Source: Azospirillaceae bacterium (GTDB lineage: Bacteria > Pseudomonadota > Alphaproteobacteria > Azospirillales > Azospirillaceae). Taken from it: 51,043 bases of DNA. The DNA lies in the NCBI GenBank assembly GCA_028281465.1, contig JANQJV010000382.1, forward strand, positions 1 through 51,043, written 5' to 3'. A program made the position numbers and the translations under genes. Under the pieces are notes generated by a model, which searched no databases, was not told the DNA's origin, and worked only from the letters and a program-made list of their open reading frames with translations. How positions within the stretch are numbered: position 1 is the first letter of the stretch; the number at the start of each line of letters is the position of its first letter. Positions 1 through 51,043 of this stretch are shown here, one piece after another.

Positions 1-202
1 GGCGGATTCTTAAAAAGGGGATTGGTCTTCACTACACGCGATTTGGCAAACTCCCATCGTGCAAGATCAAGACGTTAACAGGCTCCAGCGACCCCCAAAA
101 TCACCGTTTTCGAGGGCGAATCCGCGAAGTCGGGTTAACTCAGGCCCACCCCTGTCCAAACGGTGGGGGCCACCTCACCCAGTCCGGGTCGAGACGCGCC
201 TT

Positions 203-276
203 GCGTCTCACGTAATCTGGTCCCGAAATCGGCGATGATCTCAGTCCCGGTCTCCGATAATCTCAGGTCGCTACAG
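203..276. repeat. IS-end-like remnant (copy 1)
   Basis: This stretch contains a GTCTCACG(T)AAT block and ends with AATCTCAGGTCGCTACAG. Closely similar blocks recur at 7699-7746, in the same order and orientation. Read from the other strand both start with TGTAGCGACC followed by repeated GAGAT(T/C)ATC units, a layout I associate with IS21-type element ends; that family assignment is from memory and uncertain. No intact transposase gene lies next to either copy, so these look like relics. Confidence 0.4.
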
Positions 277-277
277 C

Positions 278-496
278 TAACCGTGCCTTGGAAAAGCGCG
301 GCGCGACCGGCCGCATCGCCGGCCGGAAGCAACGCCAGCAAGAGATCGACAAACGCAACGCGCTGCGCTCGCCGTCGAGCACGTCCAGCGCGGCCGTCAA
401 TCCCTCCCGGCCGACCTAAGACCGACCCTCAGCCCGCAGCAAATGCTGAAACAAGCCTGGGGCAGTATGGAACTGGAGATCGACCATGACCGCTAA
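278..496 (+). pseudogene. C-terminal fragment of an unrecognised protein
   Basis: A reading frame is open from just after the IS-end-like remnant to a TAA at 494-496, but it has no plausible start codon before about residue 50. The distal part (ending QMLKQAWGSMELEIDHDR) looks protein-like, is rich in Arg, Gln and Glu, and is followed by a short ORF overlapping it by 11 bases. I read it as the tail of a gene whose 5' end was lost when mobile DNA inserted or recombined. Family unknown. Confidence 0.3.
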
Positions 497-613
497 CGCG
501 CGCGAATGGGCGGGGACGCCGCCGGCATCGGCCGAGGTCGAGATTGCCGGCTATCAGGCGGTCACACCGGCCCGCGCGCCGGGCCGATGCCGCTCTACCT
601 CGACGTCGTCATG
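486..613 (+). CDS. Small hypothetical protein, 42 aa
   Basis: Short ORF starting at the ATG at 486 inside the end of the upstream fragment and ending in a TGA at 611-613 that overlaps a downstream ATG (ATGA arrangement). Its last dozen residues look like out-of-frame sequence, while the next ORF reads smoothly across the same point. One 1-base frameshift could therefore have split a single protein of about 130 residues into this ORF and the next. Function unknown. Confidence 0.3.
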
Positions 614-892
614 AGTAACGACAGCAGCGAGGCGATCGGCTATGCCTACCTCATACGCCTGCGCCTCAGCGCTGACGGCCGCAGCCTGGACATCATCGCC
701 AGCGACGGCGCTTTCCGTATCGGCGGTGAGCATCTCGGCCGCGTCAAGGCGTTGCTAATCAAGCGCGAAGCGGTAGCGATCACCCCCTTCGACAATGAAA
801 AAAAATGGCCGCAGCGACCCGCCGAAGGCGAGCCGATCATCTATCCTATCGAGGCGGTAACGCCGATCCTGTCGCACATCGGGACGGCTTGA
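587..892 (+). CDS. Hypothetical protein, about 101 aa (or 93 aa from the ATG at 611)
   Basis: The frame is open to a TGA at 890-892. Two starts are possible: ATG 587 (MPLYLDVV...) or ATG 611 (MSNDSSEAIGYAYLIRL...), the latter coupled by ATGA to the preceding short ORF. Alternating hydrophobic residues suggest several beta strands; there is no signal peptide or membrane segment. The stop overlaps the ATG of another very short ORF (TGATG). Codon use is GC-rich, unlike the low-GC island that starts about 10 bases downstream. Family not recognised. It may be the second half of a frameshifted gene beginning at 486. Confidence 0.4.
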   Translation: MPLYLDVVMSNDSSEAIGYAYLIRLRLSADGRSLDIIASDGAFRIGGEHLGRVKALLIKREAVAITPFDNEKKWPQRPAEGEPIIYPIEAVTPILSHIGTA

Positions 893-954
893 TGCGGTTG
901 ATCATCTGGCACCGCAGCAGATTTGCCGATTATTCCCTGCATACAATAGTATGA
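892..954 (+). pseudogene. Truncated ORF at the edge of a low-GC island
   Basis: A 20-codon ORF begins at an ATG overlapping the previous stop (TGATG). Its first residues (MRLIIWHRSRFADYS) look like a real N-terminus, but the frame stops within about 60 bases, where base composition drops sharply. It is probably the start of a gene whose remainder was replaced by the island. Family unknown. Confidence 0.3.
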
Positions 955-1105
955 TTCCTGCTTCTCCGCTGTATTAGTTGTCACACCCATTCTGTTAGCC
1001 CGTTTTTGCACTTGACTTATTCCATCCTATTACGTCCAATCTACCTACCGAATGGCCTGTCCTCTCCTTGCTGCCCCCTCTCACTCCCAACTGGGAGGCT
1101 AATAG

Positions 1106-1798
1106 ATGACGGACTTAGCGACTATTCATTATCCGATGGAGCGCTCGACTGCTGTTAGATCGGGCGTTCCAGCCACCTGTTCGCAGTCCTGTATTGCTCG
1201 TCGCCGTTTTCTGGCGACTGGGTTACTATGCTTTTTCTCTTATGGATGTTCATGGCGAGGCAATCAAACTTGGTCAGAGATCAATGCTATCCAAGCTCCG
1301 AGAATAGCCCGCGCGCACAACGAGTTAGGGGCCATATCGTTGGTTCGATCCCTGTGGTCGTCTGCCGAGCTCGATTTTCGGTCAAATCCGTTCGCCCACA
1401 TTGAGCATCGGCTTTCCCCGACGACTAGAGCAAGAATGTCGGACACTCTTTACTCAATTCACAATGACGTTCTCAGAACTAATAGACCAAAGCTCGGTAT
1501 CTATGCAGTCGTCCCTCCGACCTATAGAGATCACAGTACAGTATTACACTACAAGGTTTTTGACCCCTCCGCAATCGTAGTTGCTAGCGGGCTTCTCAAT
1601 TTCACACCACAGTTCTTTGATGATTACTATTTTGTCACAGTTGATCAAATAAGCACTGTTGATGACTGCGGCTTTGCTAAGACTTTTTTTGCACCTTACT
1701 ATAGCGTAGGAATCGAGCCTATCGAGGGTTATTATTATAATATCTGGGATACTACAGTTGTAAACGATAGGTGGTATATGAGTCGCTCAGAGACATAA
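1106..1798 (+). CDS. Exported protein with Tat-like/lipoprotein signal, 230 aa
   Basis: The ATG at 1106 follows GGGAGG at good spacing. Around residues 32-48 there is an Arg-rich, Tat-like stretch (RRRFLATG) followed by a hydrophobic segment ending FSYGC, which could be a lipobox, so the product may be an exported lipoprotein. The C-terminal half has a block with VFDPSA, a strand region, then DDYYFVTVDQ. The same block recurs in the next two genes, so the three are paralogues. Codon use is AT-rich compared with the rest of the window, which suggests horizontal transfer. I do not recognise the family and assign no function. Confidence 0.65.
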   Translation: MTDLATIHYPMERSTAVRSGVPATCSQSCIARRRFLATGLLCFFSYGCSWRGNQTWSEINAIQAPRIARAHNELGAISLVRSLWSSAELDFRSNPFAHIEHRLSPTTRARMSDTLYSIHNDVLRTNRPKLGIYAVVPPTYRDHSTVLHYKVFDPSAIVVASGLLNFTPQFFDDYYFVTVDQISTVDDCGFAKTFFAPYYSVGIEPIEGYYYNIWDTTVVNDRWYMSRSET

Positions 1799-1848
1799 TA
1801 TGCTATTTTCCCAGCATTTCCCATTATCACTCGAGAGCTTTGTACTCT

Positions 1849-1890
1849 CAGTTCGATGCTGGCATGCACCAGTTCGATGCTGGCATGCAC
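1849..1890. repeat. Perfect 21-bp tandem duplication
   Basis: Positions 1849-1869 (CAGTTCGATGCTGGCATGCAC, described here only as a 21-base unit beginning CAGTTCGATG) are repeated exactly at 1870-1890. The repeat lies in the intergenic space between the first two exported paralogues. Each unit contains the palindrome GCATGC. It could be a replication-slippage product or a doubled protein-binding site; nothing in the sequence decides. Confidence 0.85.
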
Positions 1891-1964
1891 AGAGACGACC
1901 TAGTCTTGTGCATTGCCAATCAGTTACGACAATACCACATCGAATGATCTAATGGAGGATCAAC

Positions 1965-2588
1965 GTGCTGGCAAAGATATTTGATCCTGAAGGCCGTCCA
2001 GTTACAAATTGCCCATTCATACCAGACTCTGGTGGCTCATTTTCCGGAGTAGGACGCCGAACGTTTCTTAAAAGTACGGTCGCTGGTGCGTTTATTGGCG
2101 GGCCGGTTAGCTTCGACTACGGCCAGCGGCCTGCGTCGCCCGTGGCGTTCCAATCTATAATAGTTAGAGGGATTGCTTCACTGGTGCGCGGTCTATGGAA
2201 AGGGGCCAAGTTTGCTGCGACAACTGGCAGTGCCGCGTTGATAAGTAGTGAGTTAGGTCCTTCTGAGGTAACGCAAATTGATAATACTGTCAACACGGTC
2301 TACAATAACCATTTTGACAATCGCCGAAATCTCGTTGGCCTGAGCGTGTTAGTACTTCCAGAGCGTAATTATGTGACAAATTTCCGGTTTCGTGTTTTTG
2401 ATCCTTCTGCTGCTGAAGTAAAAAATGGAACTGTCGCATTTCGGCCGCCATATCGGCGTGAATATTTTGTACTGAGTTTAGAAGATCCAAGAACCGACAT
2501 CTACCTACCGAGGTATGAGTTGTCGACACGCCCCGAAGCTGGAGACTACTTCCATGTTTGGGATTCGACCGGCGTTCAGCTCAGCTAG
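1965..2588 (+). CDS. Tat-exported paralogue, 207 aa
   Basis: The start is a GTG at 1965 preceded by GGAGG at 1954-1958. Residues around 30-50 form a good twin-arginine signal (GRRTFLKSTVAGAFIGG), preceded by an unusually long N-region. The C-terminal region has FRVFDPSAAEVKNG, then EYFVLSLEDP and DYFHVWDST; these match the same blocks in the gene upstream (VFDPSA..., DYYFVTVDQ, YYYNIWDTT). Export through Tat would imply folding or cofactor loading in the cytoplasm. It sits 19 bases before the third paralogue, so the two are probably co-transcribed. Function not recognised. Confidence 0.65.
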   Translation: MLAKIFDPEGRPVTNCPFIPDSGGSFSGVGRRTFLKSTVAGAFIGGPVSFDYGQRPASPVAFQSIIVRGIASLVRGLWKGAKFAATTGSAALISSELGPSEVTQIDNTVNTVYNNHFDNRRNLVGLSVLVLPERNYVTNFRFRVFDPSAAEVKNGTVAFRPPYRREYFVLSLEDPRTDIYLPRYELSTRPEAGDYFHVWDSTGVQLS

Positions 2589-2607
2589 GGATGGAGTAGA
2601 ATAGGCC

Positions 2608-3195
2608 ATGCTTTCAAATCTGGCAGCGATGAGTACGAACCGCACACGCGCCTTGGCCTTGCTTATGATTTCCGTGAGCTTAATGCTGTCCGTTCGCGAT
2701 TCGGCAGCACAGGATCGGATGCTCCAAGAATGCGGAACCGGTCTTGGAAAGGTGCTCCTACTTCCGCTCTACGAGTTGGAGAGTCCGTTTGCTCGAGGCA
2801 GTAGAGTCGATAACTGGATCGACAGGTGTCCTCCAAGATTCGACAAAAGCAATGTCATCAGGACAGTAGAGCATATTCTCAAGACGAAACTGGACTCCCC
2901 GCCATTGGGGTTACTGGTTGTCGTACCACCCGGTGAAGGAAAAGTTGAGACTGATATTGAACTGGAGTTTTTCTCTAGAACTGGCACTCAACTCGGCACA
3001 ACGGTTATTCCTTTTGACGCTCCAAGTCGTCAAGATTTTTACGCTGTAACGGTTGATGACCCATCGACACAGTCATCTTCATCACCTTTTGTTCGTAAGC
3101 CTACCGATCAAATCGCACTGATAGCCGCGACAGCGCTCTCGCCAAGTTATCAGATGTATCGAGACTGGATTCTAGTTGTACAGCGTAGGTTCTAG
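2608..3195 (+). CDS. Sec-exported paralogue, 195 aa
   Basis: Third member of the trio. The N-terminus carries a Sec-type signal (basic MSTNRTR then ALALLMISVSLML and a probable cleavage site near SAAQD), unlike the Tat-like signals of its two neighbours. The distal block (IELEFFSRTGTQLGTT, then DFYAVTVDDPST) aligns with the VFDPSA/DYYFVTVDQ block of the other two. Two or three Cys residues in the mature part could form disulphides. The start could also be the internal ATG at 2629. Function unknown; probably cooperates with or substitutes for the other two outside the cytoplasm (inference). Confidence 0.6.
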   Translation: MLSNLAAMSTNRTRALALLMISVSLMLSVRDSAAQDRMLQECGTGLGKVLLLPLYELESPFARGSRVDNWIDRCPPRFDKSNVIRTVEHILKTKLDSPPLGLLVVVPPGEGKVETDIELEFFSRTGTQLGTTVIPFDAPSRQDFYAVTVDDPSTQSSSSPFVRKPTDQIALIAATALSPSYQMYRDWILVVQRRF

Positions 3196-3235
3196 GAGCA
3201 AGCCTCCAACAAGTGAAAGACCTCGTGGTGCTCGC

Positions 3236-3900
3236 TCAAACCTCGATCGACTTGGCGAGATCGAGACCCTGGCGCTGGCCGACGCCGAGATAGGCGGCGG
3301 TGCTAGAAATGCTCTTGTGCCCTAGTAGTTGCTGGCAGGCGGTCACATTCAGGGTTGCAGCGTAGATCGCGGCCGACTTGGTGCGGCGCATCGAATGGGT
3401 GCTGTAGCGCCGCGGATCAAGGCGGGCATAGGCGGCCCGTTGCTTCACCAGGTGGGCGTACTGCCAGCGACTGAGCGGTCGGCCGCTGTTTTTGCTGCGA
3501 TTGCCGATGCCAGTGAATAGAAAATCGCCCGGCTTCTTGCCGCTCGCCGCAATCCACGCAGCCAGGGCGGCGCAGCTTTCCGTCCCGACGGCGACGACAA
3601 TGCCGGCCTGCGTCTTCTTTTGCCAGAGAGTGAACTCTTCGATCACCGCGCCGGTATGGTCTGTCACGTCCTCGACCCGCAGCCACAGAATATCCGAGGC
3701 GCACAGCATCACATCGACGCCCAGGTTGGACAATGCCAGGTCTCGCAGATTGCCCTCGGCGCGAGCAGCGACCGCACCACGCGGGCCTGTTCGCGCGTGA
3801 AAGGGGCCCACTGACCGACCGCCTTTCCTTTGTTCCAGGGTCCAGTTTTTATCTCCGTTTTCTTGCCTTGCTCATAAAAGCGAACATAACAGTCAAGCTT
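3236..3900 (-). pseudogene. Tyrosine recombinase, frameshifted and with a substituted catalytic Arg
   Basis: The C-terminal catalytic domain is clear: THSMRRTKSAA carries the His-x-x-Arg box, LLGHKS the second His, and TAAYLGV the nucleophilic Tyr. The region where this integrase family normally has KLRGCD reads MLCASD, so the first catalytic Arg appears to be Cys, explainable by a single C-to-T change. The N-terminal part (NKGKAVGQWAPFTREQARVV) lies in another frame upstream of about 3768, which shows a frameshift, and no start codon is apparent in that frame. I conclude the gene is inactive. It lies just beyond the exported trio and may be the relic of the integrase that brought the island. 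Confidence 0.75.
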
Positions 3901-4417
3901 GATTTGTAAAGCTTTGATTCAGCGCGACTCTTTATCTCCGCTTTTACCAAAAGCGAGAATAGGTTACCGACCCCGCGGCAGGTATGAAGACTTCTTCAAA
4001 CACCCGGATGCCCGACTCTGAGCAAACGCATTCGGCGGCGGGAAAACCTCGGGGTGAGATACCGCGCGTTCAGATCGCTCGAAAATCCGCGTCGCTACAC
4101 CGATAGGTTGCCCGGTGTTCCTCTGCCGACGTGGATGGAACCGTGTGCGCGGTAGTGAGGGGGGCAATGCCGCAAGTTGCCCCATAACCCGATTCAGATT
4201 TCATCTTCGCTTCTCGAACCGCCGATGTGCGTGGTAAACTACCCAAGACAGATCGAAATCTGCCTTCCTTCTTGGAAACCCTGGATGCCCAGCTTCTTGT
4301 TAGAGCTGGTGCAGACATCGCCGGACGAGTACCGAAACCGTGCACTCAACGAGACCTCTAACCCGCTTTGAGATTGCCTATTAACCTGCTTCGGTTACTA
4401 AGAGCGAGTTCGGCCTA
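3901..4417. other. Intergenic stretch without a convincing gene
   Basis: No well-supported gene is seen in about 500 bases. One short ORF at 4227-4361 (GTG start, 44 codons, containing LPSFLETLDAQLLVRAG) reads like protein and could be a remnant, but it has no clear ribosome-binding site and no recognised family. Other ORFs here show no protein-like composition. Confidence 0.4.
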
Positions 4418-4998
4418 ATGACTAAGATACTGGCATTTCTCGCCTCACTTGTGACTGTGATCGTGTTCCTTACTGGCGTTGAGAATTTGCCTGGCTTCTT
4501 TTCATCCGGCAACACGACCAACGAGCCTCACACGAGCCAGCGTCCGCCGATTAACCCCGGCGGGGTCTACCGCAATGCACAGTCAATATCACAATCGCAG
4601 GCAGATGAGATCTCTGAGGAATGGCAGGAGCGCTTTACATCTGCCATACGCTCCCATGATCGAGCGGTCTTGAAGCACTTATTAAATAGGACACGCATTA
4701 GCTTTCTGTTCATGAAATGCAATTTTGTGGGCACTACATATTGCCTTGACGCGAGTATAGACTATATAATACGGAACAGAGAAATACGACGATCGGATCG
4801 CAGCCGGAATACCATAAGGTCCGATGGTACTATTTATGCCGAAGTAAGGTGGCCCATGATGAGCGTGGTGGATCGTTTATGTTTGGTGGTGGGGTTTGGG
4901 ACGGTTTCGTAATACTACAACATGACCAGGAATCAGGGCTTTGGAAAGCGACCCATATTGTACAAGAAGGGGGCGCAAGGGCGCGACGATGCCGTTAG
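4418..4998 (+). pseudogene. Membrane-anchored hypothetical protein, probably frameshifted near 4850
   Basis: The ORF from ATG 4418 has an N-terminal hydrophobic segment (LAFLASLVTVIVFLTGV), then a Pro/Asn-rich linker and a folded-looking domain. In this frame the end (MMSVVDRLCLVVGFGTVS) looks artificial. In the -1 frame the sequence continues smoothly from about 4858 as HDERGGSFMFGGGVWDGF and then SGLWKATHIVQEGG to a TAG at 4996-4998. A 1-base change near 4850 therefore probably split the gene. Low GC content matches the island to the left. Family unknown. Confidence 0.55.
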
Positions 4999-5025
4999 AG
5001 TGGTTAAGACGCACAAGCGCCGTGA

Positions 5026-5048
5026 TAGTGCCCATTGGCGTGGTGTAG
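5026..5048 (+). repeat. Terminal inverted repeat of the IS256-like element (transposase 3' side)
   Basis: Its reverse complement matches 6432-6454 at 19 of 23 positions, with an uninterrupted match of ten bases at the inner end (CTACACCACG). It lies 33 bases beyond the transposase stop codon. Confidence 0.7.
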
Positions 5049-5081
5049 GACCGCCGATCTTCGAGTGGGTCCTGAGGCTGC

Positions 5082-6278
5082 TTACGTTGCGTTTTGAAGC
5101 AACCCTTCCTGCTGATTGTAACTCAATGGCTTCAGACTTTCTATGCTCATGTAGCGTCTAGCGACGGCCCATTCATCATTTTGCTCGAGCATTAGTGCCC
5201 CTACTAGGCGTACAACCGCCTCGTTATTTGGGAATATCCCAACAACGTTTGCACGCCTCTTAATTTCCTTGTTGAGTCGTTCCAGAGGATTAGTTGACGC
5301 TATCTGGTTGCAGTGTTCAGGCGGGAAAGTCATGTAGACGAGTACATCGTCTCGGCTTTTGTCCATCATGGCAGTGAGTTTTGGGCAGCTCTGATGCAGG
5401 CGGTCTGCCACCTGGTTCCACTGCTGTCTGGCGGCGTCCACCGTATCCTGAGCGAAGATGGTTTTGAGCAACGCGGCGACAGCGGGACGCTGTTTGTTGG
5501 GTACGTGGGCGAGTGCGTTGCGCATCCAGTGCACCCTGCAACGCTGGAGCGACGCATGGAAGACCTTTGCGGCAGCAGCGCGCAGGCCCTTGTGGTCATC
5601 GGCAATGACGAGCTTAACGCCGCGCAGACCACGATCGGCCAAGGATCACAAGAAACTCTTCCAAAAGACTTCCGCTTCCGATGGTCCGGTGGCAATCCCC
5701 AGAACTTCTCTCCGACCGTCGCTGTTGACGCCAACTGCGACTATCGCTGCCGTTGCGACGATCCTCCCCGAGTCGCGTGTTTTGATGTCCGTCGCATCAA
5801 ACCAGACATACGGCCATGTCCCTTCGATAGGCCGGTTCAGAAAGGCGTTGACCCGTTCGTCGATTTCTCCGACCAGACGGGAGACTTGGCTCTTGGAGAG
5901 TCCGGAAGCTCCCATGGCTTGTACGAGATCGTCGACCGATCGTGTCGAAACACCCTGAACGTACGCTTTCTGGATGACAGCCGTTAAGGCTTTTTCGTCG
6001 GTTCTCCGCGGATCCAGGAAGCACGGGAAGTACGACCCCTGCCGGAGTTTTGGGATTGCGAGATCAATCTCTCCGGCCCGCGTGTCCCACCTGCGGTGTC
6101 GATAGCCGTTTCGCTGATTGATCCGTTCGGCGCTACGGGTGCCACTCGGTGCACCTGTACGTGCGGTGACTTCAATGTCCATCACACGGTCGGCCGCAAA
6201 CGCCAGCATCTCTCGTACCAGGTCGGTGTCGGCGCCCTTTTCAACCAGTTCCAAGAGCTTCAGTCTGTCATCGGTCAT
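5082..6278 (-). pseudogene. IS256-family (mutator) transposase with one in-frame stop
   Basis: The upstream half (start ATG 6278) runs to EVFWKSFL and stops at a TGA at 5646-5648. The same frame continues directly with SLADRGLRGVKLVIADDHKG and on to a normal C-terminus. The family usually reads FL-R-SLADRG, so a CGA-to-TGA change explains the stop. The expected family features are present: [12 protein letters not shown] with the first Asp, VIADDHKGL with the second, and the C-terminal part with NPLERLNKEIKRR carrying the Glu. Total length, about 398 codons, is normal. The stop falls between catalytic residues, so a truncated product would be inactive unless read through. Confidence 0.9.
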
Positions 6279-6349
6279 CGCTGTTGTCTCCGAGGTAGAA
6301 GTTCGAGTTTGGCGACTGAACTATACCCGAAGATCGGCGATGGCCGCCC

Positions 6350-6417
6350 GCTGTGGATAACCGGCCCCCTCCCGACTGACTTGTGGCGGTCGCGGGAGGG
6401 GGCCGGTTACCCACAGC
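6350..6417. repeat. 25-bp near-perfect inverted repeat in the IS leader
   Basis: Arms at 6350-6374 (GCTGTGGATAACCGGCCCC...) and 6393-6417 pair with a single mismatch around an 18-base loop. It lies between the transposase start (6278) and the outer terminal repeat. The arms contain TGTGGATAACC, which resembles a DnaA-box-like sequence. As an mRNA leader it could block outside transcripts from translating the transposase; as DNA it could be a host-factor or transposase site. Both are inferences. Confidence 0.8.
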
Positions 6418-6431
6418 TCCGACCAAGCCTC

Positions 6432-6454
6432 CTACACCACGTCAGGGGACACTA
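6432..6454 (-). repeat. Terminal inverted repeat of the IS256-like element (transposase 5' side)
   Basis: Partner of 5026-5048. It marks the boundary beyond which sequence belongs to the toxin-antitoxin module, whose nearest stop codon is 76 bases away. Confidence 0.7.
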
Positions 6455-6529
6455 ACCCCGCTCACGGTCGATGAAGCCCGGATACCGGCGCTCCTCGATG
6501 TCTTCACGGGTCGGAACGACGACAGATAT

Positions 6530-6760
6530 TCACTTCTGCGGCTGTTCGCTGGCTTGGGGCGCACTGCGCCCGGCAATACGATCACGGCGCACTAAACGGC
6601 CCCGTTTCAAATCTTCTGCCGTCAATTCGGGCGCAAGGTCGGGGTCTTCCGCGATCTGGCGGCGGATGTCGTCATCCGTCAGGCGGGCTTGAAGCTCATG
6701 ATCGATCTTGCCGGGATTTCGGGCAATCTCTTCACGGGTCATTCTGACGATAGTAGGCAT
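6530..6760 (-). CDS. BrnA-like antitoxin, 76 aa
   Basis: Starts at ATG 6758-6760, which overlaps the end of the brnT frame, and encodes MPTIVRMTREEIARNPGK and a very acidic/basic helical protein with DDDIRRQIAEDPD. This position and overlap, and the opening motif TREEI...GKID, fit an antitoxin of a BrnT-type pair, but the ribbon-helix-helix C-terminus usual for BrnA is not evident, so the DNA-binding part may be missing or of another class. It would neutralise the BrnT ribonuclease. Ends 76 bases from an IS end. Confidence 0.6.
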   Translation of the reverse strand: MPTIVRMTREEIARNPGKIDHELQARLTDDDIRRQIAEDPDLAPELTAEDLKRGRLVRRDRIAGRSAPQASEQPQK

Positions 6761-7003
6761 CGATCTCTCTCCGGGTTGCCGGTCGTGCCGAGATGATCCG
6801 GCGCATGTGCCCACGCTCAGTATACACCACAACATGAATTTTGTCACCGATAGGACCAAGGCGATATATCTGTCTTCATCATAATCAAAACGGTCATCGA
6901 GATTTTCTTTATATGGCCCATCAAAAATCAGCGTTGCGGTCTTAAAATCGATGCCGCGCCGCTTCAGGTTGCGAAGGCTTTTTTCTTCGTCCCATTCGAA
7001 CAT
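6732..7003 (-). pseudogene. brnT: BrnT-family ribonuclease toxin, frameshifted
   Basis: The start MFEWDEEKSLRNLKRRGIDF is typical of BrnT. After RYIAL the frame goes wrong. One base further on, the sequence continues as GPIGDKIHVVVYTERGHMRR, then IISARPATRREIDAYYRQ and a stop at 6732-6734, which is the normal BrnT C-terminus with the catalytic region HMRRIISARxA. A single missing G in a G run near 6853-6858 explains this. The unshifted reading frame instead fuses the N-terminal half of the toxin to the antitoxin sequence, giving a chimeric 157-residue ORF. The toxin should be inactive unless frameshifting restores it. Confidence 0.85.
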
Positions 7004-7311
7004 AGGAGAGTTTTAGGGGATTGGTCGGGCCTTGGCCATAGGGGCGCGTCGATGCTTTCCTGGCGCGGGCTGGCTGTTGAGGGTGTTGAGGTTTTCAACG
7101 GACCATTTTAGACCAACAAACGATCGGAGTGACTCATGGGTCTATTCTCGTAGGGCGTGCTTCAGCGCGCCTCGTGCAGCCAGAAAAGCGCCGGACTCTG
7201 GAGCAAATCCCGAGCCGATCTGCGACGACGATTTGCTGAAAAACCAAGTGGCTAGAGCGTCTTCTGCGAACCAGAGTGAGCGGAAACCGCTCTGAAGCGC
7301 TGAAGCAGGCC
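7004..7311. other. Intergenic stretch, no gene seen
   Basis: Upstream of the toxin-antitoxin module. Short ORFs on both strands lack protein-like composition and ribosome-binding sites. It should hold the module's promoter, but I could not pick it out with confidence. Confidence 0.4.
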
Positions 7312-7707
7312 CTACGGGGGTGCGCCGCGTCGGTCAAAACTTCCGTTCATTGGTATTAGCTCGCCACGTAAATCCTTAATCGATTTATGGCACGCACGCC
7401 CATTGTCATCCAGTCTTTCGGGGTCTTGCTGCTCCACGAGAGCCGCAAGACCATCCTCAAACTCAATCGCCATCCCCTGCAAGATGATGCCCTCGTTCGG
7501 GAGATTCTGGGCTTTTGCGCAAATCATCATCCCTACGACGCCAATCAGTTCGGCCATATCGGGCAAGCCAGGGATCCGGGCAAGCACATCAGTGAGATAG
7601 AGCTGTGGATTGGGCCACTCGATATTCAATCGGCTTTCAATTGCCGCTTTTCCCCAAAGCGGGAATTGGACTGCGGCCCGGATGTGCGCTCTGGTGCGCC
7701 GTCTCAC
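7312..7707 (-). pseudogene. IS66-like transposase remnant
   Basis: The early part of this ORF (AAIESRLNIEWPNPQLYLTDVL ARI, given here in pieces) resembles the C-terminal end of IS66 transposases, which typically have a 'LNGxxPxxYLxDVLxRI' motif. The following 70 residues do not resemble IS66 and may be read-through into unrelated DNA. No complete transposase is nearby. The IS-end-like block at 7699-7746 lies at its 5' side. Confidence 0.35.
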
Positions 7708-7746
7708 GGAATTCGGGCCGGGCCGGATGATCTCGGGTCGCTACAG
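7699..7746. repeat. IS-end-like remnant (copy 2)
   Basis: Contains GTCTCACGGAAT and GATGATCTCGGGTCGCTACAG-like sequence, matching the block at 203-276 in order and orientation but shorter. It marks the right edge of the decayed accessory region; conserved chromosomal-type genes begin about 120 bases to the right. Confidence 0.4.
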
Positions 7747-7867
7747 ACAAGGCAGATGACGTATCCCTATGTCACTCGAAATGGGCGAGGGGTGCACGCC
7801 AGCGATACGGCTCAATACCAGATTTCTCGTGCTCTACCGGCCGCACGATGGCGTGTTGCAGCCCGCT

Positions 7868-9955
7868 CTACTTCTCTTTCATCCTGATGACCACATCGGT
7901 TTCGCCGGCGGCCAAGCGGGCCGAGTGGAAACCCACGCAGCCGTCTTCCGGATAGTCTTGGCTCAAGGCCCGGAACGCGGTTTTGGCCGCATCCAAGTCA
8001 CCGGCGGCAAAGTGGTCGTAGGCGGTGCGGTAGCGATCCAGAAACCCTTCATCGAACCGGTTGGGCGGGAGCGGTTCGAGCACCTGCAGCGGCGTGGTTT
8101 TGCCCTTGAGCACCACTTCGCCGACGAGGCGCGCACGTGCATCCGGCACCCTGGTCGCGGTGGCGGCGGTCATGGCGACCAGCGTGCCGAAATACTTGTT
8201 GAGGCCCTCGACGCGCGCGGCGATGTTCACCGCGTCGCCGATGGCGGTGTATTCGACCCGGTCGAGCGACCCGAAATTGCCGACATTGACCTCGCCCGTA
8301 TGCACGCCGACCCGGGTGATATCGAAAGGCAGGCCGCGCGCGCATTCCCGCTCACTGAAAGTCCGACAGCGCTCGGCTAGTTCGAGTGCGCAGGCAAGGG
8401 CCCGGCGGGCATGGTCCGGCTGCGCCCGAGGGGCGCCGAAAATGGCAAACATGCCGTCGCCGGCGAATTGGATGATGGTGCCACCATGGTGGAACACCCC
8501 ATCGATCAACACTTGACGATAGCGGTTCAAGACCTCCGACAAGGTGACAGCATCCAGGGATTCCGAGAGGGAGGTGAACCCTGCCACATCGGTGAACAAG
8601 AGCGACAGCTCGCGTCGTTCTGCCTCGATGGACAGGCGGGAAGGGTCGTTGATCAACTCATCGAGAAGTTCGGCCGAGATGTAGCGGGAGAACGCAGTCT
8701 GGATGAAGCGCTTTTGCACGCGCTCCTCGCGCCCGGTGAGGAAATCGGCCGTGCCGGTGGCCAGCAGGAAGGCCATGGTCGGCGCAGCCAGCGGCAGCAG
8801 CGGACCACCGAGTTCGAACAGTTTAAAGCCGCATAGCCAAAAAACGGCCAAGGGCAACAGGAGTGCCGCCAAACGTGTCAGGAGCGGCATGGTCCAGCTT
8901 CCGATCAGCAGGCCCAGACCGGCCATGACGGCGACGGTCAAGCCATCGCCCCAAGGGCCAACAGCGGCCCCTTGGCGGCCTTCCAAGAGTTGGGCGATGG
9001 CGTGGCCGTGTACGACGACACCGGGCATATAGCCGGTCTTGTCGTTGTCGACGACGGCAAATGGCGTCCGGTGCCGGTCAACCAAGGTGAGATCGGCACC
9101 GATCAGAACGACCTTGTCCTTGATCCAGGACTCCGGCAGGAACGGCACCGCATGCGCCGGGTAAGCAGCGAAAGGTTGGGTGTCCGCACCCGGCGAGCCA
9201 CGGAAGGCGATCGCAACCGGTTCCCGCGGTGCCGTGTGGCCAAGCCTTTCTACCATTCGCCCGGCCACACCCGGGATAAACGGTCCTGTGTCGATGGCGC
9301 GCCCAGGGTAAATGGCGCGCACGGTTCCGCCCGCCGTGTCTTTGATCATATTGGCGAAGCCACGCAGTTCCGGCGGGACGAAAGTATCCAGGTACGCCTT
9401 CTGGCTCGGCGTCAGGCCGGCATCGGCGCCAGCATAGCTGATGACCAACGGCACCGACAGGTTGTGCAGCACGGATGCCAGGCGCACGTCCTTGTCCTGT
9501 TCCGTCGGCTGGTCAAACAGAAGATCGACCAGGATCGCCCGAGCTCCCTTGGCTGCCAAGCTTTCGAGAACCGTGGCCAGGAACGCCCGGTCGACCGGCG
9601 ACCTGTATGGGAATTGCTCGAGTGTTTCTTCGGTTATCGCAGCGACGACGATGTCGGGATGCTGCGGTTCGTACGGCAACAGAGTGGCAACGCGCACGTC
9701 TGCGGTCCATTGCTCAGCGGTGTGCAACACCGGCACGAAATGCAACGCCGTGACCACCGTCGCCGTGATGGCGAACAGAGCTGCAAGTTTGAGCCAGATC
9801 AGCGGTGTCTGCTGCGGGTCGATGACCGACCGGCGCTCCCTGTCGGGACCGCCAGCGACGACGGGTTGGGGCTCCGGCACGGGCGGGCTCCTGGTGTGCA
9901 AAGGGCTGGACCGGTCGGGATGACCGACAATCATACCGCCATAGCGGTCGGGCAT
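7868..9955 (-). CDS. CHASE2-domain class III adenylate/guanylate cyclase, 695 aa
   Basis: Membrane-bound cyclase predicted to convert a nucleoside triphosphate to a cyclic nucleotide. After an N-terminal membrane segment near residues 53-75 comes an extracytoplasmic CHASE2 sensor domain (about 80-330), then three closely spaced membrane helices (about 335-410), then the catalytic domain: LFTDVAGF and FAGDGMFAIF carry the two metal-binding Asp, and NIAAR the Asn/Arg pair. The residue that is usually the base-reading Lys appears to be Gln (TIIQFAGD), a variant known in some bacterial cyclases, so substrate preference is open. A short TPR-like tail follows. Two in-frame ATGs (9955, 9934) each follow a repeated GCGGT; the start is uncertain. 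The gene lies 38 bases downstream of the phytochrome kinase, so the two are probably one operon. Confidence 0.88.
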   Translation of the reverse strand: MPDRYGGMIVGHPDRSSPLHTRSPPVPEPQPVVAGGPDRERRSVIDPQQTPLIWLKLAALFAITATVVTALHFVPVLHTAEQWTADVRVATLLPYEPQHPDIVVAAITEETLEQFPYRSPVDRAFLATVLESLAAKGARAILVDLLFDQPTEQDKDVRLASVLHNLSVPLVISYAGADAGLTPSQKAYLDTFVPPELRGFANMIKDTAGGTVRAIYPGRAIDTGPFIPGVAGRMVERLGHTAPREPVAIAFRGSPGADTQPFAAYPAHAVPFLPESWIKDKVVLIGADLTLVDRHRTPFAVVDNDKTGYMPGVVVHGHAIAQLLEGRQGAAVGPWGDGLTVAVMAGLGLLIGSWTMPLLTRLAALLLPLAVFWLCGFKLFELGGPLLPLAAPTMAFLLATGTADFLTGREERVQKRFIQTAFSRYISAELLDELINDPSRLSIEAERRELSLLFTDVAGFTSLSESLDAVTLSEVLNRYRQVLIDGVFHHGGTIIQFAGDGMFAIFGAPRAQPDHARRALACALELAERCRTFSERECARGLPFDITRVGVHTGEVNVGNFGSLDRVEYTAIGDAVNIAARVEGLNKYFGTLVAMTAATATRVPDARARLVGEVVLKGKTTPLQVLEPLPPNRFDEGFLDRYRTAYDHFAAGDLDAAKTAFRALSQDYPEDGCVGFHSARLAAGETDVVIRMKEK

Positions 9956-9993
9956 ACCGCCATGGCGGTGGGGACAAGAGTGATCAGTGATCG

Positions 9994-12900
9994 TCAGCGA
10001 CGTCGTTTCGCCAACGTCCGGTCGATCATGTCGAATAAGTCGGCAGCACGGATCGGCTTGCCAATGTACTCATCCATACCTTCGGCCAGGAAGCGTTCCC
10101 GATCGCCCGTCATGGCGAAGGCCGTGATGGCGATGATCGGGACCTGCGGATCGCAACCGCTGACCCGTCCCTGTCGAATGCGACGGGTGATGGCAAGGCC
10201 GTCCAGCTCGGGCAGTTGGATATCCATTAGGATGAGATCGGCTGGCGCCCGTGACAGGCTCTCGAGCGCCGCCGGTCCGTCGGCCGCGAATTGCAGCCGA
10301 TGGCGGCTGTCCTGAAACAGGTGGTCAAGGAGGCTGCGGCTGAATTCATCATCGTCGACCACCAGAATCGTCGCGCCATCGGTCGCTGCCAGCGGTGGCG
10401 TCACCGGGATTTCCGTCGGGTGGGCGTCGGTGATCCCCTCAACCGTGGTCAGGGGAGCGGTAAACGAGAACCGTGAGCCGACGCCGGGTGCGGACTCAAC
10501 CCAGATGCGCCCGCCGATCTGGGACACGAGCTGTTTGCAAATGGCAAGACCGACCCCGGAGCCGGAATAGCGCCGGGTGAACAACGAATCTTCCTGTTCG
10601 AACATCTCGAACACACGGGTGGCGTTCTCCGGCTTGATGCCGATACCCGTGTCGGTTACCTGAAAAAGATAGAACGACCCTGGCCGGGCCAGGCCGACGG
10701 ACACGCTCACGTGGCCGATATGGGTGAACTTGAAGGCGTTGCCGACCAAATTGAACAGGATTTGCTCGATCGCCTGACGCGCTCCGTTGACCTGCGCCGG
10801 GACGTCTGGAGCGATCAGCACGTTCACGCCGACGCTGGGCCGCTTGCGCCCACTCAGCAGCTTGACGACGTCGTTGATTTCCTCACGCAAGCTGAAATCG
10901 CCACAGACTGCTTCGGTCTTGCCGGCTTCGATGCGCGACAGGTCGAGAATGTCGTCGACCAACTGCAGAAGATTGTAGCCCGAGCGGGCGATCATGCTGA
11001 TCTGGCCGCGCCGTTTGGCGTCACGCTCACCGGTTTCCAGGTGTTCGGAAAAGCCGATGATGGCGTTGAGGGGTGTGCGCAGCTCGTGGCTCATGGCGGC
11101 GAGAAAACGGCTCTTGGCGGCATTGGCGAGTTCGGCCACCTGTTTGGCCTCGAGGAGTTCCGCCTCGGTCTTCTTGCGTTCCGTCAAGTCGAGGATGCTG
11201 CCAATGAGGCAGGCGCGGTTAGTCCACTTAAATCGGCGCAACGAGATGAGGCACCAAACGGTACTGTCATCGGGACGGCGAATCTGCAATTCGCGCCCAG
11301 TCACCTCGCCGTGGCTGCGGATGTCACGCAAGATGGCCGTGCGCTCCTTGGCGTCTGCGTAGAACTCGGCGATTTCTCGGCCGATCAACTGGTTGGCGCC
11401 GCACCCCATGATGTCCCCGAGGGCGGCATTGGCGAAATGGAGTATGCCGCTGGCCATGTCTATGATGGACAAGCCAACCGGCGAAAGTTCGGCGATGAGA
11501 CGGAATCGCTCTTCGCTTTCGCGGATTTCGGCCTCCGCCCGATCGCGGAACACCGTGAACCGCTGTTCTTCCGCCAGTTCGGCCAAGGCGTGGGTCAGCA
11601 CTGTCACAGCGGCCATGTCGGCGTCCGAAAAGCCACGTGCCCGGCCGCACACGCTTTCCCGCCAAGCGGCAAACGACGTGCGCGGACGCAGGGTTCCGGG
11701 CGCGTCACGGTCCCGGTGCACCGCCTTGTTCGGGTTGCCTGCCCAGATGACGCTGTGCCGGTACTCCGGGCGGCCGAACAGGACGAAGTCATCGTCGCCC
11801 GTCACCAGGGGCAAGAACACACCGCCGGCGCAATGCTCCAGGAACGGAGCAGGTAAGGTCAGGAAATCTGCGAAACGGTTGGTCACGAGCCGACCATCCT
11901 GGCAGGCCGGTTTCAATCCACCAAGGTCAGGAACGTCGGCCGGTGCGGCACCCAGCGCCAGCAGTGTGCCGCCGATGCGCCCGAGCACGGTATCCGCCTC
12001 TAGGGCTCCCATCACATCCGCCTGTGTCGCTCGGAGTGCTTGCGCCAGATCGCCGGTGGCGGCGAACCGGGTCTTGAGGGCTTCGCTTGCCACTCGTGCC
12101 TGGGATTCCCGGCGGATTTGGTCGCGGTGGTCGATGCCGACATTGTTGGAAGCGAGCAGTTGGGCGCATTCTTGGCACGCCAAGCGGGCCAGTGCGGTCA
12201 CCGCACGTGGTTTGGTATGGTGACAAGCAACCAGACCCCAGAAGGCACCGTCAACCAGAATGGAAACGGACAGGGATGCGGCCACGCCCATGTTGCGCAA
12301 GTACTGCCGGTGGATCGGCGACACCGACCGCAGACCCGCATAGGACAGGTCGGTTGGCCGGCTGGTTTCCGGATCGCGCGCCGGGATTAGGGCGACTTCC
12401 TCATAATCGACCGCCGGAATTAGCCGGATAACGTTGCGGGTATAGAGATCGCGAGCTTGGCTTGGGATGTCCGATTCCGGAAAGTGCAACCCGAAGTAGG
12501 ACTCGACGCTCGGATGGTGGTATTCGGCAACCACCTCGCCGTGCCAATCGGCGTGGAATTGGTACACCATGACCCGGTCGAAACCGGTTACCTCGGCGAT
12601 GTGGGCGACGGTGGCGTCGAGCAGTTGCCGCAAGGTCTGCGCATTGCTCATGTCGAGCAGCGTGCCCGTGCGGGCGCGTTGTTTGGCAAAGAACGCGCCG
12701 AATTCCGTCTCCGGCTCATGGAACCGTTCCAGCTCGACGATGATGCGCGACCCATCGGCGAATGACGATACGAGATAGCTGTGGACGGCCCCGTCGCGCC
12801 GCGGCACCGAGGTCAGTTTCGGTTGATAATAATGTGGCGACCGCACCGGTTCGGCCGGCGTCGCCACGGCCAGAATCGACCGGCCGCATGGCAGATCGGA

Positions 12901-13095
12901 CAGTGGCCGACCCAGCACGTCGTCTGGTGCTGCGTCGAGAAGGTCGGCGATATTGCGGCTGGCCTGTACGACGCGGTGGTCGCTGGCAGCGAGGACGAGC
13001 AAGGCACCATGTGCCTGGATGTGGCCCGGAACATGGATCGGCTCGTCATGGCATTGCACCAGGTCTAGGGCCGGACCGCTGTCTTGTGCGCGCAT
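9994..13095 (-). CDS. bphP: Bacteriophytochrome hybrid histidine kinase, 1033 aa
   Basis: Red/far-red photoreceptor kinase. Domain order: N-terminal PAS with the bilin-binding Cys15 directly before HDEPIHVPGHIQAHG; GAF with FPESDIPSQAR (the DIP motif) and SPIHRQYLRNMGV (conserved His); PHY with the PRTSF tongue; a PAS domain; HisKA with SHELRTP; an ATPase with NLVGNAFKFT, DTGIGI and GSGVGLAI; and a C-terminal receiver with VVDDDEFSR and phospho-acceptor MDIQLPELDG. I chose ATG 13095 because GGAGGAGA lies 8 bases upstream; a GTG 45 bases earlier is open but lacks such a site. The attached receiver lets it end or relay phosphotransfer; no separate response regulator or haem oxygenase gene is beside it. 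Output may couple to the cyclase downstream. Confidence 0.95.
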   Translation of the reverse strand: MRAQDSGPALDLVQCHDEPIHVPGHIQAHGALLVLAASDHRVVQASRNIADLLDAAPDDVLGRPLSDLPCGRSILAVATPAEPVRSPHYYQPKLTSVPRRDGAVHSYLVSSFADGSRIIVELERFHEPETEFGAFFAKQRARTGTLLDMSNAQTLRQLLDATVAHIAEVTGFDRVMVYQFHADWHGEVVAEYHHPSVESYFGLHFPESDIPSQARDLYTRNVIRLIPAVDYEEVALIPARDPETSRPTDLSYAGLRSVSPIHRQYLRNMGVAASLSVSILVDGAFWGLVACHHTKPRAVTALARLACQECAQLLASNNVGIDHRDQIRRESQARVASEALKTRFAATGDLAQALRATQADVMGALEADTVLGRIGGTLLALGAAPADVPDLGGLKPACQDGRLVTNRFADFLTLPAPFLEHCAGGVFLPLVTGDDDFVLFGRPEYRHSVIWAGNPNKAVHRDRDAPGTLRPRTSFAAWRESVCGRARGFSDADMAAVTVLTHALAELAEEQRFTVFRDRAEAEIRESEERFRLIAELSPVGLSIIDMASGILHFANAALGDIMGCGANQLIGREIAEFYADAKERTAILRDIRSHGEVTGRELQIRRPDDSTVWCLISLRRFKWTNRACLIGSILDLTERKKTEAELLEAKQVAELANAAKSRFLAAMSHELRTPLNAIIGFSEHLETGERDAKRRGQISMIARSGYNLLQLVDDILDLSRIEAGKTEAVCGDFSLREEINDVVKLLSGRKRPSVGVNVLIAPDVPAQVNGARQAIEQILFNLVGNAFKFTHIGHVSVSVGLARPGSFYLFQVTDTGIGIKPENATRVFEMFEQEDSLFTRRYSGSGVGLAICKQLVSQIGGRIWVESAPGVGSRFSFTAPLTTVEGITDAHPTEIPVTPPLAATDGATILVVDDDEFSRSLLDHLFQDSRHRLQFAADGPAALESLSRAPADLILMDIQLPELDGLAITRRIRQGRVSGCDPQVPIIAITAFAMTGDRERFLAEGMDEYIGKPIRAADLFDMIDRTLAKRRR

Positions 13096-13681
13096 GGCAG
13101 GGTCTCCTCCACGGCCCGGGCGGACCGTCTTGATCGGCACACTGGTGTTCAGCCATCGGAGTCTGAACGGAAATCGATGCCAAAGCCAATAACGCGGAGA
13201 GGGTTAAATCGAAATCGGGGTTTTCCCGCATCCATGATTGGGCCGACGGGGTAGGTCTGCTCGCCATATGCCGGCACTGCACCGAGTCTGATGGCCCGAG
13301 TCTGGCTGCCCGCCGCCCGTTGCGGCGGGTTGTCGCAGGATGGGGAGGGACCGACACGCGTGATCCGAAATGTGAATGGCCTCTTGACAATAGTCGTTAA
13401 AAGGCAAGCCAAAACAGCCGCCAGCAATCTAAAACTCCTATTTACTGAAAAGAGAAAGACCAAATATTTTACATTGATCTATATAGAACAATTCTTATCG
13501 CGCACTAAATTGCTTGATCGTATTGTAAATTATGCGCAGTTTCAGTATCATCGAGGCATCTTGCCAAGACTTGAAAAGCTGGTTGGCTGCAACGTGTTGG
13601 CATTTGGAGATCATCCCAATAGATCAATAAGCCAGGAGAGTGGGCTAAACTGCGTTCGATAGCGCGCATTGAAATGGTCTG
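13096..13681. other. Upstream region of the phytochrome gene, AT-rich in part
   Basis: The 5' part is GC-rich without a gene. From about 13380 to 13640 the sequence is strongly AT-rich, including a TTGACA at 13384 and long A/T runs. ORFs crossing it (for example 13505-13676 on the minus strand) are not convincing. It probably contains promoter elements or a short foreign insert. Confidence 0.4.
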
Positions 13682-13987
13682 GTGGACATCATCACGGCGG
13701 ATCGCCACGAGCGAGATCGCGGGCGACGGCGGTGCCGAAACCCGCATGTTCGACCGACAGACTGTCGTCAACACGGCCGCTTCCTCAACGAAGACGGGTA
13801 TAGAAACGCTCGCGTCGACGGCGTCGCCGAATGGCTCGAGGACTTCCTCAGAACCGATCTGGCGGCCTGGGCCAAGGATCCGACCCTGACCGAACTGCAG
13901 GGCCTGATGGTGGACGCACCCGCCAATGCCAACGATGCGGTCGTCGGGTTGCTGGCGGTGGACGACGACTATCGGCTGGCGGCATAA
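13682..13987 (+). pseudogene. Possible gene fragment upstream of the secretion genes
   Basis: The last 65 codons (from about GYRNARVDGVAEWLEDFL to VVGLLAVDDDYRLAA) have convincing protein composition, acidic and helical, ending at a TAA at 13985-13987. The first 35 codons look random, and no ribosome-binding site precedes the ATG, so the 5' end is probably lost. No family recognised. Confidence 0.3.
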
Positions 13988-14336
13988 GACCCACATCCCA
14001 TGGTTTCCCGGTACTGGGCCTGCTTGCGGACCGAGACCGGGGACCGTGGGGTCCGATCCACCCGGGCCGGCGGTCTGTAGACATGATCCACGAGAAATTT
14101 ATTAAAAACTATGCCTTCAATTCTTTGAAAACGGCACCTTGGGGCATCTTCCTTAAGTGACATCAAGGGGAACATGCTTTGATTTTGTGGTGCACGGAGA
14201 TAGTCTACACCATAAAGCTGGCCAAGCGCTGCCGGATCGAAATCAAGACGTCCGGACGTCGTGTGTCTGTGCCGTTTCTCGTTTCCTTCAGGTTTACCAT
14301 GGTCCCGCGGTGGGACCACCGCATTCGGAGACCTCC

Positions 14337-16097
14337 ATGCCGCGCACACGCCCGCAGCCGACCTGCCTCGACCAGGCTTTGGCCCATATTCGGCGCCCGC
14401 TGTTGGGCGTGGCGTTGTTCAGCGGCCTGATCAATCTGCTCATGCTGTCGACCCCGATCTACATGATGCAGGTGTATGACCGAGTGCTGTCGAGCGGACA
14501 CCAGGAGACACTGCTCTATCTCACGATCATCGTCGGCGTGGCTTTGGCCGTGCTGGCGCTCTTGGACAGCATGCGTGCCTGGGTGCTGTCGCGGGCCGGG
14601 GCCTGGTTGGTTGCCGGTCTGAACGAGCGAGTCACTGCCGGCAGTATCCTGGCGCGGTTGAAAGGGGTGCCAACTGGCTCGCAGCCACAGCGCGACCTAC
14701 GCCAGATCCAGAGCTTTCTTGGCGGTCAGGGCCTCACGCCCCTATTCGATCTGCCATGGATTCCAGTGTTCGTCGCCCTGTTGTGGCTGTTGCATCCCTG
14801 GTTCGGTCTGCTCGCCTTGATCGTGGGGATCAGCCTGTTCTGTCTGGGTGTGCTGAACGAGGTGATCACACGGTCCCCATTGAAGCGGGCCGGGGCCTGC
14901 CAGGTCGCCGGATACGAGCATCTGGAGGCATTGGCGCGCAACGCCGAAGCGATCCAGGCCATGGGTATGATGCGGGCTTTGACCCGGCGTTGGGCCACCC
15001 AGGATGCGGAGGCCACGGCCTGGACCGAACAAGCCACAGAGCGCGGTGCCCTGCTCCAAGGGATTTCCAAGTTTTGCCGTTTGGCGGCCCAGGTTGGTGT
15101 GCTCGGCCTCGGAGCCTTGCTGGTGCTGGACGGACAGCTTTCCGCCGGCACCATGATCGCCGCGTCGATTCTGCTCGGCCGGGCCCTTGCCCCCGTGGAG
15201 CAGACGATCGGGGCCTGGAAACAATGGGTTGCCACCCACTCCGCCTACGACCGTGTGCAAAGCCTGCTCCGCGCTGTGGATCCGAATCCCGACGCGATGG
15301 CGCTGCCGGCCCCGACCGGACAGCTCACAGTCGAGGCTGTGGCGTATCAGCCGCGCCCGGACCGACCGCCCATACTCAAGGGCATTGGGTTCAAGGCAGC
15401 ATCGGGTGAAATGGTCGGATTGATCGGTCCATCCGGATCCGGCAAGAGCACGTTGTGCCAATTGCTGGTCGGCTTGTTCCCGCCTTCTGCCGGGCATGTC
15501 CGCTTGGATGGAGCTGACCTGCATCGCCGAAACCGTGAAGAGATCGGCCCATTCATTGGATATATCCCTCAGGACGTGGAGCTCTTCCCCGGCAGCATCG
15601 CCGAAAACATCGCGCGCATGGCAGCGGACCCGGATGCCGAGGACGTGGTGGCCGCCGCCCGCCTGGCCGGCGTGCACGAGCTGATCTTGCAGCAGCCCAA
15701 AGGCTATGATACCGAGCTCGGCGAACGCGGCCAGGGCCTCTCCGCCGGTCAGCGACAACGGGTTGCCCTGGCCCGAGCCTTGTACCGCCGGCCAACCTTG
15801 CTCGTGTTGGACGAGCCCAACGCGAACCTTGACGCGGCCGGCGACCAGGCCCTGCAGCAAGCCTTGCAGCAGATGAAGGAGACCGGCACCACCATTGTGA
15901 TGGTGGCACATCGGCTACCGGACCTCAAACTGGCCGACACGGTGTTGGTGTTGCGCGACGGTACCCAGCAGGCGTTCGGCCCGCGCGACCAGGTGCTGCG
16001 GCCGCCGAGTTCGGCCAAGGCAGCAGCGCCTGTGCGCCCGCTGTTCCAGAAACCCGAGACGGCGCCCGCAGCCGTGTCTCTGGCGGCCTGGAGCTGA
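14337..16097 (+). CDS. Type I secretion ABC transporter (PrtD/HlyB-like), 586 aa
   Basis: Fused membrane and ATPase protein that powers export of proteins straight to the outside through a membrane fusion protein and an outer-membrane channel. Membrane helices span roughly residues 20-310 (for example VALFSGLINLLML); the nucleotide-binding domain follows with Walker A GPSGSGKS, signature LSAGQRQR and Walker B LLVLDEP, followed by the H-loop AHRLP. It lacks the N-terminal C39-like domain of HlyB, which places it with PrtD-type exporters of RTX proteases, lipases and similar proteins. ATG 14337 is preceded by GGAG; upstream in-frame codons look non-coding. The stop lies four bases before the next gene. 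Confidence 0.93.
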   Translation: MPRTRPQPTCLDQALAHIRRPLLGVALFSGLINLLMLSTPIYMMQVYDRVLSSGHQETLLYLTIIVGVALAVLALLDSMRAWVLSRAGAWLVAGLNERVTAGSILARLKGVPTGSQPQRDLRQIQSFLGGQGLTPLFDLPWIPVFVALLWLLHPWFGLLALIVGISLFCLGVLNEVITRSPLKRAGACQVAGYEHLEALARNAEAIQAMGMMRALTRRWATQDAEATAWTEQATERGALLQGISKFCRLAAQVGVLGLGALLVLDGQLSAGTMIAASILLGRALAPVEQTIGAWKQWVATHSAYDRVQSLLRAVDPNPDAMALPAPTGQLTVEAVAYQPRPDRPPILKGIGFKAASGEMVGLIGPSGSGKSTLCQLLVGLFPPSAGHVRLDGADLHRRNREEIGPFIGYIPQDVELFPGSIAENIARMAADPDAEDVVAAARLAGVHELILQQPKGYDTELGERGQGLSAGQRQRVALARALYRRPTLLVLDEPNANLDAAGDQALQQALQQMKETGTTIVMVAHRLPDLKLADTVLVLRDGTQQAFGPRDQVLRPPSSAKAAAPVRPLFQKPETAPAAVSLAAWS

Positions 16098-16101
16098 TAG
16101 G

Positions 16102-17436
16102 ATGATGGCCGTGGGAACCGCTTCCGCCGAAGGTCTGGCACGCAAGACGCGTCTGCCAGCGCTGGTGAGTTTGGTTATCTGCTTGGTGTTCTTCGGAGTG
16201 TTCGGAAGTTGGGCCGCCATGGCACCGTTGGCCGGCGGTGCCTTGGCGCCTGGCGTGATCAGTCCGGTCGGCAGCCGGCGCATCGTGCAGCACCTGGAAG
16301 GCGGCATCATCGAAGAGCTGCTGGTGCGCGACGGCGATCCGGTGATTGTCGGCACACCGCTTGTCGTTCTGGCCAGGACTCAGGCACTAGCCAGCCGTAA
16401 CATCTATCAGGAGCGCAGGCGTAGCCTGACCGCGACCATCGCCCGCCTGAAGGCCGAACAGCACGGCGATTGGGAGATCACCTTTCCACCCTGGCTGCTG
16501 GCGACAGCCGATCAGCCCGAAGTGGCCGAGGTGCTGGACGGCCAACGCCATCTGTTCGCCACGCGGCGCGAACAGATGGAGAGCCGGGTTGCCATCCTGC
16601 GCCTGCGCATTGCCCAGTTGCGCCGGCAGATCGACGGGTTGACGGCGCGCATCGCCAGCGAGACACGCCAGATCGCCCTGATCGACGAGGAGATCGCCGA
16701 TGTCGCCTCCTTGGTCGACAAGGGCCTGGGGCGCAAGCCGCGCCTGCTCGCCCTGCAGCGCGACCAGGCGGAGATCGCGGGCAGTCGCGCCGAGAACCAG
16801 GCCGACGTGGCGCGGGCCGAGCAAGCGATCGGCGAGACCGAGCTGGAGATTCTGGACCTGGATGCCAACCGGCAGGCCGAGATCGCCGACGCGCTGTTCG
16901 AGGCGCAGAACCAGTTGACGGAGATTTCCGAGAGCACGGTCGCGGCGGAAGACGTCCTGCAGCGGACCACGGTGACGGCCCCGGTTGCCGGCGTGGTGGT
17001 GAACCGGCGCTTCAGCACCACGGGCGGTGTGATCGGGCCGGGCGATCCGATCCTCGACATCGTGCCGGCGGAAGACGACCTGATCATCGAGGCGCGTGTG
17101 GCACCGCTGGACATCGACCTTGTGCATCCGGGCCAGGTGGCCAAGGTGCATTTGTCGGCGTTCAACCAGCGTCTGCTGCCGCAGATCGAAGGCCGCGTCC
17201 GCTCGGTATCGGCGGACGCCATGCTGGATGAGACCACCAGCGAGCGCTACTTCAAGGCCGTGGTCGAGGTCGACCGCCTGCTTTTGGACATCATCGCGCG
17301 CAAACACGAGGTGTCGTTGGACCTCGCGCCCGGCATGCCGGCCGAAGTTCTGCTGGTTGCCCGCAGCCGCACGCTCGTTGAGTATCTCCTTGAGCCACTC
17401 GCGGACTCTTTCCGCCGCAGCTTCCGCGAAGGGTGA
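16102..17436 (+). CDS. Type I secretion membrane fusion protein (HlyD/PrtE family), 444 aa
   Basis: Periplasmic adaptor joining the ABC exporter to a TolC-like channel. It has a short cytoplasmic N-terminus, one membrane helix near residues 15-37 (LVSLVICLVFFGVFGSWAAM), a biotinyl-lipoyl-like strand pair (GAL APGVISPVGSRR and GGVIGPGDPILDIVPAED), a long coiled-coil hairpin in between, rich in Arg, Glu and Gln, and a C-terminal beta barrel near SLDLAPGMPAEVLL. Length is normal for the family. ATG 16102 starts four bases after the transporter stop, with GGAG inside the previous gene. No outer-membrane channel or Gly/Asp-repeat substrate gene is next to it. Confidence 0.92.
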   Translation: MMAVGTASAEGLARKTRLPALVSLVICLVFFGVFGSWAAMAPLAGGALAPGVISPVGSRRIVQHLEGGIIEELLVRDGDPVIVGTPLVVLARTQALASRNIYQERRRSLTATIARLKAEQHGDWEITFPPWLLATADQPEVAEVLDGQRHLFATRREQMESRVAILRLRIAQLRRQIDGLTARIASETRQIALIDEEIADVASLVDKGLGRKPRLLALQRDQAEIAGSRAENQADVARAEQAIGETELEILDLDANRQAEIADALFEAQNQLTEISESTVAAEDVLQRTTVTAPVAGVVVNRRFSTTGGVIGPGDPILDIVPAEDDLIIEARVAPLDIDLVHPGQVAKVHLSAFNQRLLPQIEGRVRSVSADAMLDETTSERYFKAVVEVDRLLLDIIARKHEVSLDLAPGMPAEVLLVARSRTLVEYLLEPLADSFRRSFREG

Positions 17437-17707
17437 GGGGAGGCCGGCACCGGTGACGGCAGGACCCACGTCGGTAGATGTCCCAGCCACCCGGAACCGA
17501 TCGCCGAACCGGTGGCTGGTGGCCTCCCATCCACGGCCAGGATCGTTACCGACCGGCGCGGCTGAGCATCGATCAGTTTGAACATTTGACCTGGACAATC
17601 AGCGTGTATTCAAGGGTTCCGCCTGTGACGGATGACGGATATGTCATATGGACGATGTCATAAATATTGTGTAGAGCATCGAAACAACCCCAAGCTGCGG
17701 TTGCCGA

Positions 17708-17863
17708 ATGTCAGAGCTGCCAGGATGTCTGAAAACCCTCGACTATAGCGATGGTCGGGGGATCGACTCCATGTTCTCTGATTTCAAATCACGCGGCTTC
17801 GGTATCAACACCACTCAGATCCGCTACACGGACCGGTTCGAGCGCCTCATCCTCGTCATGGCA
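17708..17863 (+). pseudogene. IS4-like transposase fragment (copy A)
   Basis: Encodes CLKTLDYSDGRGIDSMFSDF, then KSRGFGI, then YTDRFERLILVMAL. This matches the region around the catalytic Glu in IS4-type transposases, which usually read 'RWxIExMFxDFKSRGFxL...DRLxRLLLVLAL'. The frame then runs straight into an inserted palindromic repeat at 17864. A second copy of the same region, on the minus strand at 31936-32414, is disrupted at other positions by the same repeat. Confidence 0.75.
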
Positions 17864-18071
17864 CTGAGACCCAAGGCCCGTATTGATGACAGGTTCGGTT
17901 TCGGCGCTGAACGAGGAGCGCCGGCACCCCTGCCGGCTGGACCGCCGCCATCTTGGCGGCCAGCTGCTGGGCGTGGTCCGGGCCGGCTGGAAGCCGGCGG
18001 CCCAGCCGGCAAGGATGCCGGCGCTCCGAAACAGGGCAGCCCGAGGACCGGTCATTGTTTCGGGCCGTTGG
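17864..18071. repeat. Composite repeat element, copy A (long form)
   Basis: The outer part starts CTGAGACCCA and ends GTTTCGGGCCGTTGG. It matches the copies at 32125-32309 and 32415-32505. Nested inside it (17915-18027) is a second palindromic unit bounded by GGAGCGCCGGCA and GATGCCGGCGCTCC, matching 32176-32265. This copy sits directly after the codons for VMAL of the transposase fragment. It carries no coding capacity and behaves like a REP or MITE-type element. Confidence 0.85.
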
Positions 18072-18199
18072 CCTTGCCGGACGGCATTGAGTCTTCCTCA
18101 TGGCCATCTGATACAATGCGCAAAAGACCCGATACCCTCTCCTGCCGGGTTGGCAGGAGAGGGGCTGCTTTGGCCGACCTAAGTGACACTATTCTGCGA

Positions 18200-19819
18200 T
18201 CATTCGGCTTCAAGCATCGCCACCTGGGTGTTGCCACCAAGCAAAGCGTGCACGAATGCGGCGTCCAGATCGGCAACCGATTGTTCGAAGCGCTCCAGTG
18301 CTGCGCCGGCAAGGCGGGTGCCCCCCGTTCCGGTATGCTTGGCCGGGTCCACCGCCCTTCCGTCATGGCGTACTTCGAAATGCAGATGCGGACCGGTGGA
18401 GCGCCCCGTGGACCCAACCCTGCCGATGATATCGAGTTGGCGCACGCGGGCACCCCGACGGATGCCGGCGGGGATTTGGTTTAGGTGCGCGTACAGCGTC
18501 GTCGTCCGGGAGTCATGTCGGATTTCCACGGTTTTGCCATAGCTGCCGCGCCACCCGGCAGACATCACCGTCCCGGCTCCGGCGGCGTAGACGGCCGTGC
18601 CAGTCGGCGCGGCGAAGTCGACGCCCTTATGCATACGGCGATAGCCAAGGATCGGGTGCATGCGCATCCCGAACCCGGAGGACATGCGCGCCGCGTCAAC
18701 AGGCGTACGGAGCAGCCGGGAGCGGATACTGCGCCCGGTGGCAGTGAAGTACCGGGGCTCGCCGTCCGTCACAGCATGACGGTACATGCGATGATCTGTC
18801 CCGCCTAGAACCAGATTGGTGTAGCGGACCGGACCGAAGCGCTCCAATTGCCCGTCGGCACTTGCCTCGCGGACATACAATATCTCCAGCACGTCTCCCT
18901 TGCGCAGATCGCGCTGGAAATCGACGGAGAAAGCGTACCGCCGGAGCGTGTCCGTCAACACCGATGCCGGAACGCCGACCGCCCGCGCGTCGTCGTACAG
19001 GTTCTGGTCAAGGATCACCCGGGCCGCCACCGGCGTGCGCTGGAGCGGCACCTCTTCGACCACAACATCGAAGCCGCCTTTGGCCGAACGCCCCGCCAGC
19101 ACGGCACGTGGCGTGCCGAAGGGTTCGAGTACCAGACGGTCAAGACGACGTCCCTCGGACGTTTCAACGATTCTCAATGTGACCGGTTGGCCCGCAGCGA
19201 GCCGGTCGGGATTGCGCACCGGCCGCAAGCTGTTGATCAGCGCCGCAATCTCCGGTGCAGCAAGCCCCTGATCATCCAGCAAGGCCCATAGGCTCCGATT
19301 GGGAGCCAGCGTGACGGTGGTCGTCGGCGCGGGAATGACCTCTGTCTCGGAAGCGGGTTCCGCAGCGGCGTCGTTCGCGGGCACCGGCTGCGGCGCAACG
19401 GGCAGCACAGATGCGGCACCTTCGCCCCTGCCACCCGACGCACCGCTCCCCTGTGTCGTGGCGATAGGGGCGGCGATCGAGTTCGATGCCGGAACCGGCG
19501 TCAGAGTCATGGTGTCGTCTTGAACAGTGGTAACCACGGTGCGGCCGGGCCCATGCGGTGGCATGGCCTCTGGGATCGGGTCGGGTGCGTACTGCGGTGC
19601 AGGGTAAGGCGTGGCAGGCGCCCAGTGTTCGGCCGGTACCAAAACTGTATCGGCCTTAGGTAGCGGTATCCTCGCGGACACTTGGGCTGGTTCCTGCACA
19701 GTGTTTCGGCCCGCTCCGGTCCACAGGACCACCCCGAGAACCGCCACGGCCGCCCCGGTTGCCCCGAGACCGGCCAGGGCTGTGGTGCCCAAGCTACGTC
19801 GCTTGATGTAACGACCCAT
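18200..19819 (-). CDS. M23-family peptidoglycan endopeptidase, membrane-anchored, 539 aa
   Basis: Predicted zinc-dependent (LytM-type) hydrolase that cuts peptide cross-links in peptidoglycan. One N-terminal membrane segment (about residues 15-38) is followed by a long Pro/Ala/Thr-rich spacer, an OapA/LysM-like region near SLWALLDDQGL, and the C-terminal M23 domain: HKGVDFAAPTGTAV supplies the first zinc-binding His and Asp, and GPHLHFEVRHDG the HLH motif. The set of catalytic residues looks complete. ATG 19819 follows GGAG; the longer ORF upstream lacks one. It is transcribed away from the kinase gene across a gap of 204 bases, and its role in wall turnover fits the SEDS/PBP pair further on. 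Confidence 0.9.
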   Translation of the reverse strand: MGRYIKRRSLGTTALAGLGATGAAVAVLGVVLWTGAGRNTVQEPAQVSARIPLPKADTVLVPAEHWAPATPYPAPQYAPDPIPEAMPPHGPGRTVVTTVQDDTMTLTPVPASNSIAAPIATTQGSGASGGRGEGAASVLPVAPQPVPANDAAAEPASETEVIPAPTTTVTLAPNRSLWALLDDQGLAAPEIAALINSLRPVRNPDRLAAGQPVTLRIVETSEGRRLDRLVLEPFGTPRAVLAGRSAKGGFDVVVEEVPLQRTPVAARVILDQNLYDDARAVGVPASVLTDTLRRYAFSVDFQRDLRKGDVLEILYVREASADGQLERFGPVRYTNLVLGGTDHRMYRHAVTDGEPRYFTATGRSIRSRLLRTPVDAARMSSGFGMRMHPILGYRRMHKGVDFAAPTGTAVYAAGAGTVMSAGWRGSYGKTVEIRHDSRTTTLYAHLNQIPAGIRRGARVRQLDIIGRVGSTGRSTGPHLHFEVRHDGRAVDPAKHTGTGGTRLAGAALERFEQSVADLDAAFVHALLGGNTQVAMLEAE

Positions 19820-20023
19820 CTTCCATCTCCGTCGAACCCGGCCGCAGCGGGCCAAATGTCGTCAAAGCTCTGAAGATGAATGCTGGATGGATCTGGCGTC
19901 GCGGCCTTGGCGCTGGACACACTTGATGCGGCGCGTGTCCTCGTCAACGTCAGAGGTCGGCTGGTCTCATCCCGCATGGCCTGCGGTATCCCGCACGGCT
20001 GGCATTCTGGGGAGGCGGTAAGC

Positions 20024-21916
20024 ATGGCGCAAACGGGGGATATCGTGACCCTGGACTCACGTCGCCAGTACCAATTGCTTGGCGGACCGGGTGAAAAGCC
20101 AAACCCGGCCGAAGGCACGTTCGGTCTGGTGTACGCGGCTCTACCGCTATCGGCTTCAAAAGATGCCGAGACGCCGGTCGCGTTGAAGCTCGTCAACCGT
20201 TCGGAAATGCGCAAGCACGCCGACCTGTGGCGGGATGAGGCCCGGGCTCAAGAGTTGTACCGGGGTGTAATGCAGCGGGAAGGCCAGATCCTGTCGGCGG
20301 TTGCCAAACGGTGGTCAAATCCCCACGACGTCAATATCGTCCGCTTGGTTGACCGGGGCACCGTCACCGCACCGGCCGGCAAGGATGCGGGGTTTCCAGC
20401 CCTCGCGATGGAGCTGTGCGCATCATCGCTTGAAGAGGCCATAGTGTGCCGTGATCCCGATCGTGCGGGAGGGGATCTCGGGAGCGCCGGGGCACTGTGG
20501 CAGCATCTCGCAAGTGTCGATGGTCTTCTGCACCTGGCCCACTCGATCCTGGTTGCCCTCCAAGCCCTGTCGTCGCTGCCCCAAGACACCAGTGTCCGCG
20601 TGGCGCACCGGGACTTGAAACCAGGCAACATCCTTGTCAAGAACATCAACGACGGCAGGCGTCCAACCTATCTGCTCTCGGACCTGGGCAGCATCAAGAC
20701 ATTTGCCGCCCCCACTGGATCCGTCGGGAACTTCACCCAATCCTACGCCCCACCGGAAGTCCGACAAGCCCATAGGCGCCGGGGACCGAAGGGCACGACG
20801 GCGCAGATCGATCACTCCCGCGTCGATATCTACGCTTTGGCGGTGATCCTGTTCGAATGCGTGACCCGGTATCTGCCGCTGTACCATCAGGAGGATATTT
20901 CTGAGACGGCAGCGATTTTGACCGCGCGCGAGCTGTCGCTGCTTCGCGACGGTCTGGTACGGCTACCAGACACCCCGGCCGGTCCGACACGGCGGCCAGC
21001 TCCGAACCAGATGGCCGTTCGCGACGGCCTCCGGGCATTCATTCTGAAGTGCCTCTCGATTTCGCCGGATCAGCGTCCGACACTGTTGGGGGCCCTCCAG
21101 CATGTGAAAGCGCTGCAGCACCAGATTGGTCTCGCCACCGTCGCACGGCCGACCGTAATTCCGCTTCGGGCCGGCACCCCCACCATCGTGGCCGAAACCG
21201 TGTCGGTGCCTCCGGTGCGTCCGGTGACGCCGGCGAAACCAGGGCCAGTCCGGCGAACCGGCCGGGTCATAGCGGCCGCCCTACTGGCCGGCTGTCTTGC
21301 CGCCGCCATGCTTGCTCAAGAGCTTTGGCCCATGGAGGTTGCCATCCAGGGGATGCGACACTGCGCGACGGATGGCTACGGAGGCAGCGCCTGGATTGAC
21401 GGCACCTTGCGGCTCTCCGTCACCATCCGGCAGCCGCTGTGGCCCACCGGCGACCACGGCATGGCATTGCACCCATTGGCGGTTCGGATCACCGGGAACG
21501 GTGCGCGGCCGAGCTACCAATTGGCCTTGCCAGAAAGCGGTGGACCGGCATGCGCCCGCGCGCCGGTGGGCGAGGACGGTCGTTGGTGTCCGGCGTTTCA
21601 CGACAGGAGACCGGCGTCCGCCGGGGGCAAGGAATTGGTCGCCGTGGTCATCCGCCGCGGTACCCCCGTGGACGGCACTCGGGTCGCCACCATGCTCAAC
21701 GACGCCCTCTCCGGCGCGTCATCTATCGACCGTCCCCTTGATCCACCGGCGCTGGAAGCGCTTCTGGCTTCCGTCGGCCACCGTGTGATCGCGGTGCCGG
21801 CGACGGTGCCCACCCGGCCGCAAAACTGCCCGACGCAGCAGCCCGATTTGGCCGCCACGTTTTCGATGGCCGCGGATCCCACCCCCGGCACCCGGCGTCC
21901 CGCATGGACCAAATAG
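20024..21916 (+). CDS. Transmembrane Ser/Thr protein kinase, 630 aa
   Basis: Hanks-type kinase. The Gly-rich loop is GGPGEKPNPAEGTFGLVYA, longer than usual; Lys55 lies in VALK, the catalytic loop is HRDLKPGN (Asp197), and the magnesium site is DLG (Asp220) instead of DFG. The APPE motif follows at about 242-245. The kinase domain ends near residue 375, then a Pro-rich linker, one membrane helix (about 416-437) and a 190-residue C-terminal domain that should lie in the periplasm and contains four or more Cys. It has no PASTA repeats. ATG 20024 follows GGGGAGG and is preferred over the ORF start 144 bases earlier. First gene of a run with two FHA-like proteins and a PP2C phosphatase. Confidence 0.93.
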   Translation: MAQTGDIVTLDSRRQYQLLGGPGEKPNPAEGTFGLVYAALPLSASKDAETPVALKLVNRSEMRKHADLWRDEARAQELYRGVMQREGQILSAVAKRWSNPHDVNIVRLVDRGTVTAPAGKDAGFPALAMELCASSLEEAIVCRDPDRAGGDLGSAGALWQHLASVDGLLHLAHSILVALQALSSLPQDTSVRVAHRDLKPGNILVKNINDGRRPTYLLSDLGSIKTFAAPTGSVGNFTQSYAPPEVRQAHRRRGPKGTTAQIDHSRVDIYALAVILFECVTRYLPLYHQEDISETAAILTARELSLLRDGLVRLPDTPAGPTRRPAPNQMAVRDGLRAFILKCLSISPDQRPTLLGALQHVKALQHQIGLATVARPTVIPLRAGTPTIVAETVSVPPVRPVTPAKPGPVRRTGRVIAAALLAGCLAAAMLAQELWPMEVAIQGMRHCATDGYGGSAWIDGTLRLSVTIRQPLWPTGDHGMALHPLAVRITGNGARPSYQLALPESGGPACARAPVGEDGRWCPAFHDRRPASAGGKELVAVVIRRGTPVDGTRVATMLNDALSGASSIDRPLDPPALEALLASVGHRVIAVPATVPTRPQNCPTQQPDLAATFSMAADPTPGTRRPAWTK

Positions 21917-21978
21917 CCGGCCCGGTGCGTACCGGCCGCCAACCCATCGACCAATCAGACACAACGAAGGGTCTTATC

Positions 21979-23940
21979 ATGTTGCCGACATTCACCAATG
22001 TCTTCGCGCGCCGCAGGCCCAGAGTCACCCTGCCGGCCGATCTGGACGAAGCGCCGCGCAATGTTCACCGCAAGGTGCTTCGCATGGTGGATTATCGCCC
22101 CGGGTTCGAGGACGCTCTGTTCGACAAACTGCCGCGGTTCGGCGGCACGCGGGACACCATCATCGACGACCAGGGCCGATCGAACCACCGATTGGGTCAC
22201 GCCTTGGACGAATGTCGTCATCCTGCATTGCAGACGGACCCGAAATCCGGCCGCTCCGGCAATAATCCGACGGTATTTAACGATGTACTGCTGCTTCTGC
22301 CCCGCGAGGTCGTGCGCAGCAACCACATCAACGGCGGCGGTGAGAGCACCAACGCGTTGTGCTGCCGGCTCGCCGCCTTGCATAAGGATTCATTCGGCCG
22401 GGAGCTTTGGCAAGCCAATCGATCGGTGACCTACTCTGTCGCCGCCCACGACGGTCCAATGGATATGGTGGTTGCCCTGTTCGGACGGCCAGTCTTCCTG
22501 CCGGGACCGGACGACCGGCTCAGCGGTGAACTCTCGATCACCAAGCGCACCACGGACGGCCGCCTTGTTCCCGTGAAGATACCCACCGTGCACCGCTACG
22601 TCGGCGATCCGGGCAACCTCCGGCTGCACGAAGTCCCAGCCGGGGTTTATGACAACCAACGGTATTTGCTTCTGGGGTCAGATCCGACCACGGTTCCCAT
22701 GGCTTTGTTGCATTGGTTCAACAATCGAAAGGGCTACTTCCTGATCGATTTGGAGTGGGGCGAGGCATTCGCCGACGATCCCTGGGTCAGCGTGGTTGAG
22801 GACCCCATGGTGGTCGGCCCCGAGGCGGACCCGATGGCAGAGTCCCGGGCCACCTCTCCGCCGTACGGCCGACGTCAATGGCTTTGCGAAAGCCTGCAGC
22901 CGGTGGAATCGCCGTCCCAAAATCCGGAGCGGCTGATCGTGACCGTGGATCCGGTCGGTGAAGGCCGAGAGCCAGCGGAACGCCCCGGCGGTGTCGGCAC
23001 GGCGAGGCCGGCGCCGCGTGTCAAGCGTGATGCACCACGGGCCGAGACGCCGAAGCCAGACGTGGTCCAAGAGCCGTCTGCGCCGGCGGCATCGGTCGAG
23101 ACCGCCGAGGAGCCGGCAACAGCCGAGGACGGCTTACGCGCAACGGTGACCACTGAAGAGGCGCACAGGCCGACCCGGTTCAACGCCACCGTCATCACCA
23201 CGGATTACCGGCCGTTGCCCCAAATCGACCGTTACGCCCTGAAGATCGAAGGAATTGCATTGCCGAAGATCGGTGCCAGCCAGAACGCCGGGGTCAATCA
23301 GGAGTGGCTGCTGTGGCTGGATCGTGACGGCCACGTGATCACGCGTGCCCACAACGGCACCGCCGACACATCCCGATTGCGCCTGTCGGCCTCCACTGGG
23401 CGGGAGGGTCTGTTCTACTCAGCCCCGGGCGAACGCCATTGGGACTTGGTAACGCCAAACTGCACCGCTTTGCCTCTGGCCAATGGCGGCAAAGTCGCTC
23501 TCACCCCTGTGCCCAGGGGCGCTTCAGAACACTACTTCGGCATTCTGGCCCTGCCGACACCGATCATCCTGGAGCTGGCGGGAGATCGGGACATGATCTT
23601 GGGTCGGGCGGAGCCTGAAGACGCCAACCTCGCCGGGGCGTACGGCCCACGCAAGGTAGCGCCTGACCTGTTGACGCGTCCTGGCAGCTTGACCTGGCCC
23701 ACGCAACGCGACGCTGAGCTTGAACAGCTCAACCTGTCGCGCCGCCATTTGAACATGTTGATCCAAGACGGCTGCACTCTGGAGGTCGCCATGGAAAAAG
23801 GCAAGAGCCCAGCCTGGCGGGTTTCGCCGCAATTGCCGGACGGTGAGGCGCTGATGCCCGGTGATACGCGGACACTACTGCTCATGCTTGGCGAACGCTT
23901 GCTGGTGGGCTGTTACCTGCTCACCTTCGAGCGCCTCTGA
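21979..23940 (+). CDS. Large FHA-like protein 1, 653 aa
   Basis: Cytoplasmic protein without membrane segments. The C-terminal ~120 residues look like a forkhead-associated (phosphothreonine-binding) domain: ILGR (Gly-Arg 542-543) and LSRRH (Ser587, His590) are the conserved ligand-binding positions, although a ~40-residue insert separates them. The first ~290 residues form a domain I do not recognise, shared with the next gene (for example FNDVLLLLPREVV versus FNDVVVRIPRQQW). A Pro/Ala/Glu-rich linker joins the two. ATG 21979 follows GAAGGG; an ATG at 21904 overlapping the kinase stop is also open. Likely binds the kinase or its targets after phosphorylation (inference). Confidence 0.75.
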   Translation: MLPTFTNVFARRRPRVTLPADLDEAPRNVHRKVLRMVDYRPGFEDALFDKLPRFGGTRDTIIDDQGRSNHRLGHALDECRHPALQTDPKSGRSGNNPTVFNDVLLLLPREVVRSNHINGGGESTNALCCRLAALHKDSFGRELWQANRSVTYSVAAHDGPMDMVVALFGRPVFLPGPDDRLSGELSITKRTTDGRLVPVKIPTVHRYVGDPGNLRLHEVPAGVYDNQRYLLLGSDPTTVPMALLHWFNNRKGYFLIDLEWGEAFADDPWVSVVEDPMVVGPEADPMAESRATSPPYGRRQWLCESLQPVESPSQNPERLIVTVDPVGEGREPAERPGGVGTARPAPRVKRDAPRAETPKPDVVQEPSAPAASVETAEEPATAEDGLRATVTTEEAHRPTRFNATVITTDYRPLPQIDRYALKIEGIALPKIGASQNAGVNQEWLLWLDRDGHVITRAHNGTADTSRLRLSASTGREGLFYSAPGERHWDLVTPNCTALPLANGGKVALTPVPRGASEHYFGILALPTPIILELAGDRDMILGRAEPEDANLAGAYGPRKVAPDLLTRPGSLTWPTQRDAELEQLNLSRRHLNMLIQDGCTLEVAMEKGKSPAWRVSPQLPDGEALMPGDTRTLLLMLGERLLVGCYLLTFERL

Positions 23941-24063
23941 TCGGCGCAGCGGCCTGGCCGGCATCGGCGCCCAGGGGGCGCTGCGGCCGCCAGGTCCCGC
24001 TGCATCCCGCATCCACGACCCGAGAGGGCCACGCCCGGGCCCGACCGGATAGGGAGACAGAGC

Positions 24064-26283
24064 ATGGATAAGCCTCTCGACCGCCTGCGACCCGTCACGA
24101 ATGCGACGACCGTTGGCACCAGCCGCGTCCACACCCTTGTGCTGTCGGGTATGCCGTCGCAGTTCGAACCGGCGCTCGCGCACGCCGTCTGGGGGACGCG
24201 CGAAGGCCGGCGCGGCGCCTTCTCCGGCATCATGGATCAATATGGCCGAACCGACTTCCGCCTGTCGGACGCCTTGAAGCGCCATACCCATCCCACCCGA
24301 GGGTTTGACCGCAACACGGTGATCAAGTCTGGCGATCAGGTGTTCAACGATGTCGTTGTGCGCATTCCTCGGCAACAGTGGATCGACGGCCACCGTTTCT
24401 ATGCCGGCGCATGGACGTGGGCTCTCATCGAACAACTCGGACAGTGGCACACCGATGAATTCGGTGGCGCCTTATGGAAGAAGCGTAGTCCGCGCTATAT
24501 GGTGGTTCCCCACAGTGGCCCCGACGATGTGGTGGAGTTCTTTTGGGGCCGTACGGTCTCACTGCCCGGCGAAACGGAACAGCCAGCCGGCTGCATACGC
24601 CTGTTTCACGCCACCGAGAACGGCCACATCCGTCCGCTCACCTTACCGACTTGGCCACGCTATGTGGGGTCTTCCGAGACCCTGCGCCTGACGCAGGCGC
24701 CGGTGGCGATCTACGCGGACCAGCACTGCCTGCTGCTGGGTGGTGCGAGGTCGATCGCGCCCGTCGTCGTTGACGGCTGGCCATTTGCGTCGGCCACCAC
24801 CGCTTACATCGACTTCGACAATTCCTTCATCGGTGGCGAGGACGGTGGCGTTCGCTGCATACCGCTGGAGGAGGGACAGGACGACTCGGTGCTCGCCGAT
24901 CTGCGCAGTGCGTGCCCCGGCGCAGAGCAAATCTGGTGCTTCGAAGCGGCCACCAATGACGGCGGCCGCGACCCCGGCGACCGGCTGTTCGTGGTTCGTC
25001 AGCCCACGGCGGAGCTGGTCGAAGACGCCGAAGTGGCCACCAACGTGGCACAGCCAACGGACGAGGTGCCTTTGGCGGACACCGTCCTTGACCCTGTGGT
25101 TGCCGCAGCGGCCGACTTGCCGTCGGATGAGCCCGTGCATCCACCTCTTCGGGTCGAGGAGACCCCACCCGCATCGCCGGCGAAAACGGCGCCCAGTTCG
25201 CGGGTGGGCATGCGGGCCGTGCGATGCGAGACGGAGGACATTCCGTTGTTCCTCAAGCGTCCTCTGAACGCACAGCCGCAACCGTCGCGTCATCGAAGGG
25301 GATCTTGGAACCTCCTGACACGATTGCTGAAGCGGGACCGGAACACACCGTCCCGTGAGTCGACGCATGAGCCTCTTGATGCCGGATTTGGCAAGGAGGC
25401 GTCGCCCACGGGCCCCGAGTTCCGTGCGTTCCCGAAGGGGCCCATGCGCGCGCCGCGGGCGACAGTGGTCGGCACGCCCGTCCAGCCGACCCCGCACTCC
25501 GCCGCTGATGCCGAGCCCGCTGCTGGCCGGACCGAGGGAGGAAGCGTAGAGGTACCGTGCCTGCGGGTCACGCGGTTGGCCCTGCTGAAGGTCTTCGGCA
25601 GCAAAGCCGCCGACCGGGACCTGAATGCCTGGGTCTTGCCGGTCGACCGCTGGGGCTTGCCGGTCGCCGGAGCCAATGCCGCCGACGCTCCGGCCCCGGG
25701 TGTCACTCGGTTTGCAGCTCGGCGCAATGACGATCGCCTGTACGTCAGGGTGCCGGGGGCGACGAAATGGCGCGTGGCGCGGTTCCGGGATGGTTTCTGG
25801 CAGACCCCCCCCGACCTTGGCGAACCGGGTACAGCGATCGGTTTGGAGTCCGTGCCGGCAGCGCTGGCTGATCACGCCCACGCCTTCCTCAGACTCCCCG
25901 AACCGCAAACAATCGTCCTGCAGCAACCCTGCGAGAACGGCATGTTGGTCGGGCGGGACACCGGCGGTGGCGATGGCACCGAGCCGGGCCGATTGCAGCT
26001 TGGTCTATTGAGCCGGGTTGGCCAGTTGATGATCGATCATGCGAGCAACGCGACCTTGGAGCAGCTCAATCTGTCGCGCAACCATTGCCGTGTGGTGGTG
26101 CAAGGCCGGCAATTGACCGTTCGTATGGAAAACGGGCGGGCGCCGGTGTGGCGGCTTGATCCGGCTTTGCGTGTGACTGGGTGCTTGGGGGTAGGCGACC
26201 AGGAGGTGTTGCAGTTGGAGCCAGGAGAGTCGCTGTTGCTTGGCTGTTATGTCGTTCTGTTCGCCGTGATGCCACGCCCATGA
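24064..26283 (+). CDS. Large FHA-like protein 2, 739 aa
   Basis: Paralogue of the preceding gene, with the same order: an unrecognised N-terminal domain (about 1-300), a long low-complexity linker (about 310-500), a further shared domain, and a C-terminal FHA-like domain with MLVGRD (Gly630, Arg631) and LEQLNLSRNHCR (Ser671, His674). The segment ELEQLNLSRRH of protein 1 is almost identical, which supports recent duplication. ATG 24064 follows GGGAG. Its stop overlaps the phosphatase start (ATGA), so the two are translationally coupled. The insert between the GR and SRxH motifs is larger than in ordinary FHA domains. Confidence 0.75.
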   Translation: MDKPLDRLRPVTNATTVGTSRVHTLVLSGMPSQFEPALAHAVWGTREGRRGAFSGIMDQYGRTDFRLSDALKRHTHPTRGFDRNTVIKSGDQVFNDVVVRIPRQQWIDGHRFYAGAWTWALIEQLGQWHTDEFGGALWKKRSPRYMVVPHSGPDDVVEFFWGRTVSLPGETEQPAGCIRLFHATENGHIRPLTLPTWPRYVGSSETLRLTQAPVAIYADQHCLLLGGARSIAPVVVDGWPFASATTAYIDFDNSFIGGEDGGVRCIPLEEGQDDSVLADLRSACPGAEQIWCFEAATNDGGRDPGDRLFVVRQPTAELVEDAEVATNVAQPTDEVPLADTVLDPVVAAAADLPSDEPVHPPLRVEETPPASPAKTAPSSRVGMRAVRCETEDIPLFLKRPLNAQPQPSRHRRGSWNLLTRLLKRDRNTPSRESTHEPLDAGFGKEASPTGPEFRAFPKGPMRAPRATVVGTPVQPTPHSAADAEPAAGRTEGGSVEVPCLRVTRLALLKVFGSKAADRDLNAWVLPVDRWGLPVAGANAADAPAPGVTRFAARRNDDRLYVRVPGATKWRVARFRDGFWQTPPDLGEPGTAIGLESVPAALADHAHAFLRLPEPQTIVLQQPCENGMLVGRDTGGGDGTEPGRLQLGLLSRVGQLMIDHASNATLEQLNLSRNHCRVVVQGRQLTVRMENGRAPVWRLDPALRVTGCLGVGDQEVLQLEPGESLLLGCYVVLFAVMPRP

Positions 26284-27221
26284 GTATGGTGCATCGCTGG
26301 TGCCTGCCGGATCCCTTCCGCGGCACCGGCATCGCCGTTGCCGGCTACGCGGGCGGCCATGGTGGGTTTCAGGACAACTGGTTGGTGAATGTGGGCAGAG
26401 CTTCTGGAACGGGAGGATGCAGCCACCGCTTGATCGGCGGCCACCCGGTTTGCACGGCCGTGCCGGATTGGCCACGACACCGCGTCCGCGTCGCTGTTCT
26501 GGACGGGATGGGCGGTCAGTCGCTTGGCCGCTGCGCTGCCGAGACGGCGGCAGCGAGGCTGGCCACCCTGCCGCCGCTGGACTCGACGACAGTGCTGCGC
26601 AGCGCCGTGATCGAAGTCCACGCCACCTTGCAAACGTGGCTTGGTGGGCCGGGACGCGGCGGTACCACCCTGGTGCTGGTCGAACTGGACCTTGCAACGA
26701 ACACGGCCATGCTTGTCCATGTGGGCGACAGCCGTGCCTATTGCCATTCGCCCGGGGCCGTTGGAGTCTGCACCGAGACGGTGCAAGGCCTCGACAACTG
26801 GACGGCGCTCACCCATGATCACAGGGTGGCGGAGTTCGCTTGGCGGGATGGTGAATTGGATGATGGGGCGTACAACACGATTCTGAGGACGCCGACACAA
26901 CGCCTGGCACAAGCCGTCGGTTTCGGCTCGATGGGCGCATTTTCTCGTCGGGAGCGCCGGATCAACCCCGCCCTACGCATTGACGCCCCGCCCTTGCCCC
27001 ACGCCGACATTGCCGAATGGCGGCTAGGCGCCGGCGATCGCCTTGTTCTGGCCAGCGACGGTGTTTTCACCGACCCAGACCTGGTGCAGCCCTTGTTCAA
27101 TACCGGCTGCGCCCAGGCCGCAGCGGAGACCTTGGCTGCACGGACCGGTCCGGCCAATAACCACCTTTCCGACGATGCCACCATGCTTACCGTGGCGCTG
27201 GACGGTCCCACAGTCGCCTGA
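26280..27221 (+). CDS. PP2C-family Ser/Thr protein phosphatase, 313 aa
   Basis: Metal-dependent phosphatase expected to reverse the neighbouring kinase. The family motifs are visible in order: FQDNW with a metal-binding Asp, AVLDGMGG, GGTTLVLV, VGDSRAY, LTHDH, LVLASDGVF and SDDATML (usually DNxT). All metal-ligand Asp residues appear to be kept. There is no membrane segment. It starts in the stop codon of FHA-like protein 2 (ATGA). The kinase-FHA-FHA-phosphatase order strongly suggests a closed phospho-signalling unit. Confidence 0.93.
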   Translation: MSMVHRWCLPDPFRGTGIAVAGYAGGHGGFQDNWLVNVGRASGTGGCSHRLIGGHPVCTAVPDWPRHRVRVAVLDGMGGQSLGRCAAETAAARLATLPPLDSTTVLRSAVIEVHATLQTWLGGPGRGGTTLVLVELDLATNTAMLVHVGDSRAYCHSPGAVGVCTETVQGLDNWTALTHDHRVAEFAWRDGELDDGAYNTILRTPTQRLAQAVGFGSMGAFSRRERRINPALRIDAPPLPHADIAEWRLGAGDRLVLASDGVFTDPDLVQPLFNTGCAQAAAETLAARTGPANNHLSDDATMLTVALDGPTVA

Positions 27222-27572
27222 ACACCAGCCGGTTGCACGAACTGCGATCCGGATTGACCCAGGCGGTCGCCCATCCCAGCGTGAGACCCGACAGACGTCG
27301 GGCCCATGCAGCACGACGCGACACGCGGTAACGCGCACCAGCGGGCAATGCTTCTTGGCACACCCAGTGATCTGAAACGCGATCATGAGCCCATTAGCCA
27401 ACGGGCCGCTGTGTGGATTGCGCTTTTTCACCAGGGTGTTGCGGCCTTGTCAAAAAAAAAACGAACCCGCTTCTCAGGTCCGTCAACAAAAGCTGCAGCT
27501 CACCTTCCATAGCCCAGGTGAAGGCGGTTTCACCCGCCGACGAAAACCAAAACCGACGCTATGGAGCAGACA
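27222..27572. other. Intergenic stretch in the kinase locus
   Basis: About 350 bases without a convincing gene. It includes a run of ten A residues near 27452-27461 and a small hairpin, GGTGAA/TTCACC, near 27519-27536. A promoter for the next three genes could lie here, which would split the locus into two transcripts; I see no clear consensus site. Confidence 0.4.
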
Positions 27573-29483
27573 ATGGCACATGCTGAATACGGGATGGAAC
27601 CCCGAGGCTCCTGTGGTGAGGGTCCTCTGGGTCATCGTGGAGCCGTCCGTCGCGTGGCCTCTGATCTTTGGGCGGCCCTGGAAGCCTATGCGCGCATTGA
27701 CGGTCCGCTGGCCGGGACTGTACCACTATGTAAACTCGATCAGCACTTTCCGCATGTCCTTTTCGTCGCATTGGTCGGCGATTACTTTAATGTTGACCGA
27801 GGCCCGTCGAACGGAAGGCTCCCGGCATCGGTGCCGGTTTGTGCACAGCGCTACCAGCGGCAGATCATCGGCAAGTACGCCTATCGGCGCTATGGCCCGC
27901 GCAGTCGAGAAACAGAATACGACCATGTGGTCGACGCGGTATTAAGGTATGTTGATTCCTTCAACCGTCCGGTGATGGTTACCAACCGCGCTAAGGGCGG
28001 TTTCACCGGTACCCATCGGCTGCTGCGCGATCTGGTCCGTTTCGTAGCGACCGAAGGCACCGACGGGTCGAACCGTCCCTGGCGCGACGCTGAGCTGGAG
28101 CGCATCACGGCAGACGCGACGCCGTTGGATGATATCCTGTCCGTGCCCCTTCAGCGCTTGGCCCGGAGACTGCGCCGCTTGAGCGACCAGGAATCGGCCG
28201 CCGTGGCGACGTCCATCGATGGTGGCGGCACGGGCTACCAAAAAGGCAGCGTATCGCCGCTGCGCCGACAGACCGAAGGCGCCGTCGCGTTGTCCATCGG
28301 CGGTACGCTGATCCCCGTGCCTGAAGAACTATGCGTCTTCGATGTATTCGGCTGCCTTCCGGGGGCTCTGTCCGGCGATCTTTTCGACCAACGCAACGCG
28401 GGTCTGACCGACATCGAACGCCATGCCAAGGCTCTTGCAGAGGCGGAGGGCGCGCCATTGGCTCCAGCGCATCGGAGTGATGCCATCGCGGCGCTGAGAG
28501 CGAGCCACGGCCTTTCAGACGGTTATGAGATCTGGGACCGGTTCGACCAACTCGTGGAAACCCTCAATGAGCCTTATGGCAAGAAAGTGGTGCGCCTCGG
28601 GTTGCCGGCGGAAATCGGTCTCAAACTATCCATGACCCGCGCCGATACGTTGGCCACGCTCCTGACCCGAGCCAAGGAGCTGGCACAAAGCGCCGGGGCG
28701 GGGGCTTATTTGGATGAACCAGCGTTTCGAGAGGCCTGGATCGAGCTTTCCGTAAAGAGCGGCGGCAAACGACCTGGTTATCCTTCCTACGAAGCCTTTC
28801 TGCACAGTGAGGAGGGGCAATGGATGGTGTTTGGTGATCCGGTGCGGCCGCTCACCTTCGGGCGTGACCAGCAGGAATGTCGGGAGGATGATGGCGAGAT
28901 CGCGCAAAAGCTCTCCAAGTCCCAGGAGTGTGCACCTGATCCCGATCCACTCGGGATCGACCGCGTGTCCAACCCGGAAGACCCAGCCCTTGCCTGGCAA
29001 GAGCTGGCCCGGCGAGGCGAGGTGACAACGGCGGAGGCCACCTTTTTAACCCATCTCACCGCCGGCAACTTCGCCGAGACCGCAACGGTCAAGGACATTT
29101 GTGATGCGGCCTACCTGTCGCCCCTCGTCGCCGGACACCTGAGTCTAGAGTTTCCATACGCGGCCATACGGAACGAGGCCGACCGCTTTAACGTGTTTCT
29201 CTGGTTTGCCCAGCGTCGCGCCAAGTTGTTGAATGACCCCGAGCAGATCAAGGGCGCCATGACCGCAGCGGAAAAAGTGGCCCTGACGATCGAATGGCCG
29301 GCGGCGCGGGACCGCAAACCGACCAGCCGCCATCGAGACATTGCCTTGAAACACAGCGTCCTGCGTGCGCTCCTGACGGGTCGGCCCTATGCCAAGCACC
29401 TGGATTTTGAGACCAGTTTCGAGGTGTTCTGGTTTTTCTTCGCCCGCGACGTGCTGGGCAGCGGCGCTTATCCCGCATTCTGA
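27573..29483 (+). CDS. Unrecognised 636-aa protein of the kinase locus
   Basis: I do not recognise this family. The product is soluble, mixed helical and charged, with no signal peptide or membrane segment. The N-terminal ~150 residues contain several Tyr/Arg-rich segments (for example IIGKYAYRRYGPRSRETE); the middle has a strand pair near GGTLIPVPEELCVFDVFGC; the end is rich in Trp and Phe (FEVFWFFFARDVLG). I chose ATG 27573 because GGAG lies 6 bases upstream; ATG 27561 is the alternative. It is followed after 32 bases by the next gene. Its position in the locus suggests a kinase substrate, adaptor or effector, but that is inference only. Confidence 0.6.
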   Translation: MAHAEYGMEPRGSCGEGPLGHRGAVRRVASDLWAALEAYARIDGPLAGTVPLCKLDQHFPHVLFVALVGDYFNVDRGPSNGRLPASVPVCAQRYQRQIIGKYAYRRYGPRSRETEYDHVVDAVLRYVDSFNRPVMVTNRAKGGFTGTHRLLRDLVRFVATEGTDGSNRPWRDAELERITADATPLDDILSVPLQRLARRLRRLSDQESAAVATSIDGGGTGYQKGSVSPLRRQTEGAVALSIGGTLIPVPEELCVFDVFGCLPGALSGDLFDQRNAGLTDIERHAKALAEAEGAPLAPAHRSDAIAALRASHGLSDGYEIWDRFDQLVETLNEPYGKKVVRLGLPAEIGLKLSMTRADTLATLLTRAKELAQSAGAGAYLDEPAFREAWIELSVKSGGKRPGYPSYEAFLHSEEGQWMVFGDPVRPLTFGRDQQECREDDGEIAQKLSKSQECAPDPDPLGIDRVSNPEDPALAWQELARRGEVTTAEATFLTHLTAGNFAETATVKDICDAAYLSPLVAGHLSLEFPYAAIRNEADRFNVFLWFAQRRAKLLNDPEQIKGAMTAAEKVALTIEWPAARDRKPTSRHRDIALKHSVLRALLTGRPYAKHLDFETSFEVFWFFFARDVLGSGAYPAF

Positions 29484-29515
29484 CTGCAGACGGTCACCCA
29501 TTTGCCGGAGGATCA

Positions 29516-30175
29516 ATGCAGCACAACCATCCGATAGCCGAGCCAGGGGATGATCATGATCCCCTGGCGGGCTTGCCATTCACCGAACCGTTCGACCCGG
29601 TACGGTACCACGAGCAGGTCAAGCGATTGACCACATGCGTGGACGCGCGTCACGAAGAGGAGACCGCCGCACAGTGGTGGGCAAGAGCTTCGGCCACCTT
29701 GTTCAGAGCCTTGCGTGGAAACCGGCCACGCCCCGGACTTCCACGGACCGTTCCATACCCGCAATTTTTTTCCGAGCGCAAAGCCAGCCGGCCACGGCTG
29801 CGGCAGCAGCCCGTCGGACAGTGGCACCGTCTGGCCGCGAAATCCCAGGCCGAAGGGGTGCTACCGATTCCGTTGAGGGTGCTCACCAGCAACAGTCGGC
29901 TGGAGATTATCTTCAAGATCGAAGACGGTATGCTGGCCGTCACCGTCCGCGCCATCGGCGGGCTGCTATGCCGTCCGGAGGCCTTCGCCAATCGCGGTGA
30001 TTGCGTTCTTGTGCTCGGCGACGCCGATCCTGACGGCGAACATACCCGGTCTTTGGCGTGCCCCTTGGCCTTCGATGACACGGCCGCAGCCCACGTGCTG
30101 CTCACCGACACGCCAGACCTGCGACGGTTCATCAACACCGGAGTGACGATCGTGCGGTTGATTACAACCAAATGA
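29516..30175 (+). CDS. Unrecognised 219-aa protein of the kinase locus
   Basis: Begins at ATG 29516 with GGAGG at ideal spacing. There is no membrane segment. The N-terminal half is Arg/Pro-rich (RALRGNRPRPGLPRT); the C-terminal half has alternating hydrophobic residues (LEIIFKIEDGMLAVTVRA, and RGDCVLVLGDADPDG) suggesting a beta-rich domain, perhaps related to a carbohydrate- or phosphopeptide-binding sandwich. No family recognised. It lies between the 636-aa protein and the Lon-like protein with short gaps, so it is probably part of the same transcript. Confidence 0.6.
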   Translation: MQHNHPIAEPGDDHDPLAGLPFTEPFDPVRYHEQVKRLTTCVDARHEEETAAQWWARASATLFRALRGNRPRPGLPRTVPYPQFFSERKASRPRLRQQPVGQWHRLAAKSQAEGVLPIPLRVLTSNSRLEIIFKIEDGMLAVTVRAIGGLLCRPEAFANRGDCVLVLGDADPDGEHTRSLACPLAFDDTAAAHVLLTDTPDLRRFINTGVTIVRLITTK

Positions 30176-30207
30176 TCTGTCATTGACAAGAAATACGAGA
30201 AATCAAC

Positions 30208-31656
30208 ATGTCGTCGACCATCTTTTTTCCGTTGCTACCGCTGGATCAGCCGGACGACAGTGATCTTCAGTTTGGGGCCCCCGAGAGCCTTAGGCAGACG
30301 ACCGCCGTCGCAGAGATTACATTTGATCTGGAAACTCGGTCATCCGCGGTGAACCGAAACAGGCAGGGCGATGACCAGGACCATCCCTTCATCCGCCGGC
30401 TGCGCGACGGTGCCGACAGACATCTCGACCGCCCAGCAAGGGCGGCCATACAGGCGGTGCGAAAGCTCGCGCCAAAACCGTCGGTGCTGACCTGCCCCTA
30501 CCAGTTTTTTGGGCGCGGGCGAACCGAATGGCTGGCGGACGTTACTCCGGCGATTCAAAGCCCAAGTGGTCTCGATTGGTCCGGTGAGAGTGCGACCCTG
30601 GGCATTGCCCTGGGGCTGCTTGGGGCGATGATGGCGCGCGATGGTACGCGCGTGATTGCCACGGGCAACCTGGAAGGGCATCCAGACCGCGACGGTACCC
30701 AGATCGGTTCGGGGATCAAGGTCACGCCAATTGGCGGCCTGGAAGCAAAGCTTGAGGCCGTCGAAACGTGGGCGCGGGCAAACCGGCCAAAGCATCCGGT
30801 GGCGTTTCTGGTTCCGTTTCAAGATGGTGACGAAACACCCCTCACCCCACGTGCCTTCAAGAAGCGCTACTGCTCCGGGCGAGGGAATTGGCATCGGCGG
30901 CTGCAGGCCGTGGGTGTCCGATTGTGTCCGGTGGATAATCTGCAGAGTGCCATCCGCCTGTTGCGATGGCATCGCCTTCGCCCGACGCTGTGGGATCGAC
31001 TGGTCCAAGGCGCCGTCGTGGGAAGCGTTGCGGTACTTGCGTGTTGGGGGGTCGACGAATACATGAGCAATCGTCCGATAGCGATGACCCACGCCCCCGT
31101 CGTCGACGCTGGAGGCACAGTGGTCGCGACACCATACCGGTCGCCCGATGGTAACCCTGCGAACGCGCGACCGCTGTGCAGGACCTCGGATGGTGTGCCG
31201 GCCGTTGCCGCGGGTGATTGGCTGTACTTCAATATCCGCTTCGCGCCGCGGTCCGAAACCGCCCGTCTGCCGGAGGGTCCATATTACCCCGCTTTGGTGA
31301 TGATCCCGGAGTTTGTCGTCCCGGGCAACACCATCAAGGCCGAGTTCCCCTATGGCGACGGATGCAGCGAGGGCCCTGTTTCAGCCGGAAACTCCTGGTG
31401 TCTTGGTATCCCAACCGAGGCCAATCGCTATGAAGATAATGCGGTGATTGCGATTGCGGCGCACCGGGCCGGCGAGGTGGAAGCAGAGCATCAGCGCCTT
31501 ATCAACCGGCATGCCCAGGTTCCTCCTGGCGCCCAACGCCGCCGCATCGATATCTCGAATGTGATCAGCGATGCAAAGCGGTCGTTTTCCGGCCGTGTGC
31601 TCGACGACGAAATTGTCTCCCGCTTCCGTACCGTACCACGCGACCAATGCCCGTAG
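30208..31656 (+). CDS. Membrane-anchored protein with a Lon (S16)-like protease domain, 482 aa
   Basis: Residues ~95-255 resemble the proteolytic domain of Lon: SGESATLGIALGLLGA places Ser128 where Lon has its nucleophile (GPSAG), and PIGGLEAKLEAV places Lys181 where Lon has the catalytic Lys (PIGGLKEKLLAA). The strand after it (AFLVPFQDG versus TVLIPFEN) and the closing RLCPVDNLQSAIRLL also correspond. There is no AAA+ ATPase domain. A single membrane helix follows (about 266-283), then a 200-residue C-terminal domain with Cys pairs that should lie outside. It could be a regulated peptidase working on the cytoplasmic face. The ribosome-binding site is weak. The family assignment rests on motif reading, not a search. 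Confidence 0.6.
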   Translation: MSSTIFFPLLPLDQPDDSDLQFGAPESLRQTTAVAEITFDLETRSSAVNRNRQGDDQDHPFIRRLRDGADRHLDRPARAAIQAVRKLAPKPSVLTCPYQFFGRGRTEWLADVTPAIQSPSGLDWSGESATLGIALGLLGAMMARDGTRVIATGNLEGHPDRDGTQIGSGIKVTPIGGLEAKLEAVETWARANRPKHPVAFLVPFQDGDETPLTPRAFKKRYCSGRGNWHRRLQAVGVRLCPVDNLQSAIRLLRWHRLRPTLWDRLVQGAVVGSVAVLACWGVDEYMSNRPIAMTHAPVVDAGGTVVATPYRSPDGNPANARPLCRTSDGVPAVAAGDWLYFNIRFAPRSETARLPEGPYYPALVMIPEFVVPGNTIKAEFPYGDGCSEGPVSAGNSWCLGIPTEANRYEDNAVIAIAAHRAGEVEAEHQRLINRHAQVPPGAQRRRIDISNVISDAKRSFSGRVLDDEIVSRFRTVPRDQCP

Positions 31657-31935
31657 ACTAGGACCGGTGAAGGTTTTCAAGCCTTAGTGATCAAGGATGG
31701 GGTTCACACGGGACTCGGTTTTTGATTCTAGACTCAGAATTTGCAGGGAGTCGAAGCTGATTCTTGAGTTCATCAAGTGAATTTTCAGCATCGGCACATC
31801 TCCGTATAATTAACCAATAGTAAATATTTTATATTTAATTAATATTTCCAACACAGGATAGCCTCCAGGCCTCACCATCGATCAGTTTTTCGGCGCCCCC
31901 AAATGGTGGTACTGGGAGGTAGCGAGTGGGGATTT
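31657..31935. other. Intergenic, AT-rich boundary
   Basis: No gene seen. Positions ~31800-31860 are very AT-rich (ATTAATTAATATT-like runs) compared with both sides. It separates the end of the kinase locus from transposase debris. Confidence 0.4.
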
Positions 31936-32124
31936 TCACGATTCTTCGGATATCTCTGGTGAACCAGGATGGTTTGCTTCGAGCAAGCTTTTTTGGTTGT
32001 CAGTCTGGACTTTTTCGCCAGACAAGCGGTTATTTTCTTGATCCCAATGGCCGGTCGAAACTGCCCAGTCAAGGGCAAGTGCCATGACGAGGAGGAGGCG
32101 CTCGAACCGGTCCGTGTAGCGGCT
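31936..32124 (-). pseudogene. IS4-like transposase fragment (copy B, distal part)
   Basis: Encodes YTDRFERLLLVMALALDWAV and STGHWDQENN and ends with a frame that no longer looks like transposase. It continues the fragment at 32310-32414 but is cut off from it by an inserted repeat (32125-32309). In copy A (17708-17863) the corresponding codons (GFGINTTQIRYTDRFER) are uninterrupted. Confidence 0.7.
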
Positions 32125-32309
32125 CTGATACCCATGGCCCGCATTGACGACACGTTCGGTTTCGGCACTGAACCAGGAGCGCCGGTATCCCTGCCGGCTG
32201 GACCGCCGCCATCTTGGCGGCCGGCTGGAAGCCGGCGGTCCAGCCGGCAAGGATGCCGGCGCTCCGAAACAGGGCGGCCCGAAGACCGGTCATTGTTTCG
32301 GGCCGTTGG
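32125..32309. repeat. Composite repeat element, copy B (long form)
   Basis: Starts CTGATACCCATGGCCCGC and ends GTTTCGGGCCGTTGG, and contains the nested palindromic unit (32176-32265) with ~26-bp inverted ends. It lies inside the IS4-like transposase remnant, between the codons for GFGINNT and those for RYTDRFER, a different point from copy A. Confidence 0.85.
32176..32265. repeat. Nested palindromic REP-like unit
   Basis: The ends GGAGCGCCGGTATCCCTGCC and the reverse complement of GGCAAGGATGCCGGCGCTCC pair almost perfectly, and an inner hairpin (CCGCCGCCATCTTGGCGG) is also self-complementary. It is absent from the short copy at 32415-32505, where TTCGGCGCT joins directly to CCGAAACAGG, showing that this unit is a separate insertion. 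Confidence 0.85.
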
Positions 32310-32414
32310 TACGAGTGTTGTTGATACCGAAGCCGCGTGATTTGAAATCGGAGAACATGGGGTCGATCCCCCGACCGTCGCGATAGTCGAAGGTTTTCAG
32401 ATATCCTGGCGGAT
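32310..32414 (-). pseudogene. IS4-like transposase fragment (copy B, proximal part)
   Basis: Encodes PGYLKTFDYRDGRGIDPMFS and DFKSRGFGINNT, matching copy A at 17708-17800. It is flanked on both sides by copies of the composite repeat, so the transposase gene has been hit twice. Confidence 0.75.
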
Positions 32415-32505
32415 CTGATACCCATGGCCCGCATTGACGACAGGTTCGGTTTCGGCGCTCCGAAACAGGGCGGCCCGAAGACCGGTCATTGTTTCGGGCC
32501 GTTGG
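32415..32505. repeat. Composite repeat element, copy C (short form, 91 bp)
   Basis: Same outer ends as copies A and B (CTGATACCCATGG... and ...TCGGGCCGTTGG) but without the nested palindromic unit. It therefore represents the original outer element. Its two ends are partly complementary (GGCCCG...TGAC.GG.TTCGG), as in a small inverted-repeat element. Confidence 0.85.
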
Positions 32506-32820
32506 TATGACATGGCGATGCTCCAAGGTTCTGAATGCCCCGGGTCGGAACCGCAGCGCCCGGAGGAATCCACGGCACTGTGGCTTCCAAGAGCCCCTTC
32601 TGGGTATCGAACCCAAGGGGGCCCTTCAGTCTCTTCTACCTACCAAGCCAACGGCAGGGTTCGTTCCTCGAAGCGCAGTGCCAGCATCAAGACCTGGTGT
32701 CGGTCAGAAGCCTTCGTTTGAGCAATGATCAAATTGATTGGGCCGCTGGAAACCGCGTCGTGTTCCAGACTCTCCTGGGCAGATGAAGGCGTTGAGGTTC
32801 ACACCTTGAGTGTCGCAGGA
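32506..32820. other. Intergenic stretch 3' of the SEDS gene
   Basis: No gene seen in 315 bases. It contains an imperfect inverted repeat around 32591-32624 (GAGCCCCTTCTGGG ... CCCAAGGGGGCCC) that could act as a terminator for the minus-strand SEDS gene or be a further transposase relic. Confidence 0.4.
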
Positions 32821-35493
32821 TCAGTTCGCCGCGGGGGCAGGTTTCGTATTGGTGAGTTTGATAAACGCATGGCCCCCGGTTCGCCTGTTGGGTGACCGAC
32901 GCGGGCTCAAAGGGTATGGGCATCCACCTTCCGACCCGACGGCGTCGGCGAGCCAAGCAGTAACCAGTGTTACGGCCATGAGGGGCAAAGCGAAGCCAAG
33001 CAGGTGACTGTTGCCGACCGAGAACCACGTCATGGGCTGACCGATCACCGGCAAAAGGCCGAGGGGGTTCGCCCACGCGATCAGCCAATGCAAGGCCTGA
33101 GCGGCGGCGAGACAGACCATGAGCAGGCACAGGAAAATGCTGACACTGCGCTGCAATGGCCGGCCACCGCCCCAACCGGCCACGTCCTTCGCCAGTCCAG
33201 TCATTTCAAGCAACAGAGCGATCTGGACCGCGATCACCAGGGCAGCGCCGGCAATACCGGTTCGGGCCAGAATGAAGGTGCCGATGAAGTCGCTCTCCAC
33301 TGCTGGTACCAGCAACTCCGGGCCGTTCATGCCGAAGGGGGCATCGCCCTCGGGCAACAGGCCGACTTTCGACAAAACGCGATAAGCGGCAATGATCTGT
33401 GCACCAGAATTGGGGTGCATTTCGGGTTCCGTGAACACTCGGATGCGGTCCCACACGGTTCCGGCCTCCGGCAGTCCGGCCTCCTGCGCACCGTACGCCT
33501 GCTGGGTGATGTGAAAGACCCCGAAGGTTGCAATGCCGAGAAAGCCCATGAGGACAACGAGCGGAAATAGACTCCACCAGTGGCCTGGGCCGCCCTGCGG
33601 CGCGGCTTTCAGTGCAAGACCGAGGCAGGCTGCCAGCCAAACCACGGAAATCAGGAACAGAATCAGCACCGGCGAGAAATCGTCCAACAACAGCAGAACG
33701 ACGACAATGGGCATGCCAACGATGGCGCCTTTGCATGCCAACAAAAAGACTGTCCTTCTCCACTGAGCTGCTGCCGAGGACAGATGGATCCACAAGATGA
33801 AATGCATGCCCAGATAAGACAGGAGAAGGCAGACCAAGAATTTGGCCGGTTCCGGCGGCTGCATGCCGAACACGCCGGATTCCGAGCCCGCCAAGAGCTG
33901 CAGGCCGAGGGCGGTGAGCACCGCTCCGGGCAGAGCGATCCGGGCCAGGCGGTGCAGGCCATGCTCGCGGTCGAGGATGCCCGCCAGTATGGCATAGAGT
34001 TGCCATCGCGGTACCAGGCTCACCCATGCCAGCGCCACAGCGGCACATGATATACTCGTTGAGTACTTCCAGATGTAACCGAGCCATCGATCATTGGCCG
34101 AACCGGCGCCAAGTTGGAGCGCCGTCAACCCGCCGCCCACTGCCAGAGCGGTCGCCAGCAGCCATAACCGTCCGGCGCGCCCAACCAGATGCCGTTGTCC
34201 TGATAGGGCGAGACACAGGGTGGTCCAAATCCACAGTGCGCTCGCTGTGAGGGGCAGCACCGTGGCCCCGTAGGCGGTTCTGTCCGCGGTAACGGCAAGC
34301 GCCAGAAAGGTGAGGGCCGGTAGACTGCCGGAGATCACGGCGAGTTTGTGGACGACCGGGGCTCGGTTCGAAGAGCGCTGCACCGAATGGTGCCAGAGTA
34401 CCGCGGTGGCCACCAGCACCGCAAACCCCAGGGTGGTGGCCAGTAGGCCCACGTTGTCGCGTAGCAAGCCTCGCCAGCCTGCTCCCTCGCCAATCCATGC
34501 CAACGGTGTCACATCATGTCCGATGTCCTTTGCCGACGTTGACACAACCATGGGCATGCTCTGCGGCAGCAGGTCGCGCCGTGCCTGGGGCGTCAAAACC
34601 AGGCGTTCACCGTCAACGCCCACCTGGTAGTGGGTCCGACCAATGCTGAAGCCGACCACGCCACCAGGACCGGCCGGCAGGCTGAGGTTGCTCAGCGCCA
34701 GAGCAGGTTGGCCCGAGCCGGCCCGTTGCACCGTCGCCTGATCGGCCAAGCCCCCGCCTGCCAGCCAGAAGCCGCCATCGGCCCAGACAACCTGCAGGCT
34801 ACCGACGGGAAGTCCAGCGATGGCCCAGCGCTCCGGGCAATTGACATAGCCGCCGATGCTAAAGACAACGCGGCCGCGGGTGACGGCTTGCGGCAGCAGA
34901 TTGCTCATCCAGAGCTTTACTTGCCGCAACCGCCGCTCCCCAGCCTTGACCTGACGCACGGCCCAGTTTTGCGGAGCATCGCTGCAGCTTGGGTAGGGCG
35001 GAGCTGTTGCGCCTGAAACTTCCAGACCGCTGCTGAAAGGAAGTGCGGCGCTCCATCGTGCGGCGTGACCGTCGTCGGCCTGCAGCGTAAGGCTGTGCTT
35101 GGAAACCGCGGTTACCGTGAACTGCGCGTCGCCAACGGCAAAGCGATCGTCTGTGGTGAGACGCCAACTGTTCAGATCGTGCCGGGATCCGTTGGCCATC
35201 CAGACCGTTACTCGCCGCTGTGGAGAGCGGTTGGCGATCCACCAAATGCCATGGTCGTCCACGAAGAGGCCGAGGCTGACCGGCTCCCGCCATGGTCCAG
35301 AGGGACGTTGTCCCAGGTCTTCTGGGCCCAGGTGTATGCCGCGACCAATCGCTGGAGGCGACAGCAAAATCCGGTTGACACGGACACCATCCGCAGCATG
35401 GTGAACGATCGCCCAACCGGCGGTGACCGCGGCGAAAACGAGCCCGACGGCGCCTAGGAGAATGGTTGAGGTGTCCAAAGGGCCGCGTGTCAT
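32821..35493 (-). CDS. SEDS-family (FtsW/RodA-like) peptidoglycan polymerase with external N-terminal domain, 890 aa
   Basis: Predicted glycosyltransferase that polymerises lipid II together with a class B PBP. Residues 9-30 form the first membrane helix; residues ~40-330 should then lie outside and contain two similar beta-rich repeats, each ending like an FHA domain (RFAVGDAQFTV near 118-127; VGFSIGRTHYQV near 280-291). The SEDS core follows (about 343-855): GMQPPEPAKF is the usual QPSExxK loop in altered form, LVPAVESDFIGTFI holds the conserved Asp735, and GQPMTWFSVGNSHLL matches the PLPFxSxGGSS loop. Ordinary FtsW/RodA are ~400 aa. ATG 35493 overlaps the PBP stop (ATGA), so the two are translationally coupled. 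Confidence 0.85.
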   Translation of the reverse strand: MTRGPLDTSTILLGAVGLVFAAVTAGWAIVHHAADGVRVNRILLSPPAIGRGIHLGPEDLGQRPSGPWREPVSLGLFVDDHGIWWIANRSPQRRVTVWMANGSRHDLNSWRLTTDDRFAVGDAQFTVTAVSKHSLTLQADDGHAARWSAALPFSSGLEVSGATAPPYPSCSDAPQNWAVRQVKAGERRLRQVKLWMSNLLPQAVTRGRVVFSIGGYVNCPERWAIAGLPVGSLQVVWADGGFWLAGGGLADQATVQRAGSGQPALALSNLSLPAGPGGVVGFSIGRTHYQVGVDGERLVLTPQARRDLLPQSMPMVVSTSAKDIGHDVTPLAWIGEGAGWRGLLRDNVGLLATTLGFAVLVATAVLWHHSVQRSSNRAPVVHKLAVISGSLPALTFLALAVTADRTAYGATVLPLTASALWIWTTLCLALSGQRHLVGRAGRLWLLATALAVGGGLTALQLGAGSANDRWLGYIWKYSTSISCAAVALAWVSLVPRWQLYAILAGILDREHGLHRLARIALPGAVLTALGLQLLAGSESGVFGMQPPEPAKFLVCLLLSYLGMHFILWIHLSSAAAQWRRTVFLLACKGAIVGMPIVVVLLLLDDFSPVLILFLISVVWLAACLGLALKAAPQGGPGHWWSLFPLVVLMGFLGIATFGVFHITQQAYGAQEAGLPEAGTVWDRIRVFTEPEMHPNSGAQIIAAYRVLSKVGLLPEGDAPFGMNGPELLVPAVESDFIGTFILARTGIAGAALVIAVQIALLLEMTGLAKDVAGWGGGRPLQRSVSIFLCLLMVCLAAAQALHWLIAWANPLGLLPVIGQPMTWFSVGNSHLLGFALPLMAVTLVTAWLADAVGSEGGCPYPLSPRRSPNRRTGGHAFIKLTNTKPAPAAN

Positions 35494-38216
35494 GGCGTGG
35501 GCTCCGGAGTGGTGCTCGTTGGCAGGACGTGGTTCACCATGTGAAGAACGGGGACCAGTAGCGGTTGCGCCAGTTGGTCGAGCATGTCGGCCATGATGCG
35601 TCCGCAAACGGCGCCACCGGTATGGTGGCTTTCGTACCCATGGCTGACCATGCACGCGAACGCCAGGGGTTGGGCGAACCGGGAACGCGTCGGCCCCGGC
35701 AACAGAGTCGAGCCGCCATTGGCCGCCACGCTTGCCGCGCCGGCAATCGAGCGTCCGCGAACCAGGGCATGGAAGGCCTCGGCCTTGGCCCACCCCACGA
35801 ACCACGCGCTGGTAAGATGGCCTGGGGCATCGCTGTCGCTTGGGGCGGCGGTGTTGGGTCGGCCGGACTGCCCGGTCCCGGTTTTGCCGTAGACGTGGCA
35901 AGCGGCCAGACGGAGGGCCAAAGATTTGGAAAAGGCTCCCCTGGCGGTGCCGGTCTCCGGCACAAGCTTCATGGCGTCGCGCAGGTGCGCCACGGCCTGG
36001 GCGGGCAGTGGTGGGCCTTTGGGTGATGAAACCCCTTCGCCGTTCCAATCGCCGATCAGGTAAGGGGAGGGCAACGTGCCGGTCGCAATGGCAGCGACCA
36101 AACGGGCCGCTTGCAGCGGCGAAATGCGAATGCGCTGACCGATCGCGGTCTGGGCCAAGGTGTCCACGGCACCGGCCGGGCGCTGGCGCCGCGCTGCCGG
36201 ATCGGTCAGATGCGCCAATTCCAGTTCGGCCGCGTCGGGGACGAGGATGAATCCAGCCCTGGTGCGGCGCGGCTGCGTTTCCAGCCTGTGTCTTGCCGTA
36301 CCAGCCAAATCGGCTTGCGTATCCAGGAGACCCAGCAGGCGGGCCGTTGACAGCAGGTGGGTTTCACCCAGATCCGGCAGACGGTCGGCGAGCGCCAATT
36401 GCCGCGTTGCATGGTCCGCGCCGGCCAATCCCTCTGGCAACCGGCGCCGACGGGCCGCCTTGTCGTAGCTGAGCGCCGTTTCCAGATCGAGCCGTTCCGC
36501 AAGCTTGACGAACCATATGTTCACCGAGTCCCGCAGAGCTTCGTCCAAACCAAAGCTGTGGGCGGGGCGGGCACTGCCACCGCAGGTCGGCGAACGGTGG
36601 GCTTTCCGCAAACTGTGCCGCAACGGCTTGTCTTCGAAATTGCTGATCGTATCACGCCTATGCTGGCCGGGCATGCCATAAGAGAAGTCCGCGGCGTCCA
36701 GGCCGGCACAAATCAGCCGACCGGCGTGGTCCGGTTGGCAGCCGTCAAGCATGGCTGCCAAAGTGGTGTCACGCTCTGCTGCCAACAGGGCGGCGAACGC
36801 GGTCACCAGCTTGAACACCGAGCCCGGCGTGTTGTCGGTGTTCACTCCGTGCCAGGCGGTGGCCGTTTGCGGATCGCGGATCGGATCGCCGCGGCGCCCG
36901 GCGGCCAGGTCCCAGGCATGGATGGGACCGGGCAGACGTGGGCTGCGTGCGGCGGCCAAAATGGCCCCGCTATCCGGATCGAGGACCACGATGGAGGCGC
37001 GGCGAAGGTCCCGATACGGGTCTTCCTGACCGAATGCTCTCTGCAGTCCCGCGTCCAGAGCATTTTGCGCCGCTTCTTGTACCCGGGAGTGGATTGTGAG
37101 CCGAAGGCTGGCCGGTGTCTTGCGGTCTGGGCGCCGGGCAACGGCACCGATCATGGACCGCCGGTCGATCGGTCCGGTCCCGATGATCGGGAGCAGGCCT
37201 GCCGTCACGGCGAGATCGGTCAGGCCGTTGGCACCCTGCCAGAGCAGATGCCCGTCCGCCGTCGACAGCGTCACGTTGGCGTGGGCCCAGGCTGGGGCGC
37301 GGCGCTCGGTCCCGGTCCAGATCACATCGGTTCCGTGCACGGCGACGGCGAGGTCCGGCACCGGGAGGTGTGCGGCCGTATTCGGTGCGACGGCGAGCCG
37401 CATGGAATGCGCGCCCGGCGGCAGGGACGATACCAGGATCTCGGCTCCGGTCGCGTTGGCTTGGCCGCATGGGGTACGTGGACACCGCCACTCGACATGC
37501 GGGCGACCCGGCAGGCTGGATAACGCCAAATCCAGCCGGCCCAACACCTGGATGCGGAGTTGCTCCAAGGTTTGGGATAAGGTGACGGTCGACATCAGGT
37601 GCACGATGCCGGTGCCAGGGTGGAACTGGTGCCAATCACCCATGCCTATGCGTAGCATCGGGGCAATAAAGCCATAGCGTTCCGGAACCGGGAGACGCGA
37701 GGGGGGGACGGGACGTCCGGCCGTGTCCGCCACCCGCCACTGGACGGCAGTGCGGCCCTGCGGGAGGACGCCGGGTCCGATTCCGGCCGCCCCGACCGGT
37801 CGTACCGCCGACGGGCGGTCGTCGCGCACCGCCACCGCATGGCGTGTCGAATTCCAACGGGCCACTTGCCGCCGCACCGCTGTCCCATTGGGGGTGCGAT
37901 ACAGCGCTTCGATGAGTTGCTGTTTTTCCCGCCAGGTTCGGTTGCCAAGCGGTGCTGGCCGGCCGTTCGCTGCCGCGAAGGCCAATTCGAAGAGCGCCAA
38001 ATCCCGCGCCGGCAGATCGATCCGCCCGGTGACGGGATCGGCGGCGATCAGACGGGTGGCCTTAAGGCGCTCGAAGAGTTCCGCATCTTCCAACAGTGGC
38101 GAGGACGGTTCTGACGGTGACACGACAAACGTGGCGACGTGGGTGACGCGGGCGGTCAAGCCGACAATGGCGGTGCTGGCCATCGCAAACCACAAGAGGA
38201 AGGGCCTCCAACGCAT
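35490..38216 (-). CDS. Class B penicillin-binding protein (transpeptidase), 908 aa
   Basis: Cross-linking enzyme partnered with the SEDS protein. An N-terminal membrane anchor (about residues 5-28, RPFLLWFAMASTAIVGL) is followed by ~340 residues without the usual PBP2/FtsI pedestal signature, then the transpeptidase domain: TPGSVFK (nucleophile Ser466, Lys469), DSVNIWF (Ser564-Asn566) and YGKTGTGQS (Lys778-Gly780). All three active-site motifs are intact. I prefer ATG 38216, which has AAGGA-like sequence upstream and starts a good anchor, over the ORF start 75 bases earlier. It is longer than cell-division or elongation PBPs (about 580-650 aa). Confidence 0.9.
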   Translation of the reverse strand: MRWRPFLLWFAMASTAIVGLTARVTHVATFVVSPSEPSSPLLEDAELFERLKATRLIAADPVTGRIDLPARDLALFELAFAAANGRPAPLGNRTWREKQQLIEALYRTPNGTAVRRQVARWNSTRHAVAVRDDRPSAVRPVGAAGIGPGVLPQGRTAVQWRVADTAGRPVPPSRLPVPERYGFIAPMLRIGMGDWHQFHPGTGIVHLMSTVTLSQTLEQLRIQVLGRLDLALSSLPGRPHVEWRCPRTPCGQANATGAEILVSSLPPGAHSMRLAVAPNTAAHLPVPDLAVAVHGTDVIWTGTERRAPAWAHANVTLSTADGHLLWQGANGLTDLAVTAGLLPIIGTGPIDRRSMIGAVARRPDRKTPASLRLTIHSRVQEAAQNALDAGLQRAFGQEDPYRDLRRASIVVLDPDSGAILAAARSPRLPGPIHAWDLAAGRRGDPIRDPQTATAWHGVNTDNTPGSVFKLVTAFAALLAAERDTTLAAMLDGCQPDHAGRLICAGLDAADFSYGMPGQHRRDTISNFEDKPLRHSLRKAHRSPTCGGSARPAHSFGLDEALRDSVNIWFVKLAERLDLETALSYDKAARRRRLPEGLAGADHATRQLALADRLPDLGETHLLSTARLLGLLDTQADLAGTARHRLETQPRRTRAGFILVPDAAELELAHLTDPAARRQRPAGAVDTLAQTAIGQRIRISPLQAARLVAAIATGTLPSPYLIGDWNGEGVSSPKGPPLPAQAVAHLRDAMKLVPETGTARGAFSKSLALRLAACHVYGKTGTGQSGRPNTAAPSDSDAPGHLTSAWFVGWAKAEAFHALVRGRSIAGAASVAANGGSTLLPGPTRSRFAQPLAFACMVSHGYESHHTGGAVCGRIMADMLDQLAQPLLVPVLHMVNHVLPTSTTPEPTP

Positions 38217-38391
38217 CAATCCATGTCCTTCCACGAAGCACCGCACCGGCAACGCCTTGGTGAGACCACTGGCCCCCTGTCGCCGTTCCATGCGTGCGGG
38301 ATGGGAACGGCCCCTTCAATTCAATGGCCGGCCGGTTTGGTCGTATGCGCGCATCATGACGATGACGCCCGTCAGCTATGCCGGGTAACGG

Positions 38392-38478
38392 TTCCCACTC
38401 CCATTGATCAGCCATGCAGTGTGGCTGTGTGACCGGTTTGCTTTGAGCCTGCGCATGGTGGAGGAGGTGTTGGCTGCG
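38392..38478 (+). pseudogene. IS6-family transposase fragment
   Basis: The frame encodes FPLPLISHAVWLCDRFALSL followed by RMVEEVLAARA. IS6/IS26-type transposases begin with a very similar stretch (FPxxxISHAVWLYxRFxLSLRxVEExLAxRG). The similarity ends abruptly after ~29 codons. It lies at the junction between the PBP operon and the nif region, so it may mark an old recombination point. Confidence 0.65.
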
Positions 38479-38900
38479 CGCGCCTCGGCGCTCACGCGAA
38501 CTGACCTGCTTGCGCTCGCTCCTGGAGACCGACGGACCCGGGCGCGATGCGATCATACCCTCGATAAGATCATTCGGTTCCGTTAGCCCCGACAACAGCG
38601 CCTCGCGAACGGCAGCGACTGCGCCCAACACGAGGCATCAAGGTCGAGACCGGCGCACCGCGGCAAGGTCGATTGACCCAGCCAAAGAACGCACCGAACG
38701 ATCCATAAACACCCGAATAAAACCTGCGGTTGAAAAACTCACGCGGGCGCTACCCACCCGATTCAGCCTCGTGCATGATCCGGGCCCGATGGTTCTTGGT
38801 GACGCCTCTGTGCGTCTTTCTGGTTCCATGGTGCAGCGGGCCGCTCCAAAAGCCCAAGTCGTCCGGTTCGGGGATGGTTCCACCCGGTTTCTGCCGCCCT

Positions 38901-38916
38901 TGTCGGCGATCCGACA
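38901..38916. promoter_or_regulatory. NifA-type upstream activator sequence (TGT-N10-ACA)
   Basis: TGTCGGCGATCCGACA fits TGT-N10-ACA exactly and is itself a near-perfect palindrome. It ends only 8 bases before the -24 element at 38925, far closer than the usual 80-150 bases, so it may act unusually or be fortuitous. Confidence 0.6.
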
Positions 38917-38924
38917 AAAACCAA

Positions 38925-38940
38925 TGGCACGCCGCTTGCT
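38925..38940 (+). promoter_or_regulatory. Sigma-54 (-24/-12) promoter
   Basis: TGGCACGCCGCTTGCT matches the consensus TGGCACR-N4-TTGCW at every conserved position. The start site should be about 11-12 bases beyond it, leaving a leader of ~30 bases before the ATG at 38984. It should drive the carrier-nifV-nifW operon under NifA control. Confidence 0.9.
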
Positions 38941-38983
38941 GTTGCGGGTTCGACGCAACATACCCGACACGAGGAGCGGAGCC

Positions 38984-39307
38984 ATGGTGGCGGTGAGCGA
39001 AACGGCGGTGCGGGCCTTGGCACAGGTGGTGGCGGACGGCGAGGCGGCGTGCCGCGGTTTGCGTATCATGGTGGAGGCGACCGACTGCTCTGGACCGAAA
39101 TACCTCATGGGCGTCGAAACCGAGGCCATGTCGGGCGACATCATCCTCGACCTGGACGGCCTCACGCTGTTCATCGACCAGGACAGCCATCCGCTCTTGC
39201 GCGGCACACAGATCGATTTCGTCGACGACGAACGCATGCAGGGGTTCACCTTCGACAATCCGAATTTCCCCGGCCTGTGCCAATGCGGCGAGGCCGTGTG
39301 TCCGTAA
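38984..39307 (+). CDS. Nif-associated A-type Fe-S cluster carrier (HesB/IscA family), 107 aa
   Basis: Small scaffold or carrier protein that hands Fe-S clusters to nitrogenase-related proteins. The conserved Cys is in EATDCSG, and the C-terminal CQCGEAVC supplies the paired Cys of the family (normally CGCGxSF); here there is an extra Cys near the end, as in nif-linked members. Length is normal. ATG 38984 follows GAGGAGCGGAG. It is the first gene after an exact sigma-54 promoter and lies 14 bases before nifV. Confidence 0.9.
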   Translation: MVAVSETAVRALAQVVADGEAACRGLRIMVEATDCSGPKYLMGVETEAMSGDIILDLDGLTLFIDQDSHPLLRGTQIDFVDDERMQGFTFDNPNFPGLCQCGEAVCP

Positions 39308-39321
39308 GGGAGGATTGGGCC

Positions 39322-40482
39322 ATGTCGCAATTCCTACCACCACCCCGGACCGTTGTGCTGGTCGACACCACTTTACGCGACGGCGAACAGACGCCGGGCG
39401 TCGCCTTCACGGCTGGGGAGAAACTGGCGATCGCCCGTGCGCTCGATGCCGCCGGTGTGCCCGAGTTGGAAATCGGCACACCGGCCATGGGGCCCGACGA
39501 GGTGGCCGCCATGGCTGCGGTGACCCGTGCCGGGCTCGCCGCCACCCTGATCGCCTGGTGCCGCATGACCGAGGCCGATGTGGATGCGGCCATCGCCACC
39601 GGGGTCGGCATGGTCAATGTCTCCACCCCGGTCTCGGACATCCAGATCGGTGCCAAATTGGGCAAAAGCCGGACCTGGGTGCTCGATAACCTCAGCCGGG
39701 TGGTTGGGTATGCGCGTCGGCGCGGTTTGCGGGTGGCCGTCGGCGGCGAAGATTCCACACGCGCGGATCCGGTGTTCCTGGCCGCCGCGATCCGCGCCGC
39801 CGAAGCGGCCGGCGCCGAACGCTTCCGGATCGCCGACACTCTGGGCCTGCTGGAACCGTTCGCCGCCCATGCCCTGTTCGAACGACTTCGTCGCACGACG
39901 ACATTGGCTCTTGAAATCCATGCCCACGACGACTTCGGCCTCGCCACTGGCAACTCGCTGGCGGCTGTGCGCGGCGGTGCCGGCCATGTCAGCACCACGG
40001 TCAACGGCCTTGGCGAGCGCGCCGGTAACGCGGCACTGGAAGAAATCGCCGTGGCGCTGGACCGCCTGTACGGGCGAACGACCGGGGTCGATGCGGTCCG
40101 CCTTGCTGCCGTTTCGGCCTTGGTGGCCGCCGCGTCCGGACGCCCGGTGCCGGACGGCAAGAGTGTGGTCGGTGACGCCGTATTCACCCATGAATCCGGC
40201 CTGCACGTGCACGGCCTGTTGCGAGACCGCCGCACCTACACCGGCCTCGATCCGGCCGATCTGGGCCGGGAGCACCGCCTGGTGCTGGGCAAACATTCCG
40301 GTGCGACAGCGGTGGCGCACGCCTGCGCCGGGCTCGGCCTCACCGTTACCGCCGAGCAACTCGCCGTCCTGACCCGTTTGGTCCGCCACCGCGCCGAGGC
40401 GACCAAACAGATTGTCCCACCCGAGATGCTGCCCGGCTTCCTCGCCACAACGGGGAACACGGCGCCCACGGTCCCGACATGA
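39322..40482 (+). CDS. nifV: Homocitrate synthase NifV, 386 aa
   Basis: Condenses acetyl-CoA with 2-oxoglutarate to homocitrate, the organic ligand of FeMo-co. The N-terminal DTTLRDGEQTPGVAF is the signature of the isopropylmalate/homocitrate synthase family, with the catalytic Arg and metal-binding Asp. HAHDDFGLATGN carries the metal-binding His pair, and GLGERAGN and FTHESGLHVHG are also conserved. The usual LeuA C-terminal regulatory domain is absent, as in NifV. ATG 39322 follows GGGAGGA. The stop overlaps the next start (ATGA). Confidence 0.96.
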   Translation: MSQFLPPPRTVVLVDTTLRDGEQTPGVAFTAGEKLAIARALDAAGVPELEIGTPAMGPDEVAAMAAVTRAGLAATLIAWCRMTEADVDAAIATGVGMVNVSTPVSDIQIGAKLGKSRTWVLDNLSRVVGYARRRGLRVAVGGEDSTRADPVFLAAAIRAAEAAGAERFRIADTLGLLEPFAAHALFERLRRTTTLALEIHAHDDFGLATGNSLAAVRGGAGHVSTTVNGLGERAGNAALEEIAVALDRLYGRTTGVDAVRLAAVSALVAAASGRPVPDGKSVVGDAVFTHESGLHVHGLLRDRRTYTGLDPADLGREHRLVLGKHSGATAVAHACAGLGLTVTAEQLAVLTRLVRHRAEATKQIVPPEMLPGFLATTGNTAPTVPT

Positions 40483-40802
40483 ACCAGTCGGTCCTCGATA
40501 GACTGGCTGCCTGCGCAACCCTGGACGACTGGCTCGATCACCTCGGCGTGGCGGCAACCGAGCGCCCGTCTGCGCCGCGGCGCGTGGCCTGCCTCAAGGC
40601 GCTGCGCCGTGTTCTCGACCGGCCCGGATGGGCCGGACGGCCTGACGACGATCTGGTGGCCGCCTGCCGGGCGGCCATTGCCGCCGCGCGGGACTCCTCA
40701 ACCGGCCCGCCGCCGACTCGCGCCGAATCGTCGTCAGGGCCCCCGCGGCGTGGTTTCGTTGCTTTGGATTCCGTCCTGCGGCGCGGACCGAAAGCCGATT
40801 GA
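40479..40802 (+). CDS. nifW: Nitrogenase-stabilising protein NifW, 107 aa
   Basis: Small helical protein that helps protect or mature MoFe protein. The N-terminal VLDRLAACATLDDWLDHLGV fits the NifW pattern (L..L..L.SAE.FL.FLGV), and later RRGFVALDSVL resembles the 'F.PL..V' end. Family similarity is moderate. It starts within the nifV stop (ATGA), so the two are coupled. A hairpin lies 50 bases after its stop. Confidence 0.75.
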   Translation: MNQSVLDRLAACATLDDWLDHLGVAATERPSAPRRVACLKALRRVLDRPGWAGRPDDDLVAACRAAIAAARDSSTGPPPTRAESSSGPPRRGFVALDSVLRRGPKAD

Positions 40803-40851
40803 TCCGCCAATGATCCCTGAAAGCGCTTGGTACTCTGAATAATCCGTGCAG

Positions 40852-40874
40852 GGATTGGGCGCAAAGCCCAATCC
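40852..40874 (+). terminator. Hairpin after nifW
   Basis: GGATTGGGC / GCCCAATCC form a perfect 9-bp stem with a 5-base loop, and CCGTGC / GCACGG extend it outwards after a small internal loop. There is no T run after it, so it could be a terminator or attenuator, or an mRNA-stabilising 3' end of the carrier-nifV-nifW transcript. Confidence 0.65.
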
Positions 40875-41112
40875 TTAGGCACGGAAGGATCACCTTGAGT
40901 TTGCCCATTTGCATCCCTAGCATAGGACTCTGATTTCCGGTCCTGTTGTTGATGTGCCGGACCGGGCGGAATCGGAGTGCGGCGAGCAGACGGGTCCCGT
41001 CCGGAGCAACCGGACGATGGCGACGAGACCCGAAGCGCCGGGAGGAACAAAGAACCGGGGGCGTGTGCAGTGCCAAGCTTTGCGGCGACCGGGCGCCGTG
41101 GGGGAGCGAGCC
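40875..41112. other. nifA upstream region
   Basis: No gene. No exact -24/-12 promoter or TGT-N10-ACA site was found here, in contrast to the upstream regions of the carrier gene and nifB. nifA may therefore use a different promoter, or depend partly on read-through past the hairpin. Confidence 0.5.
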
Positions 41113-42753
<1,641 letters not shown>

Positions 42754-42831
42754 TCGTGCACCCGGGACGGCTGTGCAAGGGCAAGGTTTCCGTCAAGATG
42801 GCCAACAGCCGATGCGGATTGATCGGCTGAC

Positions 42832-42850
42832 GTCGGCGCAGAGCGCCGAC
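42832..42850. terminator. Bidirectional terminator between nifA and mscS
   Basis: GTCGGCGC / GCGCCGAC form a perfect 8-bp stem with a 3-base loop. CTACGCTTTTTT follows on the plus strand, giving a T run for nifA transcripts. It abuts the stop codon of the convergent channel gene. Confidence 0.8.
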
Positions 42851-45136
42851 CTACGCTTTTTTCATCCAGTCATCGCCTTCGACGACGGCCCGGGCGGCGC
42901 CGGTGGCGGCTTGGCGTTCGGTCTCGGTCAGCGGCCGGCCGTCTTCGTGGCCGGCGATGCGCACGGTGACTTCGCGGTGGGCGAACTGGATGCCTTCACG
43001 GGCGAATAACTCACGGATGCGCGCGAACACTTTGTTGCGTAGCGTCCATTGATCGCCCGGGCGTGTCATGAATTTGACGCGCACGATCATGGCCGAGTCC
43101 TCCATCTGGATGACGCCTTGGGACTTCAGCGGCTGCAGGAATTTCGGCCCGAGCTCTGCGTCGGCAAGCAGTTCTTGTCCAAGCCCCTTGATCAGCTTGC
43201 GCAGGCGCTCGACGTCGGTGTCGTAGGTCACCCGCAACGGGAGCTTCATCATCACCCAGTCGCGGGAGAAATTGGTGAGGTGTGCGATCTCGCCGAACGG
43301 GATGGTGTGCAGCGGGCCGTTGTGGTGGCGAAGCTGCAGGGAGCGGATGGAAATCTTCTCCACCGTGCCTTTGACCGTGCCGATCTCGATGTATTCGCCG
43401 CGGCGGAAGGCATCGTCGATCAGGAAGAACAAGCCGGAGACGATGTCGCGCACCAGAGCCTGGGCGCCGAAACCGATGGCGATGCCGACGACGCCGGCAC
43501 CGGCCAGGAGCGGTGTGATGTTCAGACCCAGGCTCGACGCGGCCGTATAGACACACGACACGACGATGATCGCCAAGGCGGTCGAGCGGATCAGCGGCAG
43601 CAGCGTCGCCGCGCGCGAGACCCCGGCACCGCCGCCTTCCCCCTCCAGCGTCGCAGCCGTCTCGGACGGGTCCGGAGTCTCGGCCGCCAGCCGGCTGTCG
43701 ATCACGGCACGCAACAGCGTCCAGGTGGCATAACCGATCAGTGCCGTCACGCCGACGTCGAGCGCCGCCGCCAGGATCCAGCCAATGGTCCCGGCCGTGC
43801 GCAGGTCCTCAGACCGCAGGCCCCACAGGGATAGGAAAATGGCGGCGGCCCCGACGGTGAGAAACAGCCGGACGGCCCGCCGGATCGCCAGACCCACCGG
43901 GCTGTCCGGCCCCATGCGGGCAACCAGGAAATGGCCGATCATCAGCTCGAAAGCCGGCACGCCGAGCAGCAGCAGCAAGCTCATCAAACCGATATGGACC
44001 GTGGCCGAGGGTTGCCCGGTCAGAAGAATGCTGCCGACCGACAGGCTCCACAGAAGCACCGCGTATCCGGCGGCCAGGAGGTGCCAGTTCGCGGCCAAAC
44101 GCGGCAGGATGTCATCTTTGTGCGGTGTTTCGCCTGCCGTCGTCCCGCCGATCAGCACCCGGACGTCATCGCGGATCCAGAACACAGACAGAACGAATGC
44201 GGCAAGAAACCCGCTGGCGGTCAGAATGACCAGCAGTTGGTGCAACGCGGGCTGCAAACCGAAAATGCCCAGCATCTCCGTCGTCAGGAATCCGAAGCTG
44301 GCAATGGCGGCCAGCCCGATCACGATGCCGTGGAAGCGCGCCGTCAACTGGTCGTTGAACGGAAGCAACCGATAGACGGCCCACTTGCGTGGGAAACAGA
44401 ACTCGACAATGGATTTCGCCGCCAGCACGGCCGTCATGGCCGCCACATAGGTTGCCAGCAGCAACCGGGCGTCCGCATCGCCGGTTCCGGCAATCAGGAT
44501 GAGCGTCATGGCGGTGAGGTAGAAAACCACGACCCCGGACAGATCAAACAGCAGGTAGATGCCCGCGTCGACGATGACGCCGAGTGACGCGTAAGCCCCG
44601 ACGGCGGCATTGCGGTCGGCAACATGGTCCTGGATCGCGCGTGCCCGGTGCCGCCACAGTGTCTTGATTGTGAGGCTCACCCCAAAGACGAGCGCAAGGC
44701 TGAACAACAGATTGCCGGTACCGCCGAAGCTGTCCACTCGCACCTGAAGCGTCGACCAGACCTCGGGCAACCGGGTGACCGACCCGAAGACCTCCACGAA
44801 CCGGACCCGCAGCGTTTCGATGGCGTCCGTCAGACGCGTCAGGAGACCGGTCGCAACGATCGGCCCCGTTGCCGTTCTGGCCGCGATCTCTGCTATCAGC
44901 AGGCGCCGGACCTCGCCGTCGCTCATCCCGGCCACCAGGGCCTGGAGTTCGGGGCCCGTCGCGCCGTCCTGCAGGGACAGCGGACCGGCTGTGCCGGTTT
45001 CCGATGCCGGTACGGCGAACCCCGGCGGCAGCGTCGTCGCCTGTCCATCCGAGATCGGCCAGCCCCACAGCCCACAGCACAGGAAAAGCACGATACCCAA
45101 AACCAAGACGGGATTGCCCCGGTTCCTTGCCATCAT
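42851..45136 (-). CDS. MscS-family mechanosensitive channel, 761 aa
   Basis: Large membrane protein of the MscS/MscM type that opens under membrane tension. An N-terminal signal-like segment (VLVLGIVLFLCCGLWGWP) is followed by a ~100-residue periplasmic part, about 10 membrane helices and the conserved MscS core: the pore helix GAGVVGIAIGFGAQALVRDI, the cytoplasmic beta domain (RRGEYIEIGTVKGTVEKISI and TIPFGEIAHLTNFSRDW) and the C-terminal alpha/beta part. I chose ATG 45136, after GAGGA, over the ORF extension to 45505, which would overlap the nifB promoter. Its position between nifA and nifB is unusual. Confidence 0.92.
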   Translation of the reverse strand: MMARNRGNPVLVLGIVLFLCCGLWGWPISDGQATTLPPGFAVPASETGTAGPLSLQDGATGPELQALVAGMSDGEVRRLLIAEIAARTATGPIVATGLLTRLTDAIETLRVRFVEVFGSVTRLPEVWSTLQVRVDSFGGTGNLLFSLALVFGVSLTIKTLWRHRARAIQDHVADRNAAVGAYASLGVIVDAGIYLLFDLSGVVVFYLTAMTLILIAGTGDADARLLLATYVAAMTAVLAAKSIVEFCFPRKWAVYRLLPFNDQLTARFHGIVIGLAAIASFGFLTTEMLGIFGLQPALHQLLVILTASGFLAAFVLSVFWIRDDVRVLIGGTTAGETPHKDDILPRLAANWHLLAAGYAVLLWSLSVGSILLTGQPSATVHIGLMSLLLLLGVPAFELMIGHFLVARMGPDSPVGLAIRRAVRLFLTVGAAAIFLSLWGLRSEDLRTAGTIGWILAAALDVGVTALIGYATWTLLRAVIDSRLAAETPDPSETAATLEGEGGGAGVSRAATLLPLIRSTALAIIVVSCVYTAASSLGLNITPLLAGAGVVGIAIGFGAQALVRDIVSGLFFLIDDAFRRGEYIEIGTVKGTVEKISIRSLQLRHHNGPLHTIPFGEIAHLTNFSRDWVMMKLPLRVTYDTDVERLRKLIKGLGQELLADAELGPKFLQPLKSQGVIQMEDSAMIVRVKFMTRPGDQWTLRNKVFARIRELFAREGIQFAHREVTVRIAGHEDGRPLTETERQAATGAARAVVEGDDWMKKA

Positions 45137-45222
45137 TGTTGTCCTCGATCGTCGGGGTCGGAAGCGCCGGACTCCTCCGCGGGTTTTGACAGAGGGGCCG
45201 TGACCGCCGAAGGCCACGACCA

Positions 45223-45238
45223 TGTTGCCAACGCAACA
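45223..45238. promoter_or_regulatory. NifA-type UAS 1 upstream of nifB
   Basis: TGTTGCCAACGCAACA fits TGT-N10-ACA exactly. It lies 64 bases upstream of the -24 element and 19 bases from a second site, so the two are on nearly the same face of the helix. Confidence 0.85.
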
Positions 45239-45241
45239 CCG

Positions 45242-45257
45242 TGTCGGGACCCCGACA
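45242..45257. promoter_or_regulatory. NifA-type UAS 2 upstream of nifB
   Basis: TGTCGGGACCCCGACA fits TGT-N10-ACA exactly and is a near-perfect palindrome. The pair also lies ~90-115 bases upstream of the divergent mscS start, so it could affect that gene too. Confidence 0.85.
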
Positions 45258-45301
45258 CCCCAACACCGCCAACAATCCTTTGAAACCAAGGGATGGTGCG
45301 C

Positions 45302-45317
45302 TGGCACAGGCCTTGCT
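45302..45317 (+). promoter_or_regulatory. Sigma-54 (-24/-12) promoter of nifB
   Basis: TGGCACAGGCCTTGCT matches TGGCACR-N4-TTGCW completely. The distance from its expected start site to the nifB ATG is ~45 bases. Confidence 0.93.
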
Positions 45318-45372
45318 GTCCAGATCTCGGTGAACCCAACCGGTTCGCGTCGTCTAACAGGGGAGGCCGGGC

Positions 45373-46800
45373 GTGGCACAGCAGGTGGTATCGCTTTCCG
45401 AGGTGCGACGCCAGCGCACGGTGGTGCCGCGGCCGGCCCCGGCCGCATCCGCGACCGACAGGGATGAGCGGGTGCGCACCCATCCCTGTTACGACCGCGA
45501 GGCACATCATTACTTCGCCCGCCTGCATGTGGCGGTGGCGCCAGCCTGCAACATCCAGTGCCACTATTGTAACCGCAAATACGATTGCGCCAATGAAAGC
45601 CGGCCCGGCGTGGTCAGCCGGCGGCAGACACCCGAGGACGCGGTGGCCTTGGTCGCCGCAGCGGCCCGCCGCATGCCGGCGCTTTCGGTGGTCGGCATCG
45701 CCGGTCCGGGCGATGCCTTGTGCGATCATCGGCGTAGCTTCGACACCTTCCGGCGCATCGCCCAGGCGTTCCCGGACCTGACCCTGTGCCTGTCGACCAA
45801 CGGCCTCGACCTGCCCGATCATGTCGACAGCATCACGGCGCTGGGCATCGATCATGTCACCATCACCATCAACACCGTCGATCCCGATATCGGCGCCGGC
45901 ATCATCGCTTGGGTCGCCCACGGCCGCCGTCGCTGGACCGGCCGGGACGCGGCGCGGATCCTCCTGGACCGGCAGCTCGACGGGCTCGACCGGCTGGCCG
46001 CGGCCGGCGTGCTGGTCAAGGTCAATTCGGTGCTCATTCCGGGCCTGAACGACACCCATATGGCCGAGGTCAACCGGGTGGTGCGCGCCAAGGGTGCGGT
46101 CTTGCACAACATCATGCCGCTGATCTCCGATCCGGCACACGGCACCCATTTCGGCCTGACCGGCCAGCGCGGTCCGACGGCAACGGAGCTGGCCGCCGTG
46201 CAGCAGGATCTGGGCATCGACGCAAAACTCATGCGGCACTGCCGGCAGTGTCGCGCCGATGCCATCGGCCTTTTGGGACAAGACCAGGCCGTTCCGGAGG
46301 CCACACCGGCGGCGGACGGTCCGGATGACCGCTCCGCCGAGGCGCGGGCGGCCTATCGCGCCCATGTTGCCACCGAACGCGCCGACCGCGAGACGGCTCG
46401 GCATACGGCCGACGCGGTCATCCGCCGCACCCTGGGCGACCGGCCGGTCCGCGTCGCCGTGTGCACCAAGGGCGGCGGCCGGGTCAACCGCCATTTCGGC
46501 AAGGCCGCCGAGTTCCATGTCTACCTGGCCGACGCCGGCGGTCTGTCCTTCGAAGGCATCCGCCGTGCCGACAATTACTGCCGCGACCGTCAGGGCAACG
46601 ATGACCGACTGGCCGAGATCGTCGCCATCCTGGCCGGCGTCGATGCCGTCTTGTGCGAGCGCATCGGCGAGCGGCCGCGCCGGGGCCTCGCCGCCGCCGG
46701 CATCGAGGTCTGGGAAGACCCGGATCGCCGCTATCTCGAGACGGCGATCGGCGCTCACCTCGCCGCGCAGTCGACCCGGCACGGCCAACGCACTGCCTGA
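45373..46800 (+). CDS. nifB: Nitrogenase cofactor biosynthesis protein NifB, 475 aa
   Basis: Radical-SAM enzyme that makes NifB-co, the Fe-S-C core of FeMo-co. The SAM cluster motif CNIQCHYCNRKYDCANESRP is intact; upstream HPCYDREAHHYFARLHVAVA and, later, CRQCRADAIGLLG supply further cluster ligands. The C-terminal ~120 residues (from RVAVCTKGGGRVNRHFGKA) form a NifX-like cofactor-binding domain, the usual fused arrangement in Proteobacteria. The start ATG at 45373 follows GGGGAGG. It is the first gene after the NifA-dependent promoter and is followed by ferredoxin and nifT. Confidence 0.97.
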   Translation: MAQQVVSLSEVRRQRTVVPRPAPAASATDRDERVRTHPCYDREAHHYFARLHVAVAPACNIQCHYCNRKYDCANESRPGVVSRRQTPEDAVALVAAAARRMPALSVVGIAGPGDALCDHRRSFDTFRRIAQAFPDLTLCLSTNGLDLPDHVDSITALGIDHVTITINTVDPDIGAGIIAWVAHGRRRWTGRDAARILLDRQLDGLDRLAAAGVLVKVNSVLIPGLNDTHMAEVNRVVRAKGAVLHNIMPLISDPAHGTHFGLTGQRGPTATELAAVQQDLGIDAKLMRHCRQCRADAIGLLGQDQAVPEATPAADGPDDRSAEARAAYRAHVATERADRETARHTADAVIRRTLGDRPVRVAVCTKGGGRVNRHFGKAAEFHVYLADAGGLSFEGIRRADNYCRDRQGNDDRLAEIVAILAGVDAVLCERIGERPRRGLAAAGIEVWEDPDRRYLETAIGAHLAAQSTRHGQRTA

Positions 46801-46838
46801 CTCAAGACGATCCTGTCGTTGCGCAAGGAGATCCGACC

Positions 46839-47030
46839 ATGGCCATGACCATCGATGCCGACGCCTGCACCGCTTGCGGCACCTGCGAAGACGATTGCCC
46901 GAACGGGGCCATCCGCATGAAGGGCGACACCTGCATCATCAATGCCGCCCTGTGCAACGAATGCGACGGATTTGCGGATGAACCGCGCTGCCTGATGGGC
47001 TGCCCGGCCGATGCCATCCTGCCGGCGTGA
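46839..47030 (+). CDS. fdxN: 2[4Fe-4S] ferredoxin, nif-associated, 63 aa
   Basis: Small electron carrier. CTACGTCEDDCP is the first cluster motif (CxxCxxCxxxCP). CNECDGFADEPRCLMGCP is the second, with the eight-residue insertion typical of nif ferredoxins of the FdxN type. ATG 46839 follows AAGGAG. It lies 38 bases after nifB and 15 before nifT. FdxN-type proteins typically supply electrons for NifB or nitrogenase; the symbol is an assignment by family and context. Confidence 0.92.
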   Translation: MAMTIDADACTACGTCEDDCPNGAIRMKGDTCIINAALCNECDGFADEPRCLMGCPADAILPA

Positions 47031-47045
47031 GGAGAGGACCGTGCC

Positions 47046-47249
47046 ATGAAAGCGACCATCGCCCGACGCGGCGACGTCTATTCGGTCTATGTCGCCAAGA
47101 AGGACCTGGAGGAAACCGTCGTCGAGGCGGAGAAGCCGGAGCTTTGGGGCGGCTGGATCGCGCTCGGCAACGGCTGGCGCCTGCAGTTGCCCGAACTGGC
47201 GGCCGACACCCGCCTGCCGATCACCGTGGACGCCCGCAAACTGGCGTGA
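47046..47249 (+). CDS. nifT: NifT/FixU family protein, 67 aa
   Basis: Small conserved protein of nif clusters, of unknown precise role. MKATIARRGDVYSVYVAKKD at the start, and later GGWIALGNGWRLQLPEL, match the family (IRR..G.LSVYVPKKDLEE...E....WGG...L.NGW.L.LP). Length is normal. It ends 17 bases before the convergent draT stop. Confidence 0.93.
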   Translation: MKATIARRGDVYSVYVAKKDLEETVVEAEKPELWGGWIALGNGWRLQLPELAADTRLPITVDARKLA

Positions 47250-47266
47250 CGAAGGCGCGCGACGGA

Positions 47267-48121
47267 TCAGAACGTCGTCGCGCGCACCCGCATTTCGCCG
47301 CCGAGCACCAGCACCTCGCTTTCCCCGGTCAGGCCGTGGCGCGGCAGCAGCGTGTCGAAGAAGACGATCTTCTCGAACGGTACCCGCGCTTCCAGGATCG
47401 TGTCGCCGAAGGTGTCGGCCGTGCCGCGGTCGCGGGTGAACGAAACCAGGCTGTTGAGCCGGACCACCACCACACGCCGGTCGTGTCGGGCCACGATCGG
47501 ATGATCCTCGAACCCGTTGACGCCGCGGAACAGGCGAACCGTGCGTCCGTCCGCGGGCGTCTGATCCGGCAAGCCGTGCCGGTCGAGCACCCATTGGCAA
47601 AACTCGTACAACAGGTCGAGCTGGCTCAGGATGGCATTGTTGTGGAACCGGCTGGCCATCTTCTGCTCGATATAGGCGATCCAGGCCGGCGACGGATAGG
47701 TCCCCAGCTCCCCGCCGTGGTAGGTGGGGTACAGGCCGAAGCGGCTTTCCACCCAGCCTTTGAGCACGGCCCCTTCGCGGCCGTTGCTGTCGGTGCCCCA
47801 GCCGCGCAGCAAGCGGAAATAACTCGACCGGAACCGGCGTTTGCCTGCCTCGACACCGCGCCGTTGTTCCGGATCCAGCCCGAAGGCCGCCGCCATGTAG
47901 GTCTCGAACGCCAAGGCGGCGTCCGCCGGACCCTCGGACTCCGCCAGCATCATGAACAATGCCGGGTTCAGGGCCCGGGCACCGGCAATGCTGAGCGGCA
48001 CCGGATGATCGTTGAACAGGACATTGGCCAGCGCCTCGGTGGCGACACCGACCAGATTCGAGGTTTGGCCATAGCCGCGATACGGGTTGGCGGCGCTGGT
48101 GGTTGACGTGCCGTCGTGCAT
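47267..48121 (-). CDS. draT: NAD(+)-dinitrogenase-reductase ADP-ribosyltransferase DraT, 284 aa
   Basis: Switches nitrogenase off by ADP-ribosylating an Arg of NifH when ammonium or darkness signals arrive. Conserved stretches include NLVGVATEALANVLFNDHPV near the start, and HNNAILSQLDLLYEFCQW, RLFRGVNGFEDHP and LNSLVSFTRDRGTADTFGD in the catalytic half. I chose ATG 48121 (MHDGTS...); the ORF extends further upstream but that part is out of register with the family and overlaps the divergent gene. The usual partner, draG, which reverses the modification, is not in this window. Confidence 0.95.
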   Translation of the reverse strand: MHDGTSTTSAANPYRGYGQTSNLVGVATEALANVLFNDHPVPLSIAGARALNPALFMMLAESEGPADAALAFETYMAAAFGLDPEQRRGVEAGKRRFRSSYFRLLRGWGTDSNGREGAVLKGWVESRFGLYPTYHGGELGTYPSPAWIAYIEQKMASRFHNNAILSQLDLLYEFCQWVLDRHGLPDQTPADGRTVRLFRGVNGFEDHPIVARHDRRVVVVRLNSLVSFTRDRGTADTFGDTILEARVPFEKIVFFDTLLPRHGLTGESEVLVLGGEMRVRATTF

Positions 48122-48185
48122 CTGGTCCCGTCCTGGTTTGGGGGATGACGATCGAAACCGCGCGGGAGCCGAAGGAATCCAGACC

Positions 48186-48680
48186 ATGGCGGCGGAAACG
48201 GCATTATGCACCGACACAGCCATGCTCGAGAGCATCGGCCGCGTCACGGCCGTGACAGATGGTCGCGTGTACCTGGACATGGAGCCGGCGACGGCCTGCA
48301 TGGGCTGTGCCGCCAAAGCCGGCTGCGGCGGCCGGCACCGGGCGGGAGCGGCGGAAGCCCTGCCCGGCACCGCGTCGGTGCGTCCCGGCGATCGGGTCGT
48401 GGTCGGTCTGCCGGCGAACGCCGTGCTGCGGTCCGCAGCCCTGACCTATCTGCCGATACTCCTCGGCCTGGTGACCGGTGCCTTGACCGGCCAAGCGCTG
48501 GGTGGTGGCGACGCCGGGGCGATGACGGGCGCCGGCCTCGGCCTCGCCGCGGGCTTCGTCTGGGCGCGACGCCAAGCAGCACGGTCAAGCGCCGCGACGG
48601 CGCTCACGCCGGTGGTGTTGCGCCGCGTCGCGGGGAGCAATGGCGCAGACCCGACATCCGCGGCGGACCTGTCGGGTTAA
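48186..48680 (+). CDS. rseC: RseC/MucC-family SoxR-reducing protein, 164 aa
   Basis: Membrane protein of the family that works with Rnf-type complexes to keep SoxR reduced, or with envelope stress regulators. The N-terminal domain has ACMGCAAKAGCGG, the conserved Cys set of the family; two membrane helices follow (about 87-105 and 112-130). ATG 48186 follows GAAGGA. It is 101 bases before the RnfB-like gene, and the pair suggests a role in electron transfer to nitrogenase. The gap of 64 bases to draT, on the other strand, must hold both promoters. Confidence 0.85.
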   Translation: MAAETALCTDTAMLESIGRVTAVTDGRVYLDMEPATACMGCAAKAGCGGRHRAGAAEALPGTASVRPGDRVVVGLPANAVLRSAALTYLPILLGLVTGALTGQALGGGDAGAMTGAGLGLAAGFVWARRQAARSSAATALTPVVLRRVAGSNGADPTSAADLSG

Positions 48681-48781
48681 GGACGCGGCCGACCGGCAGA
48701 CTTCTGGCCTCCGATCCTTGGCCGGGTTCTTGCTTCCAGCCCCGTGCGCCGCCATCCCGGCGACGCAGGGGAGAAAAGGGC

Positions 48782-49312
48782 ATGCTTGCTGCCATCGGCG
48801 GCCTCACCGCCTTGGGCGTGACTCTGGGCACTGTGCTTGCGGTCGCGTCGCGCTGCCTGAACCTGGATGACGACCCGCTGGAAGCGGATCTGGAAGCTCT
48901 GCTGCCCGGGGCCCAATGTGGGCAATGCGGCCATGTCGGCTGCAAACAGGCGGCGGCGGCCTTGGCCGCCGGCACCGCCCCGGTCACGCTCTGTCCGCCC
49001 GGCGGCGCGTCGCTGGTGCGGGCGTTGGCCGACAGGCTCGGGATCGAGCCGGATTGCTCCGAACCTTCCGGAAGCCTGCGGCTGCATGAGGCCGTGATCG
49101 ACGAAGACGATTGCGTCGGCTGCATGAAGTGCCTGCAAGCCTGCGCCAGCGATGCCATCGTCGGCGCGCCCAAGCAACTGCATGGTGTCCTGGCCGAAGC
49201 CTGCATGGGCTGTGGTCGCTGTGTCGAGGCATGCCCCAACGGCGCCATTGCCCTGCGCCCCATGCCGGTCACGCTGGAAACCTGGCACTGGCCGAAGCCT
49301 GCCCGCGTCTGA
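48782..49312 (+). CDS. rnfB: RnfB-like Fe-S electron-transfer protein, 176 aa
   Basis: Electron-entry subunit of an ion-translocating ferredoxin reductase. The N-terminal membrane anchor (LAAIGGLTALGVTLGTVLAV) is followed by a cluster domain with CGQCGHVGC and a later Cys before PPGG, then two [4Fe-4S] motifs, CVGCMKCLQAC and CMGCGRCVEACP. Order and length fit RnfB. ATG 48782 is preceded by GGGGAGAAAAGG. The genes rnfACDGE are not seen; only rseC and rnfH accompany it, so the rest must be elsewhere or this is a stand-alone variant. Confidence 0.9.
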   Translation: MLAAIGGLTALGVTLGTVLAVASRCLNLDDDPLEADLEALLPGAQCGQCGHVGCKQAAAALAAGTAPVTLCPPGGASLVRALADRLGIEPDCSEPSGSLRLHEAVIDEDDCVGCMKCLQACASDAIVGAPKQLHGVLAEACMGCGRCVEACPNGAIALRPMPVTLETWHWPKPARV

Positions 49313-49326
49313 CCAGGAGCGAAACG

Positions 49327-49557
49327 ATGCAGGTCGACGTCGTCTACGCCACCGCGGAGCGTCAGGTCTGGCTCACCATCGACGTGCCCGAAGGCACCAC
49401 CGTGGTCACAGCCATCCAGGCCTCCGGCATCCTGCAGCGCTGCCCGGAGATCGATCTCAAGGCACAAAAGGTCGGTATCTTCTCCAAGCTGACCAAACTC
49501 GACGCCACCGTCGAAGCCGGCAGCCGCATCGAAATCTACCGCCCCGTGCGCCGGTAG
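49327..49557 (+). CDS. rnfH: RnfH-family ubiquitin-like protein, 76 aa
   Basis: Small beta-grasp protein found with rnf genes in nitrogen fixers and with toxin-antitoxin genes elsewhere. DVVYATAERQVWLTIDVPEG, then VTAIQASGIL and VGIFSKLTKLDATVEAGSRI, match the family core. It lies 14 bases after rnfB, preceded by AGGAGCGA, so it is coupled in expression. Its precise role is unknown. Confidence 0.9.
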   Translation: MQVDVVYATAERQVWLTIDVPEGTTVVTAIQASGILQRCPEIDLKAQKVGIFSKLTKLDATVEAGSRIEIYRPVRR

Positions 49558-49573
49558 GAGGGGTCGACCGGCA

Positions 49574-50491
49574 TCATGTCTCGGGATGAGACGCGTCGAG
49601 GAGGCGCGCAGCATGCCGACGGACAGCGTCGGCGCCATGGGTGGCGGCGACCTCGGCAACCAGCAGCGCCGCCGGACGGCCGCCGATCCCGTCGACGGCA
49701 TCGAGCAGACGGATCGCCTCGATCTCCGATGCTGACGACAACCGTCGCCGTATGGCCACGACCGTGTCGTGGTCGCCAACACCGGCCAAGGCGTCACGCA
49801 GAGCACTGGAAATGGTGCCGGCCGGCTCGGTCAGCAAGCGTTCGACCATCGGCTTGGCCCGGCGATCGCCGAACATGGCCATCGCCATGGCCATGCCCGG
49901 TCCGGCAGCGCCGTCCCAATGGCGACGCAGCGCCGGCAGGCAGGATGTGCGCTGCCAGCGCCCGGCCAGGATGGCGGCCAGATCGACCGTCTCGCCATCG
50001 TCGATCGAGAGTGCCTTTCCGAGCAGACCGTCGTCCGGCCGATGGTCGAGTTCCATGAAGAGGGTCAGCAGGGCGTGCCAGGATGGCGGCGCGTATCCGC
50101 CCCCGTGGAAGATCTTCTCCAACGCAGCGCAACAGGATGTGTCGGCGATCTGGGTCAGGGCGGTCAATGCCGCCGGGACTTCTGGCATGGCGCGAACGAC
50201 GTCGGCCCCCGAGGCCAGGCGGACCATCCGGACCAGCGGCACAACCGTGCCCTGCACCCGCCGCTCGCCGGCCGCCCGGATGAAGGCAAGTCGGTTGGCT
50301 CCGGCGGCCGGCGTCGTCAGCCCCTGATCGAGACCTGCCACCAGTTGGGTATCGGAGACATCCTGCGCGCGGAGATACCCGTCCGGCTGAGTCGGAGACG
50401 CCGGCATAGGGGAGTGGGCTGGTTCCCCTTGATCCGGTCGCCAGGCAAAAAGGTCCAGTTGCCGGTCGGTCTGCGCACGCCGCCGCGCCAT
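49574..50491 (-). CDS. Unrecognised nif-linked protein with helical repeats, 305 aa
   Basis: No family recognised with confidence. After a basic N-terminus (MARRRAQTDRQLDLFAW), residues ~95-300 are almost wholly helical with Ala/Leu-rich repeats, including segments such as AALRRHWDGAAGPGMAMA-like and PMVERLLTEPAGTISSALR, which resemble HEAT/PBS-lyase-type repeats. It has no membrane segment. It is convergent with rnfH (16 bases between stops). HEAT-like proteins occur in some nif clusters, so a role in nitrogenase maturation or electron transfer is possible (inference). The start has only a weak ribosome-binding site. Confidence 0.6.
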   Translation of the reverse strand: MARRRAQTDRQLDLFAWRPDQGEPAHSPMPASPTQPDGYLRAQDVSDTQLVAGLDQGLTTPAAGANRLAFIRAAGERRVQGTVVPLVRMVRLASGADVVRAMPEVPAALTALTQIADTSCCAALEKIFHGGGYAPPSWHALLTLFMELDHRPDDGLLGKALSIDDGETVDLAAILAGRWQRTSCLPALRRHWDGAAGPGMAMAMAMFGDRRAKPMVERLLTEPAGTISSALRDALAGVGDHDTVVAIRRRLSSASEIEAIRLLDAVDGIGGRPAALLVAEVAATHGADAVRRHAARLLDASHPET

Positions 50492-50947
50492 TCAGCTAGC
50501 CGCCGGCCATGGGAAAACGGATTCGATGCCCGCGGTATCGATGGCATGATCGAAGTCTTCCCGCATCCAAGCGCGCACACGGCATGCCAGCATGTCCTCC
50601 CCCCCGATGCCCGGCCACGTCGCCACTTCCACGGGACGTTAGCACATCATCAAATCTACGACACGGCCCTCGGTCGAACGTGGTTGGGTCACTGTGTTTC
50701 GATAAGGAGGAGGGAAGCTTTCGTTTCCGCCGGGTCACCGGAGGCAGTCGCCCGCCTCCGGTTCCCACAGAAGGTAGCGTGCGGATTTCCGCTAGTGGTG
50801 CGCCCGCAGGAGTCCCGACTCAGTTGAGATAGAGTCTATTTTGTCACGGTCGCTTCAGCTAGTCCACAACATATTGACGGATCTCTAGATGATGGGTCCG
50901 AAACGCCTTATCGTGCTTTCCACAGACGATAGCGTGTGGAGGCAACA
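50492..50947. other. Intergenic stretch before an IS element
   Basis: No gene seen in about 450 bases. ORFs on both strands lack protein-like composition. The left terminal repeat of the IS630-type element probably lies between ~50800 and 50930, but without the right end it cannot be fixed. Confidence 0.4.
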
Positions 50948-51043
50948 GTGTCAGGGCCCAGAGCAGAACCAATCGTGTTGAGTGAGCCGCAGCGTACTGA
51001 GCTTGAGAGGTTGATAGCAGCCCATTCGACGCCACAGCAGCTT
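50948..51043 (+). CDS. IS630-family transposase, N-terminal part (runs off the window)
   Basis: A GTG at 50948, after GGAGG, opens a frame that stays open to the window end and encodes SGPRAEPIVLSEPQRTELER then LIAAHSTPQQL. This matches the start of many IS630-type transposases (PIxLSxxQRAxLExLxRxxSTPQxLxxRAxIxL). Only 32 codons are visible, so whether the element is intact cannot be told. Confidence 0.8.
   Translation, partial: MSGPRAEPIVLSEPQRTELERLIAAHSTPQQL

Follow-up and report, generated by a model that had tools for sequence, protein, structure and literature searches.

Three adjacent genes, here termed P1, P2, and P3, can best be explained as an acquired tandem orphan family of small exported proteins, whose predicted routes are Tat, Tat, and Sec, respectively, and whose most distant copy, P3, has a different N-terminus; we would put the probability of this reading at roughly 55%. 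The genes lie head-to-tail on one strand of the window, i.e., the whole stretch of 51,043 nucleotides that was analyzed, and their ORFs occupy 1106-3195, exactly the span given in the preliminary description. A more specific version, which we hold only tentatively, is that they represent an undescribed exported family in which one tandem copy swapped its whole N-terminal part, thereby changing route, with a mature domain compatible with both.

Gene organization, base composition, and neighborhood

P1 (1106-1798, forward strand; 230 aa) has a Tat-like signal, ARRRFL, at residues 31-36, followed by a possible weak lipobox ending in Cys48 and then the mature domain. P2 (1965-2588, forward strand; 207 aa), which begins with a GTG start codon, similarly has a Tat-like GRRTFL at residues 30-35 ahead of its mature domain, and P3 (2608-3195, forward strand; 195 aa) combines a Sec-like signal, with a cleavage-like site (SAA/Q) at residues 32-35, and a distant copy of the shared domain. 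The P1-P2 gap of 166 nt contains an exact 21-bp tandem duplication (1849-1890, forward strand; family D5 of the repeat scan). The P2-P3 gap is 19 nt, and these two genes are presumably co-transcribed. Promoter and terminator scans stayed near chance level, and neither tRNA nor Rfam matches were found across the window.

The description of the locus as a low-GC island is borne out by its composition: P1, P2, and P3 have GC contents of 46.6%, 49.2%, and 49.5%, respectively (i.e., 47-50%), against mostly 60-70% in the window, and their third-position GC of 43-48% compares with 77% in the cyclase gene at 7868-9955, the overall GC of which is 64%. Immediately to the right lies a tyrosine integrase remnant (3236-3811, reverse strand; PF00589, 5.7e-16), which was correctly recognized as dead from the outset: its match starts only at position 20 of the Pfam profile and covers positions 71-231 of the 301 in phrog_216, with coding-looking sequence upstream of it in another frame. 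Beyond it, an IS256/Mutator-type transposase (5082-6278, reverse strand), which at the DNA level is about 70% identical to IS256 transposases already annotated, is split by a stop into two same-frame ORFs, 5082-5642 and 5646-6278, which match positions 220-377 and 16-215 of PF00872, respectively. The truncated integrase and the interrupted transposase make the framing of the locus as an island plausible on its right side. On the left, the contig starts at window base 1 and thus cuts the flank of the trio; the ORFs at 163-489 and 506-892, which the preliminary description took to be truncated, have no Pfam or PHROGs family match, and a search of 128 genomes with a 100-residue piece of the latter retrieved nothing related from the 127 other than the window's own.

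On composition and neighbors alone, horizontal acquisition of the trio is likely. The same surroundings might also be taken to mean that the three ORFs are decaying passengers, i.e., leftovers amid dead mobile genes that have lost expression and function. The disrupted integrase and transposase would fit such decay, as would the nearly flat GC of P1 by codon position (0.472, 0.472, and 0.455), which provides thin backing for P1 as an active gene, and the absence of relatives in any collection or sample searched (see below). Against this, all three frames are open across 195-230 codons, for which the chance of being stop-free is 1e-5 to 8e-5 each; Shine-Dalgarno-like sequences stand at normal spacing 5' of the starts of P1 (GGGAGG) and P2 (GGAGG), with a weaker GGAG 5' of P3; and the signal motifs are intact. 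We accordingly regard decay as unlikely.

Several other features of the window were recorded independently of the trio. At 6530-7003 (reverse strand) lies an ORF whose first 55 residues match the BrnT toxin (PF04365, E 1.3e-10) and whose C-terminal part continues in frame; it gives the impression of a BrnT/antitoxin pair that has been altered or fused. A type I secretion pair at 14157-17436 (forward strand) comprises a PrtD-like ABC permease/ATPase (TIGR01842, 687.8 bits) and an HlyD adaptor (TIGR01843, 364.8 bits), both above the cut-off. Further along, a run of large ORFs at 19880-31656 (forward strand) includes one with a protein-kinase domain (PF00069), followed by four (21904-23940, 24064-26283, 27561-29483, and 30208-31656) with no Pfam match at 1e-5 and no NCBIfam match at 1e-3; this run could be an undescribed kinase-linked system.

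Homology within the trio

Sequence comparison identifies P1 and P2 as clear paralogs and P3 as a true but distant third member of the family. P1 and P2 align over 219 columns with 28% identity (BLASTP E 1e-20), i.e., nearly their full length including the Tat region, and the similarity is recovered in a whole-genome search at E 1.2e-14. P3 is reached in two-sequence BLASTP comparisons with P1 at E 1e-6 and with P2 at E 0.001, and in shuffle tests its scores against P1 and P2 correspond to z values of 10.4 and 8.3, with 0 of 2000 shuffles reaching either score. As single-sequence queries, P2 (E 0.35 in the genome) and P1 (E 0.015) retrieve it weakly. The preliminary description had proposed a profile search with the shared block, and such a profile, built from P1 and P2 without P3 and run against the whole 6.3-Mb genome of origin, recovers P3 at E 9.3e-5 over residues 86-155 (2863-3072, forward strand), so that profile similarity is indeed present. 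The block common to all three corresponds to residues 122-184 of P1 (1469-1657, forward strand), as aligned with P3, and to about residues 100-177 of P2 (2262-2495, forward strand).

The resemblance of P3 might instead be a chance likeness of beta strands in an unrelated exported protein. It spans just 63 residues with P1 and 54 with P2, at 26-32% identity; P3 is without most of the C-terminal Y-x-x-WD part, and the VFDPSA motif of P1 and P2 is replaced by FFSRTG at the aligned site. The earlier picture of three paralogs sharing a block of the VFDPSA/(D)YYFVTVDQ type thus stands as regards the paralogy of all three and fails as regards VFDPSA, which is confined to P1 and P2; the strand D-[YF]-Y-x-VTVD is common to P1 and P3. 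What speaks against a chance likeness is that the profile, beyond P1, P2, and P3 themselves, finds no match even at E <= 10 in the same genome, that one and the same stretch of P3 matches both P1 and P2, and that the genes are immediately adjacent. An unrelated P3 is hence very improbable in our view. At the DNA level, similarity at codon positions 1, 2, and 3 is 0.43-0.46, 0.55-0.61, and 0.25-0.28, respectively, with the first two exceeding the third in all three pairs, a comparison that is biased because the alignment was picked on protein similarity.

Export signals

The signals predicted for the trio agree with the Tat/Tat/Sec difference originally proposed, with twin-arginine motifs in P1 and P2 and a Sec-like signal in P3. 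The motifs of P1 and P2 occupy one aligned position, and each precedes a moderately hydrophobic stretch. Within the first 72 residues, the peak 13-residue hydropathy falls at the signal in both P1 (1.58) and P3 (2.58), and in P2 (1.41) at residue 60, beyond the signal. The P3 signal has a more hydrophobic stretch and small residues at -3/-1, with the arginine pair absent. A TatC protein is encoded in the genome (E 7.9e-70).

The twin arginines might nevertheless be fortuitous, with all three proteins using Sec or with P1 and P2 remaining unexported. Of the 325 ORFs in the window that are 60 aa or longer, 9 have Tat-like motifs, counting P1 and P2, and such motifs arise in about 0.5-1% of shuffles of the first 60 residues (208/20000 for P1 and 109/20000 for P2); the cleavage sites of both proteins are unclear, inspection of the P2 signal revealing no clear one; and an overlap between Sec and Tat signals is reported in the review PMC7317946. 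Each motif taken singly is therefore modest evidence. The stronger point is its retention across paralogs: RRxFL is kept at the same aligned place, with a mildly hydrophobic stretch after it, in proteins that are only 28% identical. P2 additionally has a sub-threshold match to the Tat-target model TIGR02811 (E 0.026). A fortuitous origin of the arginines thus appears improbable to us.

The suggestion that P1 might be a lipoprotein is weak. The classic lipobox has the form [LVI][ASTVI][GAS]C, and Cys48 of P1, in the context TGLLCFFSYGC, does not conform to it, fitting only a more permissive lipoprotein pattern. Among the other cysteines, P3 has Cys42 and Cys74, and mature P2 has none.

The preliminary description also spoke of a switch of export pathway. 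The type of signal in P3 does differ, but the word is partly misleading: P3 aligns with P1 and P2 only from residue 86-90 onward, whereas the P1-P2 alignment includes the Tat N-termini, and the N-terminal part of P3 is therefore a different one, not a version in which the signal has mutated. That this difference extends to the entire N-terminal part, beyond the signal, may be what is particular to this family.

Searches for relatives

None of the three proteins has a match in Pfam at E <= 10 (a scan in which the HMMER filters discard most weak matches), in NCBIfam above cut-off, in PHROGs, or in PADLOC. Searching the PDB by sequence produced no convincing hit, the best match being to the ribosomal protein eS7 (E 0.011), which we take as chance. 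No relatives were found in plasmids searched with P1, P2, and P3, in phages searched with P1 and P3, or in viral contigs. Among 82 genomes of the order, only the window's own genome matches, with the other 81 being empty, and it is likewise the only match in a class sample (385 genomes) and a phylum sample (398), these samples overlapping and not constituting a census. Another order (397 genomes) and a second phylum sample, consisting partly of the same genomes, were empty, but neither included a known-positive genome, so their emptiness shows little. With P1 alone, 56 of 194 genomes of relatives gave a match at E <= 1; we take these as noise, since they lie mostly in the signal region, with none below 0.006 outside the own genome.

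A scan of a contig collection with P2 as the sole query, an approach sensitive only to close relatives, yielded 12 loci, mostly of Mesorhizobium, that match residues 27-62 only, around PVSFDYGQ, itself one of the patterns by which these loci had been selected. The sequence GPVSFDYGQR of P2 (2098-2130) recurs exactly in one frame of a stretch that is identical across the 12 loci (L004-L015, near 5058-5090), and nucleotide searches with the PVSFDYGQ stretch pointed to no clear mobile-element source. Given this pattern-based selection, the exact recurrence is probably due to chance, and we read the loci as coincidental matches or as a short sequence unrelated to P2.

The trio might also be envisaged as an array of periplasmic immunity proteins directed against an interbacterial toxin, with duplicated variants being retained. 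Small, divergent tandem paralogs that are predicted to be exported and situated on a putative mobile island would suit such a role, and runs of immunity genes that are paralogs of one another have been seen before (PMC9484751). On the other side, no toxin, T6SS, or polymorphic-toxin gene lies alongside among the ORFs scanned, the left flank being cut by the contig end, and the lack of PADLOC, Pfam, or above-cut-off NCBIfam matches likewise disfavors it. We consider an immunity array quite improbable.

Structure models

The predicted models are of low confidence, with mean pLDDT values of 41.4 for P1 and 47.0 for mature P2, each from an input alignment of three sequences; in both, a helix precedes four to five strands. 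Models of this quality are too poor for a fold to be named, and we derive neither fold nor function from them. Foldseek searches of the PDB and viral libraries with the better model returned nothing at E <= 0.001 (best E >= 0.02), and the lack of a better structural match should not be taken to indicate a new fold. VIA-align gave a best Z of 4.9 for this low-confidence model, and its highest-ranking matches included immunoglobulin-like sandwiches. DUF1425 (PDB 3o0l; Z 4.5, rmsd 2.7 over 71 residues, where a Z under 8 may reflect a common arrangement only) resembles the model in being a small beta-rich domain, and DUF1425 proteins are exported lipoproteins. It differs in that P1, P2, and P3 match no Pfam model, even with the threshold relaxed to E 10, and the low confidence of the model makes this resemblance a lead only.

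Evolution, possible role, and comparison with known systems

The export, horizontal origin, topology, and role that we infer for the trio can be brought together in a single scenario. A mobile element, whose remains would be the truncated integrase and interrupted transposase alongside, probably brought the trio in. A duplication would have given rise to P1 and P2, both keeping the Tat signal, whereas P3 would be a copy at a greater distance, its N-terminus being unrelated and bearing the Sec signal. Judging from their signals, P1 and P2 would be exported folded through Tat and P3 unfolded through Sec; P1 is perhaps lipid-anchored, and a disulfide between Cys42 and Cys74 possibly closes P3. 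The working domain, as far as the models can guide us, is probably an N-terminal helix with four to five beta strands, destined for the periplasm. As the most likely role one might guess, with considerable reserve, at a binding or scaffolding function in the periplasm that is not enzymatic.

Taxon-restricted orphan genes that sit in mobile or AT-rich regions are a general notion, and a parallel might be struck with them in terms of low GC, dead mobile neighbors, and the absence of detected relatives. Those are single ORFs, whereas P1, P2, and P3 together form a family, and their export signals are intact. If one tandem copy did swap its whole N-terminal part, with a mature domain compatible with both routes, the trio would amount to a natural experiment that asks which of the two, signal or folded domain, makes a protein dependent on Tat. 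Should the predicted routes not be real, it would be one more orphan family among the many in acquired regions.

That the members of a family should differ in export route was initially held to be unusual, which is an overstatement in light of the amidases. In Escherichia coli, AmiA and AmiC are Tat substrates and AmiB uses Sec, i.e., the family is compatible with either route, and solute-binding proteins of Streptomyces are found as Tat substrates (both PMC7317946); among the amidase homologs of Pseudomonas aeruginosa, one has a Tat signal and one a Sec signal (PMC4899797). Thus, mixed routes inside one family are already known, and it is the P1-P3 family itself that seems undescribed. The likeness to E. 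coli AmiA, AmiB, and AmiC (PMC7317946) is that of three paralogs with two Tat and one Sec route, those of P1, P2, and P3 being predicted. The amidases, in contrast, are enzymes of known function, whereas P1, P2, and P3 match no Pfam family and have routes that are only predicted, and no homology between the two is claimed. Provided that the predicted routes hold, the trio would stand beside the amidases as a compact further case, with paralogs exported folded (Tat) and unfolded (Sec) in one tandem array in which the N-terminus has been exchanged.

Follow-up and report, generated by a model that had tools for sequence, protein, structure and literature searches.

The window, by which we mean the whole analysed stretch of 51,043 nt from an Azospirillaceae bacterium, encodes an 890-aa SEDS protein (32821..35493, minus strand) in which a region with an FHA-like fold, predicted to lie in the periplasm, precedes a core of the FtsW/RodA type. 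We consider it probable, at about 0.6, that this protein belongs to a third, regulated SEDS-PBP peptidoglycan synthase, in which the ectodomain acts as a docking or gating module.

In the AlphaFold model of the whole protein (21-sequence alignment; mean pLDDT 81.8, pTM 0.84), a helix at residues 8-31 is followed by a beta-rich region at 36-331 and then by 13 helices. The helix at residues 8-31 (35401..35472, minus strand, as are all features of this protein given below) is an N-terminal addition, with the N-terminus inside according to the model and the topology count. The ectodomain, comprising two FHA-like halves, was delimited to residues 36-335 (34489..35388) by the model, structural neighbours, profiles and topology. 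Three additional helices (residues 348-430, 34204..34452) are modelled ahead of the canonical 10-helix core (residues 438-854, 32932..34182), which was recognised by structural and HMM matches to FtsW and RodA in the PDB. The open reading frame, its coordinates and the motifs quoted in the original prediction, which was made from the sequence alone, were found as described, and so was the succession of one helix and two similar beta-rich halves at residues ~40-330, the two repeats matching each other in profile comparison.

The FHA fold is normally a cytoplasmic reader of protein phosphorylation. Using hhalign, we compared repeat 1 (residues ~36-148, 35050..35388) and repeat 2 (residues ~208-304, 34582..34872) with a profile built from 18 true FHA domains and with each other. 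Repeat 1 matched FHA at 83% (score 33.7; maximum of 150 column shuffles, 15.2), the repeats matched each other at 36% (26.5; maximum 16.7) and repeat 2 matched FHA at 19%, with a marginal score (22.6; maximum 21.9). None of the 150 shuffles reached the observed score in any of the three comparisons, and reversed controls gave at most 10.6%. Each half contains the W/F-rich strand (IWWIAN and FWLAGG, with Trp at column 84 in 18 of 20 relatives) and the FHA-like ending (FAVGDAQFTV, residues 118-127, and FSIGRTHYQV, residues 282-291) previously read from the sequence; in repeat 2, GG replaces GR and the ending takes the form GRTxY. The Pfam FHA profile matched none of the 21 family members at E up to 0.5. 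Modelled alone, the ectodomain reached a pLDDT of 86.2, and its six best structural neighbours were all FHA domains (PNKP, mouse PNK, SLMAP, TIFA, the Bacillus subtilis T7SS core unit and MU2), with modest Z-scores of 5.8-6.5, the next, unrelated chains scoring at most 4.5; neither Foldseek with the isolated model nor a search of PDB sequences with the profile of the ectodomain returned anything significant. Since the ranges aligned to these neighbours extend over positions 6-263 of the model with only 80-101 residues aligned, the model suggests that the matched beta-sandwich uses strands of both halves. The computed fold of residues 40-330, on which the original prediction had staked its claim of two FHA-like repeats, is thus FHA-like; the claim is clear for repeat 1, but repeat 2 is only weakly FHA-like by sequence.

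In the established SEDS topology, the first canonical helix runs from inside to outside. In the window protein, this helix spans residues 438-463, and the QPxE-bearing helix comes fourth in the canonical core; because three extra helices separate the ectodomain from this core, the ectodomain is placed outside, on the side of loop 4. In 20 of the 21 members, Lys and Arg are commoner on the side predicted to be inner; the remaining member is a tie. Cys170 (34984..34986) and Cys219 (34837..34839), the sole two cysteines of the ectodomain, are predicted disulfide partners from their paired occurrence: 19 of 21 members have both, two desulfobacterial members lack both, possibly through one event, and none has a single one. 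Relative P0002, outside the 21, lacks the second cysteine and has another cysteine near the first. Such pairing would fit a disulfide formed in an oxidising compartment. Helix count, charge distribution and cysteine pair, all computed, therefore agree with the original placement of this region outside the membrane and argue against a cytoplasmic location, which had been named as its refutation.

Phosphothreonine reading by the ectodomain was considered and ruled out, its key residues being absent. The window protein lacks the phospho-binding Arg, Ser and His, having P57 and S73 in place of the R and H found in 6/20 and 16/20 relatives, respectively, and it keeps N88. The strongly conserved features of the ectodomain, GG-V-C-RW, W84, L-x-x-GD and GRTxY, are not of the phosphothreonine type. 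Because the phospho-binding residues have been lost while other positions are strongly conserved, the ectodomain is probably a docking or gating module. It has the predicted beta-sandwich in common with the FHA domains of PNKP, SLMAP, TIFA, MU2 and the B. subtilis T7SS and differs from them in its periplasmic location, predicted disulfide and lost phospho-binding residues.

Residues 426-854 superpose on FtsW and RodA structures with Z-scores of 24.2-27.7 over 289-339 aligned residues, and the family profile of the ectodomain SEDS proteins matches FtsW and RodA of the PDB. In a genome search, the gene scored 36.7 bits with PF01098 (cut-off 26.4); a Pfam hmmscan of the single protein gave no SEDS family match, its filters having missed PF01098, and this profile matches 14 of 21 relatives at E up to 0.5. 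The predicted catalytic residue of extracellular loop 4, Asp735 (33289..33291), is invariant in all 21 family members and aligns with the catalytic D255 of TtRodA and D275 of PaFtsW, in line with the earlier statement that the catalytic Asp region is kept; D605 is also retained. The published catalytic residues of Escherichia coli are RodA D262 and FtsW D297 (PMC10449877, PMC8765783). At the start of canonical TM4, alignments identify QPPEPAK (residues 545-551, 33841..33861) as the QPxExxK motif. Its description as a changed QPSE loop holds for the presence of the motif, but the change is minor, since the family retains Q, P, E and K (E548 and K551 invariant, Q545 and P546 at least 90%). The family-wide deletion of the ECL2 GxxRW segment is a larger change; in addition, P-D-x-G is altered to x-D-x-S-P and S-Y-G-G is also changed, and all three are present in the genome's own RodA, whose locus was compared. 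Among the residues important in E. coli FtsW are ECL2 Trp138, P196, G199 and Y379 (PMC8765783); here, the W138-bearing segment is deleted and several such residues are missing or changed, so the substrate or activity of the protein may differ. The family also has invariant positions of its own, namely W807, N809 and the GQ of GQPM.

The gene upstream of the SEDS gene encodes a class B PBP (35490..38291, minus strand, with a true start perhaps 26 codons later than in this call), matching PF00905 and carrying SxxK at 491, SxN at 589 and KTGT at 803; these motifs are intact in 21 of 21 PBP family members (the window PBP and 20 relatives). The ATG of the SEDS gene overlaps the PBP stop codon (ATGA). 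A profile comparison found no FHA-like region inside the PBP. On the other side of the PBP gene, at 38510-42753 on the plus strand, lie genes for a SufA/IscA-like iron-sulfur scaffold, the homocitrate synthase nifV, which scores above its NCBIfam cut-off, and a NifA-type GAF/sigma-54 activator; the proximity of these nif genes may be a coincidence.

The window also contains, on the plus strand, genes for a Ser/Thr protein kinase (19880..21916; PF00069) whose hydrophobic segment near residues 455-475 is followed by a C-terminal region, for a protein with a C-terminal diverged FHA domain (21904..23940; GR, SRRH) of a kind that recurs beside PBP and SEDS genes, for a paralogue with a similar domain (24064..26283; GR, SRNH), identified by sequence, recurrence and profile, and for a PP2C-type phosphatase (26181..27221; PF13672, PF07228), which probably starts near 26277. 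The window kinase has no PASTA match in Pfam, the kinases of other loci having been scanned in part. The C-terminus of the FHA-protein family matches the FHA profile at 90%, and as GR and SRxH are mostly kept, these neighbouring proteins could be intracellular phosphothreonine binders. A recent origin of the SEDS ectodomain by duplication from them was rejected, the profiles failing to match (0.6-5.6%), and PADLOC gave generic kinase matches only, with no known anti-phage system. Such neighbours, with a kinase and a phosphatase beside the two FHA proteins, suggest that the SEDS-PBP pair is a wall-synthesis machine that can be switched. This gene context, the PBP included, had no place in the original prediction. 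The kinase/FHA/PP2C block is opposite in strand to the SEDS gene and separated from it by three other genes and repeats.

Full-length relatives with 24-37% identity occur in Azospirillaceae, other Alphaproteobacteria, Gammaproteobacteria (Contendobacter, Achromatium, Imhoffiella and Methylococcaceae) and Desulfobacteraceae; a Phycisphaeraceae MAG contig falls among the alphaproteobacterial ectodomain SEDS proteins in the tree and may be misbinned. A second group, from Hoeflea, Bosea and their relatives (at least 1050 aa), shares this ectodomain according to a comparison of profiles (99.5%, E 2.5e-22); in these longer versions (loci L042-L062), the stretch that precedes the catalytic Asp is far longer, and their genes directly follow a PBP gene. 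Ectodomain matches were found in five of 397 sampled genomes of the phylum, including its own genome, and three of them are weak; a search for plasmid relatives gave no match. Canonical RodA and FtsW are encoded elsewhere in the same genome, so the SEDS gene of the window was rejected as either of them. A census of the class covered 57 genomes; exactly two canonical SEDS proteins (209-366 bits) were present in nearly all of them, and only three had a third, weak one (37-47 bits). The 21 ectodomain SEDS proteins are separated from 31 canonical ones by a branch with 100/100 support, in a tree with long branches whose canonical members are mostly RodA. The ectodomain SEDS proteins are thus a rare accessory clade beside canonical RodA and FtsW.

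The PBP gene directly precedes the SEDS gene in most loci in which a PBP gene was found. A homologue of the FHA proteins lies within the examined stretch at L021, L022, L023, L024, L029, L030, L034, L037, L065 and the G042 locus (L015), and a kinase, a PP2C phosphatase or both are also present in many relatives' loci, the phosphatase type of the window recurring in L029 and L030. The order FHA protein-PBP-SEDS recurs in L021, L022, L023, L024 and L037, headed by the kinase in L024 and L037, with the kinase nearby in other loci. Imhoffiella has FHA-PP2C-PBP divergent from SEDS, and L030 has FHA-PP2C and then PBP-SEDS; no PBP or FHA gene was detected at L026, L027 and L028, partly owing to the short stretches there.

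We infer from these data a mechanism in which the accessory SEDS glycosyltransferase would pair with the class B PBP of the overlapping upstream gene, the two proteins polymerising and cross-linking peptidoglycan. The two FHA-fold halves with their one predicted disulfide would sit in the periplasm on the side of the catalytic loop, where the ectodomain, not reading phosphothreonine, would most likely dock on a periplasmic protein, the PBP or another, and gate or position the polymerase. The signal for the complex to be active would come from the membrane kinase, the PP2C phosphatase and the cytoplasmic FHA proteins encoded alongside. Rather unlikely, in our view, is that the ectodomain is a ligand sensor that switches the polymerase on when it binds lipid II, a muropeptide or a glycan in the periplasm; a glycan or lipid II had been suggested as its ligand in the original prediction. 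Its conserved non-phosphothreonine features would suit such a role and the nearby kinase and phosphatase suggest control by a signal, but FHA folds without a phospho-binding pocket can act as protein-protein modules. A bolder version, which we offer as a doubtful conjecture, is a new class of kinase-controlled wall synthase: attached to the polymerase, an extracytoplasmic FHA pair of the non-phospho kind would read a periplasmic cue (a wall fragment, lipid II or a partner protein are proposed) and gate glycan synthesis. This would perhaps be the first known case of FHA-fold modules at work outside the cytoplasm.

That the SEDS protein polymerises or transfers some other undecaprenyl-linked glycan instead of peptidoglycan seems quite improbable. 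The loss of the GxxRW segment and of the PDxG and SYGG residues would fit it, together with the family-specific invariant W807, N809 and GQ; against it, the catalytic Asp is kept and the partner PBP, with its intact transpeptidase active site, points to peptidoglycan. Hardly credible at all is an arrangement with the first helix inverted and the ectodomain in the cytoplasm, reading phosphorylation by the adjacent kinase. It would agree with the usual location of FHA domains and with the kinase and phosphatase encoded nearby, but counting helices from the catalytic core leaves only an outside position, the positive-inside pattern and the paired cysteines point the same way, and the residues for binding a phosphate are gone.

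With RodA-PBP2 and FtsW-FtsI, the regulated SEDS-PBP synthase proposed here has in common the 10-helix core, the loop 4 Asp, QPxE...K and a class B PBP partner in an overlapping gene; it differs in the addition of one helix, an FHA-fold ectodomain of 300 aa and three further helices, in the missing ECL2 GxxRW, and in forming a separate clade with weak family scores. In Actinobacteria, the PP2C gene pstP belongs to the pknA/pknB-rodA-pbpA cluster. That cluster encodes PknA, PknB, RodA, PbpA and two FHA proteins (PMC3989709), and a kinase, two FHA proteins, a SEDS protein and a class B PBP are likewise grouped in the window. By contrast with the actinobacterial cluster, the window kinase has no PASTA match, its block lies on the other strand, the FHA proteins have large extra N-terminal regions and the SEDS protein has an FHA-fold ectodomain; the resemblance is one of gene content and does not imply homology of the loci. 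In Enterococcus faecalis, an accessory SEDS protein is reported to be induced under wall stress (PMC12724132); it too is an extra SEDS protein beyond the housekeeping pair, in a Gram-positive bacterium. Open-access text searches returned no paper in which an FHA domain is named as periplasmic or extracytoplasmic, and none on a PBP-SEDS-kinase-PP2C-FHA gene set. How SEDS proteins are switched on is a live question. A natural SEDS protein that carries a periplasmic regulatory domain of its own, with a kinase, a phosphatase and FHA proteins nearby, would allow regulation to be tested as a built-in property of the enzyme; FHA folds would extend to the periplasm, and Proteobacteria would gain a locus like the actinobacterial kinase-FHA-RodA-PbpA cluster.

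After the kinase/FHA/PP2C block come three uncharacterised genes (640, 219 and 482 aa; 27561-31656, plus strand). In Niveispirillum, a trio of weak similarity to them adjoins the SEDS gene (L038, 6622-9826, minus strand); L037 has parts of this trio (16844-18609). Copies of a palindromic repeat at 17711-18071 and 32078-32505 flank the segment from the kinase gene to the 482-aa gene, with inverted arms of 106 nt at 92% and direct copies of 91 nt at 97%, and might mark a mobile or rearranged segment. Elsewhere in the window, on the minus strand, are a transposase gene of the Mutator family, interrupted by a single in-frame stop (5082-6290), a BrnT-like ribonuclease toxin domain opening a longer open reading frame (6530-7003), and a CHASE2-adenylate/guanylate cyclase beside a phytochrome hybrid histidine kinase (7868-13140).
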